DNA from: a virus
Reading direction: 5' to 3' (one strand)
DNA length: 48,065 nt
Virus record (IMG/VR): IMGVR_UViG_3300026130_000423
Coordinates: 1 to 48,065 of that record
The position numbers and the translations under genes are program-made. Below, piece by piece: positions 1-48,065 of the stretch (position 1 is its first letter; the number at the start of each line of letters is the position of its first letter). The notes under the pieces were generated by a model. The model saw nothing but the letters and a program-made list of their open reading frames with translations, was not told the origin of the DNA and made no database searches.

Positions 1-196
1 AAGTGCACTTAGAGCAATCATTGACGTAGCAAGTCAACGTGGAGCATTTAAAGCTAACGAGATGGCTACTGTCGGTGTTACTTACAACAAACTTGAAGCC
101 TTCCTTAATGCTGTAGCAGCACAACAACAGCAAGCTGAAGGTGCTACAACAGAAACAGACGTAGCAGCAGCGGAAGCAGTGGCAACAGGAGAATAA
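1..196 (+). CDS. 3' end of a small conserved phage protein (partial)
   Basis: The frame beginning at base 2 is open and ends at TAA 194-196, so the gene starts upstream of the window. The visible 64 residues include a helical stretch (RAIIDVASQRGAFKANE) followed by a Gln/Ala/Thr-rich acidic tail. The RxxIDxAxQRGAFxAxE pattern followed by a short helical segment resembles small conserved proteins I associate with T4-like marine phages, but no function is known to me. The stop lies one base before the next start (ATG 198), and the AGGAG of the next gene's ribosome binding site lies inside this gene's last codons, so the two are probably co-transcribed and translated together. Confidence 0.7.
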   Translation, partial: SALRAIIDVASQRGAFKANEMATVGVTYNKLEAFLNAVAAQQQQAEGATTETDVAAAEAVATGE

Positions 197-197
197 T

Positions 198-821
198 ATG
201 CCCGATCTAAAGCATGTTGGTAGACTTAATACTAACAATCGCAAATTGGTCGTAGCGTACAGGGTCATTCCTAATGACCCTGATCACTGCCTAGTAGTAC
301 ATCCAGAAACACTAGACAGCGATCAGCACGACACACTAATGAAGCTGGTAGAATCAAATACAGGCCAAACTGCATATGAACTTGCCGAAGCAATGATGCG
401 TACTCAGTTACCTGATGGTAGAAACATGTTAACTACGTTTCATACTCAAGGGAAACTAGTAAAACTGCCAACAACGTCAGTTGACTTAGTACCAAATAGC
501 CAAAGTTCTATTAATCTTCGCGAGCTAAACGAACTTGTTGCTCAGCAAAGAGGTGTTACTGTAAATGATCTAGCGTTAGGAGTAACTAGCGCCAAACAGA
601 AAGAAGCCACTGAGCAAGCTGATGTTGCAGAAAACGTAGTTGAAGAACCTGTAGCAGAAACAAGTGATATTCTTACAGACGAGCAACTAGCTGCAAAATA
701 TCGTAGCGATGCTGACCGTATGTACAAAGAAGCTAAACGCTTGCGCGAAATGGCCGAGGAACTAGTTCCTACTAAGAAGACTAGGAAAACTAAAACCAGT
801 GCAGAAAAACAAACTTCCTAA
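198..821 (+). CDS. conserved phage protein of unknown function
   Basis: This is a 207-residue soluble protein with an AGGAG ribosome binding site 7 bases before the ATG. The first 100 residues look like a folded domain (a VVAYRVIPNDP strand and then a helical TLMKLVESNTGQTAYELAEAM segment). The remainder is Glu/Ala/Lys-rich, predicted helical or disordered, and ends in a basic Lys/Thr tail. No signal peptide or membrane segment is visible. It is embedded between two other small phage-type proteins and overlaps the next gene by 23 bases. I do not recognise a catalytic motif. By position it may be a structural or assembly-associated protein, which is an inference only. Confidence 0.75.
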   Translation: MPDLKHVGRLNTNNRKLVVAYRVIPNDPDHCLVVHPETLDSDQHDTLMKLVESNTGQTAYELAEAMMRTQLPDGRNMLTTFHTQGKLVKLPTTSVDLVPNSQSSINLRELNELVAQQRGVTVNDLALGVTSAKQKEATEQADVAENVVEEPVAETSDILTDEQLAAKYRSDADRMYKEAKRLREMAEELVPTKKTRKTKTSAEKQTS

Positions 822-1113
822 AGAGGTCGTAGATAAATGGCCAGAAGTACTCGATGAAGTTGACGTAAATGTTATACCCATCGAGTACATTAAACAAGTA
901 GAAGTTACTTTTGACGATGATAATATTTGGTTAATTGATATTGATCCTGAAAAAGTTGACGAAGAAGCTGCTTATGCTCTAGAAGAAGAACTTGAATCTT
1001 TGTTTGCAGACTACGAGGATGTTATTACTAGTGTTAACTTTGTATTGGATATAGACCGTGTTAAAACAGATATAACCAAACGAACTAAACGCTTTCTTAA
1101 AAAGAAAAAGTAA
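799..1113 (+). CDS. small acidic conserved phage protein
   Basis: The protein has 104 residues and starts at GTG 799, overlapping the preceding gene by 23 bases in another frame. A KLPKEVVDKWPEVLDEVDVNV segment is followed by VTFDDDNIWLIDID, an acidic helix and a basic C-terminus (KRTKRFLKKKK). The pattern of KLPK...DKWPEV followed by a short beta-strand with W and DID resembles a small protein found near structural genes in T4-like cyanophages. The function is unknown. The GTG start is the only convenient initiation codon before the conserved LPKEV segment. The 54-base gap downstream holds a late promoter for the fibre gene. Confidence 0.7.
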   Translation: MQKNKLPKEVVDKWPEVLDEVDVNVIPIEYIKQVEVTFDDDNIWLIDIDPEKVDEEAAYALEEELESLFADYEDVITSVNFVLDIDRVKTDITKRTKRFLKKKK

Positions 1114-1128
1114 ATTAGTTAAAAAATA

Positions 1129-1136
1129 CATAAATA
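1129..1136 (+). promoter_or_regulatory. T4-like late promoter CATAAATA
   Basis: CATAAATA matches the T4-type late -10 box (TATAAATA, written NATAAATA for cyanophages) at seven of eight positions and lies 31 bases upstream of the fibre gene ATG. Transcription would start near 1142 and give a leader of about 26 bases that contains the AGGAG ribosome binding site at 1155-1159. This is the conventional late-gene arrangement, in contrast to the leaderless sites elsewhere in the window. Confidence 0.7.
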
Positions 1137-1167
1137 CTAGTAATAATTAATCCTAGGAGTTAAAAGT

Positions 1168-2712
1168 ATGTCTTTACGTTTAAGACGAGGAACTGATGCA
1201 GAAAGAGCAAGTATAGTATTCGCAGAAGGCGAAGTTGTATACACTACTGATACTAAATTAGTATACGTTGGTGACGGTGCTACACCAGGCGGTGTAAATC
1301 TAGTAGCAAATGCTTCGTCAGTTGCTCCCAATTCAATTACAATAGAAAAATTAGCAGTATCAGACGGCACTGCTGGTCAAGTACTAAGCACAGACGGTAA
1401 CGGAACATTATCATTTATTGATTCAATCGGTCTTAGTGCTAATAGCGTAGGAGTTAACGAACTAGACGTAACGCCTGGAACTGACGGACAAGTACTAGGT
1501 CTTAACTTACAAGGCGAGCTCGTTTTTGCTGATGTTGTAGTACCGGCTAAATCAGTTAGTGTCGAGCAAATCAATGCAAATCCAGGAAGTGAAGGTCAAG
1601 TGTTAAGCATAGACGCACAAGGCGGATTTGTTTTTGCTGATGTATTAGCAACAGTACCGGAAGATTCAGTCGGTGTTCTCGAACTTGAAGTGCAACCAGG
1701 GACAGCAGGACAAATACTAAGCATAGATGGATCTGGAAACTTAGCGTTTATTGATGCGCTTACGTCAGTACCGGATGACTCAATCGGGGTTGATCAAATT
1801 AATGCTAACCCAGGTCTTGAAGGAGACTTGTTAAGTATTGATGCACAAGGTGGATTAGTGTTTATAGATCCAATACTTGCAATACCTGACAACTCGATCG
1901 ACATTAGTAAACTTGATGTTGCAGATGGCACTCCTGGGCAAGTACTTACTACTGACGGATTTGGTGCGTTATCGTTTACTAGCATACCTGGTGTAAGCGG
2001 TAATATTAATGTTGATAATATTACAGCACTTAGCGTCACAGCTAGTTCATTTGATGGTGATTTAAAAGGTAGCGTGTTTGGCGATGATTCAAGTATAATC
2101 ATTGATTCTAATAATCGTACAGTATATGCAGATACATTGTTGTCATCTAGATCAGATGGTGATCTTACAAACCCTGTATATGTCGGTGATACAACCGCTC
2201 CATCAGGATTACGCATTTTCACAGACACTAATAACAGCATTATTATTCACGGGTTAGTTAATACCGGCGAGGCAGCAAATATTAGACAGTATTCCTCAAG
2301 AGGAACTTTTACACAGCCGCAAAGTGTACAAATAGGCGACCAACTTGCAGGCCAATTAGGATTAGCATGGAACGGAACGTCATATGATCCTTGCGGAGGA
2401 ATGGCTATATTTGCATCTGACATACAAGACAATGAAGTACATGGCGGCGCAGGTTTTGTTATTCCAAAACCTGGAACAGGCGCTACCCAATTTTGGGAAT
2501 ATGTATTTGATGCAACTGGTACATTTACTTCTAATACTGTTAAAGCTACATCAGATATGCAAATTCCGTCTTACGCTGACGCTGCTGCAAGAGATGCTGC
2601 AATTACAGCGCCTAGTACAGGATCAATGGTATTACTACTAGATAATGGTGCAGGCGATACTGTAACTACAATCTACGACGGAACATCATGGAGAAGTTTG
2701 GCCTGGGTTTAA
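1168..2712 (+). CDS. fibre-like structural protein with six internal repeats
   Basis: The 514-residue protein begins with a motif typical of the N-terminal attachment domain of phage fibre or tropism-determinant proteins (LRRGTDAERASIVFAEGE, then VYTTDTKLVYVGDG). Residues 53-271 hold six repeats of about 37 residues with a consensus of SVxVxxL-x-PGTxGQVLSIDxxGxLxFxD. A non-repeat region follows, and then a C-terminal segment of the YADAAARDAAI...YDGTSWRSLAW type, which is common in fibre tips. The gene has its own late promoter and an AGGAG site 8 bases before the ATG. Its stop overlaps the stop of the convergent radical SAM gene by 4 bases. I infer a host-contact or decoration fibre of the virion. 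Its repeats are a plausible target for the modifying enzymes downstream, though nothing in the sequence proves this. Confidence 0.85.
   Translation: MSLRLRRGTDAERASIVFAEGEVVYTTDTKLVYVGDGATPGGVNLVANASSVAPNSITIEKLAVSDGTAGQVLSTDGNGTLSFIDSIGLSANSVGVNELDVTPGTDGQVLGLNLQGELVFADVVVPAKSVSVEQINANPGSEGQVLSIDAQGGFVFADVLATVPEDSVGVLELEVQPGTAGQILSIDGSGNLAFIDALTSVPDDSIGVDQINANPGLEGDLLSIDAQGGLVFIDPILAIPDNSIDISKLDVADGTPGQVLTTDGFGALSFTSIPGVSGNINVDNITALSVTASSFDGDLKGSVFGDDSSIIIDSNNRTVYADTLLSSRSDGDLTNPVYVGDTTAPSGLRIFTDTNNSIIIHGLVNTGEAANIRQYSSRGTFTQPQSVQIGDQLAGQLGLAWNGTSYDPCGGMAIFASDIQDNEVHGGAGFVIPKPGTGATQFWEYVFDATGTFTSNTVKATSDMQIPSYADAAARDAAITAPSTGSMVLLLDNGAGDTVTTIYDGTSWRSLAWV
1324..1980 (+). repeat. six degenerate 37-residue coding repeats in the fibre gene
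   Basis: The unit SVGVxELxVxPGTxGQVLSxDGxGxLxFxD is repeated at residues of about 53, 92, 128, 165, 203 and 240. The copies differ at the nucleotide level, so they are old protein repeats rather than recent DNA duplications. The third and fifth units share VEQINANPG or VDQINANPG and SIDAQGG, so alternate copies resemble each other most. Confidence 0.8.
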
Positions 2713-4313
2713 TTACTTTGTAGTTTTTTAATTAAAACTTTAAAGTAATCTTCGGTTACAGACTTTAAGTATAGAGCAGGCTTATCGACCTGCTCTATTA
2801 GTTTTTCATACTCGTTATCGCTCATACTCATTGTTTTATTTCTATCTGATAGAATAGGATGAGGCAAACTTGCATTATATAAATTTCCTTTGTATGGAGG
2901 GTTATGTAACTTAGCTTCTGCTGCTAGTGCAACTTCTTCTGCTCGCTGGCTCGAATTTATGTCTGTTTCGTCATCTTTAGCCCATTCCCAAAACCTTTTA
3001 GGCTCTGGCATATAATACCCGTATTTAGGTGCATCTCTGTCAAAATCGCTCCTATATGTATACTTCATAACTTCACTATCGCTGTACGCAATACTTAAAG
3101 GGATTATCCATTTAATATCTATCGGGCAGTCAGGTTTTGATAACCAATCTGCTGTTTCCATAATCGACACAGAGTCTTCATGAGGCAATCCTACAATAAA
3201 CCCGGCTTGTATATTAACGTTATTTCCCCATATTTCTTTTGCTTTATATAAAGTTTCCTTTAATTTTTCCGGATCACTTCCTTTTCCTATGCGTTTTCCT
3301 GCATCGCGATTAAATGTTTCTATACCGAAATAACACTGTGCTAGTCCCATTTCTTTTAGCATCGGCAATTGCTCTGGGAACGCTGCTAGCAAATCTAAAC
3401 GCAAATAGCACCAAAACGATATTTTAAATGATAATCTTCGAGTAACATTTAAAAATAATTGCATCTTTGCTGTACTATCATTAAACGTGTCGTCGATTAT
3501 AAAATAACGAGTTGTGCCATATAGATCATAGTTGCGTTGTAATTCTTCGACAAGTACATCTTCTTCTTTAACGTAGTCATTGATATTTTTTTGACCAATT
3601 AAGGGGTAAGAGCAGAACTTGCATTTAAATCTGCATCCTCTGCCTACCTCCAAAGATAACGGCTCTTGTGGTTGTAATAGATCGTATTCTGTATATTGAG
3701 TTTGACTTAATTTAAAGTCCCAGACAGGAGCATTGGCTTTTTGATCGTGGTCAATAACTTTGTTCCATATGCGCTTTGGTGCTTTTCCACTTAAACTATC
3801 TAAAAAATCTATTACCATTGTTTCTGCAAATCCGACAAACATATAATCTATCATTTTCATGTCTAGATACATTCCGATTTTCGTTCCGCCTAAGCAAAGT
3901 TTAACATTAGAATTCTTCTGTTTAATATACCCAAACCATTTTTCTACATCGTTTTTTACAATAGCAGTTGACATTTTATCAGCAAATAAATCACTCTCTC
4001 CTGCTAAATGCTCGTCTACTCCTTCTTTTTCAATTTCTCTACCCGGATCGTGCATTCCTATTTCATCTCCGGCGCCAAGTAATGTGTACCTAAAAGGCAA
4101 CCAAGTTGCAGATATACCAACCATTAAAGTGTTGTCTCCTACTGCATGGTCCATTATTTCTTTAAAAATATCGTATGTTAATGCAGAAATAAAATCTATA
4201 ACAAGAACAGAGTACCCGTGTTCTCTCATGTGAGAAGCTAATCTATGTGCCCCGTAACCTCGGGTGCGTGTAGCAAACTCAGGAGTATCAGTAAACATTA
4301 TTACGTTAAACAT
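2709..4313 (-). CDS. radical SAM enzyme with N-terminal Rossmann-like domain (copy 1 of tandem pair)
   Basis: The protein has 534 residues. Residues 1-170 look like the Rossmann-type domain of cobalamin-dependent radical SAM proteins (TRGYGAHRLASHMREHGYSV, then GISATWLPFRY), but the DxHxxG motif that binds cobalamin from below is not seen. The radical SAM core starts at EVGRGCRFKCKFC with C227, C231 and C234 for the [4Fe-4S] cluster, then IDDTFNDS and IQAGFIVGLPHE. The C-terminal 130 residues match its neighbour only. The gene follows its paralogue at 4313-5926 with a TAATG one-base overlap, so the two are translationally coupled and may act as a pair. Substrate is unknown. Confidence 0.85.
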   Translation of the reverse strand: MFNVIMFTDTPEFATRTRGYGAHRLASHMREHGYSVLVIDFISALTYDIFKEIMDHAVGDNTLMVGISATWLPFRYTLLGAGDEIGMHDPGREIEKEGVDEHLAGESDLFADKMSTAIVKNDVEKWFGYIKQKNSNVKLCLGGTKIGMYLDMKMIDYMFVGFAETMVIDFLDSLSGKAPKRIWNKVIDHDQKANAPVWDFKLSQTQYTEYDLLQPQEPLSLEVGRGCRFKCKFCSYPLIGQKNINDYVKEEDVLVEELQRNYDLYGTTRYFIIDDTFNDSTAKMQLFLNVTRRLSFKISFWCYLRLDLLAAFPEQLPMLKEMGLAQCYFGIETFNRDAGKRIGKGSDPEKLKETLYKAKEIWGNNVNIQAGFIVGLPHEDSVSIMETADWLSKPDCPIDIKWIIPLSIAYSDSEVMKYTYRSDFDRDAPKYGYYMPEPKRFWEWAKDDETDINSSQRAEEVALAAEAKLHNPPYKGNLYNASLPHPILSDRNKTMSMSDNEYEKLIEQVDKPALYLKSVTEDYFKVLIKKLQSN

Positions 4314-5926
4314 TATTTTCCTTTTAACTTTTTAAATAGTTTATCAAAGTAGTCTCGATTAACTGTTTCGTAATATAATTCTGTGAAGTCTATCGTGTTC
4401 AATATGTTTTGGTATTCTTCTGCTGTCATATCGAGAGTTTTTTCTCTATCGCACAATCGAGCATCGTTAAACGAGCTTACATAAAAGTCTCCTTGACGCA
4501 GTCTTTGATAGGGTTTAAGTTCTGCTGTACTTTCTTCGGCTATTTGCGCTGCTTCATAAAAATTTTTAATGTCAGTGTCGTCGTCTTTTTCCCAATATAA
4601 TAAACTATCTAAATCATTGTTGTTTAATGGAAAATTATAACCAAATTTTTCATAGTTTTCGTCAAACCAGCTAGTAGGGAACCATTGATTTCGTTCTGTC
4701 TTTTTAACAATGTTTAATGGATAACAAGTCGATATATCCAAAGGACAGTCGTCGCGTTTTAACCAATCAACAGTACTTTGCCAAGAAGCTCTAGTTTCAT
4801 GAGGAAGTCCTATCATAAATCCACCTTCCATCCAAACACGATCTCCCCATACTTCTTTTGCTTTATATAGAGTATCTTTTCGCTTAGATGCTGGCATTCC
4901 TTTACCGATTGTTCTAGAACTTAGATCGTTAAAAGTTTCTAATCCAAAGAATGTTTCAGCTACACCTAGTTCTTTCATTAGTTCCATTTGTTCGGGCTTT
5001 GCAGCTAATAAGTCAACTCTTGTATAACACCAAAACTTAATTTTAAAAGGCAAATCGCGCATTACATTGTAGAGCATTTCTAACTTTTCTGTACTATCAT
5101 TAAAAGTATCATCTACAATAAAATATTTTGTAGTGCCCCATAATTCATAATTTTTTTGTAGCTCGTCTTTGATAACTTCAGGAAATTTTAAGTAATCATT
5201 AACATTCTTCTGTCCTATCAAAGGAAAATTACAAAAAGCACATTTAAATCTACATCCTCGACCTACTTCCAAATTAAGTGTTTCTTGTGGCTGTATAAAA
5301 TCCCAATCAGTGTACCGGGTTTGACTTTTTCTAAAATCCCAGGACGGATTATGAGCTTTACGGTCATAATCTATCATTGTATTAAATATTCTTCTTGGAC
5401 CTTTACCGCTCAGACTGTTTAAATAATCAATAGTCATAGTTTCGGCAATGCCGAAAATAAAATTATCTACGTGTGGTAAATCCATATAAAAGTCTGTTTT
5501 AGCTCCTCCTAACACAATCTTAACATTAGGATTAAGTGATTTAGGGTACAATAACCATTCGTCAACCTCGGCGTTTCCAAATTTTGCTACCATGTTTTCG
5601 GTGCGCCAATTATGCTTTTCTTCTTTATTACTGTTAAATTTGTTTTCTTCGCCTATATCGTGCCCAGGAATTTCGTTTGTATAACCTTCTTGATCAGGTA
5701 ATCGATACGGCAACCAAGTAGTCGAAAACCCTATCATTAGTGTCTCAGGACCAACAGAAAGGTTTAACAACTCTTTATACTTGTCAAAAGTAAGTGCTGA
5801 ACTAAAATCTACAACTAAACAAGTGTACCCGTTGGCTCGTATTTCCGAGGCAATTCTATGAACGCCGTAGCCACGAATTCTATGATGGGGATATGGTGCA
5901 TCGGTAAATAAGATAACTTGAAACAT
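4313..5926 (-). CDS. radical SAM enzyme with N-terminal Rossmann-like domain (copy 2 of tandem pair)
   Basis: This 537-residue paralogue of the 2709-4313 product has the same domain order. An N-terminal Rossmann-like region (IRGYGVHRIASEIRANGYTC) precedes the radical SAM core at LEVGRGCRFKCAFC (C225, C229, C232), then VDDTFNDSTEKLE and EGGFMIGLPHETR. The DxHxxG cobalamin motif is again missing, so cobalamin binding is uncertain although the architecture suggests it. It is the first gene of its operon. Its ATG lies 5 bases downstream of an ATTAAATA late-type box, which would give a leaderless mRNA. The two copies differ throughout their length, so the duplication is not recent. Confidence 0.85.
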   Translation of the reverse strand: MFQVILFTDAPYPHHRIRGYGVHRIASEIRANGYTCLVVDFSSALTFDKYKELLNLSVGPETLMIGFSTTWLPYRLPDQEGYTNEIPGHDIGEENKFNSNKEEKHNWRTENMVAKFGNAEVDEWLLYPKSLNPNVKIVLGGAKTDFYMDLPHVDNFIFGIAETMTIDYLNSLSGKGPRRIFNTMIDYDRKAHNPSWDFRKSQTRYTDWDFIQPQETLNLEVGRGCRFKCAFCNFPLIGQKNVNDYLKFPEVIKDELQKNYELWGTTKYFIVDDTFNDSTEKLEMLYNVMRDLPFKIKFWCYTRVDLLAAKPEQMELMKELGVAETFFGLETFNDLSSRTIGKGMPASKRKDTLYKAKEVWGDRVWMEGGFMIGLPHETRASWQSTVDWLKRDDCPLDISTCYPLNIVKKTERNQWFPTSWFDENYEKFGYNFPLNNNDLDSLLYWEKDDDTDIKNFYEAAQIAEESTAELKPYQRLRQGDFYVSSFNDARLCDREKTLDMTAEEYQNILNTIDFTELYYETVNRDYFDKLFKKLKGK

Positions 5927-5931
5927 GTGTA

Positions 5932-5948
5932 TATTTAATGAATAAGTT
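5932..5948. promoter_or_regulatory. 17-bp operon-head element, copy A (late-type promoter, minus strand)
   Basis: TATTTA-ATGAA-TAAGTT matches the elements at 9256, 21888 and 40628. On the minus strand ATTAAATA ends 5 bases before the ATG of the 5926 gene, so a T4-type late start (-13 to -6 box) would begin at or next to the A of the ATG. On the plus side the element contains the ATG of the 5938 gene, and no start codon lies at the mirrored +5 position, so only the minus-strand promoter is proposed here. Confidence 0.55.
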
Positions 5949-6642
5949 TAATAAAGTAATTGCTTTTGGCGATAGCCATGTAGCTGGATGCGAACTGTCG
6001 TCCGAATCAAGTCTTGACGATTACTTGTCAGGTAAGCTAACATTAGAAGAAGCAGACGCTCCAGGAAAAATGTTAGCGTTTCCTCAAAAGTTAGCAGACA
6101 AATTAAATTTACCATGCGAAAATTATGCATTAACTGGCGGAAGTAACGATAGAAGCTTACGAAAATTAATCGAAATGATAGATAGTAACTCTTTGGTTAT
6201 TTTTGGCTATACTAGTCCTGACCGTAAAGAGTTTTACTATCCAGACAAAGGTCTTTACTTAGGAAGAGATAACGACAATTTTATACAAGCAGGCATTCAA
6301 TGGACAGGAGCTATAGATATTGCTTCTAAAAAAAGTAATATGGTTCATCCGTTTAACAAGGTATTTTTAAAGACTATGCAACGGTCTTATGACAATGTTA
6401 AAGACATATATGTATGTGTAGACAGTATCTGTAAAGCACACAGAGCGCACGTATTGCATTTAAATATGACAGCTAACTCATATGACTTTACAGATACTAT
6501 AGACGGATACAGCAGCTATTTAAGCTGGTGTAAGGATCAAAACTTTAAGCAGTTACCGTTCCTTCATTACGGCATTGATGCTCATACAAAACTATCAGAG
6601 ATTTTATATGACAAAATTTTGGGGCTATCATCTAATTCTTGA
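5938..6642 (+). CDS. SGNH/GDSL-like hydrolase
   Basis: The protein has 234 residues. The SGNH block I motif is at the N-terminus (VIAFGDSHVAG, with Ser13 as nucleophile). A GGSNDRS segment follows, in the position of the Gly/Asn blocks, then IFGYTSPDRKEF, and a C-terminal DAHTKLSEIL resembles the DxxH block V. No signal peptide is present, so it should act in the host cytoplasm or on the virion rather than being exported by Sec. SGNH enzymes commonly remove or transfer O-acyl groups on sugars. The ATG lies inside the shared operon-head element. It overlaps the SpeD-like gene by 35 bases. Related SGNH-like proteins lie at 34414 and 35334. Confidence 0.65.
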   Translation: MNKFNKVIAFGDSHVAGCELSSESSLDDYLSGKLTLEEADAPGKMLAFPQKLADKLNLPCENYALTGGSNDRSLRKLIEMIDSNSLVIFGYTSPDRKEFYYPDKGLYLGRDNDNFIQAGIQWTGAIDIASKKSNMVHPFNKVFLKTMQRSYDNVKDIYVCVDSICKAHRAHVLHLNMTANSYDFTDTIDGYSSYLSWCKDQNFKQLPFLHYGIDAHTKLSEILYDKILGLSSNS

Positions 6643-6967
6643 TTGTGCAAATTGTAGCAATATTACAGATAAAGACCATATTAAAAAGTTTGTTTTAGAT
6701 ACCATTGACTCTATCGATATGGTTGCACACGGAGATATGCAAATAGAGTATCTATTAGACGGAACTGATAATGAAGGATACAGTGTGCTACAAATGATTA
6801 CTACAAGTAACTTAACTGCTCATTTTGTAACTAAAAGCAACGAAGGATATATAGACGTGTTTAGCTGCAAACCTTTTGATAAAGAAATAGTTATTAGTAA
6901 AATAAATCAATACTTTTCGCCGTCGAATATAAACGAAACATTCTTAAGAAGACTTGCTAGACCTTAG
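6608..6967 (+). CDS. S-adenosylmethionine decarboxylase-like protein (SpeD family)
   Basis: Starting at ATG 6608 the protein has 119 residues and begins with the WGYHLILDC strand typical of the bacterial SpeD superfamily. In class 1B SpeD the cleaved serine (which becomes pyruvoyl), the processing histidine and the proton-donating cysteine have fixed spacing of S, +5 and +20. Here Ser67, His72 and Cys87 (TSNLTAH ... DVFSC) keep that spacing. The usual Glu before the Ser is Thr, and the typical HTWPE sequence is replaced by HFVTKSNE. It could therefore self-process and decarboxylate AdoMet for polyamine synthesis, or be a divergent family member with another role. Upstream in-frame starts exist, but this one places the family's WGYH at the N-terminus. 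Confidence 0.7.
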   Translation: MTKFWGYHLILDCANCSNITDKDHIKKFVLDTIDSIDMVAHGDMQIEYLLDGTDNEGYSVLQMITTSNLTAHFVTKSNEGYIDVFSCKPFDKEIVISKINQYFSPSNINETFLRRLARP

Positions 6968-8038
6968 AGCATCTCTTGATACAAAAGTATATTCTAACGG
7001 AACAGTATCGATTAATGTTTTATTTTCATTAATAGCTGCATCTCTCAGCATTACTTGATGTAAAAAGTTTGTTATTGGTTTTCCAGGAACAAAATCGCAC
7101 CATGGACCGCATTTTAGTTCTTCCATGTCGATTGTTTTAGGATCACTCCATTGTATAATTCGATGTGTTATTCCGTTAATATTAACCATGTAATGATAGA
7201 TGTTATCATCTCCTGGAATTTTTTCCCAAGACCAACCTTGTTTATCAACAATGGCTTTAATTTCGTTAACATTATCGCTTAAAAATACTCTCGGCTCGTC
7301 TGGATTTCTCCCAATATCACTTCCTGCTCTAATTCTATATTGTATTGCAGAATCTCCCAATTCTTGTATTTCATTTAGAATAAAGGGCAAATGATCGTAG
7401 CTTTCAATAGTATATCCGATATAATAAATTATTAAACCTACTTCTTTACAATTTTTAATACCTTCCAATTGTTTACGATGCACAACCTCGCCTTGATATG
7501 AAGGATGATTCAACCCTATCATAACAGCTCTACAACCTGCGTTATAAATTTCTTCTACAAAAGATTTGTTACTAAACTTTACACCGTTTGTAAGAATAGT
7601 TATATCCTGATGGGTGCGATCATTATCTAATTGATATTGTTTTATTTTTTTAATTAATTCTGGAAGATCTTTTCTAACCGTAGGTTCTGCACCTGCTAAA
7701 ATAACTCCGCCTGCGTCTTTAGGCCAAGATTGTATTTGTGAAAATATCAAATCAATAGGTTTATCAGTAGACTTGTTTTCTGGTTCATGATAGCAGTGTG
7801 GGCAATTTAAGTTACACCTGTCAGTAACTTCTATCATAATACTATTAGGAATATCATACGCATGTACATTGTAATTTAGACTATTATAAAACTCAGAATC
7901 ACGTTCTATCATGTACTCAAAAGTTCCGTGCTGAAGGCAAGTTTTGTTCATCCAAATGCTGCCGTCTCTTTCAAAAACGTTTGCAGTAACATGCCGATAA
8001 CATATTTCGCATAAACTTATTGTATTTTTTATTTCCAT
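6944..8038 (-). CDS. radical SAM enzyme with N-terminal Cys motif (Tes/MJ0619-like)
   Basis: This 364-residue protein begins with a zinc-like or cluster-like N-terminal motif (C10, C13 and C34 followed by QHG), as in the MJ0619/tetraether-synthase-like branch of radical SAM enzymes. The radical SAM cluster motif CNLNCPHC follows (C75, C79, C82), then ILAGAEPTVRKDL in the GGEP position and ILTNG. Here GGEP has become AGAEP, which is also found in that branch. It is somewhat shorter than characterised members of the branch. Its 3' end overlaps the convergent SpeD-like gene by 24 bases, and its start overlaps the GNAT-like gene by 10 bases. Carbon-carbon bond formation on a lipid or similar substrate is possible by family but unproven. 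Confidence 0.8.
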   Translation of the reverse strand: MEIKNTISLCEICYRHVTANVFERDGSIWMNKTCLQHGTFEYMIERDSEFYNSLNYNVHAYDIPNSIMIEVTDRCNLNCPHCYHEPENKSTDKPIDLIFSQIQSWPKDAGGVILAGAEPTVRKDLPELIKKIKQYQLDNDRTHQDITILTNGVKFSNKSFVEEIYNAGCRAVMIGLNHPSYQGEVVHRKQLEGIKNCKEVGLIIYYIGYTIESYDHLPFILNEIQELGDSAIQYRIRAGSDIGRNPDEPRVFLSDNVNEIKAIVDKQGWSWEKIPGDDNIYHYMVNINGITHRIIQWSDPKTIDMEELKCGPWCDFVPGKPITNFLHQVMLRDAAINENKTLIDTVPLEYTFVSRDALRSSKSS

Positions 8039-8583
8039 CTACCGTGTTTCTCCAGTTCTTCGTAAAATTTGTCTACATTTAACTTCCAAACTGTCTGTAT
8101 AGCGCCTCTGTATTCGATCTCTCCGCAGTTTGTAACTTGTCCTGATTTTTCCATTGAAGGAAAGTATATAGTGTGTACTAATCGTTGAGATCCTGCTTCT
8201 AAGTTGTTAGACGTTATATATAAATTATTGTTTCTTCCTGCCCACTCTATACAAGCTGGAATAAGAAATTGTCCTGTAGCATGTTGATGTGTAATTATTT
8301 GATTGCGTGTTCGCAAACTTATTGTATCTATTTCATCTGTGAATATGCATGTACGGGCAGCAATGCGGTACGAGTTTGCCCCCATTTCCGGAAACGAGTG
8401 TGCTGCCACACTTCCAACTGGCTTATTATTGTAATATAGAATCCACGTCTCGCTCTCTTCTTCATTACGAAAGCAGTCTTTAAGCCAAAAACGACTAGAA
8501 TTATTTACGTAACCTTTTGCTTTTGCCTTTTCGTAAAACTCTTCTAAGTCTAAATCATCTGAAAATGGCACTATCTCAAACAT
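8029..8583 (-). CDS. GNAT-like acyltransferase (tentative)
   Basis: The protein has 184 residues. The order of elements fits an N-acetyltransferase fold: an N-terminal helix pair, then WILYYNNKPVGSVAAHSF as strands with a beta-turn, a central strand pair around RIAARTCIF, and the QIITHQHATGQFLIP region where GNATs bind acetyl-CoA. The canonical RxxGxG/A motif is not clear, so the assignment is moderate. It sits between a kinase-fold protein and a radical SAM enzyme in a three-gene operon with 8-10 base overlaps. A GAGG ribosome binding site lies before the ATG. It may alternatively be a non-catalytic relative. Confidence 0.45.
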   Translation of the reverse strand: MFEIVPFSDDLDLEEFYEKAKAKGYVNNSSRFWLKDCFRNEEESETWILYYNNKPVGSVAAHSFPEMGANSYRIAARTCIFTDEIDTISLRTRNQIITHQHATGQFLIPACIEWAGRNNNLYITSNNLEAGSQRLVHTIYFPSMEKSGQVTNCGEIEYRGAIQTVWKLNVDKFYEELEKHGRWK

Positions 8584-9250
8584 TTAATGCTGCCTCTATA
8601 AACTCTTCAGGGTAGTTTGTTCTAAAACTGTTCCAACAAAGTTTATCCATTAAGTCCCAAGATTGCGGAGTATTCCAGTCTATACAAAGTGCTTCTAAGT
8701 GTTGTTTCATTTTTTCTTTTCTATTACTTGACAAGTGACTTTCAACTTCAGCAATGCTAACCCAGGGCTCTGACTTATGATAGGTAAAAAAGTAATTCAT
8801 GCTTTTTAATCTACCGTTAACTACAAAATAACTACTAGGATGCATACTATATTTGTGTAACCCTAAGCTTTTATGCGCTTTTAAAATTTCTATCATTTGG
8901 TCTTGCCAGTTGGGCAATACAGAGTCATAGTTATCTATTGAGCATTTTGCGCTATTCCAAAAATCGGGTCCGTCTATTTCTAAAAATATTTTGTAATCCT
9001 TTGCAGAAACTGTAAATTTAGGAATTAACTCAGGATAATACTTTTTCATTAATTCTAAGTATTGAACTTCTCGTCTAAACTTTTCGTCCATTAATTTAGG
9101 ATCGATAACTTCATTTTGTCCGCCGTGATAAATTCCATCGTTATAATACCACTGACAGAAAGTTTTTTTATCTTTAGACATTAGACTAGTGTATACTAGA
9201 TTATTTCTAGTGTTGTCTATGTTGTAATAGTATTCAAAATTGCTATGCAT
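8576..9250 (-). CDS. degenerate protein-kinase/APH-fold protein
   Basis: The 224-residue protein has the landmark order of an aminoglycoside-phosphotransferase or kinase-like fold. A helix REVQYLELMKKYYPELIPKF resembles helix C (Glu61). A catalytic-loop-like segment LHKYSMHPSSYFVVNGRLKS (His132) follows, and then MNYFFTY in the DFG position. The catalytic Asp of HxD and the metal-binding Asp of DFG are both absent, so it looks like a pseudokinase. A related protein lies at 10071-10652 on the other strand. Its ATG is 5 bases from the TAAATA box of element B, predicting a leaderless transcript. A substrate-binding or regulatory role is inferred. Confidence 0.45.
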   Translation of the reverse strand: MHSNFEYYYNIDNTRNNLVYTSLMSKDKKTFCQWYYNDGIYHGGQNEVIDPKLMDEKFRREVQYLELMKKYYPELIPKFTVSAKDYKIFLEIDGPDFWNSAKCSIDNYDSVLPNWQDQMIEILKAHKSLGLHKYSMHPSSYFVVNGRLKSMNYFFTYHKSEPWVSIAEVESHLSSNRKEKMKQHLEALCIDWNTPQSWDLMDKLCWNSFRTNYPEEFIEAALNV

Positions 9251-9255
9251 ACGGA

Positions 9256-9272
9256 TATTTACCGAATAAGTA
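9256..9272. promoter_or_regulatory. 17-bp bidirectional late-type promoter element, copy B
   Basis: The core TATTTA-CCGAA-TAAGTA lies between two divergent start codons. On the minus side GGTAAATA is followed by 5 bases and then the ATG at 9250. On the plus side AATAAGTA is followed by 5 bases (TTAGT) and then the ATG at 9278. T4 late boxes occupy -13 to -6, so a start at +1 would fall on the A of the ATG in both directions. Copy C at 21888 has exactly the same geometry, which supports both start codons and the bidirectional reading. The plus box is a weaker match (AAGTA rather than AAATA). Confidence 0.6.
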
Positions 9273-9277
9273 TTAGT

Positions 9278-10084
9278 ATGATTAAAGGAATTGGAAACAA
9301 ACTGTATTTTGACTTAGAGCAGTATCTTGACATGGATACGTTCGATAAGCTGCAACCAGAAATATATAGCGGGTTTGCTCTAGCAAGAGAGTATGCTAAA
9401 GAAGGTACCTGGATGGAGCCTGGATTTACATTTGACGATATGAGTTATAAAGTAAATTGGACTCCAATATATGCTGCAATGCAGCAGTTTATGTCTTTGC
9501 CAGACGACGACCCTATTAAAGTAGAAGGTATGAAACTTTGGCCTACTGACTTTAAAGACTATAAGCAAAGAAATTTATTTACACGCTATCTTAAAATGGC
9601 AATAGGAGCATACGATCCTTACATTTACTACTTTCTATGGGAAGAAGGAGACTGGGACGACCGACCAGGAGAGCGGCAACTCACAGAAGAAGCAGCATAC
9701 TTTCCAGGAGTAGTAGACTGGGTTCTTAAATTAAAGGAGCAGAATATATTTGAACACATCGGGCGTGTTATTTTCTTTCATTGTGAACACGACGGATTGC
9801 CATTCGAACATAGAGACTTAGATGCTAAGAATGGATTAAATGTTGCTATGCCGCATCGTAATGAATTTATACACATACGCCCTGATACTCGAAATCAGTT
9901 TTATCTGTGGGATCCGGAAAAGAAAATGAAATACGGATTAAACACTAGAGCTGCATGGTGGAACGATCAGGATTGGCACGGAGGCAATCGTGTTATGGCA
10001 CAAACATACGGACTGCGCATCGACGGTAAGTTTACAGAAGATTTTCGTAAAACCTTAGGAATAAGCCACCTTGAATACTATTAA
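9278..10084 (+). CDS. 2OG-Fe(II) oxygenase family protein
   Basis: From ATG 9278 the protein has 268 residues. The C-terminal half has the double-stranded beta-helix signature: FFHCEHDGLPFEHRD supplies the HxD pair (His178, Asp180), FIHIRP follows, and RAAWWNDQDWHGG supplies the distal iron ligand His234. An Arg at the end of the barrel is likely to hold the 2OG carboxylate. The upstream in-frame ATG at 9245 would add 11 residues that overlap the divergent gene; the 9278 start is preferred because it repeats the promoter spacing of element C. It is probably a hydroxylase of unknown substrate. It overlaps the next gene by 14 bases. Confidence 0.75.
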   Translation: MIKGIGNKLYFDLEQYLDMDTFDKLQPEIYSGFALAREYAKEGTWMEPGFTFDDMSYKVNWTPIYAAMQQFMSLPDDDPIKVEGMKLWPTDFKDYKQRNLFTRYLKMAIGAYDPYIYYFLWEEGDWDDRPGERQLTEEAAYFPGVVDWVLKLKEQNIFEHIGRVIFFHCEHDGLPFEHRDLDAKNGLNVAMPHRNEFIHIRPDTRNQFYLWDPEKKMKYGLNTRAAWWNDQDWHGGNRVMAQTYGLRIDGKFTEDFRKTLGISHLEYY

Positions 10085-10652
10085 TCACGGTATCTTTAAT
10101 TTACATATTAATAATAATATTGCAGTAATGGATTTCAATCCGGAAGGCACAAGGTATCCGGTTGAATTAGTAAATGATTGTTTTCAAAGAGAATTAGCAT
10201 ACTTGGACAAATTAAAAAAATATCAGTGGGCTCCCGAAGTATTAGACATTGATATTTCTAATAGATCTTTATCGTTTTTATGGTACAATAACACCTGCGA
10301 AGATTTTGTTCCAAAGGATTATAAAGAACAATTACTACAAATAACAAAAGAATTTCATAAAGAAGAATTAATAAAGCCCAATCTTTATACAAAATATTTT
10401 TATACAGATCCTAAAGGAATTATGCACACGTATGCATTTTACAGTACAAGTGATTATGCAGAGCAGCCAATTAATATAAAGTTCTATAGCCCTATATTAA
10501 ATCAAACTAGAAAAGAATTAGTAGACACTCTAACCCAAAATGATTTTCTCGACATGCGTGTTTTATTAGAGCAAGCATACACTAATTATATTAAGTGGCC
10601 GGATGATCCATTACCATTAATTTATGAAAAAACATATTTAGAAAGCCATTGA
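10071..10652 (+). CDS. degenerate protein-kinase/APH-fold protein, second copy
   Basis: The protein has 193 residues and starts at TTG 10071, overlapping the oxygenase gene by 14 bases with an AGGA upstream. It follows the same plan as the 8576-9250 product: a helix with CFQRELAYLDKLKKY (helix C position), then EFHKEELIKPNLYTKYFYT in the catalytic-loop position and MHTYAFY in the DFG position. The catalytic and metal-binding aspartates are not present, so phosphotransfer is unlikely by known mechanisms. The two copies flank the oxygenase gene and face in opposite directions from the shared promoter element. Its end overlaps the halogenase gene by 31 bases. Confidence 0.4.
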   Translation: MNTINHGIFNLHINNNIAVMDFNPEGTRYPVELVNDCFQRELAYLDKLKKYQWAPEVLDIDISNRSLSFLWYNNTCEDFVPKDYKEQLLQITKEFHKEELIKPNLYTKYFYTDPKGIMHTYAFYSTSDYAEQPINIKFYSPILNQTRKELVDTLTQNDFLDMRVLLEQAYTNYIKWPDDPLPLIYEKTYLESH

Positions 10653-12169
10653 GCGTTATTCATTCTAGTTGAGCTAATTAATCTATGTTTATTTTCTAAA
10701 TTTGTAAAGTATAACTTTGCAAGTTCGTATGTTGTATCTTCTTTTAAATTATACCAAGATTTTGTATCTATTCCTAGATAAGTTGCTAATTGTGCCCACA
10801 TATATTGCGGAAACATTGTATATCCTTGCAGTGCAGCATTCATTGTGTTAAATTTACTTTTGTATTTTTCATATATTAGATCTTGGTGCGACTCTTTCTT
10901 GCCTAATTCTGACATAGTTTTCCAAAAGTCGTTAGTGTTTCGATTACTCATAGTATAGTGAACTAGAATAAAATCAGCAATATCGTCTATACCGTATGTA
11001 ACTATTTCATTAAACTTAGTGTAATCTAATATTCCAGACTCTTTACTGCTGTCAATTGTTTCTGCTAATCTAATAATGCTATTAATAATAGTATAAAGCG
11101 CATTTGCTTCCATAGGTTCTACAAATCCGCAACTTAAACCAATAGCAACAGTATTGCCCTTAGCTGCATATTCTAGGCGTTCGGGCGTCCATTTAATTAA
11201 TCTCGGCTCTTGCATACGATTTTTTGTATTTGCCAAATAATCTTGTAGTGCAACTTCGTCACTAGTAAAATCGCTACTGAAACAATAGCCGCTGCCCATA
11301 CGATGATTTAAGCCAATCTTAAATATCCAACCGTGATCTTGAGCAATAGATTGTGTATAGTTAACTAGTTCTTGTTCTTTGTTAGAATAATCTAACGGAC
11401 ACACCCAGGCACTGTCAACAGGATTATTATTGTATAGTTTTGTTTTCCAACCTAGCGCCTTTGTTAAAACTCTATTAAAGCCCGTAGCATCTAAAAATAA
11501 ATCAGCTGTGACTTCATTCCCGTCATCTAATACCACATGTTTTATGTTATCTCCGTCAACAACAATGTTAACTACTTTTTGTTTAATGTGTTTTACATTA
11601 TTTTTTAAAGCAACGTTGTCTCTTAAAAAATCTGCTGCTTTTTCTGCGTCGATATGTTGTGCTCCGCTAAACGGAACATTTAATAATCTTGTATTTCCGT
11701 CAAACGGAGAAACATTTTTTTCCATGTAATAAAATTGACTATTAAAATACTTGTCAAACTTATCAATATGTCCGTCATTATACAATTTTAAAAGATAATC
11801 GCTACTTAAATCGTCTCCATCGATACTGTATACTTGCTCAATAGAATACGGCTTATCAATATCTTTATACAATAGTGTAGGATTAGTAGGATATGAAAAA
11901 CTAAAATACTCGTAGTCACTACCAGTGTGCCAATTAACAAATTTGTTAGCCCATTTATATACACTACCAGTTTCTTTCATCCACGTATGCGTGTCGATCC
12001 CTAAATCTGTAAAAAACTGCGCAACATGGGGAGTTACACTTTCTCCGACGCCAATTCGTGGAATGTTAGGACTCTCTACAACTGTAATAGTAAAATTACT
12101 AAAACGTTTTGAAAAATACGATGCTGCCATCCATCCGGCTGTGCCTCCGCCAATAATCGCTATGTTCAT
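10622..12169 (-). CDS. flavin-dependent tryptophan halogenase family protein
   Basis: This 515-residue protein begins with the FAD-binding IGGGTAGWMAA loop, then ESPNIPRIGVGESVTPH. Lys72 in GSVYKWANKF matches the position of the lysine that carries the chloramine or HOCl adduct in PrnA/RebH-type enzymes. The C-terminal FAD segment LSCGFVEPMEANALY matches the family's EPLEATSIHL region. The WxWxIP motif of true halogenases is changed to GWIFKIG, so halogenation cannot be assumed and monooxygenation is possible. It needs reduced FAD from a reductase that is not seen here. It has its own GAGGAA site and a candidate late box TCTAAATA at 12208-12215. Length is normal for the family. Confidence 0.8.
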   Translation of the reverse strand: MNIAIIGGGTAGWMAASYFSKRFSNFTITVVESPNIPRIGVGESVTPHVAQFFTDLGIDTHTWMKETGSVYKWANKFVNWHTGSDYEYFSFSYPTNPTLLYKDIDKPYSIEQVYSIDGDDLSSDYLLKLYNDGHIDKFDKYFNSQFYYMEKNVSPFDGNTRLLNVPFSGAQHIDAEKAADFLRDNVALKNNVKHIKQKVVNIVVDGDNIKHVVLDDGNEVTADLFLDATGFNRVLTKALGWKTKLYNNNPVDSAWVCPLDYSNKEQELVNYTQSIAQDHGWIFKIGLNHRMGSGYCFSSDFTSDEVALQDYLANTKNRMQEPRLIKWTPERLEYAAKGNTVAIGLSCGFVEPMEANALYTIINSIIRLAETIDSSKESGILDYTKFNEIVTYGIDDIADFILVHYTMSNRNTNDFWKTMSELGKKESHQDLIYEKYKSKFNTMNAALQGYTMFPQYMWAQLATYLGIDTKSWYNLKEDTTYELAKLYFTNLENKHRLISSTRMNNAQWLSKYVFS

Positions 12170-12179
12170 TTGATTCCTC

Positions 12180-12187
12180 TATAAATA
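12180..12187 (+). promoter_or_regulatory. consensus T4-type late promoter TATAAATA, leaderless
   Basis: TATAAATA is an exact late consensus. It is followed by TGTGC and then ATG at 12193, so the transcript would begin at the A of that ATG. The earlier in-frame ATG at 12187 overlaps the last base of the box and would lie upstream of the transcription start, so it cannot serve this promoter. This is the clearest single case of the box-N5-ATG arrangement in the window. Confidence 0.7.
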
Positions 12188-12192
12188 TGTGC

Positions 12193-12837
12193 ATGTCACA
12201 TTTTACTTATTTAGATTTTCCGGAAATTCCTGAGGAACTGATTGAGCAAATTCTATACTATACAGAAAACCCTATCAGTAATTTTCACGATACTGATCAA
12301 TTTTTAGAGTATGTACAAAACAACTCTAGAGATAGTTTAAATATTGCTGCTGATCCTGGTATTGTCGAAGCTATTACAGGATTAGAAATAGACTGGAATA
12401 AGTCTTTAGGGTACCCTATTTCAGAAGCAACAAAGCATTTTAAAAACCTAGCACAATTTGATTTTTTAGGCGTGAACGAAGATCTTGATAAGTGGGTTCG
12501 AGAAAATATTAGTCGCGATGTAGCATATGTAAGTATACAGTCAATGTATGGAGGGACTACTATCACTCCTCATGTAGACGAAATGCGTAAGTATGCGTTC
12601 AATTATGTTATCGAAACAGGTGGAGAATCTCGCACAGTATTCTATAAGCCTAAACAAGAATTTGAACATTTAACAGCATATCCTCAAACTATATTTCCTT
12701 ATGAGAAATTAGACGTTATCGAAGATATACAAATTGAACCTTTTAGATGGCACAGTTTAGACACTAGTACTATACACAGTGTTGAAAATCTTGATCCGTT
12801 GAAAAAAAGAATATCACTATCGTTGAGCTTCCTATGA
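12193..12837 (+). CDS. 2OG-Fe(II) oxygenase-like protein
   Basis: From the ATG at 12193 the protein has 214 residues. VSIQSMYGGTTITPHVDEMR contains the HxD iron-binding pair (His127, Asp129). The barrel then continues to FRWHSLDTSTIHSVENLDP with the distal ligand His187 or His195, and KKRISLSLSF with Arg206 for 2OG. The first 90 residues are helical and probably form a substrate lid. The start is fixed by the leaderless late promoter directly upstream. Its stop overlaps the aminotransferase start by 4 bases (ATGA), so the two are coupled and may act in one pathway. Confidence 0.7.
   Translation: MSHFTYLDFPEIPEELIEQILYYTENPISNFHDTDQFLEYVQNNSRDSLNIAADPGIVEAITGLEIDWNKSLGYPISEATKHFKNLAQFDFLGVNEDLDKWVRENISRDVAYVSIQSMYGGTTITPHVDEMRKYAFNYVIETGGESRTVFYKPKQEFEHLTAYPQTIFPYEKLDVIEDIQIEPFRWHSLDTSTIHSVENLDPLKKRISLSLSFL
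12208..12215 (-). promoter_or_regulatory. candidate late promoter TCTAAATA for the halogenase gene
   Basis: On the minus strand TCTAAATA lies 38 bases before the ATG at 12169. A start near 12202 would give a leader of about 33 bases containing GAGGAA just before the ATG. The match to TATAAATA is seven of eight. It lies inside the divergent oxygenase gene, so coding constraint could also explain it. Confidence 0.4.
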
Positions 12838-14072
12838 CTTCAAAAGCAATGTTTCCGTATGCGTTTAACAACGATTTGTCAAACGTAAGAACTATTAACC
12901 AATACGAAGAATTTGGTTTTTGCGAAAATGAAAAATCTTATATAGATTTGAGTATGGGCAACTGCGGTTGCTTTACCTTAGGGTTTAAACGCAAAGATTT
13001 AGTTAATAAAGTTACTACTAGAATGAACGAATTGCCGTTTTGCAGTGGCGAGTTTTTAACTACAAATGATTCTGTACAGGAACTTGCTACAAAACTTTAC
13101 AATTTGAGCGGCGGATACCGAAGTATCTTTAGTTTGTCAGGAAGCGATGCTATCGAAGGTGCTGTACGTGTAGCACAGTTATATCACATTGGTAAGGAAC
13201 AAAAACGATCTACTATTATAGGATTTGATAACAGCTATCATGGCAGTACATATTTAAGTTCAAGTGTTGCTGATACTCGAGATATGCACGAATTATACGG
13301 TCGTGTTAGATCTTGTATCACTTTATCCCGCACTTTAGAGGACCTAGATAGAGACTGGAGCGATACTGCATGTGTTGTTATTGAAACTAGTAGTTGGCAA
13401 GACGGCCTTAAACCTATTAGTAAAGAGTTTTGGTCTAAACTAAGACAAGTATGCACAGACAACGATGTTGTTTTAATTGTTGACGATATTGCAATGTGCG
13501 GAGGTAAGACTGGAAATTTCTTTGGGTGGAAGGACGAGAACAACAACACTATTATCCAACCTGATATTTTTACGTTAGGTAAAGGGTTTACCGCAGGATA
13601 TTTTCCACTAAGTGCAACACTTGTAGGAGAAAACATCTTTAATGTTGTACAACATATACCATTAGTTCACGGATTTACTTATAGTTTTAGTTTGAGCGGA
13701 ATTTATAGTGTGTTAGAATATATAGACATATTAGAAAAAGAAAATATTTTAGCTAATTATCCTAATATAAAAAATAGTGCAGACGATATTTTTTATTCTT
13801 TACAAACTAGTGGAATTATTAACAGCTACAATTCTCACGGATTAGTTTATAACTTAAATCTAATTAATAACAATTATAGAGATAATCAAGAAACTATAGA
13901 GAGCCACTTTAAGAAATTTGGCCTGAGTAGCGGAATGTGGAACGAAGCCGGTGACGGACTTTTAATCATAGTACCGATTACTGCCGATGAGAATTATTTT
14001 AAATCATTACATACAAGATTGTATGAGGCATTAACCTCATACAATAGTTCTACAGACGCCGTTACGGACTAA
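12834..14072 (+). CDS. class III PLP-dependent aminotransferase
   Basis: The 412-residue length is normal for class III aminotransferases (GabT/BioA/HemL type). The sequence shows SLSGSDAIEGAVRVAQLYH in the PLP-phosphate-binding region, FDNSYHGSTY (the aromatic-His-Gly segment that stacks on PLP), VLIVDDIAMCGGKTG in place of the DEVQTGFGRTG segment with the PLP-N1 Asp, and TLGKGFTAGYFPLSA with the Schiff-base Lys250. All catalytic elements are thus present. It could make an amine or isomerise an amino group on a sugar-like or amino-acid substrate. It is coupled to the 2OG oxygenase upstream, and its end overlaps the convergent amidinotransferase gene by 36 bases. Confidence 0.85.
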   Translation: MTSKAMFPYAFNNDLSNVRTINQYEEFGFCENEKSYIDLSMGNCGCFTLGFKRKDLVNKVTTRMNELPFCSGEFLTTNDSVQELATKLYNLSGGYRSIFSLSGSDAIEGAVRVAQLYHIGKEQKRSTIIGFDNSYHGSTYLSSSVADTRDMHELYGRVRSCITLSRTLEDLDRDWSDTACVVIETSSWQDGLKPISKEFWSKLRQVCTDNDVVLIVDDIAMCGGKTGNFFGWKDENNNTIIQPDIFTLGKGFTAGYFPLSATLVGENIFNVVQHIPLVHGFTYSFSLSGIYSVLEYIDILEKENILANYPNIKNSADDIFYSLQTSGIINSYNSHGLVYNLNLINNNYRDNQETIESHFKKFGLSSGMWNEAGDGLLIIVPITADENYFKSLHTRLYEALTSYNSSTDAVTD

Positions 14073-15110
14073 ATCTAAAGTTAAGCAATGTACTCCACCT
14101 TCCCAAAAGAAACTATGTCGTTGCGGCACAACATGACAATTGATGCCTCTGCGTTCCATTAGTTTAAAAATACGGGGCTGCTCATTTGTAAATAATATGT
14201 TATTTTTGTCTAATACTAATACGTTTGTATCGAAAAAGCATTCTTGTGAATATCCTTTCCAGCCGTTAAGCCATTTGTCTAACCATTCTACACTATACTT
14301 GCCAGCAGTACTTGTATAGTCGTTAAAAAATTTCTGATCATCAAACGGATCGAAGTAATCATATAATTCGATAATTTCTTTATCTTGCAATACTGAGGGT
14401 ACCCAGCTTCGATTGACACAAAAAACTACTTCGTCATCTGTCATAAACCATCCATGATCTATGTGTCCGTAACCATGTTGATGTGTTTCTGTATTACTGA
14501 TAATATTAATATTAGGTAAGTTCCTTGTCATCCAACTTAGGCCATTTTGATTTCCAGGTCCTAACGTGTTAGTAATAAGAGCATCACCGAGTTTATACAT
14601 TGTTGCAGTATGCCATAGCAAACGGTCTTTTAGCGTAGAGTTATATATTTCTTCGCCTTTAATCCACCATTTTTCTGTTTCAGCTAAATCTTGTAATATC
14701 GGAGGCGGCATACTGATCCAATTTTTACCGTTATCAAACTGTTCCTTAAAAATATGGTAATACGCAGAACTATCTAAATATCTATCAACCATGCTAGTAT
14801 ATGTTTGAATGATTGTATCATTATATGCCAAATATTGATCTCGAGGCACTATAGGACTTGCTGGATTAGGTATTATAAAATTTCCTAAATCGATTTGATT
14901 ATTAAACTTTGTAGGGATAGGTCTATGCACTTTTATATCTAATTTAGTTAGATAATCGCTGAGATTTTGAAGATCCTCTTTAGTTTCTTCTAATATTAAA
15001 TTAAATTTAGGTTTAACTTTTTCATCAAGAAACCAGTCAAAATCACCCGGGTCATTACAGTCTCCTACAATAACCTCCTTCAAAGGATCGTATTCAGTCC
15101 AGCATGTCAT
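14037..15110 (-). CDS. amidinotransferase (glycine amidinotransferase-like)
   Basis: With the ATG at 15110 the protein has 357 residues and begins TCWTEYDPLKEVIVGDC, the standard first strand of arginine:X amidinotransferases (AGAT, inosamine-phosphate amidinotransferase). The catalytic triad is visible: HQHGYGHIDHG supplies the His, an Asp lies in the preceding blades, and GGVHCLTLDLVR at the C-terminus carries the nucleophilic Cys342. The enzyme would move an amidino group from arginine to an amine, possibly one made by the convergent aminotransferase. The start is chosen by its ATGA overlap with the gene upstream; a TTG at 15146 would only add residues not conserved in the family. It is the last gene of the 11-gene operon. 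Confidence 0.88.
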   Translation of the reverse strand: MTCWTEYDPLKEVIVGDCNDPGDFDWFLDEKVKPKFNLILEETKEDLQNLSDYLTKLDIKVHRPIPTKFNNQIDLGNFIIPNPASPIVPRDQYLAYNDTIIQTYTSMVDRYLDSSAYYHIFKEQFDNGKNWISMPPPILQDLAETEKWWIKGEEIYNSTLKDRLLWHTATMYKLGDALITNTLGPGNQNGLSWMTRNLPNINIISNTETHQHGYGHIDHGWFMTDDEVVFCVNRSWVPSVLQDKEIIELYDYFDPFDDQKFFNDYTSTAGKYSVEWLDKWLNGWKGYSQECFFDTNVLVLDKNNILFTNEQPRIFKLMERRGINCHVVPQRHSFFWEGGVHCLTLDLVRNGVCRTIV

Positions 15111-15535
15111 GTATTTAAAATCTCCATTAGATACTCTTCGTCCCAAAATTTATAATAATCAGTGCGAGCTAATTTTTGCCTAGCTGCATTTAACTTTTCT
15201 CTATATTGACATAATATTAAGTTTCTGTTTCCATTACTAGTCAATACTCCGTTAATATATGTTTTCCGGTCTTTAGGATCAGGTAAGAATACTAAATTAG
15301 GAAACATTTTGTTATATTCTTGCGCTATTTTGATTACAGTGTCTTCGTCATAGTCCGGGAGTACATATATTATTAATTCGAAATCCCACGGCGGAGGGTC
15401 TATATCTGAACCGTCTGTATATTCAACAGTATAAGATGCATTACTAGAAAAAGGACAAATTGGAAAATTTCCTAGTTGCTCTTTCGGAGTAGAGAGTGTC
15501 TCTACCCATTCTTTAATTTTGGTATCCTCTAACAA
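15107..15535 (-). CDS. conserved protein of unknown function with PICPFS motif
   Basis: The 142-residue protein starts at TTG 15535 with an AGGAG about 10 bases upstream, inside the end of the AspH-like gene. It has KEWVETLSTPKEQLGNFPICPFS near the N-terminus, a strand with DFELIIYVLPDYDE, and a C-terminal helix QYREKLNAARQKLART. The LGNFPICPF segment resembles small cyanobacterial and cyanophage proteins of unknown function. No catalytic site is recognised. Its location between an oxygenase and an amidinotransferase, with overlaps on both sides, suggests a role in the same pathway. Confidence 0.65.
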   Translation of the reverse strand: MLEDTKIKEWVETLSTPKEQLGNFPICPFSSNASYTVEYTDGSDIDPPPWDFELIIYVLPDYDEDTVIKIAQEYNKMFPNLVFLPDPKDRKTYINGVLTSNGNRNLILCQYREKLNAARQKLARTDYYKFWDEEYLMEILNT

Positions 15536-16217
15536 ATGGATCTACTCCTATCCTATCACTTTGATCATTATATTTTCCAGGCTCCATTCCTATTAGTTCT
15601 CTACGAAGATCCATAATCATAACTAAACGCCATTCATTAGTATAATTATGTGCACTATGTAAATACTGATTGTTAAACCCCATTAGTTGATCCCAAGTAA
15701 CTTCTTCGTTATCTACTTCTAAAAATACGTCACCTTTGGGGATTATTAACGGTAAGTGTACTCTTAAATATAGACCATCAATATTTTCTGGACCAACGTG
15801 TCTTTGCAAAATACTGCGAGGACCTAATCCGCTATAAACTAAACCATAACATGCATCGCTAAATTCATCTAATAATGCCATAGCTGTAGGGAACTTTTTC
15901 GCATCTTCTTCGCTAGCATATTCATCTAATTCTACTTTGCCGTTCAATTCTACTTTGTTTCTTAAAAGTGTACTTCTCCAAACGTCAAATGTTGGATTCC
16001 ACTTGCGTGTAATCGGATCTTGTTGTACTAAGAACTTTTTAGCTTCTTCTAACGATACATTTAAATACTGCGGCTGTATACTGTTAATTGTATTAGCCAT
16101 TATAGCATCTTCTAAATTGTCAAAGCCTTTCATAAAATCATTTATTAAACCTTCTCTATACTTTAACAACTTATGAGCTATAGGTATTTCTTCGCCTATC
16201 CAAATCTTTTTTTCCAT
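15513..16217 (-). CDS. aspartyl/asparaginyl beta-hydroxylase-type (AspH) 2OG oxygenase
   Basis: The protein has 234 residues. The AspH family block is clear: ILQRHVGPENIDGLYLRVHLPL (His140 and the RxHLPL strand), a DVFLEVDNEEVTWDQ strand pair, then GFNNQYLHSAHNYTNEWRLV, where His187 is the distal ligand and Arg197 binds 2OG, and MDLRR. In AspH enzymes iron is held by two His and water, without an acidic ligand, and this sequence fits that pattern. It should hydroxylate an Asp- or Asn-like carbon on a protein or peptide. It lies in the 2OG-rich operon, with GGAA before its ATG and a 23-base overlap with the next gene. Confidence 0.8.
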   Translation of the reverse strand: MEKKIWIGEEIPIAHKLLKYREGLINDFMKGFDNLEDAIMANTINSIQPQYLNVSLEEAKKFLVQQDPITRKWNPTFDVWRSTLLRNKVELNGKVELDEYASEEDAKKFPTAMALLDEFSDACYGLVYSGLGPRSILQRHVGPENIDGLYLRVHLPLIIPKGDVFLEVDNEEVTWDQLMGFNNQYLHSAHNYTNEWRLVMIMDLRRELIGMEPGKYNDQSDRIGVDPFVRGYQN

Positions 16218-16226
16218 TGAATTTCC

Positions 16227-16820
16227 TTAATACGCATTCAGAACAGTCATACTTGATATAAAATTTCTTCCGTTCCAGCTTTCGATAATAAAATTTACGG
16301 TCTTAACTAAGTCATCTACTGTAATAATACTATTTGTTTCTATTACTCTATTATATAGTTCTAACCCATTCTGTTCTTCAGTATCATACGGATTATAAAA
16401 TTTTGTATCTACAACACCTGGCATAATGACGCTTGCTTTACACAATCCGTCGTTATGATTGACTTCCCAACTAGCACGATTAATAGCATATTTTTCCTTT
16501 GCATAATTTTCTAAATGTGGGAAAACTTTCTTAATTTCTAGTAAAGGCTCTGCTGCAATACTACTTGTACTAATTATTAAATACTTATGATTTTTATGAC
16601 GTTGCGCCCAGGCTGTTACTAGCTCACTTTGTTTGTAATAACTATACGCATTGTTTATAAAAATTTCACAATCGTCGGTTTCGTCTAAAATTCTATCGTA
16701 GTCATTAATATCATATCCGTTTTCAAGACTAAAGCCTTTAACGTTGTAAGATTTAGAAAAAAAGTTATATAAGCCTTTGCCTATACCCCTAGTATGTCCT
16801 GTTATAGCTATTTTTTTCAT
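16227..16820 (-). CDS. short-chain dehydrogenase/reductase (SDR)
   Basis: With the ATG at 16820 the protein has 197 residues, a little short for a classical SDR. It has the NAD(P) motif ITGHTRGIGKGL (TGxxxGIG), INNAYSYY in the NNAG position, IISTSSIAA with the catalytic Ser, and YAKEKYAINRAS with the YxxxK pair, followed by VIMPGVVDT. It is thus a likely active oxidoreductase on an alcohol or ketone. The start is set by a 4-base ATGA overlap with the upstream gene. The SDR could act on a hydroxyl group made by neighbouring oxygenases, which is an inference from position only. Confidence 0.85.
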   Translation of the reverse strand: MKKIAITGHTRGIGKGLYNFFSKSYNVKGFSLENGYDINDYDRILDETDDCEIFINNAYSYYKQSELVTAWAQRHKNHKYLIISTSSIAAEPLLEIKKVFPHLENYAKEKYAINRASWEVNHNDGLCKASVIMPGVVDTKFYNPYDTEEQNGLELYNRVIETNSIITVDDLVKTVNFIIESWNGRNFISSMTVLNAY

Positions 16821-18235
16821 TGCCAGTCGCCGTTCATGTGCCATGTTGGGCATTGTAATTCGTTAGTTTTAATTAATTGCATTTCGCTTGCAGAAGCAAT
16901 ATGATGATTGCGCAACGGCAAATCTACAAAGTTATCAGACGCTCTTTGGGAGAAAACAATGCAAGCACTAGGCAAAAACTCTGCAATTTTAGAAATTAAA
17001 AAATTCTCATTTTCAACACGGGTTCGTACTGAAACAAACGGTGCTGTTGGATCATAATTAAAAATATTGCTTAAATGTATTACTGTATTTGATTTGTTGC
17101 TTAACCAGGCTTCAACCGGTAATGATCTATTAAGTACTAGATCAGCATGTGTAAATTTAAATGTTACTTTATTTTTAATATCTTTCCAAAGATCTAACCA
17201 TTGAGTATTTTTTTGCAAGAAATTGATCCAATGTTCTTCTAACGATGATATAGGGATAGCAATACGTTGCTGAATGTCAATATTTAAAAATTTGCATCGT
17301 TCGTTAATATAATTTTTAATAAATGTAGGATAATCTCGGCCGTCCCATTTTACTATTTCTTGCATACACTCTAATGCAAATAAATTATTATCAACAAAAT
17401 TTACTGTAGTTTCGCTAGTGTAACCGTTTTGTGTTAAATAATCGATCCAGTTTAAACCGCTTGCTTGTACAACTAACTGATTAATATTGCCATTGTTAAA
17501 ATAAGCAGGAGTTTCAGTATTAAATGGATAGAATAGTGCTTGACTGCTTACAACTTGTTTACCGTATAAATATTCCTGAGCTTTTCGAAACGCTGGAATA
17601 TAGTCAGGATAATAAAACTTTTTATTGTTCCTAATATCTTCTTGAAACACTAATATCGGTAAGTTTTTTTCTAATGCTTCTGAAATAATATTCCAGCCGT
17701 GCCATTTATGAGCATATACACGAGTTTCAGTTCCTGGAGCGATCCATACTGGAGTATAATCATCGTGAATATTTTCTTCACTACGCAGAGGTACTACTTG
17801 CTCATGGTAATCGTAATACGACGATTTACCAATAATTGGCGATCCTATATCTCTGTACATTTCAATATTAATAATATAACATTGTTCATGTAGCTGGTAA
17901 TAGCCTTCTCCTCTATCTGGAATATGCCCTTGTATAAAGTAGTCAAGTTTTACTGCATGTTCTAAAGCTTCAAAAAACGCACTACCATTAATAAATTCAG
18001 TTCCTGTAGAAAGTACAACTGCATGTTTATAGTTATCAGAAACTGCTCTAGTTAACAATGCTTCCTCGTTTACACCTTGTAAGACAGTATATCCCTTCCC
18101 TACAATATTTGACAAAACAAAGTCAGATAAATTCTTAATTACTTCTCGTGTCCAGTCGTCTGTGATTGTATGAGTGTAATCTACCATACAAAACACTATT
18201 TCTTCATTTCTGGATTTAAACTCTATTACGTTCAT
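16817..18235 (-). CDS. large protein of unknown function (glycosyltransferase-like hint)
   Basis: This 472-residue protein overlaps neighbours by 4 and 20 bases. No known catalytic motif is certain. The N-terminal 200 residues show an alternating beta/alpha pattern (KHAVVLSTGTEFINGSAFFEA, CYIINIEMYRDIG) reminiscent of glycosyltransferase-A folds, and VWIAPGTETRVYAHKWHGWN leads into PILVFQED. The C-terminal part (LPVEAWLSNKSNTVIHLSN) could be a second Rossmann-like domain. It is the only large protein of the operon without a recognised enzymatic family. I consider it a candidate for the scaffold or transfer step of the pathway. Confidence 0.6.
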   Translation of the reverse strand: MNVIEFKSRNEEIVFCMVDYTHTITDDWTREVIKNLSDFVLSNIVGKGYTVLQGVNEEALLTRAVSDNYKHAVVLSTGTEFINGSAFFEALEHAVKLDYFIQGHIPDRGEGYYQLHEQCYIINIEMYRDIGSPIIGKSSYYDYHEQVVPLRSEENIHDDYTPVWIAPGTETRVYAHKWHGWNIISEALEKNLPILVFQEDIRNNKKFYYPDYIPAFRKAQEYLYGKQVVSSQALFYPFNTETPAYFNNGNINQLVVQASGLNWIDYLTQNGYTSETTVNFVDNNLFALECMQEIVKWDGRDYPTFIKNYINERCKFLNIDIQQRIAIPISSLEEHWINFLQKNTQWLDLWKDIKNKVTFKFTHADLVLNRSLPVEAWLSNKSNTVIHLSNIFNYDPTAPFVSVRTRVENENFLISKIAEFLPSACIVFSQRASDNFVDLPLRNHHIASASEMQLIKTNELQCPTWHMNGDWQ

Positions 18236-18920
18236 AACTTTCCACTAACATTTTACAAAATTGTTCTTTACGATTGCCTAAAATAATGTTTGCTATAAGA
18301 TGTATCCTGTCATTATTAGACTTGTTTACGACCATGTGATTTCTTGCTACATTAACTAAAAATACTTTTCCTGGAGAAAATGGAACTGTTCCACAATCTT
18401 CAATAATCATTTCACAGTGGTCAGGGTGGACTATTGCAACATTTATAGGCAGTATACCGTCTAGAGGATTAAAGCCGTCAGGTATATCGTTATACCCGTC
18501 ATTGTGAACGCTTATAACTCCGCCAGCAGCTAGCTTCATATATCGAATACGTGTAAATCTTTCACACGGAAAGTTTTTCCAATATCTTACTGTTTCCGGA
18601 TGGAAGTTAGCAACGTCTGTAAACGTATACGGAGCATTAAATTCATCTAGACCGTAACTATCTGCTGTAGCAACTTTGTCCTCGCCTAATCCATGTAAGC
18701 AAACACTACTCCACCCCTGGTGTTTTTCATGACCTCTGTGCTTATAATACTTTGTATAGTTTACTTCCAGTGGGTGCTGATTGTCAAGTTCTAACCAACC
18801 AATATGTTGCTGTTGCATAATCCATTTTGCTTGCTCAACAACTGAACCGTCAGGCAATGGGTCTAAATTAAAGGATTTATCCTTGTTAAGTTTGTAAAAC
18901 TGTAGATCTAAACTGTCCAT
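18216..18920 (-). CDS. 2OG-Fe(II) oxygenase, AspH-like
   Basis: The protein has 234 residues. RFTRIRYMKLAAGGVISVHN leads into DG, giving the HxD pair (His139, Asp141). A barrel strand PINVAIVHPDHCEMIIED is followed by FSPGKVFLVNVARNHMVVNK, where His195 is the distal ligand, and NNDRIHLIAN, where Arg205 should bind 2OG. The N-terminal 110 residues form a separate helical and strand-rich region with several His residues (KYYKHRGHEKHQGW). It overlaps its upstream neighbour by 13 bases. Substrate is unknown. Confidence 0.78.
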   Translation of the reverse strand: MDSLDLQFYKLNKDKSFNLDPLPDGSVVEQAKWIMQQQHIGWLELDNQHPLEVNYTKYYKHRGHEKHQGWSSVCLHGLGEDKVATADSYGLDEFNAPYTFTDVANFHPETVRYWKNFPCERFTRIRYMKLAAGGVISVHNDGYNDIPDGFNPLDGILPINVAIVHPDHCEMIIEDCGTVPFSPGKVFLVNVARNHMVVNKSNNDRIHLIANIILGNRKEQFCKMLVESYERNRV

Positions 18921-19477
18921 TTACTAAATAGTTCCTTCGCTTCATTAATAGTAAGACCGTCATTTGGTCTGTCTTTAAAACTAAGATCGCAGCTTATTAC
19001 CCATCGCGGTTCCCAGACGCTATTAGTTACGTTATGAGGAATTCCTGTCTGTACAACAGTAGGCCACTTAACTGTTTGACTATGTAAGTGATTTAAGTCT
19101 TTAGGATGATATTGAGTATACGGAGTTCCGGCCTGAGTGTTAGTTTCTTCAAACGGTGATCTTCCATCTTTAACATCGTACCAATGCATTAAACTTCCTA
19201 CACCTTGAACGCACCAGTTCATGCAAGCCCTGTCTATTAGTTCTCCAGGTCCGTCTATATGAATCCCGATTTGATGTTTGACTGGCGTGTAAAATATTAA
19301 AGGAGGATATGTCATTACTAATCCCTGCTCGTCAATCCAATTAAGGTATTCTTCGCTTACATCTTTATGATCAATAAAAAATATATCAGGCTCGGAACCG
19401 TCTCTATGTATAACCGACATATCAGTTAACGGAGATTTAAACGGCAGTTGTAGATCAAATGCATAATCAGAATTCAT
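18908..19477 (-). CDS. 2OG-Fe(II) oxygenase family protein
   Basis: Starting at ATG 19477 the protein has 189 residues. It carries FYTPVKHQIGIHIDGPGEL with the HxD pair (His73, Asp75), and GIPHNVTNSVWEPRWVISC with distal His148 and Arg158 for 2OG. The barrel core is short. The 19477 start gives a 4-base ATGA overlap with the upstream gene, as at many junctions in this operon, and a GGA lies 8 bases before it. A start at 19486 would have no ribosome binding site. Confidence 0.72.
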   Translation of the reverse strand: MNSDYAFDLQLPFKSPLTDMSVIHRDGSEPDIFFIDHKDVSEEYLNWIDEQGLVMTYPPLIFYTPVKHQIGIHIDGPGELIDRACMNWCVQGVGSLMHWYDVKDGRSPFEETNTQAGTPYTQYHPKDLNHLHSQTVKWPTVVQTGIPHNVTNSVWEPRWVISCDLSFKDRPNDGLTINEAKELFSKWTV

Positions 19478-20031
19478 TTTTTCCATCCAAAAAAGTTAAA
19501 CATGTACTTAGTGTGTAGTCCCATATTAAGTCCGCCGTGCCAGTCTTGCCAATCGTCCCATTCGTATACATCTCCTTGAGATGCATTGTATATTGCATGA
19601 CCGTCTATAATTGATACTTGTCCAAAGGACGGCTCGCAAATATAACATGTGTAATGATACAGATATCCTTTTGACAGCCATTCTCTTTCTTGGTCTGGAT
19701 CTTTATAGTCAGGGTGCCACGGGACCATATAACCCGGAGGTACTGCGCTTACCCAAGCTCCTGCAGGTTCAACACCTAGCCAATTTGCAAACTTTTCTAC
19801 CCATTCGATATCAAAATGCTCTCCGGGTAAGAAATCGATCCAGTGTATATCAGGACTATCTTTAATTCCTTTATGTTCCCATAACTTCATTAAGTTTTGT
19901 ACTTTTTCATTATCTATATGGATATCGTCGCTCTGCTCTGATCCCCTTTCACGAGGAGCTACGTTTTTTAAAACAGACATTAACTCATTCCATTTCATAA
20001 AGTCATTTGAATTGCCGATAAATTGTGCCAT
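19474..20031 (-). CDS. 2OG-Fe(II) oxygenase, tandem paralogue 1
   Basis: The protein has 185 residues. GAWVSAVPPGYMVPWHPDYK supplies HxD (His106, Asp108), and the distal ligand is His165 in DDWQDWHGGLN. It ends in KYMFNFFGWKK, matching KYMFHFLGIQ of the gene upstream, so the two are tandem paralogues. It follows that gene with a TAATG one-base overlap. The DWHGG block is shared with the oxygenase at 9278-10084. The conserved N-terminal IGN/KW segment may contact the substrate. Confidence 0.78.
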   Translation of the reverse strand: MAQFIGNSNDFMKWNELMSVLKNVAPRERGSEQSDDIHIDNEKVQNLMKLWEHKGIKDSPDIHWIDFLPGEHFDIEWVEKFANWLGVEPAGAWVSAVPPGYMVPWHPDYKDPDQEREWLSKGYLYHYTCYICEPSFGQVSIIDGHAIYNASQGDVYEWDDWQDWHGGLNMGLHTKYMFNFFGWKK

Positions 20032-20576
20032 TATTGTATTCCTAAAAAATGAAACATATACTTGTCATGTAATCCGCAGTTTCCGCCAGCATGCCAATTT
20101 AAATAGTGATCCCATTTGTATGTATTTCCAGATGTTTCGCAGTGAAAGCATTGGTCTTCAAGCAAAAACACACCTCCAGGATGAGGCTGACTTATAAACG
20201 TACTAAACCTTACTACTTCTCCCTGTGCTAAGTAATCTTCAATATTATCATCAATATCTTGATGTATAGGGGCATACTTGCCTGGTCGAATTTTGCTTAT
20301 CCACGCCCTTGCACATTTCATTCCTACATAATCTTCAAATTTTCTAACAGGTAAGATATCAAAGTGTTTTTCAGGATAGAAATTAATCCACTCAACAGTG
20401 CTTACTTTATCGTAACCAGCACCTTTGAGCATTTTAATATTTTTATCAAATCTTCCGTCAGCATTTTTGTAAAAGCTCTCGTTAAAAGTACGGAGTTCAC
20501 CCTGCTGAGTTTCAAGAAGATCTATGATGCTATCCCATTTTCCTGCAAAGAAATTTCCTATAAATTCTGCTGCCAT
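20031..20576 (-). CDS. 2OG-Fe(II) oxygenase, tandem paralogue 2
   Basis: The protein has 181 residues and is built like its neighbour at 19474-20031. ARAWISKIRPGKYAPIHQDI gives HxD (His105, Asp107), the sequence RFSTFISQPHPGG forms a barrel strand, and NWHAGGNCGLHDKYMF carries the distal His162. It has a good AGGA site 7 bases before the ATG and an 8-base gap from the gene upstream. The sequence YDKVSTVEWINFYPEKHFDI is matched in the paralogue by IHWIDFLPGEHFDI, showing duplication with later divergence. Confidence 0.78.
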   Translation of the reverse strand: MAAEFIGNFFAGKWDSIIDLLETQQGELRTFNESFYKNADGRFDKNIKMLKGAGYDKVSTVEWINFYPEKHFDILPVRKFEDYVGMKCARAWISKIRPGKYAPIHQDIDDNIEDYLAQGEVVRFSTFISQPHPGGVFLLEDQCFHCETSGNTYKWDHYLNWHAGGNCGLHDKYMFHFLGIQ

Positions 20577-20584
20577 TACTTTTC

Positions 20585-21226
20585 CTAAAATTTTATAACA
20601 TAATTTTTATATTTTTCAGAACTTCTTCTTATTAATTCTTTATGCCTTTCATCGTCTAGTATTCCAGAACATACTAAAATAACCCTATTGTCTAACACAG
20701 GGTCAGCTCCGTGATAAAAATTTCTATTATCAAAAGAGTAGACAGGCGCTTCTTTTAAAATAGTAGGATAAACCTTTTCCGAAGTGCGTGTTTTGGCTAC
20801 AAAAAATGAATCTTGACCAAAATGCTCTGTCAATAAAACATTGTATCTTTCTGGAGTCTGAGGCATATTTGTATCGTTTTCGTCTTGATGTGGATACAAT
20901 GGGTTTTGATGTAAATTGAAACAAGCTCCAATTAGCTGTTTATACGGTAACTGGTCTAGTAATTTAACAATAGTAGGAAATGTTTCTTCTATTCCAGGAG
21001 CATAATATAATTTATAATTGTCAGACAATTTGTATCCAACGTCTTTTCCAAAAATATCAGCTTTTGATCTCCAGTCATTAACTTTATGTCTAACAACTAT
21101 AGGAGCTAACTTAGAAGTATATTCTAAATCTTTAACATAATTGTTTTTAATAAAACTTAATAACTGTACTTTATCAACTGTACTACTATCAAATTCTATG
21201 TCTATCGGCGTATAAGCTACTTTCAT
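20585..21226 (-). CDS. 2OG-Fe(II) oxygenase family protein
   Basis: The ATG at 21226 makes a 4-base ATGA overlap with the gene upstream and gives 213 residues. Residues 102-115 (CFNLHQNPLYPHQD) carry HxD (His113, Asp115). NVLLTEHFGQDSFFVAK forms barrel strands. FYHGADPVLDNRVIL has distal His172 and Arg181, which should bind the 2OG carboxylate. The spacing is typical of AlkB-like or DSBH hydroxylases, although the nucleic-acid-binding loop of AlkB is not evident. A TTG at 21247 would extend the protein by seven residues without support. Confidence 0.76.
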   Translation of the reverse strand: MKVAYTPIDIEFDSSTVDKVQLLSFIKNNYVKDLEYTSKLAPIVVRHKVNDWRSKADIFGKDVGYKLSDNYKLYYAPGIEETFPTIVKLLDQLPYKQLIGACFNLHQNPLYPHQDENDTNMPQTPERYNVLLTEHFGQDSFFVAKTRTSEKVYPTILKEAPVYSFDNRNFYHGADPVLDNRVILVCSGILDDERHKELIRRSSEKYKNYVIKF

Positions 21227-21882
21227 AAGTACTCTACCCCGAAACAAGACGGTAACTTTTTAATTAATTCGTCAACCTTTGTTTCTTCAACGTCAAATTG
21301 TACAAAATCATCATGCTTTACAAAGTTTGTAATAATTGATGCTTTATTTGCAAAATTAAGCCAAGTACTGATATGGTTATCAAACTTATACCTATAATCA
21401 TAAACTAATTCTGTAATTGCTAACTTAACTGTTACAGGCGATATTAACTTATTTTTAGCTAGTAACTTTCTTACAACTAACTGGAACCTATCGTACGAAC
21501 CGTAATTAGAAGCAGTATGTATCCTTCCGGCATCCATTTCGTACCAGTAACCGTCTGTTTTTAATAAGTGCATTGTTTGGGAGTCTAAATCTATTAAATA
21601 TGACTGCTCGCATTGTAAAGTTAGATGCCATCTATCGTCTATATCTGCATGTGCCATATACGATTCTCCTGGCTTGAGCTTAATAACTCTAGCTTCTCCT
21701 TTATCATATGGCAAAGACTCTAGTATGCTTTCCCATACAGTACCTTTTAAATCAGTGTTTATGACCCAAGGATCGTAAAAAAAGTTACCTGTAGGACAAT
21801 TTAACACAGTTTTTGGTTTAGTAAAATCTAATAATGGAGATACTTTATTAAAGTCAACGGAGTGTTCAGTTCTTTGTAGCAT
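21223..21882 (-). CDS. 2OG-Fe(II) oxygenase, AspH-like, first gene of operon
   Basis: The protein has 219 residues. ARVIKLKPGESYMAHADIDD gives HxD (His78, Asp80). WHLTLQCEQSYLIDLD forms strands. EMDAGRIHTASNYGSYDRFQ has distal His122 and Arg132. The IHTASN...R arrangement is that of the AspH-like branch. The remaining 85 residues form a C-terminal domain with YRYKFDNHISTWLNFANKA. It opens the operon that runs to 14037. Its ATG is exactly 5 bases from the ACTAAATA box of element C, so its mRNA is predicted to lack a leader. Confidence 0.78.
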   Translation of the reverse strand: MLQRTEHSVDFNKVSPLLDFTKPKTVLNCPTGNFFYDPWVINTDLKGTVWESILESLPYDKGEARVIKLKPGESYMAHADIDDRWHLTLQCEQSYLIDLDSQTMHLLKTDGYWYEMDAGRIHTASNYGSYDRFQLVVRKLLAKNKLISPVTVKLAITELVYDYRYKFDNHISTWLNFANKASIITNFVKHDDFVQFDVEETKVDELIKKLPSCFGVEYL

Positions 21883-21887
21883 AAAGA

Positions 21888-21904
21888 TATTTAGTGAATA
21901 AGTA
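21888..21904. promoter_or_regulatory. 17-bp bidirectional late-type promoter element, copy C
   Basis: TATTTA-GTGAA-TAAGTA lies between CAT (21880-21882) and ATG (21910). Five bases separate the box from the start codon on each side (AAAGA on the left, TTTAC on the right). The layout is the same as in copy B, base for base in spacing, although the flanking bases differ. That is hard to explain as chance or as shared coding sequence, because the genes on either side belong to different families. Confidence 0.62.
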
Positions 21905-21909
21905 TTTAC

Positions 21910-22590
21910 ATGAATTTATATCTGAAGCGTGAATGGGAACGTATTGGAGTAAGCCTAAGCGGCGGTGCTGATAGCGCTCTGTTAGCGTATCTAATTTGTA
22001 TCGAATCTAATGCCGATATACACTTTACTACCCAAATAAGATTGTGGAAAACAAGGCCATGGGCTGAGCACATTGCTGAAAATGTTGTTGGCTGGTTTCG
22101 AGATAGATTTAATAATAAATTTTATCATCACAAAAACTTAGTACCGCCTGAGTTAGAAGAACCTACTGAATACTTAATTAAAGACGAATACGGTAAAATG
22201 AAGCCTGGAAATAGAATTATCTTAAGGTCTCATAATGAATATATTGCCCATAAATTTAAATTGAATGCACTGTACGGTGGAGTAAACTTAAACCCGGACA
22301 TAGAGTTCGAAGGCAGAGTTAAAGAAAGAGATACTGGGCACATACTTCCACATTTCATCCATGACGGGGTTGACATTTGTCATCCGTTCGTGTATACTCG
22401 TAAAGATTGGATTATCGAACAATATTACAAACACAACATTCTTGACCTTTTAAATATTACTCGTAGTTGCGAAGGCGAGTTTGAAGATATAACTTATAAG
22501 ACATATACACCAGGACAATATGTTCCTACATGCGGCAAATGTTTTTGGTGCAAAGAACGAGGATGGGCTATTGAAAAAGCAATCAAATAG
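21910..22590 (+). CDS. QueC-like PP-loop ATPase
   Basis: The 226 residues match QueC/ExsB-type proteins in length and layout. The PP-loop is VSLSGGADSALLAYL (residues 17-22 hold SGGADS), which binds ATP and activates an acid by adenylation. A C-terminal zinc-type cysteine cluster appears in RSCEGEFED and PTCGKCFWCKERGWA, as in the CxxC-rich end of QueC. In QueC the enzyme turns carboxy-deazaguanine into preQ0, but no QueD or QueE partners are seen here, and the middle of the protein is divergent. It may instead amidate or adenylate another carboxylate. It shares a transcript and a 20-base overlap with the radical SAM gene at 22571. Confidence 0.7.
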   Translation: MNLYLKREWERIGVSLSGGADSALLAYLICIESNADIHFTTQIRLWKTRPWAEHIAENVVGWFRDRFNNKFYHHKNLVPPELEEPTEYLIKDEYGKMKPGNRIILRSHNEYIAHKFKLNALYGGVNLNPDIEFEGRVKERDTGHILPHFIHDGVDICHPFVYTRKDWIIEQYYKHNILDLLNITRSCEGEFEDITYKTYTPGQYVPTCGKCFWCKERGWAIEKAIK

Positions 22591-23845
22591 TTGTACATTT
22601 TGTATGCACCCTTTTACAGGACTTGCTACACGCGAAGACGGTGCTATTAAAATTTGCTGCCGTAGTCAACCTATTGGATGGATACAAAAAGAATCAATCG
22701 AAGAGGCATGGAACGGTGATGCTATACGTGAAGTACGTAGACAAGTACTAAACAACGAGCGTCCAGACGTGTGTAAGCCGTGCTTTGACCTTGAAGATCA
22801 GGGTGTACAGAGCTTACGACAGCGCCATACAGCAGGTGTTATACCCGAAGCTAGAATCAACTTATACCCTAACGCACTAGACGCTTTAAACGACGATTTT
22901 ACAATGCCTTTTGAAATTCCTACAATGGAAATCAAGATTAATAACTTATGTAATTTAAAATGTCGTATGTGCAATCCGCTTGATAGCACTAGCTGGAAAG
23001 ATTGGGATCAAGTTACTGAATTTTATAAAAAAGAAAACAACTATCTTATTCCTACGGTGGACGCTCTAGTAGACAAGCCAGGACAATACATCGGACCATT
23101 TGACAATTCGGACAATTGGTGGAGTAGTTTCGAAAAATTGTTACCGTATTTTAGACGGGTAGAGTTTGCAGGCGGCGAGCCGCTAATGGATCCATACCAC
23201 TACAAAATATTAGACAAGCTTGCAGAGTACGGTCATCAGATAGAACTAAAGTACGCTACAAACGGCACTACGCTAGGTATAAAAGGCGGACGTACAATAT
23301 ACGACTATTGGCCTAAGTTTAAATCAATCGCTGTAAACGTGAGCATAGACGGCTTACACGATGTCTATGAATACATTAGAGGAAATGGTAAATTCAGCGA
23401 GATAGAAGAAAACGTTGAAGTGTTTAAAAGTTTTCCTAATGTAAGTCGTGTAGTAGGTGCGTTTACAGTACAAGCAAATAACATTATGCAAATAGACCAA
23501 GTGATAGACTACTTTATTAATAAAATGGGCATTGTGTTTTACTCGCATAGAGTAAATTATCCTATGTCACTTTCTGCGCAAGTACTTCCGCCCAAGTTAA
23601 AGGAAAAGGTAGTAAGAAGACTTGAAGACATGAAGACTAAAGTTTTAGACTATCCTATGGTGCAAGCAAATGACCTTTTAAAGAAAGTTACGTTACAACA
23701 AATACAAGACAACATTAACTTTTTGCAGGCGAAATGTATGTATGATACACACTGGAAAGATTGTGTAGAATTTAATAAAAGATTAGACAATACCCGAGGA
23801 CAAGATTTCCTTGCAACCAATCCTGAGTTTGCACTATATGTATAA
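22571..23845 (+). CDS. N-terminal twitch-domain radical SAM enzyme
   Basis: Starting at TTG 22571 (GAGG 8 bases before it) the protein has 424 residues. It begins with the Cys-rich segment CTFCMHPF...KICC and VCKPC, the auxiliary-cluster layout of N-terminal twitch radical SAM proteins. The radical SAM motif is NNLCNLKCRMC (C127, C131, C134). EFAGGEPLMDP and LKYATNGT follow, and then VNVSIDG. The family is related to peptide- and sugar-modifying SPASM/twitch enzymes. Paralogues lie at 25704, 32896 and 40654. An ATG further downstream would remove the first two cysteines, so TTG is preferred. Confidence 0.83.
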   Translation: MKKQSNSCTFCMHPFTGLATREDGAIKICCRSQPIGWIQKESIEEAWNGDAIREVRRQVLNNERPDVCKPCFDLEDQGVQSLRQRHTAGVIPEARINLYPNALDALNDDFTMPFEIPTMEIKINNLCNLKCRMCNPLDSTSWKDWDQVTEFYKKENNYLIPTVDALVDKPGQYIGPFDNSDNWWSSFEKLLPYFRRVEFAGGEPLMDPYHYKILDKLAEYGHQIELKYATNGTTLGIKGGRTIYDYWPKFKSIAVNVSIDGLHDVYEYIRGNGKFSEIEENVEVFKSFPNVSRVVGAFTVQANNIMQIDQVIDYFINKMGIVFYSHRVNYPMSLSAQVLPPKLKEKVVRRLEDMKTKVLDYPMVQANDLLKKVTLQQIQDNINFLQAKCMYDTHWKDCVEFNKRLDNTRGQDFLATNPEFALYV

Positions 23846-24740
23846 AGTAGAAAGTCGCTGGCAGCATCAAGATTCAATTAAAGTAGAATGGAATATCGGT
23901 AAGCGATGTAATTTAGACTGCACGTACTGTCCTGCAGAAATACACGATAACTTTAGTCCGCATACAAACATAAAAGTAATGCTAGACACAATAGATGCAC
24001 TAGCTGAACTAGACAAGCCAGTACGACTTAGTTTTACGGGCGGCGAACCTTGTGTGCATCCGGATATTGCAGATATAGTAGATCATGCTGCACAAAGATT
24101 AGACTGGATTAACATAACAACCAACGGCACACTTCCGCCTAAATTTTATGATAAGCTTCCAGTAAATCATTATGTTTTTAGCCTACATGTTGAAGAGGAC
24201 GATAACTGGCAGAGATGTGCCAATAATGTGTTGTTTTGGTCGCAGCTAAACGAGACAGGAAGGAAAATTCCTTTTCAAGTTAATCTAATGGCGCATCACG
24301 ATCATATAGACAGAGTAAAAGCCTGTGCAACTATGTTCGACGGACACGGTATTCCGTATGTTGTAAGACGCATACGTTGGACAGAAAAGCACGACTGGTT
24401 TGATGATCTAAAATATAAACCAGAAGACTTACAATGGCTATTGGCTCAGAAGTCGACAGCTAAACCAAACTGCGTTATTGACGACAAAGAACTAGCACAC
24501 GCCAACGACATTATTAAAGAACATCGTAACCAGTTCGAAGGGTGGACTTGTGCAGCTGGTATTCAAAGCCTAATGATAAATTGGGACGGTGAAGTTCATC
24601 GTGCTACTTGCAGGGTAGGCGGAAGTTTAGGTAACATCTATAATGGAAATTTTGAAGCGCCTGAAGATTGGATAACCTGCACACGTAAATGGTGTACGTG
24701 TGCAGCAGACATACCCCTTACTAAGATTGCCACTTTGTAA
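23838..24740 (+). CDS. radical SAM enzyme with C-terminal Cys-rich domain
   Basis: With the ATG at 23838 the protein has 300 residues. EWNIGKRCNLDCTYC holds the cluster cysteines (C24, C28, C31), then LSFTGGEPCVHPD and NITTNGT. The C-terminus has TCAAGIQSLMINWDGEVHRAT, then TCRVGG and CTRKWCTCAAD. This is a SPASM-like auxiliary-cluster region. It resembles the proteins at 24721 and 27681. It overlaps the upstream radical SAM gene by 8 bases, so the two are probably made together. Its end overlaps the next, convergent, gene by 20 bases. Confidence 0.83.
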   Translation: MYKVESRWQHQDSIKVEWNIGKRCNLDCTYCPAEIHDNFSPHTNIKVMLDTIDALAELDKPVRLSFTGGEPCVHPDIADIVDHAAQRLDWINITTNGTLPPKFYDKLPVNHYVFSLHVEEDDNWQRCANNVLFWSQLNETGRKIPFQVNLMAHHDHIDRVKACATMFDGHGIPYVVRRIRWTEKHDWFDDLKYKPEDLQWLLAQKSTAKPNCVIDDKELAHANDIIKEHRNQFEGWTCAAGIQSLMINWDGEVHRATCRVGGSLGNIYNGNFEAPEDWITCTRKWCTCAADIPLTKIATL

Positions 24741-25707
24741 TATGCGTATCGCTTTGACAGGCACAACAATTTCTATCGCAAATAATATAAGGCTTATCTA
24801 TATTTTTTAAATCATTAGATAAATCTTTTGAATATAAATTTAAATCTGCATTAAACTTAACATTACACGAGCCTGTGATTTTTCCTGACGGAAATATTGT
24901 AATTTTTTCCGATACAACGTTGCACTTCCAGCCTGTAAAATAATTTAATTTATTTACAAGATAATAATTTGAATTTGCAGGAACTATTTTATCGTTTGGA
25001 TATATTGCTATACTTTCAACCATCTTGAAATCGTCAAGATTCTTTAAAATATAATCAGATTCGGGCAATCGCTTTACTGGTTGGCTTAAAAACTTTAGTT
25101 GCTCTTCTGTGCATGATTCAATGTCGTGTCCAGGAGCAGTAACTACTTCTTTTGCAATTATGAACCAATTATACTTACTTTGTTTCATAATTTCTATATC
25201 AGATAAACATTTCTCCCAGTTAAGCGCATCCATTAATACCATAGCATTAATTTTCTTACCATTTTCCCAAATAAGATCTGCAACTTCTATGTAATGATTT
25301 ATATCTGTATATTCGTTATGATAACTTAATAAGACTTCGTCGATATAAGGAATTATAGTTTTCCACCATCGGATTGTACGAGAACCGTTACATGTTAATT
25401 GTATGTAAACATCGTGTTCTTTTTTTATTTCAGTACAAAATTTTACTAAATGCGGCCAAAGTGTTGGTTCTCCGCCGCCGGCTATTTCTAAATGAATTTT
25501 TGTTTTGTTAAATTTGTCTTTATAAAACTTAAATAACTTTCGAAAATTATCTATTACAAAATCAATATCATCTCGGTATCTAAACTTTGCAGGATGACTT
25601 CCTGGAAAACAATAAGAACAATCGAAGTTGCATATATCAGTTGGAAAATATGTTATTACAATATATTCTTGCTCTCGTGTGTTGACAATTTTTAAAAGAT
25701 CTGTCAT
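24721..25707 (-). CDS. radical SAM enzyme with C-terminal Cys-rich domain
   Basis: The protein has 328 residues. ITYFPTDICNFDCSYC gives C26, C30 and C33. EIAGGGEPTLWPHL is the GGEP block, and LTCNGSRT follows. The C-terminal region has KCNVVSEKITIFPSGKITGS leading to CNV, and ICDRNCCACQSD, a likely auxiliary-cluster site. It overlaps the next radical SAM gene by 4 bases (ATGA), and it convergently overlaps the 23838 gene by 20 bases. It is the last gene of the long minus-strand run from 45595. Confidence 0.82.
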   Translation of the reverse strand: MTDLLKIVNTREQEYIVITYFPTDICNFDCSYCFPGSHPAKFRYRDDIDFVIDNFRKLFKFYKDKFNKTKIHLEIAGGGEPTLWPHLVKFCTEIKKEHDVYIQLTCNGSRTIRWWKTIIPYIDEVLLSYHNEYTDINHYIEVADLIWENGKKINAMVLMDALNWEKCLSDIEIMKQSKYNWFIIAKEVVTAPGHDIESCTEEQLKFLSQPVKRLPESDYILKNLDDFKMVESIAIYPNDKIVPANSNYYLVNKLNYFTGWKCNVVSEKITIFPSGKITGSCNVKFNADLNLYSKDLSNDLKNIDKPYIICDRNCCACQSDTHITKWQS

Positions 25708-27095
25708 AATAAATGTCCTAATTCTGGGAAAATTTTTGCTGCACTTAACCCTCTAATATTATCAAGTTTGTTTGTGTACTCTTTAAATCCTGGAAGTAAG
25801 TGGCTGTTGTCTTGTGCGTTCATATGGTTAAGGACAGCTTCCCATCGTTTCCACCCGTACGGATTATGCTTCCAGAAGTCGTCGTCTTGTCTATAGTTAT
25901 GCCACAGCCAGTCTTTAAACTCCATAAAGCGTTCTTCAACTTCTTGCTTATCTTCTTTAGGAAGTATTTGTATACTTAAAAATGTTGGTATGTATAATAA
26001 GTGCATGTTAACTAAGCCACCGCCCATTTGCACTCCGCCAGGAACTGTTCCGCTATTTAATTTTTTAAATCCTGCTCCTAACTTCCATTTCATAAAATCA
26101 GGCAAATGCTTGACGTTAAAAATTTGTATTGCTGTTGCTAGACTTGTTTGAATGTTATCCGGTGTGTTATCAAGCATATGAAGTGTACGTTCTACTGTAT
26201 CCCAATCAGTAGGGTAGCGAATATACTCATCGCGTTCGTGCGATGCGTCCATACTTACTGCAAACTTAACTTTTTTAAACTTACTCCATAGCTCAATTAA
26301 ATCTTCGTCTACTAACAAACCGTTTGAGTTATAACGAAGTAGTATTTTATCTTGATACCCTTGCCGAACAATTTCTTCAATAAACATTTTGTGCTCTTTA
26401 ATCATTAAGGGCTCTCCGCCAGCAAAGTATACTTGACGTAGATTAGGAATTTGCTTATACATTTCTTCCCAAAATGTATCTTTTTCGTGCCAAAAGTTAT
26501 TAAACTCTTTACGATCCCACTGCATTTGTCGTTTAACTTCTGGATCTTGTAGGACTGGGATTAAGTTTTTATGATCTGCTACCCATTTACTACTATCGTG
26601 CGGACTACACATTACACATTTAATATTACAAGTATGTCCTAACCGTAAGTCTAAGTATTTTAAGTTTTCAGGAATAGTTCCGTCTTCTTTAGTTTGGCGA
26701 ATAAGTTCAGGAATGTCAACACCTGCATCTTTGTCTTGGTACCACGTTCCTGTTTCCCAAATACGTTTACTTACTACTCCTAGTTTTTCTTCTTCAAAAC
26801 ATTTAACACAGCTAGTAGGTATTTTACCATTGAGCATAGTTTTACGAACACTTTTCATATAATCGTTATTCCATGCTTCCATAGGCGTATGTTTTCCGAA
26901 ATTTGCAGGACGGCCATCTTCCATTTTAACTAACCCTACTTCGTGATCTTTACCTGCGCCACTTGCATTTGCAGAGCAACATAGACGCATGTCTCCATTA
27001 GGGCGTGTTGCGAAATGTATCCAAGGAAGTACACAAAAGGTAGGTGTCCCAGATACTTTTTCTATTTCTTGTTGGTACTTTTTTAAGTCAGACAC
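25704..27095 (-). CDS. N-terminal twitch-domain radical SAM enzyme
   Basis: The protein has 463 residues. It opens with TFCVLPWIHFATRPNGDMRL leading to CC (C21, C39, C40), then TSCVKCFEEE. The radical SAM motif is GHTCNIKCVMC (C156, C160, C163), followed by VYFAGGEPLMIKEH and LLRYNSNG, then KFAVSMDAS. The form is the FCxxPWIHxxxxxxGxxxxCC layout seen in many cyanophage and bacterial twitch radical SAM proteins. Its ATG is in a TAATG overlap with the methyltransferase gene upstream, suggesting coordinated action. Confidence 0.83.
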   Translation of the reverse strand: MSDLKKYQQEIEKVSGTPTFCVLPWIHFATRPNGDMRLCCSANASGAGKDHEVGLVKMEDGRPANFGKHTPMEAWNNDYMKSVRKTMLNGKIPTSCVKCFEEEKLGVVSKRIWETGTWYQDKDAGVDIPELIRQTKEDGTIPENLKYLDLRLGHTCNIKCVMCSPHDSSKWVADHKNLIPVLQDPEVKRQMQWDRKEFNNFWHEKDTFWEEMYKQIPNLRQVYFAGGEPLMIKEHKMFIEEIVRQGYQDKILLRYNSNGLLVDEDLIELWSKFKKVKFAVSMDASHERDEYIRYPTDWDTVERTLHMLDNTPDNIQTSLATAIQIFNVKHLPDFMKWKLGAGFKKLNSGTVPGGVQMGGGLVNMHLLYIPTFLSIQILPKEDKQEVEERFMEFKDWLWHNYRQDDDFWKHNPYGWKRWEAVLNHMNAQDNSHLLPGFKEYTNKLDNIRGLSAAKIFPELGHLL

Positions 27096-27691
27096 TATTG
27101 TTTTCTTCCTATAATCATAAAACGAGTGTATTTTGGAGTGTCAAAATTACCTCGCCATAGTGGTTTAATTTTGCTCATACTTGTAAATTCGTCTAAATTT
27201 GAAGAGCACCTTATATGTTCGTCTATGTCAAAGTAATTATTGCTTTGTAATACAATTAGTGACGTATCTGGTACATTACTCAACCATTGCTCGTATTGTT
27301 CTTGTGTAATGTGTTCGCAACTTGTATTAATTACAACGTCAGCAGGTTCGTTGTAATTACACATGTCTGCTGTTACTGCACAAAACATTCCATTCATTTC
27401 GTACGGCTTGTTTATTGTAGTTGCAATTTCTTCGCAAGTAGGATCTATATCAACACTTGTTATATGTCTTGTCTTTAGCTCGCTGTTAAAAATAAGACTA
27501 GCAAGTACACCATTCCATCCACCATAAATAACAATGCTGTGCGGATGTCTAACAAATTTTTCTAGAGTTTCGATCAACCATTGTTTGCTGTGTACTTGAC
27601 CTTTCCAAAAACTTTCTAACGTACGATATCGATCTTCGCTGTTTCGAATTGCATCCATCCAAAAAAGTACATCTTCTAATTCAACTTTCAT
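27095..27691 (-). CDS. class I SAM-dependent methyltransferase-like protein
   Basis: From the ATG at 27691 the protein has 198 residues with AAGG 6-7 bases upstream. HSIVIYGGWNGVLASLIF matches motif I (the G-rich loop, here YGGWNG), ITSVDIDPTCEEIA is motif II with the acidic residue for the ribose, and a VTADMCNY and DVVINTSCEHI pair follows. It lacks the classical GxGxG loop, so AdoMet binding is likely but not certain. The substrate is unknown. It lies between two radical SAM genes with overlaps on both sides, 1 base with the gene below and 11 with the gene above. Confidence 0.65.
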   Translation of the reverse strand: MKVELEDVLFWMDAIRNSEDRYRTLESFWKGQVHSKQWLIETLEKFVRHPHSIVIYGGWNGVLASLIFNSELKTRHITSVDIDPTCEEIATTINKPYEMNGMFCAVTADMCNYNEPADVVINTSCEHITQEQYEQWLSNVPDTSLIVLQSNNYFDIDEHIRCSSNLDEFTSMSKIKPLWRGNFDTPKYTRFMIIGRKQ

Positions 27692-28682
27692 TCTTAACCT
27701 TTGGTAATTTACTGTCTGCACTACTTACACACGACGGAGTAATACACTTAGACGGTGTCTTAAACAGCTTAAAACCGCCCTGTAGCGTGCCTAACGGCTC
27801 ATCATGGCAACTATAGCTTCGTTTAACTTCATGTTCACGTATAACGCATCCTTGATAGCCTGCATTGCAGGTCCAATCCTTAAACTTATTAAACCCGAAC
27901 GCATTTAATCGTTCTGCTTGATCTAAGTTATACTTTTTGCCATTTTTGTCTTCTAGCTCAACTTGGTATAGAGGTATTAATGCTTTGTAATTGTCTGGGA
28001 TTCTTTGAGGGAATCCTTGCTGCATTATTTGCATTTGTTCTTCAGTGTAACCTGTAACAACAAAAGAAGCAGTTGGGTCAGACTGTGGTTTTAGAGTAAC
28101 ATTAATTCCTCTATCAGCAAACCTTTTAAGTCGAGCGTAAAGGTCGTCGAACATTTCAGGAACCATAACTTGGTTGATAGTAACGAATACACCGTTATTC
28201 ATTAGTTGAAGACACTTGTCTCCGAACTCTTGTTCATTAGCAAACTCTGCATGAAAGCTAGCAGTGATGCTTCTACGCTGTAATTTGCTGGTTGCGTCTA
28301 ACCATCTGTTCCACCACTTGCTACCTGGACTTAGATTTGTGGTCATGTGTATGCTTTGGTATTCGGGCGCTGTATCACTACAGTAATGCTCTATAAGCTC
28401 CCCAAAATACTTATACGCAGTAGGCTCTCCTCCGCTAAAACTGAAATGAAAGTTCTTAAATCCGTTTTCGCGAGCTTGCCTTTTTATTTCATCTAGTGTA
28501 TTTTTATATGTTTCAAGTGTTTGATGATCAGGAGTACTACTGCGAGCATACGGCCAACAGTACGAACAATTGTAATTACAGAATCGTGCAAGTATCCATG
28601 ACACTGTAAATAAATCAGTACCTAGCAGGGTTTTTTGACCCAACTTTGTTATATCATTCCACGGTATATTTGTTGTTGTCAT
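27681..28682 (-). CDS. radical SAM enzyme with C-terminal Cys-rich domain
   Basis: The protein has 333 residues. VSWILARFCNYNCSYC gives C35, C39 and C42, FSFSGGEPTAYKY is the GGEP block, and IHMTTNLS follows. Near the end, TCNAGYQGCVI, YSCHDEP and KCITPSCVSS form a Cys-rich auxiliary-cluster region. The layout matches the 23838 and 24721 products. It overlaps the gene above by 29 bases and the methyltransferase below by 11 bases. Confidence 0.82.
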   Translation of the reverse strand: MTTTNIPWNDITKLGQKTLLGTDLFTVSWILARFCNYNCSYCWPYARSSTPDHQTLETYKNTLDEIKRQARENGFKNFHFSFSGGEPTAYKYFGELIEHYCSDTAPEYQSIHMTTNLSPGSKWWNRWLDATSKLQRRSITASFHAEFANEQEFGDKCLQLMNNGVFVTINQVMVPEMFDDLYARLKRFADRGINVTLKPQSDPTASFVVTGYTEEQMQIMQQGFPQRIPDNYKALIPLYQVELEDKNGKKYNLDQAERLNAFGFNKFKDWTCNAGYQGCVIREHEVKRSYSCHDEPLGTLQGGFKLFKTPSKCITPSCVSSADSKLPKVKNES

Positions 28683-29715
28683 CGTAAACTGCTTTGCTAC
28701 ACTGTCTTGTACAAGTTAAACATTTGTTTTTTCCTTGCCAAAATTCCGGCAATCTTTCAAATAAATTTTTATTGCTATCTAAAATATTTTCACTACAATT
28801 AGGAACACCGATTTCTTCGAGTATGCTTTTTGTATTTTCTACACTGAGATTTCTAAGATAATGTATAGGCAATTTTTCTTCGATAGGATGCTCTACGTAG
28901 TCCCCTCCAAGCCAACAACAAGGAAATATATTACCGTAAGGATCTACATAGATACCTTGTTCGCTTATACATTTAGGATCTATTGTTGCTGCTTCGATTG
29001 CAGCATTGCGTATTTTAACATCAACTAGTGCATTTAAGCTCTTATTAGGAGTGCGTTTAAATCGATCGGTCTGGGCAGGTTTTATAGTATACTCTATATT
29101 GTTACTATTATCGTATACATTGTATCCTGACATGCCATAGAATCGTACAGTGCTTACAAAATTAACACTACGCACACCTAAATTTAATAGGTAATCTTCG
29201 AGCATGTCTGCTTCTAGTTCGTTGTGCTGAAACACTAGGCTATCGACTCTTGCATTGCCACCTGCATCAATAAATGCTTTTAGATTTTCTATTACTTTAT
29301 CAAACTTAGTGTTTTTACGATATAGTTCATGCTTTCCTTTAAACCCGTCAACAGCAAAAACTACTTCAATATTGTACTGTGCTAATTTAGCCCACCACTC
29401 TGGGTTCCGCATACCTCCATTTGTATGGATAGCCAATCTAACTGTAGGATTGCATTCGCGCACATATGCATATATCTGCAAACAGTCTTTTGCAAATGCA
29501 GGATCGCCGTAATTGCCACAACTATAAAAGTTATTTAATTGAGCTAGAAAATCTTTCGGAAACCATTCTTTAAATTGTTCGAAACTCATGTCACCATTTC
29601 TTATAAACGGACGAGTTTTCCCTCCGTTATAATTTCTAGCACACATAGGACATTGTGCTTGGCACTTGTCAGTAAGTTCGATATGAACCGTCTTTATATC
29701 AGATACTAACTGCAT
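28654..29715 (-). CDS. radical SAM/SPASM enzyme
   Basis: From the ATG at 29715 (AGGA 8 bases before it) the protein has 353 residues. VHIELTDKCQAQCPMC gives C18, C22 and C25, and the SPASM region has CISEQGIYVDPYGNIFPCC with GG following, then CLTCTRQC at the end. The GGEP block is replaced by YSCGNYGDPAF. SPASM enzymes usually modify peptides or sugars and need the additional clusters. The gene overlaps the end of the GT array gene by 17 bases, so it is probably the partner expressed with it from the early promoter at 32879. Confidence 0.83.
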   Translation of the reverse strand: MQLVSDIKTVHIELTDKCQAQCPMCARNYNGGKTRPFIRNGDMSFEQFKEWFPKDFLAQLNNFYSCGNYGDPAFAKDCLQIYAYVRECNPTVRLAIHTNGGMRNPEWWAKLAQYNIEVVFAVDGFKGKHELYRKNTKFDKVIENLKAFIDAGGNARVDSLVFQHNELEADMLEDYLLNLGVRSVNFVSTVRFYGMSGYNVYDNSNNIEYTIKPAQTDRFKRTPNKSLNALVDVKIRNAAIEAATIDPKCISEQGIYVDPYGNIFPCCWLGGDYVEHPIEEKLPIHYLRNLSVENTKSILEEIGVPNCSENILDSNKNLFERLPEFWQGKNKCLTCTRQCSKAVYDDNNKYTVE

Positions 29716-32700
29716 TAAACTGTTCCTGCAACCAATCAAAGTTGTTTATGAGTTTTAAGTTTTCCGGATTATCGATATTAGCATATCCAAAATCTCTACC
29801 AGCAATTGCTCCGGCTATTGCATAATTTCCTAACGGAGAATTGCTACCTTCAGTACACCATACCTTTAGTCGTTCTTCTGTTTCGTCATCTACTTGGCCC
29901 TGAATTGTCCTACTTGCTAATTTAACACATTCACGGAACGCACTTTTCCAAGTATTAAACGGATCTGTATTAAATGCTGTAATGTTAGATACTTGTTGCA
30001 TTGCTTTAAATGACGGGCTAATGCTAGTTGTCATATCTGCACTATTTACGTCAACTTTAAGAGTTAAACTCTTAGGTAGTAATTTTACGCCGCCATAACC
30101 GTATTCTAAGTCATTTATAGGATTTCGACTACGCCAAACGTGTACCATTGATTTTGTGTATGTGTCGTGATTTGGTATCTGTTCAAAATCAAAGTAGAAG
30201 TCTTTGGTTATTTTTGCATCGCCGTCTACTACCCAAAACATGTCAGTAACTGAAAGTTTTGCAGCTTCAATATGTGCTTGATGAATACCTTTAACACCGT
30301 GTACACGTTTTGCTCTTGGGAATCGTTTTAGTAACTCTTGGTAGTTTTCTTCTGCGTTTGGCTCTTGGTAAGATATAAACACAATATCAAACGGTTTAGG
30401 AGTAGACGCAGTAATATCCCATACCTTTTTGTTTGTAAGGAAGCTATAAGAAAATTCTTTTTCAGTAATGACACTGTGCTTGCTGCATAAAAATACACCA
30501 TCGTAAAAGTCGCCGTTCTTAAATACGTGATTCTGTGTTCTGTCAAATTTGTTGTCGTGTGTAAAATACGTATCAAACTTAAAGTCATTACAAACATCAA
30601 CTCTGTTTGTCGGTACTGACCAAAACATTTCTGTCTTAGAGTTGTCTAATGCTTTTAGATATTCCTCATAGGAGTTTACGTCAAAAACATCGTACTTCAC
30701 AGGACCGCTTGCAACAACGTTCCATTCTTTTCTATCAACAGGATGTCTATGTTCGACTTCTCGTTTAGTCAACAGATTATGTTTACTACACAGTATTGCA
30801 CCATTATACAAATCTTTGTCATCTACTTGATGTATAAATGCATGATTTTGTTTTCTATCGTATTCGTTATCAAATGTAAAGTATATTTCTGGATCAGTAA
30901 AAGAAATATTTCTACTTGACATCCAGAACATTTCTGTTTTACTTGTTTCAACCGCAAGCTCGTACTCGTCATACGAATCAATTTCAAACACATCGTACTT
31001 CACAGGACCACTTGCTACAACTTCGTGCTCAATTCTACTAACTGGAAATCTATGTTCTACTTCTCTCTTACTTAGAGGAGCGTTTTTGCTACATAGAAAA
31101 ACACCATTGTATAACTGCTTGTCTTCTACTTGATGAATAAATGCGTGATTCTGGTCTCGTTCTACTATATCAAAATGCGAGTGTGCAGGTATATGGTATA
31201 AGTAATAGTCATCGACAATGCTATCATTAAATAGAACATTTCTACTCGACATCCAGAACATTTCTGTTTTACTTGTTTCAAGGGCTTCTAAGTACTCGTT
31301 GTATGAATCGATTTCAAACACTTCAAATGTCTGTACAGTACTTGCTAAGATATCCCATTCTTTCCTATTAACAGGGAATCGGTGCTCAACTTCTCGTTTG
31401 CTTAGTGGAGTACGTTTACTTAACAGCATCAGACCGTTGTTAAGTACTTCTTTGCCAAACTTATGATTAAACACGTGATTTTGTTGACGGTCATAAGAAT
31501 TATGATGACTAAAGTACATGTTTAAATCAAATGTATCAAGAACCTTAATATTTCTTGACGAAGCCCAGAACATTTCTGTAGAACTATTTTCTAAAGCGTA
31601 CTTGTATTCTTCATAAGAGTCGATATTGTAAAAATCGTACTGCTTTGGAGTACTTGCAAGAATATCCCATTCTTTCTTATTAGTAAGAAATCTGTATCCG
31701 AATTCTTTTTTAGAAATTTTAGAATAAGTTGACGCAAGTATTATGCCGTCGTAAAAGTCGCCATTCTTGAATACATGATTTATTGTTCTATCAAATTTAT
31801 TATCGTGCGTAAAGTACGTATCAAATTTAAAATTATCGTCGGCATCGACGTCACTTGGTACGACCCAAAACATTTCTGTGTTAGTTGTTTCGAAGGCTTC
31901 GAGATAATCTTCATATGTGTTTACATTAAATACATCATATTTCACAGGTCCACTTGCTACGATATCGTGTTCTTTTCTGTTGACAGGGAATCTGTGCTCA
32001 ACTTCTCGCTTGCTTAGTGGAGCATGTTTGCTACATAGAAAAACACCATTGTATAAATCAATATCTCCTACTCGATGTATAAATGCATGATTTTGTTTTC
32101 TGTCGTATGTATTGTGTAGAGAAAAGTAAATAGCAGGAAGATCAGCAGTTAAATTTCTACTACTCATCCAAAACAAATCATTTGTGCTGTTTTCAAGTGC
32201 TTCTAAATATTCCTCGTAAGAATCGATTTCAAATACTTCGTAAGGTTTAGGAGTACTTGCGTTAATATCAATTTCTTTTTTGTTAGAAAAGAATCTATGT
32301 TCAAACTCTCGCTTTGCAATCTCAGTATCTTTGTGCACTAAAAATAAGCCATCAAAGAACTCACCGTTCTTAAAAATATGTACAGTGTCTTTTTCCCAGT
32401 AAGGTATTTGATAGTCGAAATCAAAAGCAACATCTACGTCACTAGGAATAACCCAAACAAACTCAGTTGTTGCAGATTGTCTCAAATCATTAAATTCTTG
32501 GTATGTGCTTGGATTGATTACTGCATATTCAGCAGGTGTCGAAGCAAGTACATCAACTTCTTTTTTGTTAGTAAAGAAACGATATTTTATTTCTCTTGCT
32601 GACGGAGACGATGCTTTAGGTACTAAACAAATGCCATCGTAATACTCGTTGTTTTTAAAAACGTGTATGTATTCTTGGCTCCATTCGTCTGGTACATAAC

Positions 32701-32872
32701 TAAAATCAAAATCGTCAGCTACACTGACATTATCCCACACTATCCAGAAAAACTTTGTAAAGGATACCTTTTTAGCGTGGGCAAAATCTTTAGCATACTT
32801 AGCGGCAGGAAAGCGCTCTTTAAGAGCACTCCACTGTTCATTTTTTTGTCCTAAAAATATTATATCATACAT
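29699..32872 (-). CDS. giant tandem array of glycosyltransferase-like modules
   Basis: This 1057-residue protein consists of nine modules of about 95-110 residues and a longer last one. Module boundaries are at about residues 118, 213, 314, 414, 518, 628, 729 and 830. Only the last module (831-1057) has a plausible GT-A metal motif, DMFWVVDGDAK (D883, D885), followed by HVWRSRNPINDLEYGYGGVK. It matches the stand-alone GT at 42027-42968. The others keep TEMFW and NHxFxxxxxxYNG but have SSRN or PSDVD at the DxD position. The array looks like a chain of inactive glycosyltransferase modules with one active end. A perfect sigma70 promoter lies directly upstream. Its function is unknown; a scaffold or sugar-binding ruler is an inference. 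Confidence 0.85.
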   Translation of the reverse strand: MYDIIFLGQKNEQWSALKERFPAAKYAKDFAHAKKVSFTKFFWIVWDNVSVADDFDFSYVPDEWSQEYIHVFKNNEYYDGICLVPKASSPSAREIKYRFFTNKKEVDVLASTPAEYAVINPSTYQEFNDLRQSATTEFVWVIPSDVDVAFDFDYQIPYWEKDTVHIFKNGEFFDGLFLVHKDTEIAKREFEHRFFSNKKEIDINASTPKPYEVFEIDSYEEYLEALENSTNDLFWMSSRNLTADLPAIYFSLHNTYDRKQNHAFIHRVGDIDLYNGVFLCSKHAPLSKREVEHRFPVNRKEHDIVASGPVKYDVFNVNTYEDYLEAFETTNTEMFWVVPSDVDADDNFKFDTYFTHDNKFDRTINHVFKNGDFYDGIILASTYSKISKKEFGYRFLTNKKEWDILASTPKQYDFYNIDSYEEYKYALENSSTEMFWASSRNIKVLDTFDLNMYFSHHNSYDRQQNHVFNHKFGKEVLNNGLMLLSKRTPLSKREVEHRFPVNRKEWDILASTVQTFEVFEIDSYNEYLEALETSKTEMFWMSSRNVLFNDSIVDDYYLYHIPAHSHFDIVERDQNHAFIHQVEDKQLYNGVFLCSKNAPLSKREVEHRFPVSRIEHEVVASGPVKYDVFEIDSYDEYELAVETSKTEMFWMSSRNISFTDPEIYFTFDNEYDRKQNHAFIHQVDDKDLYNGAILCSKHNLLTKREVEHRHPVDRKEWNVVASGPVKYDVFDVNSYEEYLKALDNSKTEMFWSVPTNRVDVCNDFKFDTYFTHDNKFDRTQNHVFKNGDFYDGVFLCSKHSVITEKEFSYSFLTNKKVWDITASTPKPFDIVFISYQEPNAEENYQELLKRFPRAKRVHGVKGIHQAHIEAAKLSVTDMFWVVDGDAKITKDFYFDFEQIPNHDTYTKSMVHVWRSRNPINDLEYGYGGVKLLPKSLTLKVDVNSADMTTSISPSFKAMQQVSNITAFNTDPFNTWKSAFRECVKLASRTIQGQVDDETEERLKVWCTEGSNSPLGNYAIAGAIAGRDFGYANIDNPENLKLINNFDWLQEQFNAVSI
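30383..32518 (-). repeat. seven coding repeats (modules 2-8) of the glycosyltransferase array
   Basis: Modules 2-8 begin with a (F/Y)(E/D)(I/V)(D/N)SYxEYLxALE helix, then TEMFW, then NHxFxxxxxxYNGxxLxSK, then a xKREVEHRFPVxRKE hinge. Two types are mixed. Type 1 (modules 2, 4, 8) has PSDVD or PTNRVD and FKNGDFYDG; type 2 (modules 3, 5, 6, 7) has SSRN and FIHQVxDKxLYNG. Module 1 (residues 1-118) is a further relative that keeps a DNV at the DxD position. The DNA copies are long enough and similar enough to recombine with each other. Confidence 0.8.
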
Positions 32873-32878
32873 AGCAGT

Positions 32879-32907
32879 ATTATAGCACTACTTTATCAGT
32901 ATGTCAA
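32879..32907 (-). promoter_or_regulatory. perfect sigma70 promoter (TTGACA-17-TATAAT) before the GT array
   Basis: On the minus strand TTGACA (32907-32902) and TATAAT (32884-32879) are separated by exactly 17 bases, and a TGC just before TATAAT adds an extended -10. This is a full consensus for the host's main sigma factor and hence an early-phage signal. The ATG (32872) is 6 bases past TATAAT, about where +1 is expected, so the transcript would have no leader and no ribosome binding site. The -35 lies in the last codons of the gene upstream. Confidence 0.8.
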
Positions 32908-34413
32908 CGTTTTACATTGATTATAAAAATCTTTTAATTCTGGAAAAGTTTTTTCAAAGTCTGTGTTTCGTCTTGCATCGTGTTGATCAATATAGTTAGC
33001 AAAATTAATACGATTAATTTTTTGGTCTTCAGGACTTTCTATAAACATTTTTAAGTTGCGTTCTGCTTTTGCTATTTCAAAATCATAGAACCCTGCAAAG
33101 TCGTCAACGTTTGCATTTTCCTTCATAAAGTTAATACCTTCTTGTATGTACGTTGCAAACTCGATAGGTAGTATGTGCATTGCATGCCACGCAGGATTTC
33201 TCAGCAACGGAATATCAAACCATATGCGCTGGCGAGGATGTATTTCATAATCAGGATGCTTAGTGTAAGGATCGTGTATAGGAATATACTTAATACCTTG
33301 ATTAGTTCTACTGTATTGCTTGCGCAGTTCTAGTATGTACTGCAAGAAGTCTTTAAACTTAGGCAAGCTAAGTGCGTTAAATGTATTAATAAATGTAAGA
33401 GTTGTATTATGTGTTTCAGATAAGAAACGTTCTACATTTTCTTGCATGTATGCATAATTTAAATTAGAACGAATATACTCTGCTTGTTCACCTACACTAT
33501 CTACACTAACAAATACTGCAAAGTTTTTAAGTGCAGGATTTACATACCAATGATTACCTGATCCGGGATTAAAACGTTCTTTATCTTCCCAAATTTGTAT
33601 CTCTTCTAACTTTTTAGTTTTTTCAATAAACTTGTCCATTAGCTCTTGTTTAGGAGGACTCATGTTACTTGTAATACTAAGCTCTAGCCATGTGTTAGGA
33701 TGCTCGTATATGTAATCTAGTACTTTAAACATATTAGCGTCCATTAGTGGCTCACCGCCAGTAATACGAAATACTTCCAGCTTTTTATAAAGTTCTGGCC
33801 ACCAACGCCAAAAAGCTTCTACATAAATGTTATCTGCTTGTTTCACTTTAGCAGGCATAAAGCCTTGTTCTTTTAGTGCATTAACATCGTTGTGCTTTTG
33901 TTCGTTTCCGCTTGCATCAATGATTTTTAACGGTCCGTGCTCGTTTACTTCTTTTTCCCACTCTGTTGACAGGTGCGGGCTACAGTACATGCACTTTAGA
34001 TTACATGCTTGATTAAAATTAACTTCGACATAGCGAGGTGTTACATCACCAGTATCTAATGAATCAAAGATATCGCTTCTTGCATTTTGTGCCCAGTATT
34101 CTCCTGAGCGATATATCCGGTCGCTTCTGCCGCCAGCGTCTTCTATTTTCCAGCAGTATGAACAACCGTTTGGACGTTCACCTTTGAGCATTAACGATCT
34201 TTCTTGTTTCTTTTGTTTTGTGTTATGCAATGCACTTGGCTTTCGCATTACTGCATCTGGATCCATTTTATGCAAAGGAGGATGGTAGCAACTGTGAGTC
34301 ATACCATTAGTTAGATGCATACTAACTTGTGCCCACTTTGCATAACACATTGTATTGCTTATTTTATTAAGTTGTTTTTCTGCTGTATCAGCTGCTTTAT
34401 CGTAATCGCTCAT
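32896..34413 (-). CDS. N-terminal twitch-domain radical SAM enzyme
   Basis: This 505-residue protein begins MCYAKWAQVSMHLTNG and HSCYHPPLHKMDPDA, continues PSALHNTKQKKQERSLMLKG and GCSYCWKIEDAGG, and reaches the radical SAM motif at VNFNQACNLKCMYC (C137, C141, C144). FRITGGEPLMDAN and LSITSNMS follow, then VFVSVDSVG. The N-terminal cysteines (C23, C42, C84, C87) form the twitch-type auxiliary site. It is very close in layout to the 40654-42027 protein. AGGGG lies before the ATG, which follows directly on the stop of the SGNH-like gene. Confidence 0.84.
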   Translation of the reverse strand: MSDYDKAADTAEKQLNKISNTMCYAKWAQVSMHLTNGMTHSCYHPPLHKMDPDAVMRKPSALHNTKQKKQERSLMLKGERPNGCSYCWKIEDAGGRSDRIYRSGEYWAQNARSDIFDSLDTGDVTPRYVEVNFNQACNLKCMYCSPHLSTEWEKEVNEHGPLKIIDASGNEQKHNDVNALKEQGFMPAKVKQADNIYVEAFWRWWPELYKKLEVFRITGGEPLMDANMFKVLDYIYEHPNTWLELSITSNMSPPKQELMDKFIEKTKKLEEIQIWEDKERFNPGSGNHWYVNPALKNFAVFVSVDSVGEQAEYIRSNLNYAYMQENVERFLSETHNTTLTFINTFNALSLPKFKDFLQYILELRKQYSRTNQGIKYIPIHDPYTKHPDYEIHPRQRIWFDIPLLRNPAWHAMHILPIEFATYIQEGINFMKENANVDDFAGFYDFEIAKAERNLKMFIESPEDQKINRINFANYIDQHDARRNTDFEKTFPELKDFYNQCKTLTY

Positions 34414-35337
34414 TTATGCCCCTTGCTTTAATCTACTATATATGTATCGAGCTACAGTTTTAGAGTTCTCACTTCCTGGATGTATTAAGTCTCTTGCACC
34501 GTTATCTATTTTAAAGAATTTTTCAGAACGTGTTATATGTGCACTTGTATCAAAATATGAAATTTTAATATACCGTGTATTACCTTCAAAAATTGCATCT
34601 GCTGCTAATGCATTATAATAAAGCTGCATACTTTCGTTAAAAGGATTGAGATACATCATTGTATAATAATCCTGAATCCTTACAGGTTGTTCTTTTTTTT
34701 CATGGGGATCTGGAACAAAACCTTTATGGTTCATATCCCAAGGTCCTACATCGTGGAAACCTCTTTTATGAAAATAACGAGTTCTGTCAGCAGTTGTCCA
34801 ATTCATAACTACTCCATACGGCATCCCGAAACGTTTTACCATAGTTGATGCATTTTGTAGCATGAGAGAATTAGACCCTCCTGGAACTCCTAAGTTTATT
34901 ACTTGTCTTTTAGTTAGTCTTTCAAGATAGTAATCTATTGTTTCGTCTTGAGCTTGTCCTACACCGTAGGTGCAACTACAACCGAATATTACAATAGCTT
35001 CTTTCCAGTCTATGTCGTTCCATTCGTATGTTCTATACCCGCTAGAATTACTTCTATAATATACTTCTTTAGTTGCATATTTCCAGTCTTTGGGCTGTTT
35101 TTTAATATTATCTGCAAGCTTACAAGGACTGTCTCCTGCGCAATATCTATTATCCACTTCGTGATTATCATCTAAAATAGACAAGGCATAACAATAAGTA
35201 AAAGGATGATCATCGTTTAGAACATATCCCGGGAATAACCTATCATACTGATATTTTTTTGACGTTTCTGCGTTAAACTTTGTATCGTCAATTTTATATC
35301 TTTCGTTTTCTTTCCAGTCAGGTAGGTTTTTTTTCAT
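34414..35337 (-). CDS. SGNH-like hydrolase or acyltransferase
   Basis: The 307-residue protein has AIVIFGCSCTYGVGQAQDET in the block I position (G-C-S with Ser as nucleophile), INLGVPGGSNSLMLQNA in the Gly/Asn blocks and DLIHPGSENSKT as the DxxH block V. The first 90 residues are an extra N-terminal region. No membrane segment is visible. SGNH proteins of this type act on O-acyl groups of sugars. It overlaps the next SGNH-like gene by 4 bases (ATGA), so the two are a coupled pair. Confidence 0.65.
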   Translation of the reverse strand: MKKNLPDWKENERYKIDDTKFNAETSKKYQYDRLFPGYVLNDDHPFTYCYALSILDDNHEVDNRYCAGDSPCKLADNIKKQPKDWKYATKEVYYRSNSSGYRTYEWNDIDWKEAIVIFGCSCTYGVGQAQDETIDYYLERLTKRQVINLGVPGGSNSLMLQNASTMVKRFGMPYGVVMNWTTADRTRYFHKRGFHDVGPWDMNHKGFVPDPHEKKEQPVRIQDYYTMMYLNPFNESMQLYYNALAADAIFEGNTRYIKISYFDTSAHITRSEKFFKIDNGARDLIHPGSENSKTVARYIYSRLKQGA

Positions 35338-36359
35338 GATAGATTTTTAGTTATATGTTCATGTAAAAGTTTTGCAAACAGATCATGAGCTTTTTGTCCA
35401 GGATGCGCACACGGTGTCATCCAGCCGTTTTCACTTCGTTTTCCTAAAAACTGAAAATAGTAGTCTCTATCATTCGTTAGTTCTTCTTTAGACATAGCTA
35501 ACTCTACAAATGTCGAATGTCCTTCCGGACGGAACATTAAATCCCATGGCCACTCGTCTACTAAATTAATGTCTCTATGCACTGGCATAAACAGTGGCTT
35601 TCTTAACTTGTGTGTTGTGCTATCTAATTTTCGTTCTACTTCTTGACCAAGAATATGTTCAAAATATTCTCGATTATATTTTCTGTCAAATCCTGGAGTA
35701 ATGACCATTTTAGCATTTTTAGATTTAGCCCATAACATTAATTCTTTAACATGCCCAATCTGCTCTAATAACTCAAATTTCTCACTCCACAAGGCCTTTG
35801 CATAACCTTCCCAAAGAATACGTCTACCCGATCCTTCTTCCATACCTTTATAATGAGGCCACATACATACCCATCTAAAATGATCAGAAAAAGAATCATT
35901 TATAAAGTCGAATCTTTCTACACCACTTGGCGTATACAAGACAATAACTTCTTTTGCTAAATCCCAATTAATTCCGTTGTTAAAATAAATTTCTTTAATG
36001 CTTCCTCTGTTGCCGCAACCCCTTATTCCAAAGTTAATCGGCGTGTACTCTCCATTAAAATACTTTTTACTTAAAACACTTACAAATGCATTTTCGTACT
36101 CCATAAATGTAAACTCTAGTTTACCTTCTCGATTTCTAAATATAGTATCTTTGTACTTTTTTAGGAGTGCCTTTTCTTCCGATCGAGTAAATTTAGGTTC
36201 TAAAACATGTCCTTCACCTACATACTCCCATGTGTAATCTTCGTACAACTCATCGTCTATTGCACCTTGTCCTTGTACAAACGAACAACCAAACGCTACA
36301 ATTGCCTTGCCAGTTCGTTCTAAATCTTTATTAATTTGTTCTACTTGTTGTATGTACAT
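35334..36359 (-). CDS. SGNH-like hydrolase or acyltransferase
   Basis: The protein has 341 residues. AIVAFGCSFVQGQGAIDDE (block I), then INFGIRGCGNRGSIKEI in the Gly/Asn region, IVLYTPSGVERFDF, and CAHPGQKAHDLFAKLL in block V (HPGxxxH) suggest the SGNH fold. The Asp of DxxH in block V is not obvious, so the catalytic dyad is uncertain. A GAAGGA site lies 9 bases before the ATG, 3 bases after the stop of the GT-like gene. It differs from its neighbour enough to have a separate substrate. Confidence 0.58.
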   Translation of the reverse strand: MYIQQVEQINKDLERTGKAIVAFGCSFVQGQGAIDDELYEDYTWEYVGEGHVLEPKFTRSEEKALLKKYKDTIFRNREGKLEFTFMEYENAFVSVLSKKYFNGEYTPINFGIRGCGNRGSIKEIYFNNGINWDLAKEVIVLYTPSGVERFDFINDSFSDHFRWVCMWPHYKGMEEGSGRRILWEGYAKALWSEKFELLEQIGHVKELMLWAKSKNAKMVITPGFDRKYNREYFEHILGQEVERKLDSTTHKLRKPLFMPVHRDINLVDEWPWDLMFRPEGHSTFVELAMSKEELTNDRDYYFQFLGKRSENGWMTPCAHPGQKAHDLFAKLLHEHITKNLS

Positions 36360-36362
36360 TTT

Positions 36363-37667
36363 TTATCCTTCGATATAATTAAATAATTCTTGAATGTTTT
36401 TCGGCACTGTTAAACTTCTCCTTCCGAGAACGTTTTTATTATGTGCTAGTACAGGCGTTAGTGCTTTAAGCATTTTCATTTTTTCTTTATCGGACATCTT
36501 GTTTATTCTATCTATTTCATCAACAATAGCATCGAGACGCTCCCATGTAGGTAGACTGTCGTAATCTTCGTTAATATACGGAGCAAAAGTTTTATAACCT
36601 AACGAATGTAAATACTTTAAAGAATGCCTGTTTCCAAAAATAATAAACGGGTGTTGTGCTGCAATAGGCTTAAATGTCTTTTCACTTAAAAAGCACGTAT
36701 TTAAACTGTCGCTAAATGATGCTTCGCTGATTACAGATATCCACGAATCGAGCATTATATCTGAATTTATTTTCATTAAATATTCTCCGCAATCGTGAGA
36801 AGCAAATGCATCTATTTTATCGCTCGAATCTGTAGGCGGTAGCATTGGTAAAAATTTTTCCATTTCATCGAAAACTTCTTTGTCTACAGTTTTGCCATCC
36901 ATATATGTATAATTGTACTCAACTTCGTTCATCGAGTTAATTCCGCTATCTAATAGATCAGCAGCATATAATTTAGAAAACAACCAAGCTCTATGATTTC
37001 GCGGACGTTTTTGCAAACAATTATATGTTTTAATTTTAGACTTATTTTCTTTCTTATATGTAAAGTGATCTCTTCCAGTCGGAAGAATATTCATACCAAT
37101 AGTCCCTGATAATGAATATTCAAAATGAGGATATGGAATTGGTTTAATATATTCTGTTATATTATTTTTTGCAGCCCATTGTTTATATTGATCTGCACAC
37201 GACATATCTCCTGTTATATAAATTACTTGTGTAGGCGATACATCAAACCGTTCGCACTCTGAATGAAACCATTCCCAAAGCCATTCTTCGTGGTACCCTT
37301 CGTGAGACTGGTCAAGCAACAAAAAAGCTCTTCCGCTTTGCAAATCTCTGAGGTATTCTGGCTTTATTAATTCGAATACAGTTTTTTGACTTACTACTTT
37401 TTTTGGAAATTTTCCTGTCCAGACATCTGGACTGTGTGCTACTCCGCTAGCAATTATGTATTTTCCATTTTTAGGTATTTTAGTAATAAACCTTATTTTA
37501 GGAATTTTAATTTTACGACCGCCCAATTTACTTACCGTATGAAGATATAACTCAGATACTACAGGACTAGGTGTAAATCGAGGAATGCCCGAGGCGTTTA
37601 AGTCTTTACAATCAGTAAAGTTGAAAAATGTAGCACGGTCTTCTTTCTCAAATACAAATCTAATCAC
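36363..37667 (-). CDS. glycosyltransferase-like protein with EKTFKPI motif
   Basis: From GTG 37667 the protein has 434 residues; AAGGA lies about 9 bases upstream, and GTGA overlaps the epimerase stop by 4 bases. The C-terminal block LSEKTFKPIAAQHPFIIFGN and LKYLHSLGYKTFAPYINEDY is the nucleotide-sugar-binding signature of an exostosin-like GT family common in large phages and bacteria. The same block is in the 38670-39863 protein. No DxD is needed in such GT-B-like proteins. I infer transfer of a sugar whose nucleotide form may come from the epimerase encoded just upstream. Confidence 0.7.
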   Translation of the reverse strand: MIRFVFEKEDRATFFNFTDCKDLNASGIPRFTPSPVVSELYLHTVSKLGGRKIKIPKIRFITKIPKNGKYIIASGVAHSPDVWTGKFPKKVVSQKTVFELIKPEYLRDLQSGRAFLLLDQSHEGYHEEWLWEWFHSECERFDVSPTQVIYITGDMSCADQYKQWAAKNNITEYIKPIPYPHFEYSLSGTIGMNILPTGRDHFTYKKENKSKIKTYNCLQKRPRNHRAWLFSKLYAADLLDSGINSMNEVEYNYTYMDGKTVDKEVFDEMEKFLPMLPPTDSSDKIDAFASHDCGEYLMKINSDIMLDSWISVISEASFSDSLNTCFLSEKTFKPIAAQHPFIIFGNRHSLKYLHSLGYKTFAPYINEDYDSLPTWERLDAIVDEIDRINKMSDKEKMKMLKALTPVLAHNKNVLGRRSLTVPKNIQELFNYIEG

Positions 37668-38665
37668 ATTAATCGATCCTTCCAAGTTCTAGGTGTCTTA
37701 TCGTTAACAATTTCTAACGGAAACGTGTAATCGAAATGCTTTACACCTCTGTTCTTGATATATTTAACAGTTTCTTTAATTGCAGTTGTTAGATCTGTTT
37801 TTGTTTCGTAATCAAGCAGTCGGCGGGCTTTATCAGCACTACACATTGCATGTTTTACTTCTCTAGGACGATCTTCCATATGTATAGGAGTTAAATTGCA
37901 GCCAGTTTCTTTTGCTACAAGAGCAGACATATCCTTAACAGTAATAGTACCTTCGTCTGGTCCGATATTAATAATCTCGCCTACAATAGCAGGATCTAAC
38001 GCAATGCGTTCTAAACAACTTACACAATCGTCAATGTAGCTAAAACAACGTGTTTGCAATCCATCGCCATATATGATTGCCGGTTTGTCTTGTAAGTTTC
38101 TGTTTATCATAATACTCATAACATTACGAAACGGATCGTCGTATCGTTGTCTAGGACCTACAATGTTATGCGGAACAGCAATATTCCATTCCATCCCGTG
38201 TGTCTCCGCTAGAGCTTGTAAAACTTGCTCTCCTGCTACTTTAGCAATGCCGTACGGGTCTACAGGTGCAGGAGTCATATCTTCTGTAAACGGTGGTGTT
38301 TGAGCACCGTAACGGGCCATACTAGTACAGTACACAAATCGTTTAACTTTGTTTTCAAGAGCAGCACTAATAGTACTAACACTTGCTTGAAAAATATTTT
38401 TAGTAATAAAATCTGGGCTAACAACACTTAATCCTTCGTGTGCAGTAGCAGCAGTGTGAATCACTATATCTGCTCCTTGCATTATTTCTACCATTCTAGA
38501 ACGATCGCAACAATCAACTTTATACAGAGTAGCGTTAGGATTTACATTATCCTCGTATCCTCCGATTAATGTATCATTGCCAAAAACTTCGTGGCCAAGT
38601 TCTATCATTCTGTCGGCTAAATGACTTCCAAGAAAGCCGGCAATTCCTGTAATAAAAATTTTCAT
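37664..38665 (-). CDS. NAD-dependent nucleotide-sugar epimerase/dehydratase (extended SDR)
   Basis: The protein has 333 residues, typical of UDP-glucose-4-epimerase-type extended SDRs. The NAD loop is FITGIAGFLGSHLADRMIEL (TGxxGFxG), YCTSMARYG holds the catalytic Ser/Thr region, and DPYGIAKVAGEQ contains the YxxxK pair. RCFSYIDDCV and GEIINIGPDEG are family blocks for the sugar-nucleotide end. It should change the sugar of a UDP-, GDP- or dTDP-sugar. It lies between two EKTFKPI-type glycosyltransferases, suggesting that it supplies them. AAAGG lies before the ATG. Confidence 0.85.
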   Translation of the reverse strand: MKIFITGIAGFLGSHLADRMIELGHEVFGNDTLIGGYEDNVNPNATLYKVDCCDRSRMVEIMQGADIVIHTAATAHEGLSVVSPDFITKNIFQASVSTISAALENKVKRFVYCTSMARYGAQTPPFTEDMTPAPVDPYGIAKVAGEQVLQALAETHGMEWNIAVPHNIVGPRQRYDDPFRNVMSIMINRNLQDKPAIIYGDGLQTRCFSYIDDCVSCLERIALDPAIVGEIINIGPDEGTITVKDMSALVAKETGCNLTPIHMEDRPREVKHAMCSADKARRLLDYETKTDLTTAIKETVKYIKNRGVKHFDYTFPLEIVNDKTPRTWKDRLM

Positions 38666-38669
38666 TTTG

Positions 38670-39863
38670 TTAACCTTTTGGCTGTGCTCTTAACACATCA
38701 CTATACTTTTTATTGATTAAAGGTTCTAACCATTTAAATTTATCAGATAGCTTAATCATGCTTTTTTCTTTAATTAAAACCTCTTTATTATGTTTTGCTA
38801 TCTTTTCACATTCTGCAATTACTATATTATACTCTTCTTCTGGTAAATTTGTCAACCTTTCAATTTCGCTAACTATTGCTTTTAAACGAGCACTGTTATC
38901 TTCAATTGTATCGTATGTTTCGTCAATATAAGGATGGAATGTTTTATAACCTAATTGCCTAAATTCTTTTAGAAACTCTGGTGTAGAAAAGATTATAAAC
39001 GGTCTATCACAAGCAATCGGTTTATATGTTTTTTCTGTAGGGAACGCAGGACTAAAATCTCGAAAATCTACAAGATCTCGATCATTTCCAAAATTCCAAA
39101 ATGGATCAAAATGAGACTCTATTACAACATTTATTCCAGATGAAGCAATTTTCTCGTATATGTCCGGCGACAGTTTGCCACGCACGTTATTACCAGGGAG
39201 TGTGTATGGAACGCCTTTAATCCATCGTTTTAAACTTTTACCAACGTATCCTTTATCATGTGCATCTTTGTATAGTGTTGTTAAAGGGATTTGTTTAGCC
39301 GGATGCCCATAAGGATGTATATTGTGAAATGTATAAACAAAATCAGTTAATAAATTTTTGTCTTCCAGATTTATAAAAAATTCTAATCTGTCTTTATTGT
39401 AATTTCTGCTAAATGCACTAAACTTAGATTCTAATGGCAACGATTTATGAACATCAACACAATTTAATAACAAATTAAAAGACTGGATATTTACACCGCA
39501 AAAATCTAAGTTAGCCAAATGTTTCTCTGTCCATTTTTTCCAATTTTCGTCTAAACAAAAAATGTATAATTGTTCGGGAAGAATATTTTCTTCCCTAAGG
39601 TGATTTGCCCATCGTGTTAGATCATTTAAGTTATAATATTCGTCACCGTAAAACAATAAAATCTTAGAAGTTCGATCATTCCTTAAATGCTCTAGTGCTC
39701 CTTTAGGGAACGCTTCGTCAAATGGTACGTTTTGTATTACATGGTCATGCTGATCATGCCAAAAAATTGATGATATTTCATATTTTGTTTGTTTGTCCAT
39801 AACGTGGTATGCACTATCTTTAAAGACATAATGCTTTTTACCCGTTTTAGTGTAAATTTTCAT
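38670..39863 (-). CDS. glycosyltransferase-like protein with EKTFKPI motif, second copy
   Basis: The 397-residue protein has the same C-terminal block as the 36363 gene: PTEKTFKPIACDRPFIIFST, then LKEFRQLGYKTFHPYIDETY. The N-terminal part is different, with HVIQNVPFDEAFPKGALEHL and a FCGVNIQSFNLLLN strand. Its ATG overlaps the prolyl-hydroxylase-like gene by 4 bases, and its end is 4 bases from the epimerase start. The two GTs probably add successive sugars of one glycan, though only their order on the DNA supports this. Confidence 0.68.
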   Translation of the reverse strand: MKIYTKTGKKHYVFKDSAYHVMDKQTKYEISSIFWHDQHDHVIQNVPFDEAFPKGALEHLRNDRTSKILLFYGDEYYNLNDLTRWANHLREENILPEQLYIFCLDENWKKWTEKHLANLDFCGVNIQSFNLLLNCVDVHKSLPLESKFSAFSRNYNKDRLEFFINLEDKNLLTDFVYTFHNIHPYGHPAKQIPLTTLYKDAHDKGYVGKSLKRWIKGVPYTLPGNNVRGKLSPDIYEKIASSGINVVIESHFDPFWNFGNDRDLVDFRDFSPAFPTEKTYKPIACDRPFIIFSTPEFLKEFRQLGYKTFHPYIDETYDTIEDNSARLKAIVSEIERLTNLPEEEYNIVIAECEKIAKHNKEVLIKEKSMIKLSDKFKWLEPLINKKYSDVLRAQPKG

Positions 39864-40594
39864 TTCAACTCTCTCTTGTCGTATGGCAACTTTGTTATTT
39901 CGTCTACCCAGTACAAACTTCTATGCGGCGGATCTTCGAGCAAGTGTGTGCTGTTACTAGTGTAGTAAAATAACCTAAATGTCGATCTATGTTTATTCTC
40001 AGGACACTGAACAGGATTAGTGTATCCGTGATATCCGAATCTATCATACTTCCAGATAAGACATCTATTGAATAAAGTATCTACTGTTGTTACTATGTTT
40101 TCTTTTTTAGAATCATAGAAATCTAAAGAACCGCCCCATTCTGTTTTCCAACCTGGAGTTAAATAGATAATAAGCGACAGTGCTCTATGTAATTTTAATT
40201 CTTCGTTCCAATTAAAATCAGTATGTATGTTTAGTATGTCACCGTTATAGCTCTTTGAATACCCTGCGCCCACTAGATGAGGATCAGGAATCAATCCTTC
40301 TATACCTGTGTAATTAGATAAAGACTTTAAAAATTCTGAACTATGAAGATAATTAAGCGTATTAAATGCAACTGGTGCTAGTTCCATTTTGTTTAATTCC
40401 TTCATGTGACTTCCGTTCCGAGTGAACGTTTTCCAGACACTATTGTCTATAGAGCAACTTTCTTTATACATTGCTAAAGCAACATCTTCTGGTAAGAAAT
40501 TATCTATAATTCCCATTGGTACTGGTTTGGCTGATGCAAAATCGGTACTTCCTTTAAAGATATTTTTACTAAACACATCAGCCAAATGTTCCAA
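39860..40594 (-). CDS. prolyl-4-hydroxylase-like 2OG-Fe(II) oxygenase
   Basis: The 244-residue protein starts at TTG 40594 with AAAGGA 7 bases upstream. VGAGYSKSYNGDILNIHTDF supplies HxD (His124, Asp126), ALSLIIYLTPGWKTEWGGSL is the central prolyl-hydroxylase strand block, and IWKYDRFGYHGYTNPVQCPE has distal His189 before KHRSTFRLFY with Arg for 2OG. The GYHG...V block and WGGxLxFY match prolyl-4-hydroxylase-type enzymes of phages. It heads the GT/epimerase group and may hydroxylate a residue that is later glycosylated. Element D lies 34 bases upstream. Confidence 0.8.
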   Translation of the reverse strand: MEHLADVFSKNIFKGSTDFASAKPVPMGIIDNFLPEDVALAMYKESCSIDNSVWKTFTRNGSHMKELNKMELAPVAFNTLNYLHSSEFLKSLSNYTGIEGLIPDPHLVGAGYSKSYNGDILNIHTDFNWNEELKLHRALSLIIYLTPGWKTEWGGSLDFYDSKKENIVTTVDTLFNRCLIWKYDRFGYHGYTNPVQCPENKHRSTFRLFYYTSNSTHLLEDPPHRSLYWVDEITKLPYDKRELK

Positions 40595-40627
40595 TGATAA
40601 TTCCTTTCTTTGATTACGATAACAAAA

Positions 40628-40651
40628 TATTTACCGAACAAGTAGTGTCAA
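40628..40651 (-). promoter_or_regulatory. 17-bp operon-head element, copy D, with TTGACA upstream
   Basis: TATTTA-CCGAA-CAAGTA (40628-40644) differs from copy B at one of 17 bases. Here no ATG lies 5 bases from either side. On the minus strand GGTAAATA would start transcription near 40622 and give a leader of about 28 bases with AAAGGA, a conventional arrangement. A TTGACA (40651-40646) overlaps the region, but the best -10 at normal spacing is only TATTTT, so a sigma70 promoter would be weak. Confidence 0.5.
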
Positions 40652-40653
40652 AG

Positions 40654-42027
40654 TTAATCGTTTGGCACTACTAACTGTTTGCATCTGTTAAAGAAGTCTT
40701 CCATCTCCGGGAAAGTTTCTAGGAAGTTAACATTACGTCTACGATCGTATTCTGTGAACCAATTATAAAAGTCTTTGCGACCTTCAATCACTCGCTCTTC
40801 ATCGTACTGTTTAGTAGCAAAGTAATTACGAACTCTACGGAATCTTTCGTATTCCAACTCGCTAAACTTAGTAGTATCCTTTTCGTCAGTGTTATCTTTA
40901 ATAAAGTTTAATATTTTATCAAAGTAAGGCAAGAATTCTTCTTTAGGAAGAATATGCATATCGTACTGTAACGGCTCTTTAAGATACGGTGTATCGAAAC
41001 GGATACGTCTACGTCTAGGATCGTGATATAGTTTTCTCCACTCTAAAACTTTCTCTAAGAACAAATTAAAGCTAGTTACGCTTAAAATATTAAATGTACA
41101 CATGATTGTTAGATCAGCACCAGTAGTGTCTAAGTAACGTTTCATGTTTTCTTCCCACAACTTAACATCAAGTCCTGTACGTAAATATTCAGCACGTTCG
41201 TCAAACGTATCCATACTAGAATACATTTTAAATTTCTTAATCTTTTTAGTTTCTAGTAGTTCTTTTACGTTTTCTCCTAGTTTAGTAACTAGTCTTGGAC
41301 TAATACCTAAGTTACTGTTTAGATTAAGTTCTATATTAGGACGAGGATTTTCCTTTAACTCGTCAAATATTCTCCAAGTACTTTTGTGCATAAGAGGCTC
41401 GCCTCCTGTGATACGCAGAATATTAAGAGTTTTACTTAATTCAGGCCACCACTTCCACCATGCTTGCACATAAGGATTTTCGTCCTCTGCCATTGGCTTA
41501 AACCAATCAATATCTAATGCATGGTTGTTAACACCTTCAACTTTACCAAACTTTTTAATTTCTGCATGATATGCACTACTTGCCATAGGATGGCAATAAC
41601 CGCACTTAAAGTTACACTCGTTACTAAATGCAACTTCTACATATTCCGGATTTACGTTAAAGTCCCAAGGGTTAGATAATATTTCTTCTACACGTTCGGG
41701 CTTATAGATAGAAGCGTTTCGAATGTGTCTATCTGATATATGGTCGTCACCTAATGATTCAACATTCCAACAGTACTGACAGCCTTCACACTTTACGCCT
41801 GTGAGCATCTTTGCTCGTTCTTTCTTTTTGTGAAGTGTATTATGCAATGCACTAGGATTCACTTGAATCTCTTCAAGAGGAATACGATGCGGTGCAGGAT
41901 GATAACAACTATGTGTGTCACCCGTATGCAAATAAATTGTGGTGTGATGCCATTTTGCTAAACAAAAGGTAGGACTTATTTCGTTAATAATAGGTTGATT
42001 TTCTCGTATGCGATCTGTTTCTGACAT
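40654..42027 (-). CDS. N-terminal twitch-domain radical SAM enzyme
   Basis: The protein has 457 residues. It opens TFCLAKWHHTTIYLHTGDTH followed by SCYHPAPHR, then PSALHNTLHKKKERAKMLTG and GCQYCWNVES (C22, C41, C80, C83, C86). The radical SAM motif is FSNECNFKCGYC (C138, C142, C145), with ILRITGGEPLMHKS next and LNLNSNLG. Apart from the central part it follows the 32896-34413 protein block by block. It is one base from the DGD-type GT gene (TAATG), so the two products may act together on a sugar. Confidence 0.84.
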   Translation of the reverse strand: MSETDRIRENQPIINEISPTFCLAKWHHTTIYLHTGDTHSCYHPAPHRIPLEEIQVNPSALHNTLHKKKERAKMLTGVKCEGCQYCWNVESLGDDHISDRHIRNASIYKPERVEEILSNPWDFNVNPEYVEVAFSNECNFKCGYCHPMASSAYHAEIKKFGKVEGVNNHALDIDWFKPMAEDENPYVQAWWKWWPELSKTLNILRITGGEPLMHKSTWRIFDELKENPRPNIELNLNSNLGISPRLVTKLGENVKELLETKKIKKFKMYSSMDTFDERAEYLRTGLDVKLWEENMKRYLDTTGADLTIMCTFNILSVTSFNLFLEKVLEWRKLYHDPRRRRIRFDTPYLKEPLQYDMHILPKEEFLPYFDKILNFIKDNTDEKDTTKFSELEYERFRRVRNYFATKQYDEERVIEGRKDFYNWFTEYDRRRNVNFLETFPEMEDFFNRCKQLVVPND

Positions 42028-42968
42028 TATTCGATAAACTTCTTAGTTGTTCGGCTAGGATTTTTATAAACTGACTTAAAGAACCTACTTTGTTCAGCAT
42101 CTAACGGATTTTCTGCAATAGGAATATCAAGTTCAGTTCCTAATGTTAGACCTAATCCTTTAATTTCGTTAATTAACTTATCTTCTGGAATTTTACTGTA
42201 TTCTTCATTCCAAATTTGATTTAGGTATTCGAAGTCTCGAACTTGAACATAATCCCAATCAGTTAGCATTGTTTTATACAGTCCTTCGCGAGCACCATAA
42301 ATTGCCCACATGCCGTTTTCTACATCTGCTCCTACCATAGACCAAATGTACAGCCAGTGCAAGCATCTCCAGTGCAAGTTTTTAAATTCTTCTGGACTAA
42401 CTTTAACACCTCTATCAAGTGCAAGTTTAACGCCTTCACGGAATCCTGCTCTCCACGCTTGCTGAGGAGTAGCATTATTAACAATGTCGCTGTAACAACT
42501 ATTCATCTGAATATATTGCAAATCCCAGCAAAAGTCTACTTGTGCATGAGCATTATCTGGATCGGCGTTTTCATGCGTTTTCATGTTAAGTACGTATTCT
42601 TTGGGCCAACACTTTAATCCGCCGTTGCCGTACATTAAGCCGTTGATTGTATTTCGAGCCGACCAACTAACAACACACTTGTCAAAGTCAACAGAATTAT
42701 TCCAGTGGAAATCTTCGTGGGAAGTTAAGTCGTATTCTTTGTTAAGGAAAGCAGGATTAATAACATTATCGCCATCAACTGTAATGAAGCGATCAGTTTC
42801 ACTTAGTTCTGCACATGCTTTGTGTGCTGCATCGCTTCCTTTAACTCCGTGCACACGTTTAGCCCAGGGAATTTTACTACACAAATCTGCATAGTTTTTT
42901 TCTGCATTAGGTTCGTCATACGACAAATATATAATGTCGTAATCCAAAATCTTAAACTTTTCAATCAT
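42027..42968 (-). CDS. glycosyltransferase-like protein (DGD motif, stand-alone form of the array module)
   Basis: The 313-residue protein has YDIIYLSYDEPNAEKNYADL, then AKRVHGVKGSDAAHKA, RFITVDGDNVINPAF with the DxD-like DGD, and VSWSARNTINGLMYGNGGLK. Each of these has a match in the last module of the 1057-residue array protein (DIVFISYQEPNAEENYQELL, AKRVHGVKG, VVDGDAKIT, VWRSRNPINDLEYGYGGVK). The second half is helical. The sequence is a good candidate for an active GT-A-type enzyme. It is coupled to the radical SAM gene below (1-base overlap) and to the small gene above (4-base overlap). Confidence 0.72.
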   Translation of the reverse strand: MIEKFKILDYDIIYLSYDEPNAEKNYADLCSKIPWAKRVHGVKGSDAAHKACAELSETDRFITVDGDNVINPAFLNKEYDLTSHEDFHWNNSVDFDKCVVSWSARNTINGLMYGNGGLKCWPKEYVLNMKTHENADPDNAHAQVDFCWDLQYIQMNSCYSDIVNNATPQQAWRAGFREGVKLALDRGVKVSPEEFKNLHWRCLHWLYIWSMVGADVENGMWAIYGAREGLYKTMLTDWDYVQVRDFEYLNQIWNEEYSKIPEDKLINEIKGLGLTLGTELDIPIAENPLDAEQSRFFKSVYKNPSRTTKKFIE

Positions 42969-43564
42969 TTAATGACCTCATATGAATATGTATCAAACTT
43001 GTGTATTGTATACACACTAACAGGTTCTCCGCTAAATTCACGCTCTTGCTTAAAATCAAGCACTACATAAAAATTTTGCAGTAAGTCCTTTAACGAAAAA
43101 GACAGCGTTCTATACAATACATTTGGATTATTCTCTTCTGTAATACTAAAACTAACTTCTATATTAGCATTGATACGATTATTTGTCAACTTAGTTCTTA
43201 ACGCATCGCCCATTAAAAACTTCCAGCATGTATTTTTAACATCTTGAACTACTTGTATATCAGCAGGCTCTTCTGTAGACTCGGGCACTTGATAAATTAG
43301 TTCTGTAACATTATATATCGGATTATCTAATGTGTTCCTACTAAGCTGGTACTGCTTAGACTTCATATCATATATAACGTTACACTGGTTTAAATTTTCT
43401 TTTCCAGATAGTATAGGCTCTACGTCTTCGTATGTTGTTTCTAACCAAGTGTCGTGTTCAGTTACTGAATGCTTGCGTGTTATCGAATGTATAGCTAACG
43501 TGTCAGGGTCGAACACTACTGCATATGAATTATCTACTTTTACTTCCGGTAATATTATTCTCAT
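42965..43564 (-). CDS. protein of unknown function
   Basis: The 199-residue protein is rich in beta strands (YAVVFDPDTLAIHSITRKH, VSFSITEENNPNVLYRTLSF, VSVYTIHKFDTYSYEVIK) and has no recognised catalytic motif, signal peptide or membrane segment. It could be a small structural or binding protein. It lies between GT genes, starting one base after the stop of the upstream GT8-like gene and overlapping the next gene by 4 bases, so it is probably part of the same transcription unit as the GTs. Confidence 0.6.
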   Translation of the reverse strand: MRIILPEVKVDNSYAVVFDPDTLAIHSITRKHSVTEHDTWLETTYEDVEPILSGKENLNQCNVIYDMKSKQYQLSRNTLDNPIYNVTELIYQVPESTEEPADIQVVQDVKNTCWKFLMGDALRTKLTNNRINANIEVSFSITEENNPNVLYRTLSFSLKDLLQNFYVVLDFKQEREFSGEPVSVYTIHKFDTYSYEVIK

Positions 43565-43565
43565 G

Positions 43566-44402
43566 TTACAGTCCTAAATGTTTCTTATATATATTCATTA
43601 TTTTATCAGTAACAAAATCTTTTTCAGTATAATGGAATATTCCTTGCTGAGTGTGATTACCGATTGTTAGCTTCAAATTACTTGTCAAGTACGTTCCTAC
43701 TCTACCTTGCCATGTTTCGGTGTTATGTGTCCAACCTTGTATTAAAGGCTTCATGTGAGTAAAGCTCGGATACTTAACTTTACTGTTTGTTATTTCTGTG
43801 TCGCAGTCTAATATTTTAGCAACGATAGCAGCACTAACATCAATGCTCGGACGTTTAGGATAATGCTCTTTTACATACTGTCCGTAAAATAATTCCCAGT
43901 TATTCATCACTAGTTCTAGCCAACGATAAAACTCGTGTGCCGTTTCGCCTTTCTTAAAGTAATGAAATCCTGAATACAGATTAGGTAAATTATTAGCAAT
44001 AAACGCTTTTCGATATACAGTATCATGTACTTCTTCGTCACGGTATGTGAATACTTTACTAGTGAAGTATAAATCATAGTTACTTAAAAAGTTCCACCAG
44101 CTACTAATATCTTGTAGTACTAGCATGTCTGTATCAAGTACAATTGTTTCTTCGTAAGGACTAGCGTGATAAATCTTCCATCTGTTTTCAACCTTCCAGT
44201 CAGATTTTGCTGCTTGATCATTCCAAGGTATCTCAACAATACTATCAAACAAAGACACGTATTCTTCTGGTACTACATCATTTGTTATCAGCGTAATTTT
44301 AGGATCGCTGTTAGTTGCATGTAGACTCATTGCGCACAAACATGCTTGTTTTACGTAGTCGTGTTCTGAGTTTTGAGCTAGCATTACATATCCTTTAGTC
44401 AT
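43566..44402 (-). CDS. GT8-like glycosyltransferase, tandem copy 1
   Basis: The protein has 278 residues. YDIKQ-type features are absent, but the GT-A pattern is clear: KGYVMLAQNSEHDYVKQACL, a KITLITND strand, ETIVLDTDMLVLQDIS with the metal-binding DTD, then NLYSGFHYFKKG and HTQQGIFHY near the C-terminus, giving the His seen in the third metal position of GT8-type enzymes. It should use a nucleotide sugar and a divalent metal. It overlaps its paralogue at 44395 by 8 bases. Confidence 0.75.
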   Translation of the reverse strand: MTKGYVMLAQNSEHDYVKQACLCAMSLHATNSDPKITLITNDVVPEEYVSLFDSIVEIPWNDQAAKSDWKVENRWKIYHASPYEETIVLDTDMLVLQDISSWWNFLSNYDLYFTSKVFTYRDEEVHDTVYRKAFIANNLPNLYSGFHYFKKGETAHEFYRWLELVMNNWELFYGQYVKEHYPKRPSIDVSAAIVAKILDCDTEITNSKVKYPSFTHMKPLIQGWTHNTETWQGRVGTYLTSNLKLTIGNHTQQGIFHYTEKDFVTDKIMNIYKKHLGL

Positions 44403-45252
44403 TTGCTAACTCCTTATCTATAATTCTATTCAAACTAAATTTATTCATTACATGGACAGTATTTTGTTTAAATCGTATAACATTGTACTCTCCTGCATGA
44501 TGTTCTTTTTCAATTAAAAACATAAAGCTGTTATCAGTTAATTCTACTAACTCGTCTTTGTCAGTTGTATAAAACAGTTTGCCCGGCATCTTGCCTGCAA
44601 AGTCACCTTTCTGATATCCGTTCATAATGTGTATTGCTATGCTAAATGCATGATCGTTTCTATAAACACTAGAATTAATCTGGAAAATACTGTTGTAGTG
44701 TTGCCAGTTTTCTTGTATGTGTTGCAGTAAGTCAAAGAATATTTTGTTTTCAGATGTTTTTCTAAAGAAAACACAAGTTGCCCAGTAAAAGTCTACACTT
44801 GTATCTGATATGTAATCAAACTCAGTATAATCTCTGAACTGCGCCAAATCATAAGCACGTTTGTAAATTAAAAAATCATTAGACTGGGAGAAACACTCAT
44901 TAAAAATACTATCTGCTATTACTACATCAGTATCTAAAAGTAACGTTTCGTCATACGGTGTTAAATCGTATGCTAGGGGACGAGTATCGTTTTTAAATTC
45001 TAGTCGTTTTTGTGTTAATGCGCCGTCATAGTATCGTTTTAATGTAAAGCCATTAGTGTACTCAGTAACTATTACATTATCAAAAACAGATTCATAGTCT
45101 GGAAAGTTATCTTTTAAATAATCTTCATTATCAGTAATAACAGACGTAGGTAATCCTAAATACTGGTCAACACGTTTAGCAAGCCAATACGCTTGCTTTA
45201 AATAATCTACTTGGCTGTTATTACGTGCAAATAACAGTACTCCTTTACTCAT
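44395..45252 (-). CDS. GT8-like glycosyltransferase, tandem copy 2
   Basis: From the ATG at 45252 the protein has 285 residues. KGVLLFARNNSQVDYLKQAY matches copy 1, PTSVITDNEDYLKD follows, and DETLLLDTDVVIADS carries the DxD. FYWATCVFFRKT is in the place of NLYSGFHYFKKG, and VIRFKQNTVHVMNK has a C-terminal His. The two copies have diverged widely, which suggests different donors or acceptors. A TTG at 45258 would add only two residues, and the ATG gives an 8-base overlap with the gene upstream. Confidence 0.72.
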   Translation of the reverse strand: MSKGVLLFARNNSQVDYLKQAYWLAKRVDQYLGLPTSVITDNEDYLKDNFPDYESVFDNVIVTEYTNGFTLKRYYDGALTQKRLEFKNDTRPLAYDLTPYDETLLLDTDVVIADSIFNECFSQSNDFLIYKRAYDLAQFRDYTEFDYISDTSVDFYWATCVFFRKTSENKIFFDLLQHIQENWQHYNSIFQINSSVYRNDHAFSIAIHIMNGYQKGDFAGKMPGKLFYTTDKDELVELTDNSFMFLIEKEHHAGEYNVIRFKQNTVHVMNKFSLNRIIDKELAND

Positions 45253-45595
45253 CGCCAACTAACCCTTGTACACTTCTATTTTTTCGAATTTTTTCATATT
45301 CAGTAAGATATGTGTTCGATGCCGTTGCATACACGTTAAGAATGTCGCTTGTAAATGTGCTAAGATCAGGAACAAAGATTGGCTGATTATTATCATCTAC
45401 TAATACAGTATCTTCTTGTTCTAAAGAAAGCAAGCTTTGACAAAAGCTTATAAGTTGCTGTGTTACACTAAATTGGCCGCCTCCAAAGTAATGCACTAAG
45501 TTTTGTTGAAATTGTTCGTGAATTAGTCTCTTCTGATTGTTCAGAGTGACCATGTAATTTGAAAAGTCTAATGCTTTTTCTAGTTTAACATCCAT
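45245..45595 (-). CDS. small conserved phage protein (unknown)
   Basis: The 116-residue protein begins MDVKLEKALDFSNYMVTLNN, and a QKRLIHEQFQQNLVHYFGGG helix and NVYATASNTYLTEYEKIRKN helix follow. Its pattern resembles a small protein of unknown function encoded near structural genes in T4-like cyanophages. It has a good TAGGAGT ribosome binding site 6 bases before the ATG. It is the first gene of the minus-strand run down to 40654 and is preceded by a perfect sigma70 promoter. Its ribosome site also forms half of a hairpin. Confidence 0.68.
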   Translation of the reverse strand: MDVKLEKALDFSNYMVTLNNQKRLIHEQFQQNLVHYFGGGQFSVTQQLISFCQSLLSLEQEDTVLVDDNNQPIFVPDLSTFTSDILNVYATASNTYLTEYEKIRKNRSVQGLVGDE

Positions 45596-45599
45596 AAAA

Positions 45600-45640
45600 A
45601 TACTCCTATAACTATACTAATTATACAGTCATAGGAGTAT
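45600..45640 (-). promoter_or_regulatory. hairpin that would mask the ribosome binding site on read-through mRNA
   Basis: ATACTCCTAT (45600-45609) and ATAGGAGTAT (45631-45640) are perfect 10-bp inverted repeats separated by 21 bases. The arm nearest the gene contains the TAGGAG ribosome binding site. The far arm lies between the -35 and -10 of the sigma70 promoter, so transcripts from that promoter (start near 45613) lack it and cannot fold. Only read-through RNA from the genes above would fold and hide the site. T4 genes e, soc and 49 are known to use this logic. Five Ts follow the stem, so weak termination is also possible. Confidence 0.6.
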
Positions 45641-45648
45641 GTTGTCAA
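45620..45648 (-). promoter_or_regulatory. perfect sigma70 promoter (TTGACA-17-TATAAT) before the GT8 operon
   Basis: On the minus strand TTGACA (45648-45643) and TATAAT (45625-45620) are 17 bases apart, both full consensus. Transcription would start near 45613 and leave a leader of about 18 bases that holds TAGGAGT. Host RNA polymerase should recognise it early in infection. Its genes are the small phage protein, two GT8-like proteins, a DGD-type GT and a radical SAM enzyme. Confidence 0.8.
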
Positions 45649-45649
45649 C

Positions 45650-46714
45650 TTATAGATTTGAATTATTTACTGCCGATGGTGCAGGAATTACAACACCGTC
45701 ATAATCAGTACCGGCTAAATTTAATGTTGCGCCGTCTGCTCTGTATGCTTGAACTGTGCTTGATGTAGTACCGGTAATCTCAGTTACGTCTTCATCGACG
45801 CCGCCATCAATAGCGCCAGGCGGTAATGGTAAAATTGGCGGATCACCTGAGTCGTCGTCATTGAACGATATTTCAAATTGTATACTATTAGTTGTAGTAG
45901 ATCTTGCTCTAATAGTATAATCGTTCTCTGCATATACACCGCTACCAGTCTTAGTAAAAATTGTAGTGTAAGTACTGGTTAGATCTTCGTTTCCTATTGC
46001 GCTACCTGTGCCTGTGCCTGTAGCTTGAGTATTTGTTCCAGTAAACTCTATAACACCCATATTAGATAATAAGGTAGACCAGTTATAGTCTTTAGAACCT
46101 ACTGTAGCACTTGTGCCGCCAGTTAAGCTAGCAGAAAGTAAAATTTTTCCGCCAGTATTGAAGAAATAACGTCTGTGATCAGTTCCGCTAATTATTTCTG
46201 TAGTATTATCTGGGTATGTTAGTGTGTACCCGTCAAACGTAACTGTAACAACATGTGTTATCGAACCGTTCCACGAATTTTCTCTAGCACTAGAAGTTAA
46301 GCTGCTCGTTGACATTTGCGAACTATTAGCAGTTGACTGAGCAGCAGCAATATCTACGACTGCACCTTCAAAATCTATGTAACCTTTGTTTGTTTTAGTT
46401 TCTGCGTCAAAGCTACTTGTTTCTCCAACTGCTGATGCAAATTCGCCAATAATGTCACCTGTTTGGGGATAGCTTAACCCGTCTGTGTCAGTCCATGTAG
46501 GCGGATTGCCTGTCTGATGCACTCGTGCACGAACAAGATCGACATATAAGTCGATCATATCTTGTTCGCTAACAATGTCAGTATCTGCCTTTGCTGAACT
46601 AATTACAACTTGACCGTATCCGTCCGTTCCGCTGTTGTTTGTTCCTAATACAGTTCGCACGGTATTTCTCATCGAGTTATACCTTGCCGCTGTAACTATA
46701 TCACCAATTGCCAT
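45650..46714 (-). CDS. phage structural/fibre-type protein
   Basis: The 354-residue protein begins AIGDIVTAARYNSMRNTVRT, then VLGTNNSGTDGYGQVVISSA, the opening seen in many marine T4-like structural proteins that start with a GxxVTAxxYNxxxxxVxxVLG motif. The rest is rich in Ser, Thr and Gly with beta-strand periodicity and a GTNTQATGTGTGSA stretch, and near the end is an acidic, Pro-rich linker (DSGDPPILPLPPGAIDGG). It has a late promoter at 46749 and an AGGA before its ATG. I infer a virion fibre or decoration protein. Confidence 0.75.
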   Translation of the reverse strand: MAIGDIVTAARYNSMRNTVRTVLGTNNSGTDGYGQVVISSAKADTDIVSEQDMIDLYVDLVRARVHQTGNPPTWTDTDGLSYPQTGDIIGEFASAVGETSSFDAETKTNKGYIDFEGAVVDIAAAQSTANSSQMSTSSLTSSARENSWNGSITHVVTVTFDGYTLTYPDNTTEIISGTDHRRYFFNTGGKILLSASLTGGTSATVGSKDYNWSTLLSNMGVIEFTGTNTQATGTGTGSAIGNEDLTSTYTTIFTKTGSGVYAENDYTIRARSTTTNSIQFEISFNDDDSGDPPILPLPPGAIDGGVDEDVTEITGTTSSTVQAYRADGATLNLAGTDYDGVVIPAPSAVNNSNL

Positions 46715-46748
46715 TCTTTAATCCTGATTCTTTTTTAATATACGCAGT

Positions 46749-46756
46749 TATTTATA
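46749..46756 (-). promoter_or_regulatory. consensus T4-type late promoter TATAAATA
   Basis: The minus-strand TATAAATA overlaps the stop codon (46752-46754) of the fibre gene above and lies 35 bases from the ATG at 46714. A start near 46743 leaves a leader of about 28 bases with AGGA, a conventional late-gene layout. Confidence 0.72.
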
Positions 46757-48065
46757 CTTTTAAAACACACTCGACTAATTTTTCTTCTTCCGAATCATTA
46801 GATTCTAGTGCTATTCCAACTAATCCATTTGACGCAATAGTTGTACATACACCGTCTTTCCATGCATATACTGCCATACCTTTTGATACTGGACCTTTAA
46901 CACGTACTGGAACACGACCTTTAAGACCAATGTACTGTCCTTCTGCTTCACTATTCATCATGTATGCAGGCTCTGCCGAAACAACACCTATACAGAATTG
47001 ACTTACGTCAGCTGGTTCAACCTCGTGATCAGGATGACCGCATACTGCTACTGCTGTTCCTACTGGTAGCTCTTCAGCAGTTGAGTACTTTTCTGCTAAG
47101 TCAGCATATTGCGCTTGGGTTGCAGTACCTTTGAAGAAACGTGCTGTTATATCACCATTAGCATCTCTAACAGCAATAGTGTTTACTATAGCACTTGCAC
47201 TTGCATTTCTATAATCTGATCCTACTTTTAAACTATCTGCTTTAGCTGAAGATCCTGCAAAGGTATTAGCGTAAATAGTATCCCACTTAAACGAAGTACT
47301 ACCTAAATCATAAAGATTATCGGCTCCTGGAATAATTCCTTGGTAACTTACTTTAGCAGCTTGTACATTGTCGCCTACTTCGTTATTTACTCTAAAAATA
47401 ATTTCGTTCGATGTGCCTGTCTGGTGGTCAAGGACTACATTATTGTTGCTGTCTATGTAGATTTTAAAATCTTTATCTGCACCTACGCTAAACCCTGCAT
47501 CAGAAAAAGCAATGTCAGCATCCGAATTACTAAAATCTAAATCGCTTGCTGTTAAAAAATCATTACCTGTTAAAATACTTCCGTCTACAACTAGTCCGTT
47601 AGCTGTTTCTGCGGTCCCCCAGAATCTGTGGTTAGTAGTTGTAATACCTAGTGTACTAGTATTTTTTAATGTAATACCTTGTCTAACATACGAAAATCCA
47701 TCAATTGCGTTGTCAGGGTCAGTTGAGTCTATTGTAAATGTTACAGGGGAAATAATTGCTACAACTTCTTCATCTACAATAGCAAGAATAACTGACTTAG
47801 CTTGCTGATTGTTATCAACTATCTGACGACTTTGCATTTGTGTTAGTCCGGAACCGGCACTTTGTGGCCCTACAAGAATAAATTCTGTTCCGTTCCATGC
47901 TTTAAGCTGCTCATTTGCACTGTCCCACCAAAAATCACCTTCTGTTAAACCACTTGGACTAGTACCTGCTACTGCTGCGCCGCCAGTGTTACGCCAGTTA
48001 GAACCGTCCCAGAATTTTAGTTTTCTGTTAGCAGTGTCAAACCATATTTGGCCTGTTATCTTTTT
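46752..48065 (-). CDS. fibre protein with IMC-like C-terminal domain (5' end beyond window)
   Basis: The frame is open to the last base of the window, giving 437 residues of an incomplete gene. The upstream part holds two fibre motifs of the IWFDxxxxKLKFWDGSNW and FWWDSANEQLKAWNGTEF kind. The middle is a beta-rich shaft (YDLGSTSFKWDTIYANTFAG). The end has AQYADLAEKYSTAEELPVGT, VVSAEPAYMMNSEAEGQY and LKGRVPVRVKGPVSKG, the G2-peptidase/IMC-type chaperone domain found in marine T4-like fibre proteins. An internal Met at 47837 begins after the first motifs and is not the true start. The domain may help trimer assembly and could be released by self-cleavage. Confidence 0.82.
   Translation of the reverse strand, partial: KKITGQIWFDTANRKLKFWDGSNWRNTGGAAVAGTSPSGLTEGDFWWDSANEQLKAWNGTEFILVGPQSAGSGLTQMQSRQIVDNNQQAKSVILAIVDEEVVAIISPVTFTIDSTDPDNAIDGFSYVRQGITLKNTSTLGITTTNHRFWGTAETANGLVVDGSILTGNDFLTASDLDFSNSDADIAFSDAGFSVGADKDFKIYIDSNNNVVLDHQTGTSNEIIFRVNNEVGDNVQAAKVSYQGIIPGADNLYDLGSTSFKWDTIYANTFAGSSAKADSLKVGSDYRNASASAIVNTIAVRDANGDITARFFKGTATQAQYADLAEKYSTAEELPVGTAVAVCGHPDHEVEPADVSQFCIGVVSAEPAYMMNSEAEGQYIGLKGRVPVRVKGPVSKGMAVYAWKDGVCTTIASNGLVGIALESNDSEEEKLVECVLKV

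Follow-up and report, generated by a model that had tools for sequence, protein, structure and literature searches.

LH3 has an accessory glycosyltransferase (GT)-like domain, and O-GlcNAc transferase carries a TPR arm N-terminal to its GT-B domain that holds the protein substrate. Here, we describe a phage protein that can be compared with both. Like LH3 and K4CP, it appears to join an active GT-A domain to other GT-A-like domains, and entries for both enzymes are among its fold matches over 456-500 columns. LH3 and K4CP, however, have one extra full-size domain, whereas the family described here has up to 16 half-size modules, all of them without a DxD motif. The protein has a repeat arm N-terminal to the GT, as O-GlcNAc transferase does; this arm is under selection and may hold the substrate. 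Yet the arm of O-GlcNAc transferase is built of TPR helices, whereas the arm reported here has no TPR match in Pfam, is predicted to consist of the GT-A fold itself and is highly variable in length. Passages on the O-antigen chain-length ruler WbdD (PMC3482155) and on the counting mechanism of PglH (PMC5792488) share the idea that glycan length is governed by the size of a protein or by multiple binding sites, but both proteins differ from ours in architecture and no homology to them was found. The gene setting matches the pelagimyophage host recognition cluster as portrayed in parts of PMC7029224, i.e., tail fibres, many GTs and radical SAM genes in a cluster that ends at a neck gene. The same parts argue that GTs of these islands modify the host O-chain, and the passages of that paper on glycosyltransferases, radical SAM, hypervariable regions and repeats mention no repeat-armed GT.

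The protein is encoded in a window of 48,065 nucleotides, by which we mean the whole stretch of DNA analysed (IMG/VR virus record IMGVR_UViG_3300026130_000423, positions 1 to 48,065). An initial annotation of this DNA had described a chain of 1057 residues with nine units at 29699-32872, and the open reading frame was found there on the minus strand, with an ATG start. An N-terminal cap module is followed by seven interior modules of ~100 residues, which fall into two types, A and B, and by a C-terminal GT-A-like domain of 236 residues. The eight modules measure 95-110 residues each when borders are set at 'ASxP', and score 88-140 bits with an iterated module HMM, far beyond chance; the C-terminal domain scores weakly, at 35 bits. 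Module 1 (residues 1-109; 32546-32872), the cap, retains the beta1-alpha1 unit (YDIIFLG...WSALKERFP). Next come the B-like module 2 (PSDVD; 110-204; 32261-32545), the type A module 3 (SSRN, NHAFIH and YNG; 205-305; 31958-32260), the type B module 4 (PSDVD, NHVFKN and YDG; 306-405; 31658-31957) and modules 5 (406-509; 31346-31657), 6 (510-619; 31016-31345) and 7 (620-720; 30713-31015), all of type A. The type B module 8 (PTNRVD; 721-821; 30410-30712) adjoins the C-terminal domain (822-1057; 29702-30409), which has the conserved motifs HGVxGIHxAHI, DxDA, VHVWxSxNP, YGYGxxKLxP, DMTTSI and FREC; all these features lie on the minus strand. The DGD motif sits at D883-D885 (30218-30226), as first annotated. 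Module DNA is ~60-84% identical from copy to copy and the longest exact match between modules of this gene is 34 bases. As the copies have diverged and long exact repeats are absent, the array is old in this genome, and a recent expansion of the modules was ruled out.

Profile comparison aligned the modules to the C-terminal domain (hhalign probability 97.7, E 1.4e-12) and the C-terminal domain to a stand-alone GT paralogue of 313 residues at 42027-42968 on the minus strand (hhalign 99.95, 35% identity, 221 columns). The proposed closeness of the final unit to this enzyme was thus borne out. The claim that every module repeats the pattern of the stand-alone GT needs correcting in one respect: modules and stand-alone GT gave no direct match (hhalign probability 0.1). 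In comparison with the C-terminal domain, interior modules lack ~28 residues that comprise alpha1-beta2 (between beta1 and alpha2, the helix before the FW strand). With this stretch and the first Asp missing, the modules do not contain the complete GT-A nucleotide-binding half with its DxD. Structures were predicted with AlphaFold2 for modules 7-8 plus the end domain (mean pLDDT 89.8) and for modules 3-5 (pLDDT 95.6, pTM 0.86). With the former model, 46 PDB entries matched at E ≤ 0.001; most are GT-A enzymes, and some are nucleotidyltransferases. The matches include RmlT, WrtF, SunS, ppGalNAc-T, K4CP and LH3 (E ~1e-3 down to 3.5e-5), with TM-scores that are low because the query consists of three domains; many of the GT-A enzymes matched act on proteins or polysaccharides. 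GT-A enzymes also ranked first in the PDB for modules 3-5, at a non-significant level (best E 0.078, probability 0.87). In a viral structure library, the same model matched the uncharacterised proteins A0A6J5LK21 and A0A6J5L5L5 of uncultured Caudovirales phages over 345-346 columns (E 1.6e-8 and 8.8e-7, respectively); with 10-11% identity and no annotation, these are probably more distant repeat proteins.

A sequence search of the PDB with the protein returned nothing, and no family in Pfam, NCBIfam or PHROGs exceeded the cut-off. Weak GT2 matches appeared in 5-8 of 28 family members in the curated-family search (best E 0.0055), and a match to T4 gp9/10 was discarded (E 3.4e-5, below the cut-off, best stretch 27 residues). 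The C-terminal domain is thus predicted to have a GT-A-type fold with a DxD and lies outside the curated GT sequence families of Pfam, NCBIfam and PHROGs, and the modules are, judged from their profiles, shortened and degenerate GT-A-like domains homologous to it. Structure prediction and fold comparison, which had been suggested along with the initial annotation, place modules and last domain in the same GT-A type of fold, with the modules alone staying below significance. Phrase searches of open-licence papers found no protein with an arm of dead GT modules joined to a GT, which, together with Pfam, NCBIfam and PHROGs, agrees with the original impression that no such architecture had been described.

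Sequence at the site of the DxD motif separates the modules from the end domain. SSRN or PSDVD had been reported at this position of the window modules, which is correct for six of the eight: modules 2 and 4 carry PSD and modules 3, 5, 6 and 7 SSRN, whereas module 1 has W-D-N and module 8 PTNRVD. Both DxD positions are Asp in 100% of 44 distinct C-terminal domains of the family (D-[GA]-D). Among 268 distinct middle modules, S, P or T predominates at the first position, where Asp is not common, and the second position holds N in 61% and D in 21%; in 37 first modules the site reads P/W/Y/F and D. From these residues we infer that only the last domain is catalytically active, consistent with the earlier description of degenerate GT-like modules of which only the last has an intact DxD. 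The two intermixed module types that had been noticed differ at several sites together: type A (n=92) has S/T (90%) and N (90%) at the DxD site (S/T-x-N) together with NHxFxH and NG, type B (n=54) has P (81%) and D (55%) (P-x-D) together with NHxFxN and DG. The split was defined by the H/N letter in NHxF[x]H/N, so that this site differs by construction, while the other sites are independent of the definition. In both types, His61 of the profile is invariant and Arg57 is nearly invariant. The A and B residue sets at the former active site may form a binding pocket; the conserved positions could be structural instead.

The family is widespread in IMG/VR, in aquatic phages. A first scan yielded 79 loci and a scan with the end domain at least 564 relatives, of which 80 were kept; as relatives were gathered with patterns from the window protein, their counts represent a biased sample, and contigs may be fragments. 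Five tblastn queries against 50,697 phage records detected no relative, and neither did narrow peptide patterns in 84,980 prokaryote species genomes. The expectation that copy number varies between related phages was confirmed among these IMG/VR relatives, with 135 complete genes ranging from no module (23 genes) to 16 modules (6 genes) in the same slot. One natural zero-module form is encoded by L122 (7995-8699). Because one slot holds 0-16 modules and the one-module form is cap plus GT in 12 of 13 cases, the arm seems to be an add-on to a self-sufficient enzyme. A tree of 85 GT domains, moderately supported (27 of 81 inner branches ≥ 95 with a quick method), requires at least 42 copy-number changes, at least four of them between zero and one or more modules; the eight-module locus L001, the 93% relative of the window, is sister to L085 with a single module. 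Some near relatives are one whole module apart: L012 and L004 differ by one module (104 aa) at 93% identity, and L033 and L002 are identical except for one module of 309 nt, where the junction carries an exact repeat of 58 bp. The latter difference may be an assembly collapse in view of this repeat, and the former is the safer case since each variant occurs in several contigs. Across 23 lineages, the closest neighbour of the first module is again a first module in all 23, and that of the last module is a last module in 18, whereas interior modules are not tied to position. It is thus the interior that expands and contracts, with the cap at one end and the GT at the other staying fixed.

Modules are under purifying selection as strong as that on the GT domain. 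For the window against L001, modules have a dN/dS of 0.06-0.13 and the end domain one of 0.06; in other pairs, with four values of L033/L002 left aside, dN/dS is ~0.02-0.17 in modules and 0.03-0.18 in the end domain. These values, together with intact reading frames, rule out a decaying pseudogene array. As relatives keep 0-16 copies under strong selection, the dead GT copies appear to be working parts. Within the pair L025/L017, dS per module varies from 0 to 2.9, and such unevenness points to mosaic exchange among modules. A three-module super-repeat is present in several copies in L024 (8117-13660), with up to 92% identity between copies.

Selection also acts on arrays that have no GT. In L063, L064 and L065, the array ends in a truncated module, and dN/dS of L063 against L064 and L065 is ~0.06 despite the missing GT. 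On the 236-kb contig behind L065, there are also a second array, which includes a GT (857-aa frame), and a stand-alone GT. Likewise, a 532-aa protein on the 330-kb contig behind L020 consists of cap and modules and has retained no more of the GT than its C-terminal helices, and a complete 858-aa frame is found elsewhere on that contig. Since GT-less arrays stay constrained, arrays seem to have some value apart from a GT on the same chain, and an arm that serves nothing but the GT of its own chain is an incomplete account; the GT-less arrays may work with a GT in trans.

The repeat gene occupies two genomic contexts, neck-adjacent and island, both of which are tail-fibre/host-recognition settings. 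In the neck-adjacent context, it is flanked on one side by a fibre/structural gene, a short gene and, ahead of the array gene, an Anp1-like small GT, and on the other side by NUDIX, tail-sheath-stabiliser, neck-type structural, head-tail adaptor, tail sheath and tail tube genes. In the island context, the end-domain gene directly follows a homologue of the stand-alone GT (P0002-like) in 37 of 77 relatives, and 15 more have it in the same locus. This GT pair comes after fibre-type genes, a 116-aa gene and two ~280-aa genes that look GT-like by eye only and have no Pfam or PHROG match. The window keeps this island gene order at 42027-47837. UDP-glucose dehydrogenase is encoded directly upstream in L001, L060, L067, L077 and L079 (by cluster membership only for L067 and L077), and a methyltransferase-like gene, recognised by eye, and radical SAM genes often lie downstream of the repeat gene. 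In the window, the methyltransferase-like gene (GGWNG...DIDP) is located at 27095-27721, without a match in Pfam, PHROGs or the PDB; its homologues directly follow the repeat gene in 25 adjacencies.

A sugar- or substrate-binding arm, or a scaffold, is the best reading of these data. We tentatively propose, at not quite an even chance, a GT-A-type GT with a length-variable arm of dead GT modules that holds the acceptor. The end domain would transfer a sugar, as its predicted fold and invariant DxD suggest, and neighbouring GTs of the island might add sugars alongside it. The interior modules, which have shed the alpha1-beta2 half of the nucleotide-binding site together with the first Asp while keeping the remaining fold, would serve as non-catalytic sites that grip a long or repetitive acceptor during sugar addition. 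The retained fold, site residues that vary in concert and selection suggest such holding at several dead active sites. The arm is tuned in length as interior modules are gained or lost, which is observed, and the acceptor, to judge by gene position, is probably the phage's own tail fibre, another virion protein or a host surface glycan. This proposal is favoured by the homology of the modules to the GT, the confident models, the loss of DxD in modules only with both parts under selection, and a neighbourhood of sugar chemistry beside fibres. Against it stand the non-significant PDB match of the modules-only model and the many radical SAM genes of the same islands, which it leaves unexplained. 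A bolder version, which we regard as rather unlikely, is a new kind of repeat protein in which a GT fold trimmed to a ~100-aa unit forms ordered A/B modules that read a patterned glycan or fibre and work even where the chain lacks a GT, as it does in L063-L065 and in the second array on the L020 contig. In either form, an enzyme fold has turned into a tandem repeat that is kept under selection at 0-16 copies in one genomic slot of aquatic phages, in a GT family not previously described that sits at the tail-fibre/host-recognition island, the site that decides phage-host recognition. Since nature provides forms with 0, 1, 2 ... 16 modules and forms without a GT, what the arm does is open to direct test.

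The gene neighbourhood permits a different role for the modules, namely that of docking units that gather the modifying enzymes of the island (stand-alone GT, GT-like neighbours, methyltransferase-like gene, radical SAM), with the C-terminal GT being one of several. In many loci (25 adjacencies), the methyltransferase-like gene overlaps the repeat gene by a few bases and is followed by radical SAM, the stand-alone GT homologue comes directly before the repeat gene in 37 of 77 relatives, the Anp1-like GT precedes it in the neck-adjacent context, and an array can lack its own GT. We nevertheless consider a scaffold unlikely, as neighbours are swapped between close relatives (radical SAM upstream in the window vs. 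UDP-glucose dehydrogenase in L001), copy number varies far more than the number of neighbours, and the A/B residue sets are found at the former catalytic site and not on an arbitrary surface. The position of the gene in the neck-adjacent context, between genes for fibres and for neck/tail sheath and at a place where GT-less arrays are under purifying selection, would also suit a structural glycan-binding protein of the virion, a receptor or decoy related to fibres. In most copies, however, the C-terminus is a GT domain whose catalytic-type motifs are invariant, the protein matches no phage structural profile and the island copies are embedded among enzymes, which makes a virion component very unlikely.

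Two further alternatives concern the variation in module number itself. An arm that measures a growing polysaccharide, or the spacing of glycosylation sites, and whose module number sets product length would agree with uniform ~100-aa units in a confident multi-module model, with relatives that differ by whole modules, and with the precedent of O-antigen chain-length rulers in the passages on WbdD (PMC3482155). It is at odds with the zero-module forms in the same slot, with the lack of homology to known rulers and with an in-frame deletion of 207 nt within a module of L029 (9596-12976) relative to L004, seen in a single contig and possibly an assembly effect; we deem a ruler improbable. Finally, the initial annotation had considered that the modules store sequence variants for recombination into the active gene. 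Recombination between modules does occur, as the uneven dS and the L024 super-repeat indicate. Yet the alpha1-beta2 unit is missing from the modules, none of their exact matches to either GT gene is longer than 12 bases, purifying selection acts on them, and GT domains remain one clear family. With no near-identical donor segments, this reading was rejected, and the probability that we leave to it is negligible.

Returning to the preferred reading of a GT with a substrate-holding arm, several deviating architectures and neighbours were recorded around it. In L108, the array (6419-7744) and a module plus GT (7725-8693) occupy two overlapping frames, which is either a natural split or a sequence error. 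L145 (7350-8675) encodes a degenerate, DxD-less relative of the stand-alone GT, fused ahead of an active-looking GT as judged by eye, and thus a second, separate case of a dead GT joined to a live one; L132 (3876-5210) has a similar layout by length and HMM coordinates only. A repeat-rich fibre-like gene without family match is divergent from the repeat gene in L043 (8075-9928), L052 (8125-9954) and L072 (8489-9931). In the window, at least eight radical SAM proteins, two of them with SPASM matches, surround the repeat gene (22520-29739, 32896-34413 and 40654-42027), and three more candidates were recognised by eye at 2709-5926 and 6944-8038. The same island encodes a tryptophan-halogenase-like protein at 10622-12169 (phrog_2928, E 1.9e-95) and, at 18216-21882, a row of short genes that resemble 2OG-Fe(II) oxygenases by eye.
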